64,000 bases of DNA from Umbilicaria muhlenbergii (Eukaryota > Ascomycota > Lecanoromycetes > Umbilicariales > Umbilicariaceae), in NCBI GenBank assembly GCA_000611775.1, contig KK106982.1, positions 1,596,643 to 1,660,642 of the forward strand, written 5' to 3'. Below are positions 1-64,000 of this stretch, in pieces. Under the pieces are notes generated by a model. It did no database searches. It had not been told where the DNA came from and saw only the letters and a list, made by a program, of their open reading frames with translations. Position 1 is the first letter of the stretch. Each line of letters opens with the position of its first letter. The translations under genes and the position numbers were made by a program.

Positions 1-448
1 ATCGGCCTTCCGCTCCTGGGATACGCGAAAAACAACTCGGCTCGCTATTTCGGCGCTTTCCTCGCCACGATTGCCGGGAACGCCAACGTGCCTGCTGTGC
101 TGACGTACCAGGCCAACAACATCCGTGGGCAGTGGAAGCGCGCGTTTTGCTCGGCCACACTGGTCGGCGCTGGAGGTATAGGGGGCATTATTGGTTCGAC
201 TGTCTTCCGCGAGCAGGATTCGCCTGCATATGGTCCTGGAGTATGTAGATCCTTGGCCCCGTTCACATTGCGGATCAGGAAGTGAATCATTGCTAATGAT
301 GACCTAGATCCTGACTACTATCATTGCTAACGCGCTCATCGTTGTTATCACTGCAGCGCTGACATTCAAGTTCTGGCGGGCAAACAAGCGCGTCGCGGCT
401 GGTGGCAGGGCGATTGAGAACCAGCCGGGTTTCTTGTATACTATGTAA
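1..448 (+). CDS. MFS permease, anion:cation symporter (allantoate/nicotinate permease-like) family, 3' end
   Basis: Only the C-terminal part, about 126 residues, lies in the window; the 5' end is off the left edge. Exon 1 is open in frame 1 to base 240. An intron follows at 241-307 (67 nt, GTATGT donor, GCTAATGA branch-like motif near 291, TAG acceptor). Exon 2 runs 308-448 and ends in TAA. The residues around positions 36-80, with QANNIRGQWKRA and GAGGIGGIIGSTVF, are typical of the Dal5/Tna1-like fungal anion:cation symporter family, in which this is the last part of the 12-helix permease. Exon 2 gives the last hydrophobic helix (LIVVITAALTFKFW) followed by a basic tail ending GFLYTM, the usual end for the family. 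The transporter would act at the plasma membrane; substrate cannot be told from this part. Splicing is predicted, not proven. Confidence 0.88.
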
Positions 449-667
449 AGTTCACATCTTTGCGATCACCTTTTGGGATCGGCTTGACCTTTCTTGTCAT
501 CGTCTCAGGAGAGGTCACAGATGAGGAGTGGAAGTGAGAATACCGTCATCTTCAATGTGACGAAACAAAGCTTTCAAATATATATATGCCAAGCCTCATC
601 GGAACCGCCGTGGATGTAAATGAAGCCTTGCCACCAGGAGTCCTGAGAAACTCCGTTGAAAACCAAA

Positions 668-691
668 CCCCCTCGAGCAAAATCGAGGGGG
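668..691. repeat. Perfect 9-bp hairpin
   Basis: CCCCCTCGA and TCGAGGGGG are perfect reverse complements separated by the 6-base loop GCAAAA, followed by CTTTTG. It resembles an intrinsic terminator in shape but sits 220 bp past the permease stop in a fungal genome, so any role is unknown. Confidence 0.6.
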
Positions 692-1207
692 GCTTTTGAA
701 TTTCCCGGGCGACAACGACGCATGCGCAACGGGGATTCAACCAGGCTCAGTGACGTCGGCAGCCCCCACGAAGCTCGCCAGGACAGCGGCGCGGACTGTG
801 TACCGGCAGTCACACCCCCACCGTCACACCTCCCCAGGCCAACTTCAGGTAGTGAACGCCACACTCTGACGCGCCACGAAGACGGGTGTGTTTGTTAGTC
901 ATCAGACCGACATCACCAAAAAGGTTAACTAGACGGGTTGCCCCCGATTTGTCTGCCAACAGCATATCGAGGCGATGGAGTACTGCATGGGAGGACGAGG
1001 ACCAAGACGACGTTCGAACTGGTTTCCCAATCTTTCTCGCCGAGGCTTGCTTTCTCACCTGAGCACCAGTGCTTGAGTTGCCCGCGGCATCATCTTTCTC
1101 CACTATTCCTGTATGCAATTGCTCTTCACAATCATATTACAATCCTTGTCGTGCTCGTCACGTTGATGAGGACCACCTTTCGTATGGCGCAGCCACAAGC
1201 CTCAAGA

Positions 1208-1255
1208 CCCAAGACTCAAGACCAAAGTCTTGGGCCTTGGGCCTTGGGCCTTCCT
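1208..1255. repeat. Short inverted repeat running into a TTGGGCC triplicate
   Basis: CCCAAGAC (1208-1215) pairs with GTCTTGGG (1227-1234), and the second arm leads into three tandem copies of a 7-base unit (TTGGGCC). A simple-sequence feature with no evident function. Confidence 0.5.
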
Positions 1256-2000
1256 ATTCGATGACTTGCTGGCTGTTTCTCTTTGCGAGGCCCCTTATCG
1301 GTGGGCACTCACTCCTCGCTTTCATCATCTCAGGCGAAATGTCTCGGGTGGGCGCACAGGCGCTCCTTCGCACGCTGCGGTTCTTTCTGATGCTTGCTGC
1401 GTTCACGCCACGCGCGTGACTCCTGGTACCATCTATACTGCCGGAAGTTCTGTCTCTCTGTTCCGAGGCCTATGGAGAGAGTTGCCTGCTTCATGTTTAG
1501 TCAATACCTTGCAAGCAAGCTCCTTCGGCCTCAAACAGCTTCTCGTGCTTTCATTTGTGGCCGGCGACGCTCGAACAGCTCAATGATGTATGCGTCTCAG
1601 TATCATTCTAACAAAGGTCATTTGTTCCCTGGTCGCTTCACCTCGAACAGCGCCCGTCAACCTGTGGCGGTTATCTGTTTCACACTTTCTTCAATGGTCT
1701 TGTTTGATATTGAGCTGATTGAGCACGTCTCACAATGTGAAAGGGGAAGTGCTTCGTAAGAAAGAAGTTGCTATTAATACAATGCTGATGTCTGATCTCG
1801 TGTTTCGCAGCTCTAGGTGGTATTGTATGAGTGCTTGTTTGATGGTATCTTGTTCATTCGTGTGGCACCTTCTAGGCCTTCTTAGTATAATCATATATAA
1901 CATGTACACTACATGTCAGTTCTCTCTCAGCAAAGCGCCTCTATCTATCCTATTCGCCTCCATCATCAGTAGATGACATTGTCCACATCTTTCTCTTACC

Positions 2001-3424
2001 ATGTATATGCATACTTGTGCACTCAGATTTCTTACCATTTTGCTCCTCCTCTGGGGTCACTTTTCCACTGCCTACGGAAACAATATCACAGCTTCTGGCA
2101 ATCTTACCACCGTCAGAACAACCTCTACGCTGACTGTGGCGAGTGACGGCCGCGTATATGGATGGGTGGACGAGCCCCACGCACGAGGAACACTCACCAT
2201 TGTATGGTCTTGTCTATTCACGATTTTCATATGCACCTACACCATGCTATGCCTTAACGTCCCATCTGAAGACGAAACACCATGGGAGATTATACGCCGC
2301 CGCCTCTTCTGGATGGCCGTAGCAATTGCAGGGCCAGGGTTTGTACTCACCGCCGCCAGCGGTCAGTGGCGTTCAGCCAGAGACTCGGTCAAGGCTTTTA
2401 GAGCTTCAAACTACTCTCAGTGGACGATGCGACACGGCTTTTTCGCGGACATAGGCGGATTCCATCTCGTACCGCCGGATTCCCTCCTTTTCCGGTCACC
2501 GCCAAACACATTCATTGGCTTGTAACGCACAACCATATGCCATTTCCAGAGGTCACTTTGGCAGAGATAGAAGACAGGTCGAAGCAGGATACTGTTGCGA
2601 AAGTGGTCACCTGCTTTCAGATCGGATACTTGGTTCTCCAGTGCATCGGTCGTGTTGCTCATCAACTCGCAGTGACAACAATGGAACTGTCTGCGCTTGC
2701 CATCGTGGTCTGTTCCCTAATGACAAGCATGTGTTGGCTGCACAAACCTTCCAATGTCCGCACTCCAATCAAGTTGAAACTTGATACAAGCCTGGTGGAA
2801 GTACTCGAAGAAGCTGGAGAACTCGTAGCGGAGCCCTACAAACAAACGCCACTCGACTTCATCGATGATTTGTGCCCTAGTTGGTCACTGAATGTTCAAA
2901 CGTTTATGAAGATGCCGGTTCCCCCCTTGGAGAGACCAATGCCACGCCTGGGCAACGACAGACTACCTAATCTTAAGGGGTATCAAGAATGCATCCTCTG
3001 TTTCGCGACCTTGCTCTACGCTGCTATACATCTGATGGGTTGGAACTTTGTGTTTCCCACAAGGACAGAGAAAACGATGTGGAGGGTTTGCAGCATGACC
3101 CTCTTTGGCACTACCGTCGTGTTCTGGATTCTTGAGACATTCGCTGCTTGGCACCGTATAGGCCGCTTGCAGCGCTTCTTACGTCGGATATTCTGGAAAT
3201 CTGAACTTGCGGACGCGGAGAGGTCGAGGCTCTTCAGAGAAGAGGCTGCAAAGCTTCTTAAACAGCTACCCATGAAAGGCGAGTTCTGGAGCATCTTCCC
3301 ACTCGCCTGCGCGTACGCAGCCGCACGACTTTACATGATCATTGAGGTCATTCTTGGATTGCGAGTGGCGGATGCCAGTGTGTATCTAACTGTGAAGTGG
3401 GCAACGTACATTCGGCACGTCTGA
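2001..3424 (+). pseudogene. Fungal multi-pass membrane protein gene with one reading-frame break
   Basis: The first part reads from ATG 2001 with a signal-peptide-like start (residues 1-25, LTILLLLWG core), a luminal N-glycosylation-rich stretch (NNIT, NLT), the motif GWVDEPHARGTLTIVWSC and a second hydrophobic segment near residues 105-125. It then reaches the motif HGFFADIGGF. The second part reads in another frame from about 2480 to the stop at 3422-3424 and continues the same family with FPVTAKHIHWLV, several hydrophobic helices (VVTCFQIGYLVLQCIG, CILCFATLLYAAIHL) and the C-terminal motif VYLTVKWA. I recognise this as a common, uncharacterised fungal membrane-protein family in which these parts are continuous, about 470 residues in all. 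The frames meet around 2465-2490, and one base appears to be missing. A GT-AG intron could be drawn at 2471-2549, but it would remove family-conserved sequence, so I prefer a true frameshift or a sequencing error. Function unknown. Confidence 0.65.
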
Positions 3425-3612
3425 GGACTCGGAACGTTGGGCAATATTAGTGTAAGTGATTTCTGCAACATACGGATATTGCTTCGTCCCCTATCCTCAA
3501 ACACCACTTGACCAAGCGTTCAGAGGTGCCCCCTTCTCCCCTTCCGTCGGGTCTCGACCACGCAACCGAAATGACAGCCCGCACCCACCCGGAGCATCCG
3601 AACAAAACCCAC

Positions 3613-4637
3613 CTACCCACTCGTCCCCACAAAAACAACCAAGACGGCCGCATACGCCGCCGTCGCGGCCAGAATATCCTTCTTGGCCGCATCCTTCATA
3701 AACCAAGCCAACGCCACCGCGACCCCCAAAACACACAACGACGTCGTCAACAGCGTCGTCAACTCGGTCGGATGCAGCCGCATAATCAACATGGGCGCCA
3801 CCAGCGCCACTCCTCCAAACAGCGCCATCCGCGCCCGGTCCAAAAACTCCCTCGTCTGCTGCACGCGCGAGTCCTGCAGATGATGATACCCGCCATGGCC
3901 GGTGTAGTCCGAGACGTGCAGATAGGGTTCTTCGTCCGTGCGGGGGATGAGGCCCACGTCCGTGAAGATGGCGCCGTCGGCGTGCGCGGTCATGTAGAGG
4001 AGGTCGCGGAGGAAGGTGGCGATGCGCTTGTCGGAGCTGGGGGATTCGAGCATGTAGCGGAGATCGCGGAGGGCCTGGGCTGCAATCATCGTATCAGGGT
4101 CCTCGGTAGGATATAATATCAGGAATCATGGACAGGGAGAATAGATTTCCACAAAACAGATACGCACCGTAGTGCTTCATGGTCTTCCGGACGCGCTCCA
4201 TCTCCGCCGGGGTCGCCGCGTCGGCTTCCACAATCCGGCGGACCTGTGCCGCCAGCTGGCGGCGCAAATGGCAGATGGTCATGTGTTGCAGGGCGCGGAT
4301 CCGGATCGTCGGTATGCCATCTTTGGCCGTGTAGAGCGGCGCCGGCTTGTCCGGTCGCAGCGCTTCCGCCGCGAGCTGGTGCGGGAAGTCGAGAGGGATG
4401 CGGGAGACGCTGGCGGAGCGGCGGCGGCGGCGGAGCGGGCGTCCGAATTTGGGTGGGTGGGAGGGGATGCGCGGGCCGGCGGGGTCGTAGTCACGACGGG
4501 CCGTTAGGGGGTCTGGGAACAGGTCGGGGGGGTTTAGGGGATTGACTTCGGGGAGTCGGGAAAGGGGGGTGATTACCGTGATCGAATAAGCCGTCCTCGA
4601 GCTCGTAATGGGGTTGCGGCGGTGGGACGCCGGACAT
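3613..4637 (-). CDS. DUF6594 family membrane protein, three exons
   Basis: Predicted as complement(join(3613..4079, 4168..4512, 4577..4637)), giving 290 residues. Exon 1 starts at ATG 4637 (MSGVPPPQPHYELEDG). Intron 1 is 4513-4576 (GTAATC donor, CCCTAAAC branch, CCCAG acceptor) and intron 2 is 4080-4167 (GTGCGT donor, TTGCAG acceptor); both are phase 1 and the frame stays open throughout. Residues 1-60 are proline/arginine rich and look disordered. Residues 85-145 form the charged helical region (IRIRALQHM, LRRQLAAQV) typical of the family. Three C-terminal membrane helices lie near residues 219-237, 242-263 and 268-287, ending ILAATAAYAAVLVVFVG, the hallmark of DUF6594 proteins. The family has no established function. 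It faces the 2001-3424 gene tail to tail, about 190 bp apart. Splice sites are inferred from frame and consensus. Confidence 0.82.
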
Positions 4638-5547
4638 TGTTGACGAGTGTGGGGCTTGTGACAGTGTGGGAGAGCGGTGTCATTGAGATGAAGAGAGCGG
4701 GCGGGTGCGGAGAGATGGTTCAGTCCCGAGCTCAGCTCAGCTCATCTTGGCTTAGTGAGGCTCAAGCTGAGGAGCGGCAAGATGATATGCTGCCTGCCGA
4801 CCTGCCAGGCGGGGAAACACATCGTGTTCCAGGTGCCGACCCCTCGGATGGAGGAGTGAGGATCAAAGTCTCCAACCACGGCTCGCTTCGTAGGGAGAAG
4901 GGAAGTCGTGTCTGGGCCATGAGCTGTCCTCATCATCCACCGAGTACTGGGGATTGCATCCATGCGCTACCCCGTCTATGTCCGAATCGAGCCTAGCTAG
5001 CGCCAACGCACCAAACGTCCCAACCGATCCCCTCCACCTTCGCCGCCACCGTCCGGCCCGCTGCCGACTAGACTGGAAACGAAGAATATGAGTAGCCAGA
5101 CCAGTACACCACCGACTAACGAACAACCAAAAGCAGAGAGGGGAGGGAGTTTGGTTTTCGTTTGTAGTTGAAGCAGCTGATATGGAGGGGAGTTGATGTT
5201 GGGTGTTGTGGGTCGTGTTTCAGGGTAAGATGAATTGGTCCCGTAGGATCAAACATCTGCCGAGGCTGCTGGCAGTGCTTACTGTGCCCATGGCGGGCCG
5301 GGTTGGAAGCGTTGAGCGACTTACCGAGGTTAATATAACTAATATACACCCCATAATGATGTCCAATCCTAACCTGGAACAGAGGCAGTGAATTAAAACT
5401 ACTGGTAATCTAAGAGGAGAAGATGCCCACTCGTTTCTTGAGATCCGTTAACCTCACCCGATCTGTCCTTGGGTCAGGGAATCGAGAGGCGAGTTCGTTG
5501 TTAACAGCATCCGACTACATTCGGTTGTGACAAGGGCGAACCTTCCC
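4638..5547. other. Intergenic region, no gene supported
   Basis: This lies between the start of the DUF6594 gene and the 3' end of the deacetylase gene, both on the minus strand. The open frames here are short and not family-like. It should contain the DUF6594 promoter and the deacetylase 3' UTR. A run of GAGCTCAGCTCAGCTCA near 4729 is the only local repeat noticed. Confidence 0.55.
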
Positions 5548-6972
5548 TCACCAAAGCTCCCCCGCAACACCAATCCCACTCTCCCTCCCCCTCCTGAACC
5601 CAGCACTCCTCTCCTCTCTCTCCTCCCTCAACCTCTCCTCCACCGCCTGCCTGATGCCTCCCATATCCGGCGGGAGAATCTGCATCTGCACGCTCGGCGC
5701 CCCCTTGACATACCGCAACTGTTCCGAAATCGCCTCCACAATCTGATCAAGTTGCCGATCCGTATTCGCATTCCGATTGGGCTTGGTCTTCAATTCCGCA
5801 AACGTCGGACACAGGACGGGAGGACCGAAGTAGCTTCGGTAGGGGGTATATGCAGGCAGCTCTGGGTCGAGCATCGTGTCGCAACCGATGGCGATGGCGG
5901 TTTCGAGTGCCCAAGCACGTGCGACGTTGCGGGGTGTGTAGCCGCCTCCGCCGAGGAGGAGCAGAGGGAGGTTGAGGCGCTTGCAAAAGGCGACGCAGGC
6001 GGCGTGCGCTTTGACTTGGAGGTTGAAAGTGCCGATACGATCGCCGGCGAGACTGTCGGCGCCGCATTGGAGGACGATGGCCGTAGGTCGGTAATGCTCG
6101 ACGCATTTGTTGACGATGGTTCGGAAGACCCCTGAATACTGCGAATCGGATATACCATCATCAAGAGGGACATTGAGAGCGTGGTGTGCGCCAGGATTGC
6201 GAGGATTCTTGGGGCCGGTGGTTCCGATACCGCCGGTGTATGGGAAGAAACCGAAGGGGTCATACTTGTGGAAGGAGAGCGTCATGACGCGGTCAGAAGA
6301 CCAGAAGGCTTGTTCAACGCCGTCACCGTGGTGGACGTCGATGTCAATATACAGGACTCTCGGGTGGTAGCGAAGCAGCTGCAGGATGGAGAGCACAACG
6401 TCATTGATGTAACAGAAACCAGATGCGGAGTCCTTTCTCGCGTGATGGAGACCCCCCGACCAGTTGATGGCGATGTCGGATTGGCTATTGACGAGCTTAC
6501 GGGCAGCGTCAACGGAGGCGCCGGCGTACAGCGAGCAGTGTTCGAAAAGCCCTTCGAATAGCGGACAGTCTTGTGCGCCGAGGCCAAAGGCTCCGGGATC
6601 TTCGGCTGGACTGTATTGTGGCATGGCAGTTTGGAGGAATTCGATATAGTCAGATGTGTGGAACTCTTCCAGTTCCTCGGGAGTAGCCATACGCGACAGA
6701 TAAGAGTCCATGGCTACGTGCATACCATAGGACATGATGAGACTCTTGGTGAGGGTGAGACGAAACGGTTTCATGGGGTGATTCACGCCGAAATGATGCT
6801 TCTCGATCTCGGGATTCAAGTGCCATGAGACGCAGTATCCTTTGGGCCTGACAATACCGCTCCGGAGCGCCTGTTCTTCGATCATCGCTGCATATGCTGC
6901 ATTGTCTTGACTGCCGTGGTTGTCGTTAGGGATCTCATGTTCCTGTACAGTGTTGACCTTGGGTCGCTTCAT
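5548..6972 (-). CDS. hos2: Class I histone deacetylase, Hos2 type
   Basis: A zinc-dependent lysine deacetylase acting on acetylated histone tails in the nucleus; in fungi Hos2 is the catalytic subunit of the Set3 complex. From the chosen start (ATG 6972, MKRPKVN) it has 474 residues without introns. The frame stays open to an upstream ATG at 7095, but those extra 41 residues are hydrophobic and not family-like. Visible landmarks are GYCVSWHLNPEIEKHHFGVN near 45-64, the active-site His pair H176-H177 in SGGLHHA, zinc ligands D212 and H214 in DIDVHHGDG, the third ligand D311 in CGADSLAGDR, and the catalytic tyrosine Y345 in GGGGYTPRNVAR. The C-terminal PPDMGGIR and acidic/arginine-rich tail also fit Hos2 rather than Rpd3. 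All catalytic positions are intact, so the gene looks functional. Its neighbours give no operon-like link. Confidence 0.93.
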   Translation of the reverse strand: MKRPKVNTVQEHEIPNDNHGSQDNAAYAAMIEEQALRSGIVRPKGYCVSWHLNPEIEKHHFGVNHPMKPFRLTLTKSLIMSYGMHVAMDSYLSRMATPEELEEFHTSDYIEFLQTAMPQYSPAEDPGAFGLGAQDCPLFEGLFEHCSLYAGASVDAARKLVNSQSDIAINWSGGLHHARKDSASGFCYINDVVLSILQLLRYHPRVLYIDIDVHHGDGVEQAFWSSDRVMTLSFHKYDPFGFFPYTGGIGTTGPKNPRNPGAHHALNVPLDDGISDSQYSGVFRTIVNKCVEHYRPTAIVLQCGADSLAGDRIGTFNLQVKAHAACVAFCKRLNLPLLLLGGGGYTPRNVARAWALETAIAIGCDTMLDPELPAYTPYRSYFGPPVLCPTFAELKTKPNRNANTDRQLDQIVEAISEQLRYVKGAPSVQMQILPPDMGGIRQAVEERLREEREERSAGFRRGRESGIGVAGELW

Positions 6973-8059
6973 CGTGTCCTGGTCTTGGAGATTGATGGAA
7001 GTGAGTATGAAACATTCAGAGTCGAGATGATAAAGAAATGGCTGATGTAAGGTCATGCAATAAGTACACAACCTCACCAAGGTACATGAAATCAAAGAAC
7101 CTTAAGGTACGCATGGAGAGGCTAGCTTTTCTGAAGGGTGGTACTTCACTTTGTTAATATATGTAGACAGCCACGCGACATTCAGAGCGAGTAACAGTAA
7201 GGCATAGGAACAGCGCTCAGATAGGCACTTTCCGCTTCCCGCTTCCCGTCTCTCGCTTCCTGCATACCATACCTACATGTAGTCAATGTAGTCATCGATA
7301 GGGAAGGCGCAGTAGATTGCTCGGGACCTTCATCTTTAGCCGTTTACATCGGGCTTTGAGTGTGGTCTCATGTCGGCACCTTACTCTTGTAGCCAAGGGT
7401 TGGGACTAAGGGGGCTGATTGACGAGAGACTTGCATATCGCACCAGGCAGTGGGTCTGAAGGCTCTGGAAGAGACAAATTGCAACCTCGATGTCGTATGG
7501 TTTAATTACCGCTAGTTGCGAGCGCCACGCGACTTAGTCGCGGGTCGGCCCGCCCCTAGAGATCGGCGTGGTGTGGTCCGAGTGTAGCGTGCTACGAGAT
7601 AAGGACGTACTCGCACTCACGGTAGCAATAGGCAAATGCCCCACTTACGACCGCGCAATGGCGAGGTCCAGTAGCAAGAACGACTTTTTCCTTGCGCTGG
7701 TGCCAGTGCTAGACGCGGGTTGTGGACTAAGGATCGCGCTGTGGCTGGAACGATACAAGTTCAACTGGTGGGACTTCCACACCTGAGCCTCTCACTACTG
7801 TCTAACTTTCCCTACCTCCAGTGATTGATCACCTCACACTACGACTCAGTGCGCTCCTGTCCAGAAGATTACGGAGACAATGACTATCATGCAGCTACGG
7901 ATATACCCAAGTCCTCTCATTACAACCCAAACGCCAGGCAATTCATAGCGTGCCACAAATTCCCAGAGACAAGCGCGTGCCAGGGCCTTGAGCAACGCCC
8001 TTGCGACCTCTTCAAGGTATCATGAACTCCCTTACAAGACCCACAACGCTGGCAAAGCC
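6973..8059. other. Deacetylase upstream region and intergenic DNA
   Basis: Contains the 5' region of hos2 and, from about 7.2 kb, DNA without a convincing gene. Pyrimidine-rich runs (CTTCCCGCTTCCCG near 7230) could be promoter elements, and CGCGACTTAGTCGCG near 7527 is a short palindrome. Plus-strand frames at 7568-7786 and 7825-8025 show no family resemblance and are rejected as genes. Confidence 0.5.
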
Positions 8060-9216
8060 TCAGACGTCACACCATTGCTTCCCTTGACTAAAACAAGGAG
8101 CCGGATTCTCCTCCTTTCCCGTGTACCAGCCCTCGTCGATCAGTCGTCTCTCAGTGTCCAACCAATACTCGGCCTTCTTTCCATCCGGCGATTTCCAATC
8201 GAGATCACCAAGACGAGCGTGGACATTGCCGTAGCCCGGTGAAGGAACCTAGCGCCACAGTCAGCTTTTCCAGCAGATGGTAATCACGAAATACCTACCA
8301 CAACGAACATAGTACAGTCTCGAAAGGTCATTGCAGTCAAGAATTCGGGGTCATTCATGTTAGCTTGGAGGACGCCCTTGGGATCCAAATCCTGCTGCAA
8401 ACACCGTAGCAAGCGAATGATTAGATTCCAGGCGAAGAATTCCGTAAGGCGAGGCGCAAGCCATTCTCCGACCGAGGGCGGCCATTTGGAATGGTCCATG
8501 ATCCCTTTCACCGCTGAGTGCACCCTATGCGACTCCTCCGACAAGAGATCAAGCGGGCAAAGGTTGGACGGCGGACGCTGGAGGCTGGGAGCGTAATACG
8601 GCTCGTCATATTTGCCGGAGGCTTTCCTCATCGCTCTTAGCGCGCAGGTCCTGCATCTTACCGAGCCTGCGGGAGCCGACGGCGACTGGGCGAGCCACTT
8701 TGGTTTGAAGTCAATGACGACTTGTCCTTGATTGCCAGCGGGAGTCATGTCCGTAACTAGAGACCCGTATATCGCGTCCACGGCCAGGTAAGTTCCATGG
8801 CGCTTGCGGGGTCTGGTCCCCGCCTCGTCCATGAGACACAGATTCCGGTTGCAATCCGCTTGGAGACCTGGCGGCAGCTTCACTAACGTTTGCTGAACCA
8901 GATACGCGGAAGGTATCAAGGGTTGGATCACTTGTTCGAACTTCTCTTGGGACAGTAAGACGGATGTTGCCGACGGCAGGGCCTTGCGAAGCCGCAGCAG
9001 TTTGTTTTGGAAGATAGGGTCGTAGTGTAACACTGGCAGCTCTGATGGCGGAGGAGTAGATCTGCCGTCGCCGTATTCATGTAGACTGGCATCTGCTTCA
9101 CTGCTAGGACTTGGTGGAGGAAGGTTAAAGCGGTAAACGATGTTTGCTGCTCCCTCTGCGATGTACTCCAACGTTGCGTCGGATGGAAATTCAACAACAG
9201 CCATAACGATAGACAC
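8060..9216 (-). CDS. ipk1: Inositol-pentakisphosphate 2-kinase
   Basis: Phosphorylates inositol 1,3,4,5,6-pentakisphosphate at the 2-position to make phytate (IP6), which supports mRNA export and phosphate signalling. Predicted as complement(join(8060..8248, 8299..9216)), 368 residues. The 50-nt intron (8249-8298) has a GTAGGT donor, an AGCTGACTG branch and a GCTAG acceptor, phase 0. Motifs in order are EGAANIVYRF (21-30), KLLRLRK (72-78), the catalytic IDFKPKWLAQSPSAP block (168-182), RCRTCALR (187-194) and AMTFRDC (295-301). Exon 2 begins VPSPGYGNVHARLGDLDWKS and carries the usual C-terminal DTERRLIDEGWYTG segment. Start at ATG 9216, or at residue 5 (MAVVEFP), which would also fit the family. 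It is the last intact host gene before the repeat block. Confidence 0.9.
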
Positions 9217-9877
9217 GGTCAGTGTCCTCTACTAGGGTGGGCAAAGCAGTAAAAGACAATAATCTCTAAGAAGCAAAAGACTGCCTAAGATTAGGGTGTA
9301 GGAAGTGAAATTTTGTAGGGGTGTAAGTGCCATTTGTACCACTAGGTCTAGGTGAAACATCGGAGAGGCAACAAGAAATGCATAGCAAACGTTTGCGGCA
9401 ACCAGTGCAGCATTGCGCAAACGTATGAGCCACACAGGGGCGAGGTGAAGCCGCAGAAAGAGAAGGATATGGAAAGAGGATGTCTTTGATGTAGATTGAG
9501 GTATCTTCTAACGTAGAAAGCTAGTGTGGAGCTAAGCCCGAGGAGCGTTAGCGCTGAAGAAGGGCGATTACGGATTGGTTCAATTCAGTCAATTACTTGA
9601 ATAGGGACCACTAGCAAAGAAGTGCTTTGTTCAACTTGCTAACTGGTGGCTAGGAAAGCTTGAAGCAAAGCTTGAGAAAACTCCTGTTTTGGCACTAATG
9701 TGCCAAGGCGCTGACTAACCCCTTGACAGGCTCCCCCTCCCTGAAAAGACCGCCGCCCTCAGCGGTGCTCACATTTGCCAATTGGATCAATCAAACTACC
9801 CTTTTCATGTGGCACTATCTTTGCTAGCTTTCACCACAACCACAACTGTCTGGTTCAGTACTTGGTTCATAATAATC
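9217..9877. other. ipk1 upstream region up to the transposon edge
   Basis: About 660 bp with no supported gene. It should include the ipk1 promoter. Base composition is still that of the gene block. The last five bases before the first LTR, 9878-9882 (ATGTA), are the left copy of the target-site duplication of the G1 retroelement. Confidence 0.6.
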
Positions 9878-9882
9878 ATGTA

Positions 9883-10160
9883 TGTCAGGGCCACCATATA
9901 ATAGTACGACAGTACGACAAGTACGACACTATAGTACGACACTATAGTACGACATTATATAGACATGATGACTCAGCGCCTAGCGCCTTGGCATCAAGTA
10001 AAACTCTTCGCAAGGAGGTTCAGAAACCTGCTTCCTCAGTGATCAGTTTTGCCACTGAATAGAAGATGTATAACCACTGCATTGGCCCTATCATGACTTT
10101 TGCCTACGACACCCCGTTCAAACATCAGTACGACGACCGTCATACACTCAGCCCTTTACA
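9883..10160 (+). repeat. 5' LTR of G1
   Basis: Runs from TGTCAGGG to CTTTACA and contains tandem TACGACA-type units. Compared with its partner it keeps the C or G state at nearly all differing positions, so it is the less mutated copy. It marks the boundary between gene-rich and repeat DNA. Confidence 0.93.
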
Positions 10161-13100
10161 TACTGATCGCTCAGTACCTTCAGGTGAACGGTCATGTCAG
10201 AAGCATAAGACATGATGGCATCAACACTTCAATCTCATCAGGTCAATGAAACAGTCAACAATCAAGCTGAGGCAGGCCCTTCAATTAGCAGGTCTACATT
10301 ATCAGTCATTGATACCCCTACTTCTGACCTCCCTGATGATGATGAACATATCACTGCAGGCAACCCTGATGACATCATTGAAGATCTTGAGGCAGTCACT
10401 GCTCATAATCAGGAGGTCATTGAGCGCCAGTGACTACAGCTACAACATGTATGACAAGAAATTAAGTTTAAGGATAATAAAAGGGAGCTCTGAGAGCTTA
10501 ATCAACACCTGCAAGAAGATCCTTCAACTATGACTACAGTAAACTCAGGGAATGATGCAGGTTCATCACATGAACTATGATGTCAAGTTATGATAGACAT
10601 CACACCTCCCCCTTTTCAACACCTTGTAAAGTCATGAGAGCCTCACCTCTATGCAGGAGGCATCAAAGTCATGAGATGAAGACTTCAGGAATACCTGAAT
10701 GAAATCAATCAGAATCAGAAGCTGATGTCAGAGCAATTCTCTACTGAATGAGATTTCATCATCTGAGCAGGCACCTACCTTGAGAAAACAGTCATGAGTG
10801 ACTGATGAAAGCAAAAAGAGCAGCATGATCACACATGAGTCAATTAAAACAACTTTTTAAAGGTTATAGAGAAGAACATATCCACTGATGAAGAAAAAAA
10901 TGAACAAAATATCATCACATTCAATGCAGATGAAATTAAAAATCATGATACAATCACATTCTGATAAAAAAAATTATCAGAACTCTACAGCTTCCTTTCA
11001 GCTTCACAAAAGGAAATCAGTGAGATGCTCATTAAAGAAAAATGATGATCAAGGCTTCATCATCACATACTGACTGAACTATGAAGTTGAGATAAAACGC
11101 AGGTTGCAAGACAGTCAGTGCAGGAAATTTCAGCACATCTTGACATCATCATAAATCATGAAAAATTCTGAAGCCGCTCAGACACCAAAAAGGATCATCA
11201 AAGCAAAACTGACAACAACAACAAAAGTATGACACAGACGTCATACTATGAAAGAAAAGAATCTTACACTGAAAAAAAAAAATCTCACCCTCAACAATTC
11301 AAAAAAGAAAGAGGGAACAATTCATGAGGCTTTTATCAAGGAAGTAGCAGTGAACAAAGAAAAAATTAAAATCACATATCAGTTGCAGAGAAAGTGATCA
11401 TGAAAACAACACAGAAATTCACAGGACACTCAAAAAAACAAGAAGACTTTATTTATAAGAATAAAGTGAATGCATGAAAAGCAGCAGGCCTCTGTATCAA
11501 GTGTGAAGTCATCAGTCATTGAACAAATGAATGTATGACAGGATGATCAACAGCAGTCATTATCATGATTGATGTGAATAAATGATTCATGATCAACCTT
11601 CAGCTCACCTTCTTATTTATCATTGACAATATCTCACATCTGATATCAGGGCAATTAAAGGTGAACTCTCATACAACAAGAGATGATCTGAAGAAAAAAT
11701 ATTCATATATTATCAACAACAGCAGCCAAGGCAATACAATCACATGAGATGTTGTCAATAAGCTGTCTCTATCAACTGAATCCTATGAGGCTCAAGGCAA
11801 TGCATGAGGTAATGTGATTAAGCTATCAGAGTCTGTTGTACTGATGATTACAGCATACAACACTGATGATCAACCTTATCACTATAGTAATCATTTCTTT
11901 ATCACATAAGACAACACATTAGCTCCTTTTATCCTCAGGCTATCATTTCTAGTTCATGCAAACTCAAATCACTACTATGATACAGGTAAATTCCTATGAA
12001 GAAAGTCAAAACATACTACTGCATGCTGTATATTCACTGTCAGTGAAAAGAAGATGTTGAAGAATGTTCTACATATGAACAACCTCATCATTACTGACTG
12101 CTTTATAGAGCTGGCGGACCTAGTGACTGATATGAAAAAATATACCCTACAGATGAACTCATTGTGATATGACAAAAGGTATGATAATGTCTATGACAGT
12201 TTACCTCCTGAATATCATGACTTTGCAGACATATTTTAAGCAGCTGAGAAGCAGTCTTTACCTGAGAGAAGTTCACATGATCATGTCATTGACTTGAAAT
12301 CAGGGCAGCAACCTTCATTTAAAAAGTTATACTCAATGTCCTCAGTTGAGCTCAATGTACTGAAGGTATATCTAGATGATGTTATGAAGGCAGGCATAAT
12401 CTGCAAATTAATATCATCTGCAGCTTCACCTGTTATGTTTGTACTGAAATCAGACAGCAGCCTATGACTAGTCATTGACTATAAGCACTTGAATGATATT
12501 ATCATTAAAAATCACTACTCACTACCACTTATATCAGACATGTTGAATCATCTTCAAGGAGTTAAGAAGTTCACTAAGTTGAACTGCAAGAATGCATATA
12601 ATTGAATATGAATCAAGGGTGAAGATGAGTGAAAAACAGCATTTCAAACATGATTCAGCCTGTTCAAATATCTTGTCATGACTTTCAGTCTCATGAATGC
12701 TCCTGCTACATTTCAGGCATTCATTGATAAGGCTCTTAATGAGTTACTTGATATAATCTGCATGATTTATCTAGATGATATCCTAATCTTCAGCAAAGAT
12801 GAATCTGAACATGAGGAGCATGTATGAAAAGTATTAACTGCATTATAATGTCATGATCTTCATCTTAAGATCAGCAAATGCTTCTTTAATGCAATGAAAG
12901 TGAACTTCCTGAGGTTTAAGATCAATACTGAAGGCATACATATGAGTTCAGAAAGGATTCACGCTGTTGAAGAATGATTATCATCAGAGAACATTCATGA
13001 ATTGCAAATCTTTCTAGACTTCATCAACTTCTTCTGAAGGTTTATAAGAGATTATTCATGAATTGCAGCATCACTGTTAAATCTTCTGAAAACAGGAAAG

Positions 13101-16010
13101 AATAAAAAGAAGACTGAGAATACATTACCCTCTCCTCTTTAATCTCAACAGACTGCTACTAAAAGAAAGCAGAACAGCCTGATCTCATTGCAGAGATTTA
13201 ACACAAACTATTTAACATGCAGCCTGCAAGTCAGAGGAGAGTTATAACAAGAAAACATCATACCTGCTTCTTTTTCACTTTCAGGAGTCACATTGAAAGT
13301 GTTTAATGCTCTAAAGGAGACCTTCATGAGTGCTTTATTACTACACTACTTTGATGAAAACAAACTCATGAGAGTTGAAACGGACGCCTTCAAATTCACA
13401 ATTGATGAAATCTTGACGCAACACTTCAAGGTTGACGGTCAATTGCATTAATTATTAATTACTTATTACAGCAAGAAGCTGCTAGATACTGAGACCTGAT
13501 ATGATACAGATGAGCAAGAACTCCTTGTCATCATGAAAGTCATGCATCATTGACAGCACTACTGTCAGGGTGCTAAACATCAAATTGTCATACTGACTGA
13601 TCATGCAAACCTTGTTTGGTTCATGACTACCTCAAACCTCACATGAAGGCAGCTCAAGTGAGCTGAAAAGCTCACTGAGTATGATTTTAAGGTCACATAT
13701 CAAGAGGGCAAGAAGAACTCTGTTGATGATTTGTCAAGATGACCTGATTATGAACTGCTGAAGGCTGTCAGTACCTCAATCATCACTGAAATAATGTGAC
13801 AGTCCTTCCATTTAGGAAGCAAGGACTATAAGTCAGTGCAGGAGAAATTATACATGCTTGCTGCAATGACACTGCAGTCAAGACACTCAGTATGACAGAA
13901 GCTACAACAAGAGAACATCATATCTGTCATAATGAACATTATCAGTACAATGAACACTGAAGATGACAGTCTCATTAAAACATCAGCAGTGTGAAACCTA
14001 TCTGCTCAAGAAGAAGCAAGTCATGATGAATATGTTAATATGACAAATACTGAAGCTGATGACATGACTGAAACACCAGCAGTTCATGGCCTACATGCTT
14101 GAGAAGCAAGCCGTGATGAATATATCAATACAATGAATACTGAAGCTGATGATATGACTGAAACATCAGCAGTCCATGACCTACATGCTTGAGAAGCAAG
14201 TCATGACTGAATAAGAGGATTTAAGTATGCAGAGCCTCAGCAGCACTCAATCAAGGATAACTCAATAAACACTGCAGTTATGAATGATGACGCAAGTCAC
14301 ATTCTTATTAACTTTTAAATTAAGGATAGCACTTCTGCTGACACTGTTGAAGCGCTTCAACTCATGTTTACTCACTCATCAATAGGTGAGGAGATAACAG
14401 CTTATACAAGAATGTTTATTGAACAACTTAAACATGTGATTCATACTGAGCAGTCAAAAGACAGTTTGATACAATGAGTATGACAGGGATTAACTACCCC
14501 TTTTGAGGATAAAAACAACTTGGCTGAATCTGAGATGACAAATATGAATATAGACATGAACCCTGAGATGATCATGACATCAGAAATGCAGCCAAATATG
14601 GCATTTATACTGTCAGATATATGAAAACGTTGGCAAGAAATAAATGATGTCATACATTATGATGATAAAGTTTACATTCCGCAGAACTCTGCCCTTCATA
14701 ATGCAGTGATCAGTCAATTTCATGATGATGTTTTTGCAGGTCATTTCAGGAAATCAAGAACTGCAAAATTGATGCAGTGATCTTATGACTGACTTGATGC
14801 TGTCAGAGACGTATGATGTTACTGTCATGATTATGTTGAATGTCAAAAGGTGAAGCCAGCTCATCACAAATCATATGAATTATTGAACTCATTATCAGTC
14901 CTGAAAGTGTCATGACATATGATGACAATGAACTTCATTACAGACCTGTCACTGAGCAGCACATATGAAAGTATGACATGAGATTCAATCCTCATCATAA
15001 TTGATAAGTTGATCAAAATGGCTCACTATATTTCAATACAGAAGACAATGTCAGTTGCTGACTTCATTGAAGTGTTTATTCAAGACATAATTAAGCATCA
15101 TGACATGTCAAAAGTTTTAATCACAGACAGAGACAAGCTGTTTACATTAAAGCAGTGAATCAGCTTCTGCTTTCACATGCAGTGTCATCATAACATGTCA
15201 ACAGCTTTCCACCTGCAAACTGACAGTCAAATGAAGAGGCAGAATCAGTCCCTGAAGGTGTATTTACACATATTCATTGATGAGCAGCAAGAGGACTGAG
15301 TGAAGCTTCTACTCTGCATGAAGTTCTCATACAACAACTTCATACATGCTGCTACAGGAAAGAGCCCCTTTCAGCTTAACTTAAAGTGAGACCCTCAGAT
15401 GAGCCTAAGTAAGCTGTTTATACAACACTCACATGAACAAATAAGACCTTATGCAGATGCACAGCAGCTTCAAGATCAAATTGTAACAACTTAAGAGCAG
15501 TTATGACAGGTCAATGAGACATATGTAAATTATTATAATCAATGCTGAACAGAGATAACATTCAAAGAAGGTGATTTAGTACTGATTAATGAAAAGAATG
15601 TGTCAATGAACAAACAGATGAAGAAACTGCATTGAAAAAAGCTCAGCTCATTCATGATATGACATGTAATAAGTCAGTCATCATATGAACTTAACCTCTC
15701 AGAGGATCAAAACATCTATAATGTATTCAATGTCACTTTATTGAAGTCATTTCAAGACACACATCATGTGTTCTCTGCATTGACAGGAAAAGACCTACTA
15801 CTCAATTAAGATGATGAGTGAGAAGTTAAGGCAATTGTGAATAATCATGTTCATGACAGCAGGCTTCAATACCTCATTAAATGAAAGCTGATGAATCAGG
15901 TGTGAGATGACACATGAAAGTCAACACACTTCATTCATAATGCAAAGGCAAAAATGCAGAAATTTCATGCTGACAACTCTGACAAACTGAAATTCAGGTG
16001 AGTTGTATGA

Positions 16011-16171
16011 TGTGATCTTTAAGATCAATTGAGAAGCTGTCACAAAAGTCATGAGTCTTAAGATGTGACTCTTCAAGGTCAATTGAGAAGCTGTCACAAA
16101 AGTCATGAACCTTAAAATGTGACCCTTCAAGGTTGATTGAGAAGCTGTCACAAAAGTCATGAGTCTTAAGA
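16011..16171 (+). repeat. Three tandem copies of a 53-54-bp unit in the G1 3' region
   Basis: Units begin near 16011, 16064 and 16118, each containing GAGAAGCTGTCACAAAAGTC. They lie just after the chromodomain-like end of G1 and are not found in the other retroelements here. Confidence 0.8.
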
Positions 16172-16892
16172 ACTGAAAACTTTGTCAGCTTTGTTAATCT
16201 GATCTCTTATGACAGAGCCTGTGCTCTACAACAAGTATGACAGAAGTTATGACACTACAATGCTACAACAGAATCTTTAATAGGATTACTGCATGAAATA
16301 CATTATCACTGACATGTCACATTGCAGAGAACCAGAGAACACTCAAGTGCAGAAACATTTCATTTCAAATCTGAAGATCAAAGTGAACCTGAGGTCAACA
16401 TCTTGCACTCAACCCTTCATCAGTGCTGCATTAAATCATCTTCATTTATTTACTTGTCTTCTGCTGTCTTAAATTCTTCTTCACTGTTTGATGAAGCCTC
16501 TGACCTCATCTCCTCAACATGATGCTGCTCACAGAGTTCAATATACTCTTGATGATGATGAGATTGATGAGCGTTGAGAACACAGAGAGCGTGAGCAGTG
16601 CTTTTCAGTAAGACAGCAAGAGCTTGAATGAGCTTCTCAGGACTACTGAATTAACATTAATCACCTCATTATGAATGTCATGAGACTCATGTTGAGGAGT
16701 GGCTGCAGGGGGTGTGAAGAATGCTGATAATGATTAATAAAAGGCAGCAGTGTGAGGATCTGATGATCAGTCATTAAACACTATGATTAATTAGCAATGC
16801 AAAAGTACAACATAAAGTATGACAAAAGTATGACATAAAGTATGACACTTTGTCATACTAAACAAAACAAAAGAGGATTAAGAAAGGCAGAC

Positions 16893-17114
16893 TTATGATG
16901 TGCTGTCACTCCTCTGATCATCATAGACATGCGCTGAGACAACAACATCAAAGCTCTCAGAGTCAAGAGCAGTGATGATCAGAGACTCTGTCATGCATTG
17001 CTCATGAAGGTTGCAGAGAGATATGCAACATGTGCAGGCTCCTCTGTCTGACACAAAGCAGTGATCAACTTCAGCTTTTATACAAGAGTCACAGTGAGCA
17101 GTACCTGACAACAT
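16893..17114 (-). other. Opposite-strand cysteine-rich reading frame in the 3' region of G1
   Basis: A 73-codon frame on the strand opposite to pol. Its Cys/His spacing (CDSC, then C and CTCC, then a final HEQC) resembles the small zinc-binding Cys clusters of many fungal proteins. It lies between the chromodomain end and the 3' LTR, where extra genes of some LTR elements are found. Part of a fossil; no function is claimed. Confidence 0.35.
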
Positions 17115-17914
17115 GTGATTGAGGTTCTCTCAAATCACATGCTCATGATGATGAGCCTGCTGCACGTGAGCTGACAGTGAGGTATCATCATGACATCACA
17201 CAGAGCAGGAACTGCTGTTGAAGATGTCATTCAAAGGTAAACACCTGACCCTCTTCAGGTGCTGAACAGTCAGTTTTATCACTCTGTTTCCTCATCTCTT
17301 TCTGAAGGTGTTGATCATCACAGTTTCACTCATTAACTCTGACTCAGAGCCCTCCTCATCACACTGAGCTTGAAGATTGATGAGCTTCCCTGATGAAGGC
17401 AGGTCTTCACTGTTGTTCATGATCATGAGTTCAAGAGTTCAATTATTGATTGTCTATATATCATGTTAGCATTCATATGATGTATGACAGGAAGTACAAT
17501 ATCACAAGAATGTTGAGCTGTGAGCTGCAAGCTTCATGACACTCCCTTCATGAGATGAACACCTCTGCAATGAGGATGACATCATGAAGTCATCAGGTCA
17601 CTCAATGAGCTGTGAAAAAGTCATGAGATGTACAACAACATGTCATAAGACAAATGACTAGACAAATGATGAAGAATAAGCACAAAGGGAAGAGCATTTT
17701 GAACCTACAGTAAACATGATCTTGATGTTTATGTTATGAAGAAGAACTTACTGCCAGGCGTGATATCATCATAATTAAGTGAGGGCATGTGATCAGCCTT
17801 ACCTTAATGCAGTCTCATGTGATCACCCTACAACCTCAACTGTTATGACATCATAACAAGGTTTATGAGCATTCAGTTGGCCCCGGGGACGGCGTCATGA
17901 GAAGGGGAATGCTG

Positions 17915-18192
17915 TGTCAGGGTCATCATATAATAGTATGACAGTATGACAAGTACAACACTATAGTACAACACTATAGTATGACATTATATAAACATGA
18001 TGACTCAGCGCCTAGCGCCTTGACATCAAGTAAAACTCTTCACAAGGAGGTTCAGAAACCTGCTTCCTCAGTGATCAATTTTGTCACTGAATAGAAGATA
18101 TATAATCACTGCATTGACTCTATCATGACTTTTGCCTACGACACCCCGTTCAAACACTAGTATGATGACCGTCATACACTCAGCCTTTTACA
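17915..18192 (+). repeat. 3' LTR of G1
   Basis: The same length as the 5' LTR (278 bp), running from TGTCAGGG to TTTTACA and followed by the TSD copy ATGTA. It carries most of the C-to-T and G-to-A changes that separate the pair. Confidence 0.93.
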
Positions 18193-18197
18193 ATGTA

Positions 18198-19268
18198 CTT
18201 GTTAATCACCTTCAGCTGCTCAGCTTCTGACAAGCTTTGTGCTGCCTCTGCTGCACATCTGACTAGAGTTAGCTTGATCATCATTGAGGCAATCTGAATA
18301 TAAGATGTAATGATGTAGTTGATGACAGCAGCCTCTGTAATCTTCTGATGTTTAAAGATCTGAACTGATTCATAAGCTTCTTCTTTAATCTCATAATGTA
18401 AGTGCTTCTTGAACTCATCTAGTTACTCTCTTCACTGCTTTGAATTCATCATATGATGATAGTCATGATAGCTTCAATCAGTCATTCACTCTCTTAAGTT
18501 CATCTTCTTAAAGATTAATTCTTTCTCTCCTTGTTCCTTTATGAGGGCATTAATTCAATCACTGTAATATTTAATGTCTTCACGCTTTATGATGAACTCA
18601 TGAGTCTGAGGATAATGCACATTTAGCTGTTTCTGAATATAAACTCTGTTGATGTCATAATTGATGAGATGACACATGATTAACTTATTCTTGTTAAAGG
18701 ACTCAAGAACAACACACTTAAGTTTTAAGTTTAATTTCATGATCCTCAATATCACTCCCTTTTTCAAGTTACTCTTGAAAAACATAATCTTCAAGTTCAT
18801 TAATGCTGAGGTCTTGAGTTCCTCTGAATTAAATGAAGCAACATGATGAGAGTTAATCAATTTAAGCACTGCTTTAGTGATATTTCTCACAAGCTTATCA
18901 ATGTTCTTCACAGTCTTAATCATTACTTTCTTTGCTACTTTTGCTTCATCTGAGACATCAGGCCTGATCCCTTTCTTGATATGATAAGCATTCAGGTTAA
19001 AGAATAATGAGTCATTCACTGCATACTCAAGAACCTCCTTAATCTGATCAGAGAAGTAAGTGAAGTACTCATGACATTCATCCTTGCATGTCAAGGTATT
19101 AAAGCAAGATGTTAAATACTTAACATGCTTAATGCAAATTGACTTCTTCTGCTCAGTGAGATTTCTGACTGAAGCAGAGTTCATAAGAGCATCTTTATGA
19201 TATTGAATTAATCCTGTTAAGTCAATCTTATCAGTGATGTTCATAACAGTGAAGCAGTTAATGAACTT
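18198..19268 (-). other. Unidentified degraded coding sequence with a 240-codon open frame
   Basis: The minus-strand frame 19277-18555 is open for 240 codons, unusually long for this mutated DNA. It is rich in Lys, Asn and Ile with no Trp, as expected after C-to-T change. Past its stop, the same strand continues to about 18200 with Lys/Glu-rich helical-looking sequence. I recognise no family. It lies between the G1 3' flank and the large palindrome, and its first codons enter the palindrome arm, so the palindrome may have landed in or beside it. It could be a captured host gene or part of an unrecognised transposon. Confidence 0.4.
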
Positions 19269-20657
19269 CATCAGCAATTTAGTAAGTTAACTCTGAGTTA
19301 ATTTTTAGCACTTTGAGCGCTCTGAGCTTCTGATCTCATGTCTCAGCTAACAGCCGCTCTTAGCAGCCTTTGAGCGCTTTGAGCTCAACCTTAAATCTTG
19401 AGCAGAACATTAAAATTTTGTGATAAAAAAACAATTATTAAAACAATTGTTTAAAGAAGTACACACACAGTGTTATAATAACAGTAAAACTTATAATAAG
19501 TAAACTTTTGCTAAAATTCACTTTTCTGCAATAAAAAATCATAATTTGTTGAGTCTGAAAGCACTGTATAAGTGTTGAGTTTTGAATATTTAAAGAACTT
19601 CAAGATTTTCATCACTTAAAAATTTACACACTTTAATAACTTTTGCACCTCAACAGATATGAAGAAACTTTCAATGCATAAATTATAAAAAACAGTATTC
19701 TTTATTAATGTTAAACTAAAAGTTTCTTCATAACTGCTGTTGCTGTTAAGTTATATTTAATTCAAGTTATCAATAGTGAAAAATCTTTCAAAAAAAGTCA
19801 CATACCTTGAATAACTATTGCGCTTTTATACTTATAATATAACTTTCAGTTTATAAGGTGTAGAGAATAAGCTGTTTAAGAGTTTTCTTATACAAACTTT
19901 CTTTTTATGTGTTGTTGTTGTTGAGTTATTCAAAAAGTCATTAAAAGTCTGTTTATAAATGTTGTAATTTTCATCACTGAAAGTTTGAAATCAATATAAC
20001 TTTTTAACAACAACAGTTATAAAAAAAACTTTAAGTTATAAAACTGTTAAATAGCTTCTTCTCTACAACTTATAAACTAAAAGTTATATCATAAGTATAA
20101 AAGCGCAATAGTTATTCAAAGTATATGACTTTTTTTGAAAGATTTTTCGCTATTAAAAACTTGAATTAAATATAACTTAACAACAACAGCAGTTATAAAG
20201 AAACTTTTAATTTAACATTAATAAAAAATACTATTCTTTATAACTTATGCATTGAAAGTTTCTTCATATCTGTCGAGGTGCAAAAGTTATTAAAGTGTGT
20301 AAATTTTTAAGAGGCGAAAATCTTGAAGTTCTTTAAATAGTCAGAACTCAACACTTATACAGTGCTTGCAGACTCAACAAATCATGATTTTTTATTGCAG
20401 AAAAGTGAAGTTTAGCAAAAGTTTACTTATTATAAGTTTTACTGTTATTATAACACTGTGTGTGTACTTCTTTAAACAATTGTTTTAATAATTGTTTTTT
20501 TATCACAAAATTTTGATGTTCCGCTCAAGATTTAAGGTTGAGCTCAAAGCGCTCAAAGGGTGCTAAGAGCAGCTGTTAGCTGAGACATGAGATCAGAAGC
20601 TCAGAGCACTCAAAGTGCTAAAAACTAACTCAGAGCTAACTTGCTAAATTGCTGATG
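19269..20657. repeat. 1.39-kb palindrome (inverted repeat with about 690-bp arms)
   Basis: The left arm starts at CATCAGCAATTTAG and the right arm ends with the reverse complement (CTAAATTGCTGATG). The match continues, with scattered mostly transition differences, almost to the centre near 19963. The arms include GAGCGCTCTGAGC-type motifs, the TACACACACAGTG segment near 19453 and its mirror near 20460, and an AT-rich centre. No coding sequence is seen. Such structures are expected of a fold-back or Tir-type transposon or of head-to-head insertion. No clear target duplication was found. Confidence 0.82.
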
Positions 20658-21365
20658 ATTTAATCATCTATTGACTTCAGATTCATTAATCAGTACTTTA
20701 ACTCCTTCCTCAACAGATAATTCAGATACAATAGTACTGAAGATAATAATATTACTTAATTTACCTCAACAAAAAGCAGCAAAAGCAGGAGAAATTTTTA
20801 TTAATTTAAATACTGAAAACATTCTGTCTGAGAAAATGAAATGCAATAAATGCTGCAAAGCCTACACTGCTCAACTGCAGACAGTACATCAACAAATTTT
20901 CATCTTTCACACATCATTCTCAGCTTTCTCAAGTGCCTTAATGTACTGTGACGCTACAACAAAGCCTGCATCAGTATCAGCAACACTGTTGTCAGCAGTA
21001 TCATTACACAGAGACAACATACCTATCAAATCAAATGAATATAAGAAGATGCTTAAACACCCTCATGCAGCAAGCTTTATTCAAGTCATAAGTATAAAAA
21101 TTAACACCTTACAGTTAAAGCAGTCATGGCAAGAAGTCTCTCTGAAATATGCATGCACAGTCAGTAAAACACTTATATCTACAAGATGAGTATTCAAGTA
21201 TAAGTTTAATGATTAAGACTATTTCATCAAATACAAGACATGATTAGTTGCAAGAGAAGACTTACAGAAGACTCTGATAAACACATATACAATCACATTA
21301 ACTGCTAGAATTTTTCATGTCATTATAATAATTACAGCAGCTTTTGACTTAAAGACACAGCATTA
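20658..21365 (+). mobile_element. Ty1/copia fossil fragment (integrase-RT linker and start of reverse transcriptase)
   Basis: The plus-strand frame at 20671-21189 and the following sequence show the typical copia pattern of a linker, then HPHAASF, a SWQEV motif and the KTLISTR block at the start of the reverse transcriptase. The fragment stops within the RT domain; no LTR, integrase core or RNase H was found. It abuts the right edge of the palindrome. Broken, and only a small part of an element. Confidence 0.75.
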
Positions 21366-21560
21366 TGAAGAAATCTTTAGTTTGTAAAGTGTACAGAATA
21401 AAGAGATCTAAAACTTTTCAATAAAAAGTTTTTTATTATTCATGAAGGTATAATAGTTATTTAAAGTGTAAAATTTGTATGAAATAATTTACTGCTCAGA
21501 GAGTGCTCTGAGCGCATAAAGTACTATTAACTAAAATCTTATTTTTGAGCGGGCTGCCAA
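21366..21560. repeat. Short sequence related to the palindrome arm
   Basis: Contains stretches such as ATAGTTATTTAAAGTGTA and GTGCTCTGAGCGC that resemble segments of the 19269-20657 arms. It may be a truncated, diverged copy of the same fold-back element. Low certainty. Confidence 0.35.
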
Positions 21561-24500
21561 GTTGCGGATGTTAAAGCTTGATAACTTAAAGCTTTAATGA
21601 TTAAAGAATGTTGTGAGCTTATTTGTAAATCATGATGATTGATTATGATGAAGAAATAATGATGAAATGATGATTATAAAAGTCAGGTTTGAATTATCAT
21701 CACCTCATCATTTGAATCACTTTAAGTGAAGTAAGGTTGAGAGAACTTTATCATCAGATGTTGTATCAGATCTGACCTGTGATTTTTAAATTTTAAATAA
21801 AATTAAACTCCTCTGCTGTGATTCCTGAATGTAGATTCTTGATGTATCTTTTGATTAAGTTAATCTCATGATTTTTAAAGTCATTGTGATTAAGTCTGTC
21901 AAATTACTGATTTAATATTAGCACTGTTTAAGTAATGATATGATAATTCTATTGATGCAATGAGCTCATATTAGCGTGAATGCCAGGAGCTCAGTCAGGA
22001 GCTCAGTTTAATGATAAGTAAATATAAATAATCATGAGCATGAGCAATCATTGTATTAAGGGCATTCATGATAGCATCACTCCCTCATTATTATGAAATA
22101 CTGAGTTCACTTGATATGTTGTTGTTGACAGTATCACTGCCCTTTGACTCAGTACTCCTGCATACTTTATTTCAGTTCACTTCATTTGAACAGTAAAGGT
22201 GATGTCATAAAATGAATATAACAAGGCTGTCATTGCTGTTTCATTCATGAGCTTTGAATCATCTTGATTATTGTTGTTTAATGATTTATATGTTTAAATC
22301 TCTTCTTTCTTTTTAATCTGAAGTCAGATTATGTACTTCTTCATATCTTGTATATGATATCTCTTGAGCTTCTCATCACTGTAAAGTGTCTTTGTTCAGT
22401 CATTAAGATTCTTTTTCATTGTTTAAATCAATATTTTTAATTCTTTTCATCTTGCTTTCAATTTTCTTCTTCATTAATTATTTAATTGAGTATCCTTCAC
22501 TAACATCAGATCCTCAGCTTTGAGTAATTCTTGAGTTATAATTCACATTGCTTCATTCTTGCCTTGATGTGTTGTCAGTGAGTTAGTAGCATATCCTCAG
22601 TTTTCATTCTTAATAATCACATAAAGGTCATAAGCTTTGTTCACTTTCACTTTCATTTCATCAGTTCATGTTGATAGCTTAAGCAGATGTGTGTCAAAAT
22701 GAGTTAATCTCAACTTATATTTTAAAAGAAGTTCAACAGGACTGTATCTGTGAACTTAAATTAATCAAATGTTGATGCTCAATGTGATTTCAAGTATGTA
22801 CTGAGATCAAGCGTCTGATGTTGCTGCATTTATGTAATTTACTCATAATTGAGATAACACTAATTGCATATTTCATTCAATCAGTTTAACTGATGATGAA
22901 TGAGTTATTAATGCTGTCATATGAGTTACTTCATGAGCTTTGAATATCACCTTGATATTTTTTCTAGTAAAGTGAGATTCATTGTCACTATAGATCATCT
23001 TTGCTCATTTAAATATAAAAATAATGTGATTACAAAGAAGATCAGTGACTTCTGCTTGTGTGCAGAACTTATATGACATCAATTAAACAAATTGAGTATA
23101 ATAATTAATCATCAGAAGAATGTATTTATGCTCAGTAACATTATAAGTCAGCTTGATTGATTCAAGAAAGTTAATACTTATCATCAACATGAGTTTAAAC
23201 TGCTGCAGATACCTTAATTCTCCTTTTTTAATTTTATACCTCTTGAGTTAACAAGTTGAACAGGAGCAGCATCATACCCTGACATTATAAGTTTAAGTTA
23301 ATCAGTATGCTTTATTAATTAACCTGTTCAAGGTGATCAAATCACTGTAGTGCTCATAAATGTCATGCATGTATGATAAAATTTTAGGGATTTCCTCTTC
23401 AATCAGGCATGATGATTTAATCTCATTTATCTTTATATAAAGCAGTTGACTTGATCTGTTTATGAGATTATATCTTGAAATCTTCCTCATAAGTGCATGC
23501 AGTTTAGTTCAAGGAATTTCTCTGAGACCTTTTCTTTCAAACCTTAAATATTGAACTATTCACTTCATTAATTTTGACTCATTGAACTTTTGTCATTTCT
23601 TTTTCACATATTCATCAACCAATGATCTGGCATTGATGTGTGTAGTTCAATCATCAGGGAGTATGAGCATGATCATGCATGAAAAGTCTTTCAGGGTAAA
23701 TTCATTAATTAATTTCACTGATAATTTGTTAAGTCTGTTAATAATACTCATCATGAGATTACTGACCTGTCAGTGATGAATAATATAATTATATTCATTC
23801 AATCAGTTCTGTTAAGATGTTATTCATTCATGCTCATCTATTTTTAAGGTCAGTATGAATTTCAAGGCTTGATGATCTGTATAAATCATGATAAAAGTTT
23901 TTAAGCTCATGATCAGTCAACATACTTCTGCTAAACATCTCACTACTGTTAAACATTCACATTCAGTGTTTAAGTATCTAGTCTCAGCATCATTCAGTTG
24001 ATATGAAAGAAATATTATGATTTTAACTTTTTTTCAGTTTTTTGATGTGAGGTCCTCATTGTTTAAAGTATTATGTAATTGAAACAATACCCCTTCAATG
24101 CACATCTTGTTAGCATCAACAATGAGGTGATATTGTACTTTGAGGTCTGCTTCAATTATGATATTGATTGATATGCTTCTTTTAATATAATTAAATGACT
24201 GTTGCTGTTCTTTCTTTGAAATAAAGTCATTCAGTGCCTTCCTTTCTACTCATTTCTTTCATATGATGATATGATGTAATCTTTTCAATTGAGCAGGTTT
24301 TGTGAGATCTTCATCATAATTTTTAATATTAAATTTCACTTTCTCTTTAACTGAGTCTGCAGCTACCTGCTTCAGGTATGTTTACTTCATTATGAGTACA
24401 TGCTCTGCTAATCCTGATATGAAATTTCAGAGGAAGAGGATTAAGTAAAGAAACTCATTCAGTTGTGCCTGATTCTGTGATATTAATTAATTTAAAATTT

Positions 24501-25916
24501 TCTCATGATGCTTTATAGAGGGTCTGATATTTTCAGGCTCATTGATGAAGCTTAACAGATTCAAGCTATCAGTAAATATGACTGTCTTAAGTGAATTGAG
24601 GTATATCAGTTTAAATGTTACCCTCAGGAAGTAGCTGAATTTCAGAAATTAATAAAGAGTTTTAAAGTCAGTGGCTGATGCTGCATGATCATTCATAAAT
24701 GATGTCATTGATACATTCTCATGATCTTTAATAATAATTGACATTCTGACCTCCTTGATGCATTTATTTTGAGGTATTGACTCAAAAATCAAGTTCATAA
24801 ACTGAGAGTACATGTGTGAAGCACCTTTGAGGCCTTGACTCATTCATCAGTATGTGTATTAATCATGTGAGGTGATGATGCCAGCCTTATACTCATCTTC
24901 AGGTTTGATTGAAATGGCTTAATAACTGTTGAAGGCATCAGTGCTGAAGTAACATGATGATTTCAGCTTAATTAAGGTCTCAAGAACCTTCTTCAATCAA
25001 TGCATGAAGTATTCTGACTTGATGATGCATTTATTCACTGAAATAAAGTTATGTATCACTTATAATTAATCTGATCCTTTCTTCTTAAAAGGAAATTTGA
25101 TTTTAGCTGTTTAATCACTGTTCATATGCATTATGATTCCTGCTTCTTTCAGTTCAGGAAATATCTGATTGATGAATTCTCACTCTTACAGAGTGTATCA
25201 AGAGAGCTTCTCTCTGCACAGCTTCACATCAGGTGTCAGATCAATTGAATGTTTTATTAAATTAATTGACTGAATTTCCTGTACAGTGATGATGAAGCAG
25301 TTTTTTCAAGTGTACAGCAGCCTTTTAACTTTAAATCTTTGCTCTGAAGTCTTCACCTTTGATTTAATTGAAATACCTGATTCATTGAATCACTCCTCAA
25401 TTGATGTTTCATCATCTTTGTTTAGTTCTCTCAGTTGTGATCATTATGTTGTAAAGAATCATTCAATTACTCTTAATGAGAATGAGGTGTGATACTCATC
25501 TCAAGATTCTTACTTTGCTGACTCATTTCTTTCATATTCTCTTAAGGTCTCATTCTTCAGTGTCAGAGTTATCATTTTTGAGGAATTTTCATCATCATAA
25601 ATTTTATCTTCTTGCTTAAGTGATTCATCTTCTTTCTTAATTCCTTCTCCTCAGATTAACTTTGTGATTATTAATTCAAGAGCCTGATGCTGATTTGTTT
25701 TACTTATCTCTTTCATATCAGGGTCAGATTTGTGCTGATGAGGCTTTAAATCTCTGCTCAGCGCTGATCTTTTTCTGATTCATTAAGGATTGATTTAATG
25801 AGATCATTTTCATTGTCATCATCATCTTCCTCCTTTATCTCAACAATGAGGACTTGCTTAAGAACCTTAATTGAGGTTACTCAGCAATTAATCATTATCA
25901 TCTTTTCATTGATACT

Positions 25917-26349
25917 TATTACACCTCTCGCTAAAAGGTACCTGTTGAGTATGCATAGCAGGCGTACATGTGGTACTGCTCATGAAGCTCAGAGCATGAG
26001 CACCCTGAGCACTCAACTGCTCATGATGCTCAGGGCATGAGCACCTTGAGCACTTAACTGCTCATGATGCTCAGGGCATGAGCACCCTGAACAGTAAGGT
26101 TACACATGCAGAGCAGTACAGTCACACATGAGTCTTCTAAAGTACTATATAATCACAGGTAGATTCATAGTTAGGAGCTCATGCTCAACTCATGTATCAA
26201 ATGTAATCTCATAAGTCTTCTGCCTTCTAGCCTATCTGAGTCTACATGTGACCAGTAGTTCATTGAACCAAGCGCCGTGATTAGATGAACATTGATATAA
26301 TTCATTGAATGATTGTATTATCCTCATCACTACAACATCACCTGTTACA
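25917..26349 (+). repeat. 5' LTR of G2
   Basis: 433 bp, ending CTGTTACA. Contains three tandem units of the type CTCATGATGCTCAGGGCATGA. The second half resembles family F LTRs, so the two families are related. Confidence 0.92.
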
Positions 26350-29300
26350 CTTTGAGCATCATCATCAGGATATCAGTTGTGAAATGAACTGTGACTCATG
26401 AGTTCTTCAAAAGGATGACAGCCTTCAGCTGTGACTCATCAGTCATTGAGAGTTCAACATCATCAAGGACAAAGATCAAGATCTCATCATCAGACAAGTT
26501 CTTAAAGGAACATAAGATGTTGAGTTCATTCCTCACTCAGCTTGATACTTACCTTCACCTCAACCATATCATGTTCAAGAAGGAGTTCAACAAGGTGTTA
26601 TACACATCCTCTTACTTAAAGTCTGATGCCCTCAATTGATTTGAGCTGACCCTCTGAGACTATATGGAAAATGAGAAGAAGGATTGTGAAGATCAGATGA
26701 ATGAGATCTTCTTCAGTCTAAAGAAGTTCAAGAAGCAGATAAGAATTGTGTTTAAGACTGTTGATCAGGAAAGAACTGTGAAGTGAGAAATCTGCAATAT
26801 TATGCAGAAAGGAGCTGCCGTGATGTACACAGTTAATTTTCAGAGACACGTCGTGTATATGAACTGAGATGACACTGCCTTAACTGCGCAGTACTACAAA
26901 GGCTTGAAAGACTTCATCAAAGATGAAATCTCTTGATCAGAGCAATCAAGCACTTTGGCTCATATGATTGAAAAGTCAGTCATCATCAACAACCGCGCGT
27001 ATGAAAGATCTATGGAAAAAAGCCAGAAGAATTATGTACCACCAAAGGTGAATAAGCCTCATGAAAGCACTCAGTATAACAATCAACCCTATTACAGCCC
27101 TCAGTCAATGGAAATTAACATGACCTTTCATAGGAACTGATTTCAGAGAGGGACTAAGCAGTTACTGAAGGGTACTAGAGTCAAAGGAAATTGTTATAGT
27201 TGTGAAAAATCAGGACATTTCACACGTAACTGTTGAGTCTCAACAAAAACCTTTCCATCAAAGAAGAAGACATACACCACTGTGTTAAAAGAGTCAGCCC
27301 TGAAACAATCAGTTCAGCACAATGTTATGTCTTGAACAGCTTGCTATGATGACAGCTGTACAGTTCATCAGAGTGACAAAGATGACTCTGAATGATTCTC
27401 ACGTCAATCAAAGAAGGCAAAGGAGTATGCTGCAACCTCTCACAGAAACCTCATCACAGACACAGAGAAACATCAAGTCAGGCAGAATCAATTCAGCTTG
27501 AAGAGCAATTACATTAACAGTGATGATATGATACCCTCATTTAATGAGGAGGAAGACTTCATGAAAGTAACATCTTTTGAAGACTCAGATGAGTTCATGA
27601 AAGAAGATGAAAATGAGTGATTAACTACTCATGAAGAAAGATGAATTCAAATGTATACTGAAATACTTGATGCCCTCAGCAAAAAAGAGGAGTACACAGA
27701 ATAAGTAAGAGAAATAAAGGATCAGATCCTTTACATTATTCAAGATGCATTTACACAGAATCAGAATCATGAAGAAACCAACTATTGAGATATAATTAAG
27801 AAGACACCCTCAAAGGGTTCTCAGTTCATCATCAGAGGAGGATATGTTACCTCTGATGAAGCACACATCTCATGAGAACTTCATATGAAAGTATGAGAAC
27901 TCTGAAGTGAATACTCAAAGAGAGACCTGAACAAGCATTCAGCTCAGAGAGTGAATTCAGGAGACTTTGAATGTGTTGAGAAGAACTTAAGCTTCTCCTC
28001 TTCTAGTTCAAAAAACTAGGAGGCCCTTCAGGTCAGAGGCCTCTGAAGATGTCTACTTCAAAGCCTTCAGGCAGTGAATGACAATGAGAATTCACTGCTG
28101 CAGCACAGGAAGACATGAGCAACTTTCATGTCTGAGTCAAAGTCAATGATCAACCAGCTCAACTACTAATAGACAGTGACTGCACAGGGAACTTCATGAA
28201 CTCAGGATTTGCTGTGAAACATGCAATTCAAACACAGGTGAAGCAGAATCCCTTCAGACTTCAAGGGTTTAATGAGACCTTTATGAAACATAATGATGAA
28301 TGAGTAAACTGAGAGACGGTTTCCACGCCTATGCGTTTAGGTCAACATTGGGAAAAAATTCAATTCAACATAATGAAGCAACCAGGAAGTGATATAGTCC
28401 TGAGAATATCATGACTTCAAGCGGTCAACCTGATGATCAATTGAGCTGAAAATGAGATATACTTCATTAAGGGCAGTAATTTAAACAAGTTATATTCAGT
28501 CCTGAACTCACCTGAAGGTGTGGAGATCTTCGCTATGTCAGTGAAAGAGACGCGTGAGGAATTGAAGAATCTCAATGCAAAGGTACTGTGAAGCAGGTGA
28601 GTCAAAGATGATCAAGACCTTGTTATCAAGCTATTTATCCCTAAAGAATACAAAGACTTCAAGGAATTGTTTACAGCTGTAAAGGATCAGGACGCCTTGT
28701 TAAAACATTAAGAATGAGATCATGAAATCAAGATCATGAAAGATTGCACATCAACAAAACAATCTATCTACCTGTTGTCACCTCAGAAGTTAGACGCTTT
28801 ATGAGAATACTTAGAGGAGAATTTATGAAAAGGATTCATATGAGAATCTCAATCTTCAGCTGAATATTCAATACTGTTCATGTCAAAGTCAGACAGTTCA
28901 CTTAGGTTGTGTGTTGACTATAAAGCATTGAACAACATTACTGTCAAGAACAGTTACCCTTTGCTGCTCATTTCAGAACTGCAGGATCAGTTTCAGGGAG
29001 CATAATGATTTACCAAGTTCAGTATTTCAGAGGCCTTCAACCAGGTTCATATCAAAGAAGGAGATGAATGAAAAACTGCATTTTAAGCAAGGTCAGGACT
29101 TTATGAGTACCTGGTAATGCCTTTCAGATTAACAAACGCGCCAGCAACATTTCAGGCTTTTATCAACAACATACTGCAGGAATATATGAATCAGTTCATG
29201 ATTGTGTACCTTGATGATATACTGATCTATTTCAAGACAGAGGAGCAGCATGTTCAGCATGTTCACAAAGTTCTGTAAGCACTTCAAGATGCAGGCTTGC

Positions 29301-32080
29301 AGGTAAAGCCTGAGAAGAGCCTTTTTCATTTCAAGGAAGTACACTTCCTAGGCTTCATCATAACGCCAGAAGGGTTATGAATGAACTCAGAAAAGATACA
29401 ATCTGTGATTGAATGATCAGTACTGAAGAACATCAAGGAAGTACAGTCCTTCCTTGAGTTCATGAACTTCTATAAGAAGTTTATTGAAAAGTATTCAAGA
29501 ATCACATCACCTCTAATGAAGTTGATCAAGAAGAATCAGAAATTCAAGTGATCACCTGAAGCACAGAAAGCCTTCAATGAGTTGAAGAAGAGATTCACTT
29601 CTCAATCAATTCTCATGAGTTTCAACCCTGAGAAACTTATTACGCTCAAGATGAACGCATCAGATGAAGTTATAAGAGCATGCATTAATCAGTCAGATGA
29701 TAAGAGATGTCTACAGCCAGTAGCTTTCTATTTGAGAAAGTTTTTGAGTGCTGAAATGAGCTATGAGATACATGACAAGGAGCTGTTAACTATTGTCAAC
29801 ACATTCAAGCAATGACATGTGTATCTGAAAGGACCTAAACATGAGGTTCAAGTATACTCAGATCATAAAAATCTGTTGTATTTCACAATAATGAAAGTCT
29901 TAAATTGAAGACAAGTGCGTTGGTCAGAAGAGTTGTCACAATACAACTTTAAGATTCATTATCAGAAAGGATCAGAGAACATTAAAGTGAATGCTCTCAG
30001 TTAATGAGCTGATTATTTGCAAGACAAATCAGTCATCAGTCATGCTATCCTTCAGGAGGATGAGCAAGGAGACATGTCTTTCAATAAACAGTTCAACCTC
30101 ATCATATGAGTGAAAGATAACATTTTTGAAAATGAGATTTGAAAAGTGTTGAAGAATGATAAGCTAGTACAGCAGATTCTTCAGAATATTAAAGATCATG
30201 AAAGCTTCAAAAGGGAGAAAAGCTTATTACTTTTTTAAGGCTTGATCTATGTTCCTATTAGTCTTCAACAGAAGCTAATAGAGGAAAGTCATTTCAACAA
30301 GACACATGATCACCAAGGAATTGACAAAATGATAGAACAACTCACAAGGACATATTACTTCTCACACATGAGAAAGAAGATTGAAGAAATCATTTAAAAG
30401 TGTGACATCTGCTGAAGAAGCAAAGCAGATCAACATAAGTCATACAGTTTACTCAAGTCATCAAAGACATCATCAAGACCATGAGCAAGCATCACACTAA
30501 ACTTTGTGATAAAGTTATCAAAGTTGAAAGAACCTCTGATGAGAGCAGTCTATGATTCAATATTAATTATCACTGATAAACTTATGAAGTACAGATACTT
30601 CATACCTTATAATGAAGCATCATCAGCAGAGGAACTTGCATATATGTTCTTGAGAATTATAGCAGTCAATCATGAACTGCTGAAAGAGATAATCTCTGAC
30701 AGAGACAAACTCTTCACCTTCAAGTTCTGAAAGTCATTAGTGAACCAGTTGAGGATTCATCATAAGTTATCAACATCATATCATCCTCAGACGGACGGCC
30801 AGACTGAATGACTTAATCAGACTATGAAACAGTACCTACAGTGCTACGTTAACTATCAGCAAACTAATTGAGTAGAACTCTTACTGATAGCTCAGCTAAC
30901 ATACAACTCAGCAGCAACAGAAACAACTGAAGTATCATCATTTTACATCAATTATGATTTCAACCCGGCTATGAATGAGGCCAGGGGGCTAGTAATGATA
31001 GCACAGAAAGCAAGAATACAAGTGAATCACCTCAAGGACCTGCATGAAATGTTGCAGAGGAACATTAAGTTCACCTTAAAAAGATCAACAGTATATCACA
31101 ACAAAAAGAGAGTTAGAGGACCTACTCTCAAAGAGGAGGATAAAGTATACCTTCTACATCACAATATCAAGACAAAGCGACCTAACAACAAATTAAACTA
31201 CACAAAGTTGAGACCTTTTCAAATTGCAAGAACTAAGAGAAGCATCAACTATGAGCTTGAGCTTTCACCTGCTATGCAAATACACTCAGTATTTCATGTA
31301 TCACTACTTGAACCAGCAGACCTGGAAACGCCATTACAAGAAAAACCACCAGAGATCAACCTGAAAAGTCAAGATGCTGAATTCAAAGTAGAAGAGATCC
31401 TAGATCAGTAAGACATAAATGATGAGTCACACTATTTAATCAAATGGAAGGGATATGATAGCGGAGGAAACACATGAGAACCAGAAGAGAATCTTACTCA
31501 TTGTGCAGTGAAACTGCGTCAGTTTCAGCAAAGAAATCCGCAGCAAGTCAGTTCACGCCAGCAAGATTAAAAGCCTCAAGCATGAGGAAGTCAAGAGGAG
31601 ACCTGTTAAAAGAATCAGCAGCTGAAGCAGCTGCATGTTCATTCACCTTCAACTCTTCAATGTTTCAAAGTTCAGTACAGATCAAGTTTGACTGCTTCTT
31701 TCACAGGAAAGTGATCTGTTTGTGAAGTCTCTCTTTCTTCACTCTTATTTCTCACTTTTGTGCCACGACGGCATCCTTTTCCTTTTTCAGGTGATGAATC
31801 TTCATGCTCACCTTGTTGATCTCCTCTGGAGATATGAACAAGTCACAGGAGATGCTCAGCTGAATGCAAGCATTACACTTATTGCAATCATTCAACACCT
31901 TGCACTCCTTGCCATCAGTTAAGCAGTGACTACATGTTCACATGACAATCCTCCTGTTTTCAGTGATCAAATCAGTCAAATGAGAATGATGAGAAGTAGA
32001 TGACTTCTTCTTTCTGATACCAGATGAAGGCATGAAGAAGGTTGAGTTTTCAAGGATGAAAACATTGAGAGGGGAGCTAA

Positions 32081-32513
32081 TGTTACACCTCTCACTAAAA
32101 GGTACCTGTTGAGTACACATAGCAGGCGTACATGTGGTACTGTTCATGAAGCTCAGGGCATGAGCACCCTGAGCACTCAATCACTCATGATGCTCAGAGC
32201 ATGAGCACCTTGAGCACCTAATCACTCATGATGCTCAGGGCATGAGCACCTTGAACAGTAAGGTTACACATGCAGAGCAGTACAGTCACACATGAGTCTC
32301 CTAAAGTACTATATAACCACAGGTAGATTTATAGTTAGAAGCTCATGCTCAACTCATGTATCAAATGTAATCTCATAGATCTTCTGCCTTCTAGCTTATC
32401 TGAGTCTACATGTGATCAGTAGTTCATTGAACCAAGCGCCGTGGTTAGATGAATGTTGATATAGTTCATTGAACAATTGTACTATCCTCATCACTATGAC
32501 ACCACCCGTTACA
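32081..32513 (+). repeat. 3' LTR of G2
   Basis: 433 bp, TGTTACACC to CCGTTACA, the same length as the 5' copy and with the same three internal tandem units. Followed by the TSD copy ATACT. Confidence 0.92.
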
Positions 32514-32517
32514 ATAC

Positions 32518-33383
32518 TGTGAGCATTCAATGTACAGAACTCACTAGGTGCTAGTTCAGAATAGAAAAGATTATGTGTTATGACTTAATCAGAACAGTAC
32601 TTAGAAGTATGCACTTACAGTGAACAGCTGATACTGATTGAAGTGATTGAGGTGAGCAAGAGCTTAAACACCTTGATCATCTTGATCAGAGTGATTGAGC
32701 TGTTCAGAGTGATCAAGGATTCAATCATTATGATCACCTTGATCACATGAGTCTCCTATAGTTTATATAATCACAGGTAGATTCATAGTTAGGAGCTCAT
32801 GCTCAACTCATGTATTAAATGCAATCTCTTAAGTTTATGATTATTAGTTCCCTCACTTGGTCTTAACTCTAAGATCATTGTTGATCATATAGTTCATTGA
32901 ATCTTGTCTAGTTCATTGAATCATACCTATAGTTTACTGAATGATAATATTACTTCAGTCATTATGACACCACCTGTTACATTATGCTTAACAACAGCAC
33001 AATTTTATAAAGGTAACTTTCACTAGTGAATCAACCTCATGAGAAAGCTCAGCCAATAGACATCACTTCTGACACTTTGCAGAAGTGATTAAAGAAGTTA
33101 ACATCATTAATAACACCTCATGAAGATGTGATTCAGTAATGAACACCTCATAAAGACAGCTTCATCAAGATGACTGCTTCATAAGATCTTCCTCACACAG
33201 GTTAACTTCAGAAGAGATATATTATGAGGTTAAAACATGTCTCACTTTCTTTCTTAGCAATAATTCTCTATCTACTAACAATATCATATTATTGCAAATC
33301 ATCAACTATAAGTTTAAGTCACTATTGTCACATAACTTCATAATTCCTTAGTTAAGATATTACCTCATAGTAGTACACTTACA
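32518..33383 (+). repeat. Solo LTR of family R, interrupted by a solo LTR of family F
   Basis: Reads TGTGAGCATT to TACACTTACA. After removing the 406-bp F LTR and its duplicated 5 bases, it is 455 bp, exactly the length of the R LTR at 56710-57164. Its target duplication GATAC is found at 33384-33388 and, on the far side of the later G2 insertion, at 25911-25915. Confidence 0.88.
32576..32981 (+). repeat. Solo LTR of family F
   Basis: 406 bp, TGTTATGACT to CTGTTACA, flanked by the duplication TTATG (32571-32575 and 32982-32986). Matches the LTR at 61173-61512. It is nested in the R solo LTR. Confidence 0.9.
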
Positions 33384-34220
33384 GATACCTTGAATAAATA
33401 CTTTTTTCTCACTGAAGTTGATGTTCATCCTCACTTGCCTTTGTCATTTAAGGCTTAATAACAGATTATATGCAATAATTGAGAGAATGTAAGTCTGAAT
33501 CATCACCTTCACTCCTCTCATGTTGATGTTTAATCAAGTATAGTTGTGGAGAGTGCACTTGTTGTCATCAGTTAAGTTGATATTGAGGTGCTCATCTGAA
33601 TGAATCAACTGCTTGAGTAGTTGATTCAACATGCATTCACTGACAATGTTCACAATGAAACTGATATCAATCAATGTTCTTGAGGCTTTTATTGATTTAA
33701 GTTAAATGATACAAAATATAAAAGATGCTTCTTCATCATCTGACAAGATCATGTTAATGACTGTTGAAGATGATAAGTCATTGTCATGACTCACTGCTGC
33801 TTTAAATATAATTAATTTCTTGATTACCCTCCTCACCTGATATCTTAGTGTAGATGATTAAAGGTTAAAGGTGAATTCCTTTCAGAATTGCTGTGATTCA
33901 TTAAGCAATTAACTCAATGAGAGGGTTACTTTCAGACTCATAATTTAATGAATATTAAATCATTGATCACCTTTTCTGACCTGAATAAGGTTCAGGACCT
34001 TGATTTGCCTTAAGTGAATTAATTTCTTTATGTGATTATTTTCAACCTTCACCTGAGGCACTCTCATGACAGAAGACTTAAAAGAATATTTATACTTCTC
34101 TTCACTTATCATGTTTTGTGATTGTGTTGAATTACTCAATGATGATAAATTCTTGTTATTCAAGCGTCTGCTTAAATGTTGATTGAGGATTACTGAGGAT
34201 TAAGCGTGAGCACTGACAGG

Positions 34221-35013
34221 TACGCTGCACCATGGGTTGAGTTTTACCCAGTGGGTTTGGGTTTGGGTTGGGTTTGGGTTGGGTTTTGGGGTGGGTTATA
34301 CATATCAAAACCCAACCCAGAAAAAACCCAACCCATTTAACACAAACCCAGAAAATTCTGGGTTAACTCAGTACATACAAATAGTTATGGTAGTCTTTAT
34401 GGTAGTCAAACAAGTCAGTTCAAAAGGTGCCTTCTCAAGTCATTTTCAAGGCTATTTTTTGAGGCCGTCGTTGAAGCCGTTTTGAAAGCCATTTTGGAAG
34501 CCGTTTTTCAAGGCCGTTTTTCGAGGCCGTTTTTTGAGGCCGTCGTTGAAGCCGTTTTGAACGCCATTTTGGAAGCCGTTTTTCGAGGCCGTTTTTCGAG
34601 GCCGTCGTTGAAGCCGTTTTGGAAGCCATTTTTCGCGGCTATCGTTAAAGCCATTTTGGAAGCCGTTTTTCGAGGCCGTTTTTCGAGGCCGTCGTTGAAG
34701 CCGTTTTGAAAGCCATTTTGGAAGCCGTTTTTCGAGGCCGTTTTTCGAGGCCGTCGTTGAAGCCGTTTTGGAAGCCATTTTTTGAGGCCGTCGTTGAAGC
34801 CGTTTTGGAAGCCGTTTTTTGAGGCCGTCGTTGAAGTCATTTTGAAAGCCATTTTGAAAGCTGCTTTGAAGGCTGTTTGGATGAGTCATATATGTGAACT
34901 TGAACTGGGTAACCCAGTGGAAAACCCAACCCAAACCCAAAAAAACCCAACCCAGTGTGACCCAACCCAAAAAAAACCCAACCCAGCCCAAACCCAACCC
35001 ATGGTGCAGCGTA
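34221..35013. mobile_element. 793-bp non-autonomous hAT-type MITE, almost free of RIP
   Basis: Flanked by a perfect 8-bp duplication CTGACAGG (34213-34220 and 35014-35021), the hallmark of hAT elements. The ends are inverted (TACGCTGCACCATGGGTTG and its complement), continuing into GGGTTTGGG / CCCAAACCC-rich subterminal repeats. The middle is a tandem array. It keeps many CpG and GGCC sites and so stands out from the CpG-poor DNA around it. This suggests insertion after the mutation of its surroundings, or escape from it. It has no transposase, so it would have depended on an autonomous hAT element. Confidence 0.88.
34430..34880. repeat. Minisatellite core of the MITE
   Basis: Tandem, shuffled copies of short units such as GAGGCCGTCGTTGAAGCC, GTTTTGGAAGCC and GTTTTTCGAGGCC. 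Long open frames across it on both strands are by-products of the repeat period and are not genes. Confidence 0.88.
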
Positions 35014-36991
35014 CTGACAGGCTGTTGAGATCATTGATATTCATTGTTGATTTAAGCATTTCATTAATTTATAACTTTTTCTTGAATGATCTGCTGTGTC
35101 ATGCTCTTTTTTTAAATTCTACCTTCATGAGTGACTGCTGTCAGAGCTGAGTTCAGTGCTGATGTCAGCATTAATGACATCAGCAGGAATGCTGCAATTA
35201 AGTTATACTTAAATTCTTAATTCTCTTGATCATAGTATGAGTAATCATCAGAGGATGAGTCACTTTATTGTTCAACTTCACTTCATTAATCTTGCTGATA
35301 TTAAGAGTTATAATCATCTGAGAGAGCTGCTCTGATCATGATTGCTGAAGAAGCTGTGAAGAAAGCATTTTAATTTAAAACTTTAAATTATTAATTTAAG
35401 CATGATGATGAGTAGTGACCTTTCTCCTCACATGTGAAATATTTCATATTTAAGTTAACACTTTTAACTTCTTCTCAGTTTCCTTCACACTCACCTTTAT
35501 AATTCTCTTGTTTTTTAAATGACAAAGCATTACCTTGATTGAATGACTTGATCAGAGTGTTTATGATGATCTCACTCTGTGTGACTAAAGCTCACATCTC
35601 TTGTAAAATGAAAAAAAGTATTTATTGATTTCAGTTCTCTCTGATGATTTTAAATATTTTAATTAAGGCTCCTGAGAGTCCTGTTAATTTAATATACTCT
35701 GCATTGAATGAGTTATTCTGATTAATAACTTAATAAGCTGTTATGATGTTCTTCTTAACTTTCATGAAGGTATAATCTTGATCTTTAACACACTCAAAGG
35801 TTATTCAACTTCATTTATTCAGGTCTCACATTCCTCACATTATATTAAAATTTATGATAAAAAGATAAACAGATAATCTTCTGAAAAGATTCTTCATCTG
35901 TTTAAAATATGCTGCTATGATCTCATCATTTAATTAACTCAATGAGGAGACTTGCTGTTAAAGCATGAAAGTCTTCATCTTCTTGTCATTCTTCAGTTTG
36001 TAATCTTCTTGAAATGTTTACTTCAATACAGTTCAGTCTCCCTTTGTGATTTTAAGTAAGTTGAAGTATCATTTAACTGCATCACTCTTGAGGTGCTGAT
36101 GAAAAAATACTCATGAAATGATCTCTTTATAATTTGATTCATTTGAGACTTTTGAGTCAACATAATCATTATTGTAGAAGAATTTCATATTTTTTAAATA
36201 TTTCTCTGAGTCTTCCTTGTCATCCTGAAGGTCATGAAATGATTTAATTATGAAATGACTCATTCTTGTTGTATGAGTCTTATGAGTTGACTCTGATGAA
36301 GAAGTCTGTGAATTGAAGCTCTTCAGATATAAAGGTAAATTCTCTGAGAATTGATATTAATGAGAGGTCTGCTCAGATTGTTTAATAAGTGATAATTATC
36401 TCTTGATCATGAATTAAAATAAGATTCTCTCTGTTTTAATATCTGAGAGGTGAGGAGAATATTGTAAGTGTATTATCATGAGGTAATATCTTAACTAAGG
36501 AATTATGAAGCTATGTGACAATAATGACTTAAGCTTATAGTTGATGATTCACAATAGTATGATATTGCTAGTAGGTAGAGAATTATTGTTAAGAAAGAAA
36601 ATGAGATATGCTTTAACCTTATAATATATTCCTTCTGAAGTTAATCAGTTTGAGAAAGATCTCATGAAGCAGTCACCTCAGTGAAGCTGTCTTCATGAGG
36701 TGTTCATTGCTGAATCACATCTCTGCTAAAGTGATCACCAGGACAGGAGTCTCAATTCAGGATGAAGAAATGAGATGAAACAGGATGAAATACAAGATCA
36801 AGCAGTAATTCTGTTCTCTGAGATTAAAACAGGAGTCTCATCCTGTTTTATTCTTTAATCTCAGCAGAATCCTGATCACGTGACTTCTTATATATGACTG
36901 TCAGTGGTTTTGAGACACGGGGAAAGGTTAATTCAGACACAGAGAAATTAATACATTGTAACAATTCATTATAATGATCTAGATTATCAAT

Positions 36992-39957
36992 TTATTTTAA
37001 TGACTTTAATCTTAACTGTTTTCTTTGCAGCTGTCTCTTATTACTTAAGACATATCTTAGTCTTGCTCTTGAGCTGATTGATGTTTTCATGAGTATGAAA
37101 CTTAAGTTTAATGATTTATCATGCTGACCTGATAGAATTGATAGCTTATTTAAATCTTCAGTTACATCAGCAACATCCTGTAGCTTTGCAGGTGATCTCA
37201 TATGATTAACATCAGATGATAATGCTTGAGGCTCATCATTATTCAACTCATTCACATCATAATCCTCATTCATTAACTCCTCAGTATCACTGCTTCTTAT
37301 TAAACAGACAACAATATATTACATTAAGTAACATACTTGAATACTTCAATGACTCATTGTTTTCCTCTCTTATATGTTGACATATATCCTCCTTCATCTT
37401 TATGTCTGACATTTGATGCATCACCTTCATCATGTGATAAAGAAATGTGAGTAAGACTCTCAGCATCATTCATATTCACTCATTGTGTTTCACATTCTTG
37501 ATCATTAAGGGTGAGTTCATCTGCAGAAGGAGATTAATCATCTTGAATATATTATTATATACCTTCCTCATGTGTCATCATATTATGAATGTGAGTAGTG
37601 TTGCATTTTTTGATTATCATGATGTCAGATATAATGTCTGAGTTGAAGTGACTCTGATGATAAGTAACAACATCTCATGTCATGAAAAAAAGGTGCTTCA
37701 CATCTACATTAATTACTGATATAGCAAGAATGTTCTTTGTCATTTGTGATAAAGCAGGCTTACTGATCTTCAGCTGTTTTCATAAAAGAAGAATATTATC
37801 ATGCTTTAATTTCATTTCATTAAAGTATCATGAGGCTTCACTCTCTTAATAATTTTTCATCTCTCTTGATCTCTGAAGTGTGAAACTTCTTGAAGTTAAG
37901 AGAACACTCTTCAGAGATTTCTTCATCATGTTAAAAGATGCAGGCTGTCATGATTAATATTAAATAATCTTCTGTTCTTGATAATTTGCTTCATAATAAT
38001 CAAGGAACTCTTGTTGATACTGTGCATAATCCTTAAAATCTCATTCAACACCCTGCAGTAGTGATTAGAATATAAAGTTTAAAATCATTACAATAAATCA
38101 TTAGAAATGTTGACTGCTTACCTTAAACAAATCAAGTTTTAAAGAAGAATCAAGGCAGGCACTTATTGTAAACAACACTCTCTGCTCATCATATGTTCAC
38201 TTATAATATGTTGAAAGTTTATTCTTTGCTGCTGCAATAGCCTCCTGCAGATTAGAAGATCATTTGAGTTTAAACTTTTAAACTTCTTGACACTGTCACT
38301 CTAAATGATCAAAAAGTTCATTATAAGTGATTTAAGTGCAAAAAATGCTTAACTGATCTGTCACTCTCAGTGCATCTGTAAAGCTTTGAAATGATTATAA
38401 TAAACTGATGAGATACCTGACCTGCTCTCATTCAATGTCACTGAGTATCAGGACTCATCATATAAACTTTTCCTCTTTTATTCATTTTTTGCTGAACTTA
38501 TGCATCTCATATACTCATTTAAGCATGAAGAAAGAACTGTTTCATCTTGTCACAACATCTTCAATTAAACTCTTCTGCAAATGAGGGGGTGTATTAATCT
38601 GAGTGACTTTATATCTCTCAAGTCATTGTGATGATGAGTTGACTGCAATGATTAATGCATGAACCTGAACACAAAGTTAATTGATCATTATAATATATCA
38701 TTAGAAAGACTAAAACCTTTTGAAATGTAAAATTAAAGTCTTTATCCTTCTCATGCACCTCTTTTAATTAACTCAGTGTTTTGACATCTCACTTCTTTGT
38801 AGAATTGTCATTGTTTGCTGACACTTTGAGTGAGTGTAGTAGTGCATTGATGAATAGTTGAAAGACATGTGTCATACAGTTGACAGTATTCATGTCTTCA
38901 TTTCAATGAATCTTTCATTTTCATAGCAGTGATGTCAGCTTCATGTGCAGTGTTTCATTGTTCAAGGCATTATCAGCTGTGATAACAAGAAGCTTATTCA
39001 AGAGCTTATAATTATTAAACACATTCATTATCATCTTTGTTAAATTCTTCCCTGTATGCTTGCTGTGAAGAGGAGAAAACTCAAGAAGAACCTCATGATA
39101 ATCTCAGTTATCATTTATAAAGTAATCAGTGATGTCAAGAAATGCAAGGTTATTTGAACTTGTTCAACAGTCAAGTGCTAAAGAAACTTTCATCCTTGAT
39201 TTTAATTTTATTAACACAGTTTATTTAAGTTCCTTTGCTCACTTCTTGACAAGGTGAGAGAACTTGATTTGATGAAAAGCCTCAACATCAAATTGAAGAA
39301 AATCAAGCAAGCATAAAAATGAGGAATGTTCAACTGAGTGAAAAGACATTTTAAGGTTAAGGATTGTTTAAACAAGTTGATCTTTAAAAGCTTCTTGTGT
39401 AAATCTGCTAGATGCAGGCTTAGTGAGTACAGAGTTGATGAACTGAAGTCATATCATTAGAATAAATCATTATAACAGAGATTTAAAGAAGTCAGTATCT
39501 TTTATAATAACTGAGGAAGAATTATCTGCTCTGTTTAATTCATCTCACAATTTTTGATGTTGATATGCTTTGTCATATCATTGCTCCTTGCATCATTAAA
39601 ATTAAGATGTTTCAGAACTTTCTCATAAAGTTTATAAATAACAGCAGGCTTCTCAGTTTTAATTTCAGCAGCCTCATGATATGATGCTCACAGCAGAGCC
39701 TTTCACTTTATATTATTTCAAAGAACAAGCTTGTGTCTTATCATCTTCTTGAGTGTATCCTGACCTCATTTCATTCTCTCTCACCACTCTTCAAGTTCAT
39801 CATGAAACTCAGAGGTTCAGAGAACATAATCACTCTTTTTGTTTCATAAAAGACATGCTGATGATGATTCAGTGATAAATAAGAAGTCAACAGAAGTTAA
39901 CTGTGAAGCTGAAGCTTAATCATCTTCAAAAGTAAAAGTAAATTGTGAGAAAGTCAT
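36992..39957 (-). pseudogene. hAT transposase remnant (multi-exon)
   Basis: The minus strand starts near ATG 39957. An N-terminal region precedes the catalytic-domain pattern SLALDCWTS-like near 39150-39190 and TADNALNN near 38958-38984. The C-terminal hAT dimerisation pattern (DILAI, then VDVKHLFS) lies near 37655-37760, followed by an acidic tail in open frames 37469-37287 and 37273-36992. Intron candidates carry CTAATGATTTATT branch motifs; for example 38053-38121 has a GTAAGC donor and a GCAG acceptor. Many tryptophan and arginine codons now read as stops, as expected from G-to-A and C-to-T change, so it cannot encode an active enzyme. The family assignment rests on the catalytic and dimerisation patterns and the 8-bp target duplication. 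Confidence 0.72.
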
Positions 39958-40271
39958 GCTGTCTTAAGATGAATAATGATGTTAAAGGGTATGAGAATAC
40001 AGAAAGCCCTTTGAATTAAACAGTTTATTTAAGTGAAGCTTGAATTTTAATCACTTAATTAAAAAAGTACATACATGCATTGAACTAAAGACTAAACTAT
40101 TCTGAAAAAGGAATTTTAATATATGATTATGACAATCAATGTCACCTGACAAATCACACAGTCTGATTGATGCGCTTAACATTTGTTGAACAGTCAACAA
40201 CCTTGAAAATATCTGATCACGTCAGATAATGCTTGTTTACTTCATTAAGATTTAAACTTTGATTTATTTGC

Positions 40272-41900
40272 TTACTCATTATCTGCATCATCTGCATCAC
40301 TTGCATTTGCATCACCTGCATTTACATCATTTGCATTTTCATTCTTAAGCTTTTCCTCCTCATATCCTGTAGCTACCTCACTCTTTATGAGGATATTATT
40401 GTCATCAGGGACAAAAACAACTTCAAGATGTTGAATGAAGTCATCAGAGTCTGTAGTAATTGAGGGAAGATCAACATCATCCTCATTATCATCCTCTTTA
40501 AGAATTTTGAATGACTCTTTGATTATGAAATCAGACATTTGATCATCCTCATTAAAGTATGTCTCAAATGACTCTGTATGAACTGTCTTGACCTGTGAAT
40601 TAACAATTATGATAACATTCTTCTTCAGAACCTGTTGTCTCAGAGCAGAGTATAAATAGCTAAACAGTTTTAAATAAGTATCATTATAATAAAATGTTAA
40701 AATGTAAAAGATCTGCACTGATTATTCTTCTGAATCTTTAATATGATCTGAGTTCATAATCTGCTTATGAAACTTTCTCATGATGTCAGCTGAGTCAGGA
40801 TCTTCAGCATTGATTAAGTTTTAAAAATCATTAATTCAGATGATTCATTCATAACACTTCACAGAGATGACAAGTCTGATGATGACAACTCTCTGATATT
40901 CATCATCTTTTGAATCCTGCATAGTCATAAGCATGCGTGATCATTACAAGAGATCATTATAATATTATCATAAAAACAAACAGCTCAGATGCAGATTCAA
41001 GGTCTTTTTTTAATGTTTTTATTGTGTTAAAAGTTTTTACACACTTCTGTTCCTCTTTCTGTTGTGCTTAATATGCTGCATGACGCAGCTGTTGCTCATG
41101 TTGCACTTAAAAGAATTCAGTTATCATTTGTGAGTTGATTCCTGAAATGAAATGTAGAAAGAAAAACACATATCACTTTCATCAGTATTGAAATGATTTA
41201 TCAGAATATTTAATTAATACTTCTCTTTTATAATCTTTTGATCTGCTGAGTTGACAGCTTTTCATGCATCAGTAAACCTTAACTTTTTCTTAACTTGAAA
41301 GACAGCAGCTTGATCATGATCATCAACTTTTAATAACACTGCCTCATCAGGATTCTGCATTCTCTCATGATGAAGTTCACACACCTCAATCATCTTCTGA
41401 GATGTTGTGAAGTATGAGTCAGCAGTCTTTTTCAGGTTGAAATCTGTGAAATTTTTCATAAGTGTTTCAACAGTTCTGTTTACTGCCTTGACAGCTGCTT
41501 TTACTTAAATCTTTTCTGCTATGAACATTCCTTCTTCACCTTCAATGTAAATCAAAGGTTTTGTATACTTATTAAGTGTTTTGAGCGCTAAGAATGCATG
41601 ATTAGTGATTTCATTACAATAGATCATTAGAATACCTACTGATCTTTGTTTGAAAACTGTTAATATCATTATTCACTTCAGTCTTTATTCACTTTGTGCG
41701 CGGCTTATGAGGGGTAGTAAGAACAGAGGGTGTTGAAAAGTTTAAAATTTATGCAGTTTACACATTCTCATCATCAGATTGCACTGTATGAGCGTGTTTT
41801 TTCATTGATGATGTCATCATGAAGGACTCACTCACTTGCATTGATGATGAAGAGCATTCAGCAAGGCCTGTCATGTATAATCAGTCAATAAATCATTATA
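40272..41900 (-). pseudogene. Second gene of the hAT element, unidentified, with an acidic tail
   Basis: Minus-strand open pieces at 41459-41262 and 40718-40272 lie in the same direction as the transposase, upstream of it. The first piece has a charged helical segment (MIEVCELHHERMQNPDEAV). The second ends in a strongly acidic, repetitive Asp/Asn/Ala tail. Between them is an intron-like stretch ending TTTCATTTCAG on the minus strand, near 41141-41220. Near 41820-42110 there are two diverged copies of a roughly 150-bp unit. I do not recognise a domain. Some hAT elements carry a second DNA-binding protein, and this could be one, but nothing in the sequence proves it. Confidence 0.45.
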
Positions 41901-42415
41901 ACATCTTGTTAAAATAAAAAATGTTAAAACTCATTAGTGAAGGCTTCTGCAACAGAAGTAACTTAAGAATCACTCTCTTAAATTGATGATGATGAGAGTT
42001 CTACAAGGCCTGTCATGTATAATTAGTCAACAGATCATTATATCATCTTTTTTAATAAAAGAAATTAAGACTCACTAATAAAACCTTCTTCAACAGGAGT
42101 AACACTCATCCTTAATAAAGCAGACTGAGCTGACTGATCATAAGAGTTAAAATGTGCATCATGAGAGTCATGAAGCTCATCACAAAGGCTAGAACATGAA
42201 ATATCATGAGTAAAAAATGTGCATTCAATGACTGATGAGAAGACTGCTTGCAGGTCAAGAAATAAATGATTTGTAAAAATGTGAATAATTGAGATGAGGA
42301 GTGACAGGAATTTGAGGTGAGAATGATGTTAATATGACTTTATTAATGCACACTTTAAATTTAATATAAAAGCACATGACATTATAATAACATCATGACC
42401 TTCACTCACTTTATG

Positions 42416-42680
42416 ATTTCAACATCATTCATAATCACCTTCACTCACTTTATTATGATCTCAACATCATTCATTATCACAATAAATCATCAGTTCATAG
42501 CATGTAGATTCTGTATTCTCAACATAATGATCATTTTTAACATTTCAGTGATCTCAACATCATTCATAATCACCTTCACTCACTTTATGATCTCAACATC
42601 ATTCATTATCACAATAAATCATCAGTTCATAACATGTAGGTTTTGTATTCTCAACATAACAATCATTTTTAACATTTCAG
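42416..42680 (+). repeat. Two tandem units of about 132 bp upstream of the H3-like gene
   Basis: 42416-42547 and 42548-42680 are near copies, each running from TCTCAACATCATTC-type sequence to TTTTTAACATTTCAG. They lie between a TATAAAAG motif (42365-42372) and the H3-like ATG. They could be promoter repeats or duplicated 5' leader introns, since both end in a TTTCAG acceptor-like site. Copied again at 44220-44484. Confidence 0.6.
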
Positions 42681-42681
42681 A

Positions 42682-43424
42682 ATGACATGAATGAAACAAA
42701 TAATGATCAAAGCACTCTGAAAAGCTTCAGTAACTGATGAAAAGACTGCTGCAAAAGCAAAAGCAAAAGCCAGTTCAGCTCATGCTGCACATGTTAAGGT
42801 CAAGGCCAAGGTCAATTCTAAAAAGAAGAAAATTAATGCACAAGTCACCTCTGTCATCACTGTCATCTTCATCACCAATTATCAACAGCGCCTGACACAG
42901 TATTATATTAATATTCATGCATGAAGAACAGCTGATGCTGCTGCAAGAGCAGTAAAAACTTCACATTTAATTGAAAAACTTATAATGCTTAAACCTGCTG
43001 CATGACCTGATGATAAGTTATATCAGCATAGTAATGATCAATTCTAATGATTTATCTCAATGATTGTACAGTTTAAGCGCTGCATGAAATTAAATGATAT
43101 CAAAAGTCAACAGATCTCCTCATTTCAAAAGTCTCATTCAGTAGAATTGTTCATGAGATCATGACTGAAATGATGCTTACTGAGGACATGAGCTTTCAGA
43201 TACAGCATATTATGTTGAAGGCACTGCAAGAAGCAGTGAAAGAGTACATGATATTCTTCTTTAAAAGTGAAAGTTCTGACCTTCTATTTCTAATGTTATA
43301 CTAATTTAACTTTTATCTAGACACTCAACTTGTCATCATTCATGACAAGTGTATCACAATACAGTCAAAGGATTTGACACTTGTGAAGTGATATATGAGT
43401 GAATTTGGTGCTTTGGTTCAGTAG
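42682..43424 (+). pseudogene. Histone H3-like gene in the hAT element, copy 1
   Basis: Exons 42682-43030, 43072-43272 and 43321-43424 with phase-1 introns of 41 and 48 nt (GTAATG...TACAG and GTTCTG...TACTAAT...TCTAG) keep one frame over about 217 codons. What is seen: the start reads M, T, stop, M, K, Q, which matches the universal H3 start MARTKQT if C-to-T and G-to-A changes are undone. A basic Lys/Ala tail follows (KAKAKAKAS, NSKKKK). The core has ALHEIK, YQKSTDLL, FSRIVHEI, ALQEAVKEYM and, after intron 2, NTQLVIIHDK and KDLTLVK, which align in order with alphaN, alpha1, alpha2, loop 2 and alpha3 of H3. About seven codons now read as stops, all explicable by those transitions, with no frameshift. 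The tail is about 115 residues against about 50 in H3, and loop 1 is longer by about four. It is divergent from canonical H3 and somewhat CENP-A-like. Nearby TATAAAAG at 42365. Confidence 0.8.
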
Positions 43425-44485
43425 ATACAGTTAGTCATGCGCAGATTATATTAAAACTCAATTCAACAGTTTTAACAATTAAATGTAACAATTTATTATG
43501 AAATATAAACTGATGACTCCTTAAATAATGTCTATCTTAATGTAATATTGTATCAAGCCTCTTTAGGTTAGGCTTAAGTTACTGTCATCATGATGTATTA
43601 ATGATGCAGAGATAACAAAACTATTCCTGTCTCATTCTGTCAACAGAACTGAGATGAAACTGAAAAATCATCACTGAGATGAAATAAGATTGAGATGAGA
43701 CAAAGACTAGAAATTTGATTCTGTCTCATCTCAACAGCCACTGTAATCTCTGCAAGATGTCATCAATGATGTTAACTTCTTTAATCACGATGATGATGAG
43801 AGTTCTACAAGGCCTGTCATGTATAATTAGTCAACAGATCATTATATCATCTTTTTTAATAAAAGAAATTAAGACTCACTAATAAAACCTTCTTCAACAG
43901 GAGTAACACTCATCCTTAATAAAGCAGACTGAGCTGACTGATCATAAGAGTTAAAATGTGCATCATGAGAGTCATGAAGCTCATCACAAAGGCTAGAACA
44001 TGAAATATCATGAGTAAAAAATGTGCATTCAATGACTGATGAGAAGACTGCTTGCAGGTCAAGAAATAAATGATTTGTAAAAATGTGAATAATTGAGATG
44101 AGGAGTGACAGGAATTTGAGGTGAGAATGATGTTAATATGACTTTATTAATGCACACTTTAAATTTAATATAAAAGCACATGACATTATAATAACATCAT
44201 GACCTTCACTCACTTTATGATTTCAACATCATTCATAATCACCTTCACTCACTTTATTATGATCTCAACATCATTCATTATCACAATAAATCATCAGTTC
44301 ATAGCATGTAGATTCTGTATTCTCAACATAATGATCATTTTTAACATTTCAGTGATCTCAACATCATTCATAATCACCTTCACTCACTTTATGATCTCAA
44401 CATCATTCATTATCACAATAAATCATCAGTTCATAACATGTAGGTTTTGTATTCTCAACATAACAATCATTTTTAACATTTCAGA

Positions 44486-45228
44486 ATGACATGAATGAAA
44501 CAAATAATGATCAAAGCACTCTGAAAAGCTTCAGTAACTGATGAAAAGACTGCTGCAAAAGCAAAAGCAAAAGCCAGTTCAGCTCATGCTGCACATGTTA
44601 AGGTCAAGGCCAAGGTCAATTCTAAAAAGAAGAAAATTAATGCACAAGTCACCTCTGTCATCACTGTCATCTTCATCACCAATTATCAACAGCGCCTGAC
44701 ACAGTATTATATTAATATTCATGCATGAAGAACAGCTGATGCTGCTGCAAGAGCAGTAAAAACTTCACATTTAATTGAAAAACTTATAATGCTTAAACCT
44801 GCTGCATGACCTGATGATAAGTTATATCAGCATAGTAATGATCAATTCTAATGATTTATCTCAATGATTGTACAGTTTAAGCGCTGCATGAAATTAAATG
44901 ATATCAAAAGTCAACAGATCTCCTCATTTCAAAAGTCTCATTCAGTAGAATTGTTCATGAGATCATGACTGAAATGATGCTTACTGAGGACATGAGCTTT
45001 CAGATACAGCATATTATGTTGAAGGCACTGCAAGAAGCAGTGAAAGAGTACATGATATTCTTCTTTAAAAGTGAAAGTTCTGACCTTCTATTTCTAATGT
45101 TATACTAATTTAACTTTTATCTAGACACTCAACTTGTCATCATTCATGACAAGTGTATCACAATACAGTCAAAGGATTTGACACTTGTGAAGTGATATAT
45201 GAGTGAATTTGGTGCTTTGGTTCAGTAG
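44486..45228 (+). pseudogene. Histone H3-like gene in the hAT element, copy 2
   Basis: An exact second copy of the 42682-43424 gene, 1,804 bp downstream, with the same exons, introns and stops; this follows from the tandem duplication. It is the copy closest to the present right end of the transposon (45549). Confidence 0.8.
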
Positions 45229-46061
45229 ATACAGTTAGTCATGCGCAGATTATATTAAAACTCAATTCAACAGTTTTAACAATTAAATGTAACAATTTAT
45301 TATGAAATATAAACTGATGACTCCTTAAATAATGTCTATCTTAATGTAATATTGTATCAAGCCTCTTTAGGTTAGGCTTAAGTTACTGTCATCATGATGT
45401 ATTAATGATGCAGAGATAACAAAACTATTCCTGTCTCATTCTGTCAACAGAACTGAGATGAAACTGAAAAATCATCACTGAGATGAAATAAGATTGAGAT
45501 GAGACAAAGACTAGAAATTTGATTCTGTCTCATCTCAACAGCCACTGTAATCTCTGCAAGATGTCATCAATGATGTTAACTTCTTTAATCATTTTCATGA
45601 AGTGCTGAGAGTGATATTCATAAGCTGAGTTCTCTTGCAAGATTAATTTGCATGAAGCAGTCACCTCAGTGAAGCTGCTTTCACAAGATGCTCATTGTTG
45701 AATCTCATCTTCATGAGGTGTCATCAATGATGTTAACTTCTTTAATCACTTTTATGAAGTGCTGAGAATGATGTTCATTGACTGAGCTCTCTTGTGAGGT
45801 TGATTCACATGAAGCAGTCACCTCAGTGAAGCTGCTTTCACAAGATATTCATTGTTGAATCATATCTTCATGAGGTGTCATCAATGATGTTGACTTCTTT
45901 AATCACTTTCATGAAGTGTCAGAAGTGACATTTATGACTGAGCTTCCTCATGAGGTTGATTCATTAACAAAAGTTACCTTTGCAAGGTTGTGTCATTATT
46001 AAACATAATTTTTCTTATTTTGAACTAGCACCTGATGAGTTCTGTACATTGAATGCTCACA

Positions 46062-47377
46062 GTTAAGATATGTTAAGATTCTCTGCACTGACTGTCTTGC
46101 AACCTGCGTCAGATCTCAATGTCATAATTCAGTTAAAATGTGATGTGAAAGTCTTGATTATCAACAGTTTCAAATGAGTGTCTCACTGATTTCCTTGTGT
46201 GAAGTTAAAAGAAAGCAGTAAAGTTCTGATAATCTGTCATATCAAGAAGTGATTATATCATAATTACAAAATTCAACTGCATTAAAAGTGATGATATTTT
46301 ATTCATTTGTGTCTTCATTAAGAGATAAGTTCTTCTTCAGCACCTTCAAGTAATTATTATAAATGATTTAAATATGATCATGCTGCTTTTTCTGCTTTCA
46401 TCAGTCACTCATGATTATTTTCTTTAAGTAGGTGCCTGCTCAGATGATAAAATCTCATTCAGTAAAAAATTACTCTGACATCAACTCTCAGTTTTGATTG
46501 ATTTCATTCAAGTATTTTTAAAGTTTTTATCTCATGACTTTAACACCTTCTGCATAGAGATGAGGCTCTCATGACTTTACAAGACATCAAAAAGAGGAGA
46601 GTGTGATGTTTATTATAATTTAATGTTGTAATCTGTGTAATGAACTTGTGTTGTTTCTTGAGTTTATTATAGTTGAAGAATTTTCTTACAAATATTAATT
46701 AAACTTCTGAAGCTTCTTTTTATTGTTCTTAAACTCAATTTCTTGTTATATATGTTGTAGTTGTAATCACTGACGCTTGATGATCTCTTGATTGTGAGCA
46801 GTGATTATCTTAAGATTTTTAATGATGTCATCAGAGTTGCCTGCAGTGATGTGTTCACCCCTGTCATCAACAATGTCAGAAATAAAAGTATCAACAACTG
46901 ATAATGTAAACTTGTTAATTGAAGGGCCTGCCTCAGCTTGATTATTAATTATTTCACTGACTTGATGAGATTAAAGTGTTGATGTTATCATGTTTTATGC
47001 TTTTGACATGACTATTCACCTGAAGATACTGAGTGATCAGTATGTAAAAAAGTGAGTGTACAACAGATCATCATATAAATGTGTAAAAAAATAATATATG
47101 ACAGTCATCATATAAGAGTTGAACAGGGTGTTGTAGGCAATATAATCATGATAAGTTAATGCAATGATTATATATCTTCTATTCAGTGGCAAAAACTGAT
47201 TGTTGAGAAAGCAGGTTTTCAAACCTCCTTGTAAAAAGTTTTCACTTAATGTCAAGATGCTAGGTGCTGAGTCATCATGTTTATATAATGTCATACTATA
47301 GTGTTGTATTATAATGTTGTATTATAATATCATATTATAGTGTTGTATTATTATATTATTATATAATGGCCCTGACA
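46062..47377 (-). mobile_element. Truncated reverse copy of G1 (5' LTR and gag region)
   Basis: On the minus strand it begins with a G1-type LTR at 47377-47043 (TGTCAGGGCC to TTTTTACA, about 335 bp because of extra tandem units) and then follows the G1 leader and gag region to the equivalent of about 11150 in G1. There it stops against the R LTR end. A fossil fragment without pol. Confidence 0.82.
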
Positions 47378-47588
47378 AAATATTGAATGAAATGTCATAA
47401 ACAGTATAATCATAATGAAGTCAATGCAGTGATTATATGTATTCTATTAAGTGACAAAACTGATTACTGAGAAAGTCAGTTTCTGAACTTCCTTGTGAAG
47501 AGTTTTCACTTGATGCCAAGATGCTAAGCGCTGAGTCATCATATTTAAGCTATAGTGTCATACTATAGTGTCATATTATAATGTCATA
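47378..47588 (-). repeat. G1-family LTR fragment, continued at 60887-60914
   Basis: Resembles the neighbouring G1-type LTR (TAGTGTCATACTATAGTGTC units, AGCGCTGAGTCATCAT). Element S inserted into it, and its remaining bases appear at 60887-60914 after the S target duplication TCATA. Confidence 0.65.
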
Positions 47589-47789
47589 TGTTATGACATG
47601 AGCTTCAAGCTCTGACAGATGTTAAACTGTTGAGTTAAATTAAAATTAACATGTCTTGACATTTAAATATTTATGTCATGATTGCAGTCTTTGTATCAGC
47701 TTTCCTCCTTGTATTTTTCTAAGTTTAAATAATTCATTTCTTGCAACAGTTCTAGACCTGCTTATGAAGTGAAATAGTTAATCATAACA
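47589..47789 (+). repeat. 5' LTR of S
   Basis: 201 bp, TGTTATGACATGAGC to AATCATAACA; pairs with 60686-60886. Confidence 0.9.
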
Positions 47790-50025
47790 TTAGAAAAGTA
47801 CCTCACACTCTTTTCAACCTCTGAAGGTGACAGAATATCAGCTGAGATAAACACATGTGTTAATGAAAAAAATTCTTCCTCAACATCATCAAATGTCTCA
47901 ATTCACAGTTTATCAAGTGATCAGAAGGTTCTTAGAACATCTTAAATTCATTAATTAATTATCAATAATCAATTCTCAAGTTTTATGAGAAGTAAGCAAT
48001 AAATGATTAATAAATACTCTGTCATGATAATGAGTAATTATGAGAAGTCATTAAATGAAAAAGTTCTGCAACATGTAGATGCTCTTGAAGACTTATTTGT
48101 AAACACAGACAACTGCAGTAAAAGCAGTTGAAAAAGCAAGGTTCTGAATCAAATAATCTCAGCATTAGAAGTAAATGTCTGAAGCATTAAAGAAATCATG
48201 ATTAAATCACATCAGGAGGGAGGAACTTCTCCTTAATTTAAAAAATTATCTTTGACTGAAGGACAATCAGATGATCATGAGAAATCAGAAATAATAAACA
48301 TCATAAAGATGAACTCTTAAGATGAAGTAACCTTTGAAAATTTGCAGTGATGAGTAACACATGATTCAAAGAACACCTGTCATCTAGTGATGAAAGTGCT
48401 AAATTAGAGAGATTCATACAAGGCACAGATGCAGGATCTGAAAGAACAGAATAATCAGAAAAACTCTCAGATAAAGAAGTTAACAACTGAGAAACAAGAA
48501 TTGAAACAGAATGTGTTAAAGTTAATCTGATGACTTAATAATTCTGAAGCAAAGCAGTCAAGAGAAGGCACACTTAAATTAAACATAAGTAACATAATGA
48601 AGAAGCATTCAGTGAAGTTTTCAAATTCATCAATTTTAAATAATGATCTTAAGTTCATGTTCTGAGTATGAAATGACCAGATGAAGAGCAAGTTGTGAAT
48701 CAATGATGATTGATTTAATCAGCCAGATCAAGATGAGGCTGAACATGTTAAAGTGACTTACATTAAGACATGAGTTGACAGTAAGACTGCTGAACATCTT
48801 TACTCATGATTGAAGGCTCAGTCAGGAAGAGAGATTTATGTTGAGAAAATTATTCAATGTTTAAAGAACATTTTCAAGAATTCAGATCATCATCTGAAGG
48901 CATAAAAGCAGCTGAAGAAGCTTAAAATGCCTTACTTAAAAAATTTCAACATGTTTCAGTCAGAGTTTTTATAATTAATGAACTCAGCAAAGATGCCTGC
49001 AGATCAGTGAAAGAAAAAAGTTCATGACAAGTTATACAACTCACTTCAAGTTCAAATGAAAATCTACATCACTGACAAGAACATGTCATTTGACATTTAT
49101 TATAAAAAAGCTCAACAGTTCATGAGAGATCTTGTTAAAGCAGATGAGAGGATCAAGGAATGAAAGAATCAACAAAAGCTACAGAGAAAACAGTCAGCTT
49201 TTAAATTTAAAAAAAAGACAATCATGACAATCATCACTGTCACATGAGAAGTAATCAAGTTAATGTTAACTGACATAACATGTTATATCTGTAATAAGAA
49301 AAAACACTTAATGAGGGATTGTCCTGATAAGTTAAAGAAGACTGAAGCAAAAGCTGTAAACTTTAATTATTCAGATTCAGAAAACAAGTTACTTTAGATA
49401 AAGTCTTCATTCTAAAGTCAACAGAGGGAGCAAAGATAAGCAAGATGAGAATGTCAGATATTTTAAGAAAATCATCATTAACTTGAGATTATCAACTTGC
49501 AGTCAATAACTTAATCATGAGGGTAGCAGCTCTGCTAAACATCAATGTTGCTGAGAAGACTTTCATTCATAAGAGATACTTTAAATTTATGAAAAAGCAT
49601 CTGCAGCTATACATCAGAACAGCACAAAGGTCAATTTTCTTAACAGATTATAACAATTAAAATGCTGAGATGATCTTCAGAGCATTTACAGCAAACTTAA
49701 TGATCAACAGAAGATGAATCTTTACTCATTTTTTATTTTATAATACTGAAAAGCATGATGTTCTGATCAGAAGAAAATGATTTGAAAAGACTTAAATCTT
49801 AATTAATTATTTCAATTGAAAGCTGATTTGGCCTGAGGAGGCTCAGTATCAGGCAAGTAAAAACTTGATAATGTCAAGATGAGAGATTCAACTACTGAAA
49901 CTCATATCAGAGCATCAGGCAGATGCTGAATGATGTGATAATCTGCATAAAGCAGTCACATCAACTTAAATTCTCAGAAGAGTAGAGGAAAACAGTCATT
50001 AATTCAGATCACAAGAGTTGAGAAA

Positions 50026-50370
50026 TGTAAGCATACTATCATGAGGTAATATCTTAACTAAGGAATTATGAAGCTATGTGACAATAATGACTTAAGCTTA
50101 TAGTTGATGGTTCACAATAGTATGATATTGCTAGTAGGTAGAGAATTATTGTTAAGAAAGAAAGTGAGACATGCTCTGACCTCATAATATATTCCTTCTG
50201 AAGTTAACCTGCTTGAGGAAGATCTCATGAAGCAGTCACCTCAATGAAGCTGCCTTCATGAGATGTTCATTGCTGAATCACATCTTCATGAGATGTCATC
50301 AATGATGTCAACTCCTTTAATCACTTTCATGAAGTGCTGAGAGTGATGTTTATTGACTGAGCTCCCTCAT
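50026..50370 (-). repeat. 3' LTR of R (partial match)
   Basis: Begins TGTAAGCATACTATC on the plus strand and matches the 56710-57164 LTR over about 345 bp. Confidence 0.8.
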
Positions 50371-50826
50371 CCCCCCCCCTTCAAAGGCTCATGCCCTCAT
50401 GAGTATGATGATGTTCACAGTTGCAAGCCTTCACTGAGAAGCACTTCACAATGCATCAGTAACAGTTAAAAAAATGACCTCATAGATCAGAAAAAAAAAA
50501 AAATTTAAAATTATAAAAAAAATATGTTGCAGAGCTCATTAAAACTCAGTGAGAAAAAGAGTCTCCCTTCACAAGATGTTTGTGAAGTTATGATTAATTT
50601 ATACACTGACTCAGTGTTCATGATGATTGTTGCTCATTTGTGAGCCTGTTTGACTGTTCATGAGGTCATTCAGATTCACTTTGCCAAGCCTCATGAATGA
50701 CCCGCGCAGATCATAAGGTCAGAGTTTTCACTGTCAACAATCTTTGCAACTTCAACCTTTCACCCTTCATCAGGTAAGTTCATGATCATGATTTTTATGA
50801 TGCTTCTTGTGATGTTTTGCCCTTGT

Positions 50827-50886
50827 GATGCTTGTCTTCATGATGCTTGCCTTCATGATGCTTGCCTTCATGATGCTTGCCTTCAT
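50827..50886 (+). repeat. Tandem array of a 15-bp unit
   Basis: Four units of GATGCTTGCCTTCAT type in the 3' region of R. A matching, more mutated array in reverse lies near 62350-62440 in the other R copy, so it is part of the element. Confidence 0.8.
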
Positions 50887-51304
50887 GGTGCCTTTTCATT
50901 AACAGTGATACAGCTCATCATGCTTCACACTGATCACATCATCAACACTCTCAGGCAAATCATCTGCAATTCTTGTTTATTTCCTCTGTTTATTCAGGCC
51001 TCTGACTCAGCCCCTCATAATTAAACCTTTCATGAGGTAGCTCTTCATGAAGAGGCTTAGCTCTGCAACTGCATCATCTCACAGCAGCTTGTTCAGCTCA
51101 CTGATCATGAACAAGATCATGAGGTGATCTGTAAATGATCTTTGTAATCACTTTTCATGAGAACGCTTCATGACTGACCTTCATGATAATAATTATGAAG
51201 ATTAAAGACATCCTTCCTTAAGCCTGCAAGCTGTGTGTTGCTGCTGCTGCAGATCATGATCTTAATCATTTTAAGAATTATTTCCTCTCCCCTCATGCTG
51301 TCAA

Positions 51305-51490
51305 GTGCATGAAGTGTCATTGACACATCAGCAAGACCTGCATCTTCCTTTATATGACTTTATGATATGTTTTCATGAAGCACTTTTGTTAACTGTTCAC
51401 AGCTTCATCTTCATCACCTCTGACCTCATCATCTCCTTCATGAAAACTGAGTCTGCCTTCACTCTCATCTCTGCCTTCAGTCAACCCTGA
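51305..51490 (+). other. Opposite-strand reading frame in the 3' region of R
   Basis: An open frame on the strand opposite to the R pol region, containing HQQDLHLP and YDF. The same sequence in the same relative place is open in the separate R fragment at 61936-61643, for 97 codons. Next to it both copies keep a CpG-rich patch (AGGCGCGCAAGGCGTG near 51510 and its complement near 61705), unusual in this DNA. Part of a fossil; no function assigned. Confidence 0.35.
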
Positions 51491-54400
51491 CCCTGAGGGT
51501 CACAAGGAGGCGCGCAAGGCGTGTAAGCAGAAGAAACATTAAATGAGTAAGACTTATAAAGCTGCTGTGACTGCTGCTTAAGCTCAACGCCTCTGCAAAG
51601 GTGAAGACTCATGAGCTTCACTGAAGAGAAATATCACTGTGATAAACTGATGATGATTGAGATGTTCAAGTTTTTTCAGAGGTAAATATCAGCTCCTGTG
51701 AGGGTTACCTCTCACAGGACTTTAACTCTGAGTTGAATCTCTTCATGATGTTAAGAACTAATAAGCCTTGACAGGCTGAAGTCAACATGACTCATCTCTT
51801 CATGAGCCTTCAGGCTCTGTGAAGTGATTTCACTTTTAATCCTCTGATAGCTTAATGCTCTGATGAGCAGAAGGGAACTTAGCCCTTTGCTTAATTTCCT
51901 CATGAACATGTATCAGCATTAATTATGACTTATGAAGTCTCAGAGAAGTCCTCATGAAACTTCTTAATTAATTTCTTAAAGTTGCAGATGTTATCTGCAG
52001 ACTTTTAAGTAATCTCTGAGGATTCCTTTCACACAATGTGATATTGTAGAACAGGTTTATCCTCAGAGCTGATCACAATTTGTGAGGCTGTTATAATCTC
52101 AATCTTTCACTTCCTTTCAGCTGAGTTCTTCATGAAGTGAAGTGATTCAAGCTCTGATGTATCCTCACCTGCCTGCAGTTTATGATCATGAAGCAGGTTA
52201 ACATGAAACACATCATGAATATGAAGTTCCTCTGATAATTTCAGCTGATAAGCAACATTCTCAATCTTCTTTACAATCTGAAAAGATTCATAACACTGTC
52301 AATTCAGCTTCTGTGAAGATCACTTCAGAGTTATGTTTTTAACCTTTAATCAGATTAACTGTCTGACTTTATAAATCACATCAAGGTGAGATTGATTGTA
52401 GTGTTTAACTTGATACTCTTGAGACTTCACAAGAGCTCTGTGAACTTCTATTCAGATCTTGTGAAGATGCTTCACAAGCTGCTCAGCTTCAATGATAATT
52501 CTCTTAACTGCAGAGTACTTCATGAGTTCCTTCACAGTGAGCATATCTGATCTAGATATGAAGTCATAGATGACCTCAAATGATGCCTTTTCAGTAGAAG
52601 AGTGTAAGCTCATGTTGTACACAAACTCAGTTAATGTTAAAAGTGAGGCTTAATTGTCCTGTTGATAATTGACATAACTTTGCAGGTACTGTTTCAGCAT
52701 GCTATTTTACTGTTCAGTCTGCTCATCAATTTGTGAATGAAAGGCAGTGCTCAATCAGTGATCAATCTTCAACATGAACATCAAGTTGATTCAGAGTCAT
52801 GAGGTAAAAACAGATCTGTGATCTGAAATTAAAGCTTAAGTGACTTCATGCAGTTTAATAATCTCTCTCACAAAGGCCTCTGTGAGTTGATCAGCAGTTC
52901 AGTCCTTTCTGGCTGAAATATAATGTGCCATCTTTGAGAATTTACACATCATCATCAGTATGGCATTGTACACACCCTCATAAGCATGGCTCTCTGAAAG
53001 GTCAGTTATGAAGTCTAGGGTGAATACCTCTCAGGATCTCTTCAGGATAGATATGAGCTGTAATAATTCAAGTTGCCTTTCATGAATGACTCTGACTCCT
53101 TGACAGATAAGACAAGAATTGCAGTATTTCTGAATTTGCTTCTGCATGTTCAATCAGTAGTACTTTGCATGTATTAAAGTAAAGATTTTCTCTGTCATGA
53201 GGTGACTTGCAAGTGATTCATCATGATGCTTCTTAATAATCCTAAGTTGTAATGACTCTGCATGAGGTATATAAAGCACTGAGTTAAAGTATAAAAGGTC
53301 ATCTCTTCATGATTAAAGTGAGTGAGAACCTGACATTCTTGAATTGACTTCATGAGCAGTGATCTGTTTCAGCATATGCTTCATGAGGGGATCAATCCGC
53401 AAGAATTCAGGTAACATTTCAATGAGAGAGATGTCAACCTCTTCATAAGGTTCTTCATTCAAAACAGCCTCAGAGGCCTGTTTTCATTGATTTCACTGCC
53501 AGGGACTCATTGTGCCTGCAATTAATACCTCATGAAGGTGTACCTCCTGAGTTAATAAATCATCCTTAAGCTCAACTGAAATTAAGATTACTGTTGAGAA
53601 CAGCATCTGTTGCAATATTAAAACATCCTCAGTCTGATTCTCTTGTTCTGCTTCATGTTGATGATCAGGTCTCCGTGAAGGGCTGTTAACAGAATTCAGA
53701 TTTCCCTTTCAATAAATGATAACAAAATCATAAATTGATAAAGTCAATGCTCATTGAACCTGTCTTCATGAGAGCTTATGAGTAGTCATAAAGCTTTGCA
53801 AGCTTGAATGATCTGATAGCACCTCAACTGAATGAGTGAATCCTTTTAAATAATGTCATCAATGATGAAAACTCTCAACTATCATGAGCAGTTCTTCATC
53901 ATGAGTTTCATACTTTCATTTCATGAGTATCATCTTTCATGAGAAATAAGCTGTAACTCTTCACTCATCAGAGTGTTTTTATGAGAGAATACCTGAGATC
54001 ACATACCCTGAGGCATTTATTTCAAGCTGTATTGATAATGTGATGTTGAAATGCTGCAAGAATGAAGCAGTAATGAAAGCCTGCACAAGAATCTTAAAGG
54101 CAGTCTGTGCTTTCAAAGACAGAAAGCCTGCCCTTCATGAGATCAACTTCTTGTTTGATTTTGCATTAAACCCTTTAATGATCTTCATGAGAGGTGCAGT
54201 GATACATGAGAAGCCTTGTATGAACCTCTGATAAAAGTTCATGAAGCTCAGAAATGTTTACACTTCATGCACACTTTCTGACTCTGATCAGTTGACAATG
54301 ATGAATATGTGATTCATCTTCATTTCAACCCCCGTATCTGTGATAACATATCTCAAGAAGGGCACACGCTTCACATTAAACAGGCATTTAAAAAGCTTTG

Positions 54401-56709
54401 TGAATAACCTTGTCATGAGCAGAGTTTTCAAGACAATCTGAACATGCTGTTCATGCTGACTCTCTTTCATTGAGTAAATCAGTATATCATTCAGGAATAC
54501 AATCATGAAGATGTTTAAATGTTCATGAAGGACTTCATGAATATAAGACTGAAAACTTGTAGAAGCATTGATAAGCTCAAAAAGTATAATTAAATATTCA
54601 TACAGCCTGTACCTAGTATGAAAGACTGTCTTTCACTCATCACCCTCATGTATGTGAATGTGATAATAGGTGTTTTTAACATCAATCTTCATAAAGATCT
54701 GAGCATCACAGACATGATTCATGATCTCATCAATCAGTGATAAAGGGTACTGATTCTTTTAAGTAATAACATTTAACCTCTGATAGTTCATGCAGAGCTG
54801 CAAGCCTTCATCATTCTTAAATGCAAAAAGCACTGACACTCTCATGAAAGATCATGACAGCTGAATAAACTCATTCATGAGGTTGATGTTTAAATACTCT
54901 CATAGTACAGTCAACTCCTTCATGAAAAGGTTGTATATAAGGTTAAAAGATGATGTTGTTTTCTTCAGCAGGTTAATTGAGTGATCTTCTTTGTAATGAG
55001 GAGGCAGAGTTTTCACTTGAGTTTCTGAAAAAACCTTCATGAGGCTCTTGTAGGCTTCAGGAATCAGGTTCATGAAGTTTTTCAATTCATTAAAATTTAT
55101 CACCTGCAATCTCTGCATCATGTAGTTCATCTTAAAATCTCTGAGTTTTCTCATGAGGTCTTTTATGATGATCTCTTTCAGTAATGAAGTTGTTAAAAAG
55201 TCTTCTGCATTTAATCTTCACTGTACTGTAAGATTAATGAAGTTAACCTTCAGATTATTCTGTTGTAATCATGATAATTCTAAGATCACTGACATCTTTA
55301 AGTCAGCAGAGGTAAAAGGTTTGCAAGTTTATTTTCAGACTTCAAAAGAGTCCTGAACCTCTATTACTTCATGATAAACAGAATAAGTCTGCAAGGTATC
55401 TTCTTCAACATGATGAAGTGATAACATCTTAAAGACTGAAGATAAGCCCTCTGCAATATTCTTGTGAAGAAGATTGAGGTCATTAACACTGTTAAGAACA
55501 GCTGAAAGTGATCTTTCTGCAAGGCATACTGTGAGTCATAATTATGTTTTCATCTTAAAGGATGCACTCTTCTCTGATCTTAACTTCATGATGATCTTCA
55601 TGATAGCCTCAGAGGCTGCTGTGACATGATTACTGTTGTTAACTGAATCAGTTGACAGAGTCCTGCTCACAGTGTTGTCTGACTTCTTCTTAAGACAGTT
55701 CAGTTCTTTATGTTCACACTTGTCACAGTAGTTGCAGTCTCTGTTAAAGAACACTTCTTATGAGGGTTCTGAATTGTGTGATGTAGTGATGATGAATATT
55801 GTAGGTTTGTGATTCTTCTGCTTCACAGCATTCACAGAAGTGCTTCTGCTGAAGTCATTATTCACAGTTGTTGCTCATGAGTGAGTTTCAGTTCTGATGC
55901 TGAGACGGAGTTTCTTCATGAGTGTAATCAAATCTTCATGAGAGTTTGAAAACACAGGGTGTTCATGAATCTTCTGCTTCATGACATGATTCAGGCCCTT
56001 GAAGAAGATCATTAACTGAATTTAATGATAATTCTTCACTTCATTTTTTATTTAAGTCAGAAGTTCATCTGACTTGTGAAGATACTCATCATCAGATTCA
56101 CTGCTTAACTTGTGATAATTCATTTAATTCATTCATGTGTTATACACCTGATTATCATGATCTTTTAAAAGAGACTTTAAAAAGTTCTTCTGACTTTCTC
56201 AGATATCTTTTAAGCTCTTTTCTTCATGATGTGTGACTCATCACTCTGTAATTTTGTAGTTCAGATATTAATCTGACTCTTCAAGGCAGAGCTTCATGAG
56301 AAGGTGCTCAATTTGATGTACATACTGCTGAAAGTGAGGGTAGTCCTTCATATGATAAAGGTCTTCATCTTTGACTCACTTTTCATAACAGATGTGTTTC
56401 AGAGCTGAAGATAAATCTGATGTAAATCATCTGTGAGTTTTAAGCTCAGCCTGCCTAGTACATTCCTTCTCACTCATGAGTTGAATCTTTGCAAGTTGAA
56501 TTTTGGTATTCATCATGATGAACTTCTCAGAGAATGTAGAAGTGACGTGTCATGACTGAGAATTAAGAATGATAAAATCATCATTAACTGTTGCTTGTGA
56601 AGTTTCTGAAGCAGTTTATGAAATCATTGTGAAGGCTGATTGAGGAGCTCATGAGTTTTTAATCATTCTTACTGAACAGCATCCTTACAATGAATTGAAG
56701 TAATAAAAC

Positions 56710-57164
56710 TGTAAGTGTACTACTGTGAGGTAATATCTTAACTAAGGAATTATGAAGCTATGTGACAATAATGACTTAAGCTTATAGTTGATGGTTCACA
56801 ATAGTATGATATTGCTAGTAGGTAGAGAATTATTATTAAGAAAGAAAATGAGATATGCTTTAACCTCATAATATATCTCTTCTGAAGTTAGCCTGCCTGA
56901 GGAAGATCTCATGAAGCAGTCACCTCAGTGAAGCTGTCTTCATGAGGTGTTCATTGCTGAATCACATCTTCATGAGGTATCATCAATGATGTCAACTCCT
57001 TTAACCACTTTCATGAAGTGCTGAGAGTGATGTTTATTGACTGAGCTCCCTCATGAGGTTAATTCATTAGTGAAAGTTACCTTCACAAGGCTGTGCTGTT
57101 GTTAAACATAATCTTTTTTATTTTAAATTAGCACCTGATGAGTTCTGTACATCAGATGCTCACA
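56710..57164 (-). repeat. 5' LTR of R
   Basis: 455 bp. On the plus strand it reads TGTAAGTGTA to GATGCTCACA and is followed by the duplication AGAAA. The reference copy for the R family in this window. Confidence 0.9.
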
Positions 57165-60100
57165 AGAAAGTCAGTTCTGCAGTTATGAACATAATCAAAG
57201 ACATGAAGAGCTCAGCAGCAGATCAACATCAATAAGATGAAAAAACAACTGAATGAAAAAAAAGGTTCAATGAATCACATAAGAAGTTTAATGAATGAAG
57301 ATCAAGGTTCATTGAACATGAAGAAGTCAAAGGATCATAAATCTCCTTTTTATCAAGAAGTGAATATTGCATTTCTGAAAGCAGGCAACTTTCTACACAA
57401 TGTTAAAAGAAAAGAGGTTGTTATTAATGTTATTAACATTCATGAGGTCAATCACTTGATAGAGAATTAATAAATCCCGGGCCCTCTATTATAAAATGAG
57501 ATGAAGTTAAGTTAAATCATAAAAGAGAAGCTACCTCCTCAGTATTAAGAGTTTATAAAAGTTTTTAGCAAGAAAGTATCAAATCAGCTCTCCTTACATA
57601 AGGAAAAAGTGAATCATGATATCATCTTGAAGGATGAAAACAATCTGACCTCAAGCCCTTTATACAGTATGTCACTAAAACAGTTAAAGTTGATTAAAAC
57701 TTTTTTAAAGGATCATCTGAAGAAGAGTTTCATAATCCTCAGTGATGCTTCTTACATTTCATCAGTTCTCTTTGCAAAGAAACCTGAAGGAGGGTGACAT
57801 TTTTATGTTAATTATCAAAAGCTCAACACAATCATTAAGAAGAATAAATATTCATTGCCTTTAATTAAGAAGACCTTAGCACAACTGACTAAAGTAAAGG
57901 TTTTTATTAAGTTAAATGTTAAACAAGCGTTCTACTGAATACAGATAAAGAAGTCAGTTGAGGATTTAATCATCTTTCATATTAAATACAGGTTTTATAA
58001 ATATAAAATTTTATTTTTCAGTCTTTGCAACAGTCCTGCATTCTTTTAAAGATACATTAATGATGTCTTGTTTGATTACTTGAATGATTTCTGCACAGCT
58101 TATGTGAATGATATCTTGATTTACTCAGAGGATTCATTGAAGCATGACACTCAAGTTAAAAAGATGCTTCAACACCTTAAAGAAGCAAGCTTACAAGCAG
58201 ACATCAAGAAGAATGAGTTCAATGTTTAATCAACAAAGTTCTTAAGTTTCATCATCAGCACTGAAGGCATTGTGATGAATTCAAAGAAGATAACTGTTGT
58301 CAAGAACTGATCAGTATTAAAATCTGTTAAGAAGATTCAGTTCTTTTTAAAATTCTGCAACTTCTACTGCAGCTCATTGATGAAATGAGGTTAAGTTATA
58401 CATTCATTAACAAAGTTGACAGTGAAAGGAGCTTGACACATCTTAAAAGAGTTTAAGATGCAAGTCTTTGAGAAAGCAAAAGAGCTGATGTTATCAGATG
58501 TTATTCAGGTTCATTACTTTCTTTATGCAGAGATCAGGATGAAGATTGATGTCAGTGATGAAGTTGTTACAAGAGTACTTACTCAACTGCAGAAAGATGA
58601 CAAGTGAAAATCTGCAATTTACTTCTCAAAGACAATGTCACCTGAAGAAATGTGATATGAGATTCATGACAAAGAAATGCTAGCAGTTGTTAAAGCTCTT
58701 CAAGAATGATGTGACATGTTATTAAGTTTACAGGCAGTCCCTTTTGTCACAATCACAGATCATCATGCCTTGAAATACTTTATCATCAAGTGATTACTCA
58801 ACTCACGGCAGGCTAAATGAGCTGATATTGTGACAGATTACAACTTCAAGATTACTTATCACTCAGGAACAGTCAACATCATTGTTGATGCTCTGACAAG
58901 AAAACATGACAAGTTGATCACTCAGAAAGAAAAGAACATTGCTGCATGCACTCAGTTGTTTCTAGACTCAGGTTGTGTGATAACTTCAGTGAAAAAAAGC
59001 TTATCAGACAATGAGTGAAGTTCAAAGAAGTAAATCAGACTCACTGAAAGTTCTTATCAGTTGATGAATTGAATCCTTCAAGTTAATCAATCTCATGAAT
59101 CACTGAGCCAGTATCATCAGATGACAAGGAAGAAGAAATGAAGCTGAAAGCTTCAAAACAGTCTTTTTACATGATTTGAAAAACTCATGATGCTGAACGT
59201 GAACACTTTGCAGACTCATTTAATTAATGAGGCTCATTCAACATCAGTGATGATGCACTCAGGCAAGATTAAAACAGCAAAGCTGTTATCAGTTCAGTAC
59301 TACTGATCAGGTCTGTCAAATGACTGTTCAACTTTTATTTTAAACTGCTGAACATGCTGCTGAGTGCATGTACTTTGAGACAAGACCTCAGGCTTACTTC
59401 ACCTGCTATCAATTAAAGATAAGTGCTGACAGCATATCTCATTCAATTTCAAGATCTTTTCACTGAACAAGAAAGACTTTGACAATATCTTTATAATTGT
59501 AAATCACTTTAAGAAAAGAGCATTCTCACTATCCTGCAAGAAAATAATTACAGCAGCTCAAGTTACTCAACTGTATTATAAGTACATCTGAAGGATCTAC
59601 AGAACACTTGAGACAGCTACATCAGATTAAAATTCTTAATTTATATCAGCATTCACAGATGAGCTCTGCAAGCTTGTAAAAGTAAAGTAAAAGCTCTCAA
59701 CAGCATATCATCTACAGACTGATGAGAGTACTGAAATACTGAATCAATATATTGATTAATGACTACATTCTTTTGTGAATCATTTTCAGAACAACTGGTC
59801 AGACCTTTTATCAATGATGAACTACATACAGGCAATTCTCCCTCATGAGTTCACAGGCATATCACCTTATGAGCTGAAATTAAAACAAATCTCACATTTA
59901 CATTTTCATTAAAAAGAGTGAACGCAATCCTTGAACACAGTGAGAGAACAACTCACACATGAGGAGGCTCAGACCTTTATCATCAAGACACATGAAGCAG
60001 TAAAATGAGTAAAGAGCAGCCTGAAATGAGCTTAAAATAAGATGACAGATCAGGCAAATAAGCATCAAAGGAAATCAGACTTCTTTATTGAAGATTGAGT

Positions 60101-60685
60101 ATATGTTACTCAGAAAGACTGAACCATGAAGAGACTTAACTTAAAACTGAATCATCAAGCAGCAGAACCTTACCACATACTCAGTATGAAAAAACACTCA
60201 TATGTTGTAAACCTGTTAAAGCACATAAAAATGAATAACATCTTTCATGCAGATCATCTAAGGAAGGCCTCAGATGATACTCTTTCAGAACAGATTCAAG
60301 AACCTGATTTACTCACTGAAGTCAACAATCAATTGAAGTATGCAGTTGACAGAGTTCTTGCAAGTTGAGTTCACAACAATATCTTGCAATATCAGGTGAT
60401 TTGAGAAGACTACAACTTTAACTCAGAATGATATGACGCTGAGGGCTTCATTAACTCACCTCAGAAATTGAAAGACTTTCATGACACTTATTCAAATGAG
60501 GCTGAATCACTGCAGAGACTGCAAGTGTGATTGAATATTTACAGAGACAACAAGGAGCTAGATCCTGTGAAAGAAAATAACTTAACAGTTAAAAAAGAGG
60601 CAAAAAAGTGATGAAGAAGAAAGATTTAACTCAGAAAGTTAATGTTCAAGAACTGAGGACAGTTCTTTTGTCTGAAGAAGAATAA

Positions 60686-60886
60686 TGTTACAACATGAGC
60701 TTCAAGCTCTGACAGATGTTAAACTGCTGAGTTAAATTAAAATTAGCATGTCTTGATACCTAGATATTTATGTCATGACTGCAGCCTTTATATTAGCTTT
60801 CCTCCTTGTACTTTTCTAGATTTAAATAATTCACCTCTTGCAACAGTTTTAAGCCTGCTTATGAAGTGAAATAGCTAGCTGTAACA
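60686..60886 (+). repeat. 3' LTR of S
   Basis: 201 bp, TGTTACAACATGAGC to CTAGCTGTAACA, followed by the TSD copy TCATA. Confidence 0.9.
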
Positions 60887-60914
60887 TCATATTATAGTGT
60901 TATACTGTCATATT

Positions 60915-61512
60915 ATATATGATGATTTTAATAGATCACAAGAAACACCTGATTAAACATAAAAGTTACAATAATCAAACTTCATGAATACAAAGCACTC
61001 ATAATCATTAATAACACAACAGCAACAAAATCACATGACAGCACTTTTAAAACTGATAATACAGTCAATCAGATGAAAGTGATGAATGAAAGACTGCATA
61101 ATCTTTTTAATGCTAAAGTAAAGCATAAGAGGCTTGAGTTTCTTAGAATGAAAACCTTGAGGGGGGAGCTAGTGTTATGACTTAATCAGGTTAATACTTG
61201 AAAGTATGTGCACATGATGAACAGCTGATATTGATTAAAGTGATTAAAGTGAGTGAGAACTTGAACACCTTAATCACTTCAATTAAGATTATCAAGTTGT
61301 TTGAAGTAATTAAAGATTTAATCATTATAATCATCTTGATCACATGAGTCTCTTATAGTTTATATAAACACAGGTAGATTCATAGTTAAAAGCTCATGCT
61401 CAACTCATGTATCAAAGGCAATTTACTAGTTTTATCCTTTAACATTATTCATGATATGAACAGTTCAATGAATGACAGTATTACTTCAATCATTATGACA
61501 TCATCTGTTACA
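60915..61512 (+). mobile_element. 3' end of a G2-related retroelement with its family F LTR
   Basis: 60915-61172 resembles the last part of G2 and carries a purine tract (GAGGGGGGAGC). It is followed by an F LTR at 61173-61512 (TGTTATGACT to CTGTTACA, 340 bp), related to the solo LTR at 32576-32981. The rest of the element is absent. Fossil fragment. Confidence 0.75.
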
Positions 61513-63304
61513 GGATAAACTCTCACAGGAGTTAATATTTACCTTCAGAAAAGTTTAAACATCTCAATCATCATTAATTTATCACAATGATATTTTTCTT
61601 CAGTGAAGCTCATGAGCCTTCACCTTCACAGAAGCATTAAGCTTAAGCAGCAGTTATAGCAGCTTTATAAACTCTGTTCACCTGGCATTTCTTCTGTTTA
61701 CACGCCTTGCGCGCCTCCTTATGACCCTCAGGGTCAAGGTTTGATGAGAGTGAAGATAAAAACAAAAGCAAACTCAGTTGCTGTGAGAGGAACAATATGA
61801 AGGAGAAAGATGAAGTTAAAAATGATGAAGATGAAGCTGCAACACAGTTAATTAAAAGTGCTTCATGAAAACACATTATAAAGTCATACACAGGAAGATG
61901 CAGATCTTGCTGATGTATTAATAACACTTCACACACTTCATTGCATGAGGGGAGAGGAAATAATTCTTAAAATAGTTGAGACTGTAATCTGCAGCAGCAG
62001 TGACACATGATTTATAAGCTTAAGAAGAAATATCCTCAGTCTTTATAATTATTATCATAAAAGTCAGTCATGAAGTGTTCTCATGAAAAGCAGTCATAAA
62101 AGATATTTACAAATCATCTTGTGATTTTGCTCATAATCAGTGAGCTGAACAAGTTGCTGTGAAATGATGCAATCATGAAGCTGAGCCTCTCTGTGAAGGA
62201 CTACCTCATGAGAAGTATGATTACATGAAGCTTCATCAGCAGCCTGCATGAATAAAGGAAATAAACAAGAATTATAGATGATTTATTTAAGAACATTAAC
62301 TGTGTGATTAATGTAAAGCATGATGAGCTGTATCACTGTTAATGAAAAAGTATCATGAAGGCAAGCACTGTAAAGGCAAGTATCATGAAGACAAGCATCA
62401 TGAAGATAAACATCATGAGAACAAACATCACAAGAGTGCATCATAAAAATCATTATCATGAATTTACCTGATGAGGGATGAGAGGGTTGAAGTTGTAAAG
62501 ATTGTTAATAATAAAAACTCTGACCTTATGATCTGAGCTGAGTCATTCATGATGCTTGACAAAGTGAATCTGAATGACCTCATGAACAGCTGAACAAGCT
62601 TACAAAAATGAGCAACAATTATCATGAACATTGAGTTAATGTATAAATTAATCATAACTTCACAAACATCTTGTGAAGGGAGACTTTTTTTCTCACTGAG
62701 TTTTAATGAGCTTCATGACATATTTTTTTTTTATGATTTTAATTTTTTTAAACTTAAGAGGTCATTTTTTTTACTGTTATCAATGCATTGTGAAGCACTT
62801 CTCAGTGAAGGCTTACAACTGTGAATGTCATCATACTTATAAGAACATGAGCCTTTAAAGGAAGAAAGTAATGTGAGCATTTAATGCACAAAACTCATCA
62901 AGCGCTAATTTAAAATAAGAAAGATTATGCTTAACAACAGCACAGCTTTGTGAAGGTAACTTTCATTAATGAATCAACTTCATGAAAGAACTCAGTTAAT
63001 AAACATTACTTCTGACACTTCATAAAAGTGATTAAAAAAGTTAACATCATTGATGACACTTAATGAAGGTGTGATTCAGTAATGAACATCTTATGAAATC
63101 AGCTTCATTGAGATAACTGCTTCATGAGATCTTCCTCAAGCAGGTTAACTTCAGAAGGAATATATTATAAAGTTAAAACATGTCTCACTTTCTTTCTTAG
63201 CAATATTATATTATTATAAATCATCAACTATAAGTTTAAGTCATTATTGTCACATAGCTTCATAATTCCTTAGTTAAGTTATTACCTCATGATAATATGC
63301 TTAT
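61513..63304 (+). mobile_element. 3' fragment of an R element with its LTR
   Basis: 61513-62871 matches the 3' region of R (50380-51720) in reverse, including the 15-bp array and the opposite-strand frame (61936-61643). It is followed by an R LTR at 62872-63304 (TGTGAGCATT to ATGCTTATA). The pol part is missing. It ends exactly where a MITE copy begins. Confidence 0.82.
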
Positions 63305-63689
63305 AAGGTGCCTTCTCAAGTCATTTTTAAAACTATTTTTTAAGGTTGTCATCAAAGTCATTTTGAAAGTTGTTTTGAAAGCTGTTTTAAAAGCTGTTTT
63401 TTGAGGTTGTTTTTCAAGGCTGTCATTGAAGCTGTTTTAAAAGTCATTTTTTGAGGCTGTTTTTTGAGGTTATTGTTAAAGTTGTTTTAAAAGCTGTTTT
63501 GAAAGCTGCTTTGAAGGCTGTTTGAATGAGTCATATACATGAACTTGAACTGAGTTACTCAGTGAAAAACTCAACCCAAACTCAAAAAAACTCAACTCAG
63601 TGTGACTCAACTTAAAAAAAACTCAACTCAGTCTGACTTGAGTTACAATAGTCAAAACTCAGCTCAAACTCAACTCATGATGCAGTGTA
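63305..63689. mobile_element. Second, RIP-mutated and truncated copy of the 34221-35013 MITE
   Basis: Starts at AAGGTGCCTTCTCAAGTCA, matching 34426 onward, and runs through a shortened repeat core to the right inverted end, ending TGATGCAGTGTA where the intact copy has TGGTGCAGCGTA. Nearly every GGCC and CpG of the intact copy reads GGTT/GACT or TG/CA here. It lacks the left end, where the R LTR abuts. Confidence 0.85.
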
Positions 63690-64000
63690 CATTTGCTTTA
63701 ATTTGTGACAATTTTAATGAAATATTTAATCTTATCATAATTATAATACTCTTTTTTTCTTATTTTTCTTGAAATTCTTTAACTGTGTCATATTAATTTT
63801 CATCAACTTTGAGTTGTGATAATATTTTTTATAAGTTTTTTCTGTAATAATTACATTGAAATATTTTTTCTTCTTCAATCATTATTTATACTAATGATTG
63901 TTGATGTGTATTATTTAATTAATTATAACTTTTAAGTCTTTTAATCACATTAATTATGTAATCTTATCTTTTACTTCTTTCTTCAGTTTTTAATAAAACT
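63690..64000. other. AT-rich DNA, nothing recognised
   Basis: About 310 bp of very AT-rich sequence past the MITE end. No domain, LTR edge or repeat partner in the window was recognised. Confidence 0.5.

Follow-up and report, generated by a model that had tools for sequence, protein, structure and literature searches.

Histone genes lying between the ends of hAT DNA transposons have been reported from two groups of fungi. In Pyrenophora tritici-repentis, PMC3538342 (2013) describes hAT elements in which a transposase with a dimerisation domain, a central ORF and an H3-like gene (H3L) lie between the ends, with 10 copies of a 5.6 kb form and 16 of a 2.3 kb form. The 26 H3L genes are very similar to one another, two are frameshifted and ESTs are recorded; their products carry N-terminal tail insertions, match neither H3 nor CenH3 in full and are said to 'belong to neither group'. 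In Pseudocercospora fijiensis, PMC6710886 (2019) reports 784 H3-like copies in 471 elements, with a hAT domain in 277 and an 8-bp target-site duplication. These elements are ~9.5 kb long, contain AT-rich blocks and hold one or two H3 copies each; the copies are intronless and mostly truncated, and two copies within an element differ by a 16-residue insertion. The same source describes H3-like amplification in five other Mycosphaerellaceae, with a hAT domain identified in three of the five, and decay of the Mycosphaerellaceae copies by RIP at CpA. Among the matches listed by our literature search, no further histone-carrying transposon appeared beyond these two reports, and a search for transposon-encoded CENP-A in fungi gave, among its matches listed, one paper only, about nematode chromosomes.

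Here we analyse a 64,000-nucleotide stretch of DNA from Umbilicaria muhlenbergii (the window) in which a decayed, spliced H3-like frame lies within a hAT-like element. We consider this element to be, with high probability, a decayed copy of the H3L-type hAT DNA transposon already described in Dothideomycetes. The original prediction had held that no described hAT family encodes an H3 histone. That statement was wrong, since H3-like genes in hAT transposons are reported in both PMC3538342 and PMC6710886; the observation itself is real, the claim of novelty fails, and the element adds another example to a known kind.

Compared by description only, the locus resembles the Pyrenophora element in having putative transposase remains, a second candidate ORF and a gene of H3-like type with a tail insertion that belongs fully to neither H3 nor CenH3, and differs from it in length (~7.0 kb without an internal duplication), in being present as one decayed insertion and in its CpG-type decay. 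By the same kind of comparison, it shares with P. fijiensis the 8-bp target-site duplication, AT-rich blocks and the presence of one or two decayed H3-like genes in an element, whereas its CpG-type decay, two apparent introns and differing length set it apart from P. fijiensis and the other Mycosphaerellaceae. Unlike the P. fijiensis pair, the second gene copy here is an exact duplicate formed after insertion; because the P. fijiensis copies differ by the 16-residue insertion, the two cases represent separate events.

The hAT-like element and its insertion site

The element, its target and its internal frames occupy the following positions of the window.

36464-36718, plus strand: left half of the interrupted target repeat, beginning TG
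36719-36726, no strand assigned: left copy of the 8-bp target-site duplication ATCTCTGC
36727-45549, no strand assigned: hAT-like element, 8823 bp as assembled, with ends TAAAGTG... and ...CACTGTA
37558-37845, minus strand: probable hAT C-terminal dimerisation domain, decayed (PF05699, Dimer_Tnp_hAT; E 4.6e-4 with a piece picked beforehand, 20.4 bits against a cut-off of 21.4)
38771-39220, minus strand: candidate hAT transposase core, from its translation
40275-40721, minus strand: 149-aa open stretch, best Pfam match E 0.23, below cut-off
41217-41684, minus strand: candidate central ORF, a single frame whose two open pieces are separated by a stop
41985-43787, no strand assigned: tandem duplication unit 1, with the H3-like gene, the hAT right end and ~34 bp of target repeat (43755-43788)
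43746-43753, no strand assigned: extra copy of the right target duplication, carried within the tandem duplication
43789-45591, no strand assigned: tandem duplication unit 2, 100% identical to unit 1 over 1803 bp
45550-45557, no strand assigned: right copy of ATCTCTGC, an exact match to the left
45558-46063, plus strand: right half of the interrupted target repeat, with 157-bp tandem subunits, ending CA

The placement of the H3-like gene between the ends of an element with a perfect 8-bp target duplication, as originally proposed, is borne out by ATCTCTGC, which is exact on both sides. These ends were recognised by eye before being compared with motif pairs. With a motif chosen after the ends had been seen (TA(A/C)AGTG and CACT(G/T)TA, 300-20,000 bases apart), the window contains 129 pairs, and 8/8 matching flanks occur only at the ends of the element, whose right end is counted twice owing to the tandem duplication; the next-best pair has flanks matching at 5/8. 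The terminal inverted repeats TA(A/C)AGTG agree at 6 of the first 7 bases. Past these 7 bases, a longer comparison of the inverted ends scored no better than random pairs, and the true pair, similar at just its 7 outermost bases, was missing from the output of two blind scans that looked for exact 8-bp repeats beside element ends. An alternative left end at CAGTGG (36902) was rejected, as its flank is not repeated at the right end.

Inspection of the flanks reveals that the element interrupts a dispersed repeat, which recurs near 33.0-33.4, 50.0-50.4, 56.7-57.2 and 62.9-63.3 kb of the window. When the flanks are joined with one target duplication, the rejoined site aligns gap-free over 134 bases with two of four related repeat copies. 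Against the third copy (32950-33400) the alignment has two gaps, both away from the junction, and against the fourth (62850-63320) some of the gaps fall on the junction as well. At the junction, the rejoined site departs from the related repeats in five adjacent bases. When 500 random right halves were substituted, one scored above the real half (223 versus 216; median 133), where the top scorers may include related repeats. The ends, the target duplication and the interrupted repeat together support a cut-and-paste insertion into an older repeat. At 50378-51717 and 61505-62861, two copies of a 1.3-1.4 kb element with 81% identity lie in inverted orientation to each other, and each adjoins one copy of the repeat into which the hAT-like element is inserted.

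The window holds one insertion of the hAT-like element. A search of the window for further copies returned none for 41600-46100 and none for the remainder of the element at E 1e-10 and a length of at least 80 bp. Two scans of viral contigs gave 20 and 5 pattern matches, with no relative among them, and Rfam gave no match at gathering scores.

The frames on the minus strand are consistent with transposase remains. A whole-frame scan places the PF05699 match at E 0.017, which falls among the unrelated weak matches of such scans (0.014-0.05). The translation of 38771-39220 shows what we take to be a resemblance to a hAT transposase core; this candidate has no Pfam match, and its AlphaFold model is uninformative (pLDDT 41). 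The open stretch at 40275-40721 is possibly the start of the putative transposase, and 41217-41684 is a candidate for a central ORF between the transposase and the H3-like gene, of which the piece 41214-41504 has no Pfam match.

The right part of the element is present twice, an exact duplication that was absent from the original prediction. A single C (43788) separates the two units, and their exact identity means that the locus carries two identical H3-like genes. The duplication postdates the insertion, because its unit includes the hAT right end, the target duplication and the ~34 bp of target repeat; and, because no difference is found over 1803 bp, it either came after the decay as well, as a recent event, or was falsely produced by the assembly.

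Elsewhere in the window, 19268-20658 forms a palindrome with a 90% match to its own reverse complement over 1.4 kb, and decayed stretches lie at 12240-15809, 26301-31411, 52005-54758 and 57549-60629, which we take to read like Ty3/gypsy polyproteins. A tandem-repeat block at 34204-35055 has a normal CpG ratio of 0.98 although the sequence around it is CpG-depleted; TGGGTT-type repeats lie close to either edge, and decayed relatives occur at 63305-63631. The GC-rich part of the window, in which CpG is at normal frequency, includes an uninterrupted frame for a class I histone deacetylase on the minus strand at 5548-7101, whose best match in PDB is HDAC1 (E 1.8e-123).

The H3-like gene and its decay

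The gene and its surroundings are laid out as follows.

42414-42680, plus strand: two 132-bp repeats in tandem, immediately 5' of the H3-like start codon
42682-43424, plus strand: H3-like gene, copy 1, three exons, with ATG at 42682 and TAG stop at 43422-43424
42682-43030, plus strand: exon 1, a long N-terminal tail with 4 TGA stops
43078-43266, plus strand: exon 2, covering the initial two-thirds of the histone core; its acceptor is uncertain
43321-43424, plus strand: exon 3, the last part of the histone core, then the stop
44486-45228, plus strand: H3-like gene, copy 2, identical to copy 1 (PF00125 E 1.1e-7)

Coordinates 42682-43424 had been put forward as an H3-like spliced frame, and they indeed span the start codon to the TAG, with matches to both PF00125 and PDB chains. 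A PF00125 (core histone) profile search, which had also been called for, gave a match above the gathering score (E 1.1e-7; 41001-46000, six frames, stops read through) in the expected frame, with a second match in the duplicate gene copy. All of the H3 core motifs quoted at the outset are found, where NTQLVIIHDK requires splicing over intron 2. A PDB search with the spliced core, in which stops were written as X, gave 176 distinct sequences at E <=0.01, and the best 60 of these 176 are H3 and CENP-A chains (E 2.8e-18 to 1.5e-15). Aligned locally to yeast H3, the core has a BLOSUM62 score of 172, compared with a mean of 26, a standard deviation of 4.5 and a maximum of 40 for 300 shuffles; chance resemblance of the core to H3 is ruled out by these shuffles together with the Pfam and PDB searches.

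Comparison with individual histones divides the core between H3 and CENP-A. In the PDB search, Cse4 (2.8e-18, 69 bits) is followed by S. pombe cnp1 (1.5e-16, 64 bits) and canonical H3 (from 2.6e-16, 63 bits). The BLOSUM62 scores, for which some references are partial, are 191 for Cse4, 178 for cnp1 and 138 for human CENP-A, with 170 and 165 for two further H3 sequences labelled frog and plant. Identities, likewise with some references partial, amount to 39/91 for Cse4, 37/86 for cnp1, 40/87 for yeast H3 and 31/83 for human CENP-A, and to 39/82 and 38/82 for the H3 labelled frog and plant. Between HEI and ALQEA, the core has four residues more than H3. By sequence, the core is related to H3/CENP-A, with its scores and identities divided between the two, and we name the gene H3-like. 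A structure model of exon 2 contains two helices (pLDDT 80), and Foldseek with this model returned 9 matches, all at E 3.6 or worse and with no histone among them, so that the assignment to the histone fold is drawn from sequence.

Two apparent introns are present, where exon 1 ends at a GTAATG donor (43031) and intron 2 occupies 43267-43320 with GT...AG borders; the acceptor of intron 1 is uncertain, as the better-looking TACAG (43071) puts a TAA in frame while AAG at 43077 keeps the frame open. The internal stops of the exon frames are TGA only (4+1+1 across the three exons), and the single TAG is the terminal stop. The freedom of exon 1 from TAA and TAG is weak evidence, given that 808 of 13922 background 112-codon windows are equally free. 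The start, which had been read as resembling MARTKQT, is suggestive of H3 only if decay is allowed for; its actual reading is MT*MKQ. The tail is long, with 116 codons in exon 1 compared with 47 residues up to the equivalent point of yeast H3, and exon 1 by itself matched no histone family in Pfam (best Protamine_like, E 0.02, below cut-off). Tandem repeats at 41825-42108 and 42414-42680 (142- and 132-bp units) lie close upstream of the gene; they could be regulatory or could be traces of insertion.

Inactivation of this copy by C-to-T and G-to-A changes, another part of the original prediction, is supported, and here the changes occur at CpG. Observed/expected CpG is 0.09 in the span of the H3-like gene and 0.07 in the left part of the element, versus 0.96 in the gene-rich first 9 kb. 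Of the eleven arginine positions of yeast H3, the H3-like frame keeps R at one; it has K at two, S at two, M at one, and H, C or a stop at five. The codons at these last five are CAT, TGT and TGA, which fits decay of CGN codons at CpG. At the eight arginine positions of Cse4 it has R once, K three times and Q, M, C and a stop once each. Taken together, the histone matches, the TGA-only stops, the arginine codons and the CpG depletion indicate that the frame most likely coded for protein before decay. Both gene copies carry stops and so are unable to encode protein as read, and the element is dead at this locus.

Possible origins of the H3-like gene

In the reading that we prefer, that of a decayed H3L-type hAT element, cut-and-paste movement into the older dispersed repeat would have created the 8-bp target duplication, and between its ends the element would have carried the H3-like gene together with the transposase and perhaps a central ORF. 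Conversion of C to T at CpG would then have inactivated the copy. Later still, the right-hand portion of the element, with the gene and the hAT right end, would have been duplicated in tandem, or falsely so by assembly. The element is presumably kin to the published H3L elements, and its H3-like gene would have moved with the whole family, beyond this copy. The gene was probably functional before decay and may have been expressed and useful to the element; it would now be a passenger or a divergent H3 variant without function.

Alternatively, an unrelated host H3 or CENP-A pseudogene, or a second small element, could have inserted into an ordinary hAT copy. The tandem repeats just upstream of the gene fit such a nested insertion, as do 13 other candidates for an 8-bp duplication with inverted ends spanning the gene, compared with 0-6 in 20 randomised controls. 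However, these 13 have poor ends and the true duplication is missing from their list, so that the excess may merely reflect repeats; the published elements, moreover, hold the same gene between hAT ends (PMC3538342 and PMC6710886), and we judge nested insertion to be improbable. Scarcely more probable is a cargo that began as a CENP-A gene, now decayed, and not as an H3 derivative. Cse4 and cnp1 do head the PDB scores, STDLL and FSRIV are shared with cnp1, and the four additional residues between HEI and ALQEA point the same way. Against this, identity to yeast H3 is as high as to Cse4 or cnp1, identity to human CENP-A is lower, and ITIQSKD of the core presumably resembles ascomycete H3.

A further alternative concerns the age of the association, and holds that one hAT lineage has long had H3L as an integral gene, retained for a benefit to the element, for example through action on its chromatin, as opposed to a host gene captured separately in each fungus. 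The present element and that of Pyrenophora have similar parts, and the long tail, the longer stretch between alpha-1 and alpha-2 and the similar H3 and CENP-A scores recall the published 'belong to neither group' (PMC3538342). Also in favour, the present gene has two apparent introns where the P. fijiensis copies are intronless. Opposing this, PMC6710886 finds the Mycosphaerellaceae hAT consensus sequences and the Pyrenophora element to be without similarity, and its authors favour the capture of a host transcript. We regard an integral, retained gene as rather unlikely, and find a shade more doubtful its extension to an ascomycete-wide hAT lineage of which the H3-like gene would be a long-standing part, a histone variant of its own, with a tail insertion and a longer loop 1, whose action on chromatin would favour the element. 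Were there such a long-standing hAT histone, the window would contribute an example that has apparent introns and comes from a host showing CpG-type decay.

Returning to the decayed H3L-type element, the dead copy alone gives no direct word on function. Through it the histone-bearing transposons gain a copy that may come from another fungal lineage, with CpG decay unlike the CpA decay reported for P. fijiensis and its relatives. Copies of this type are relevant to the question of whether a histone gene is acquired as cargo by accident or retained through benefit to the element.
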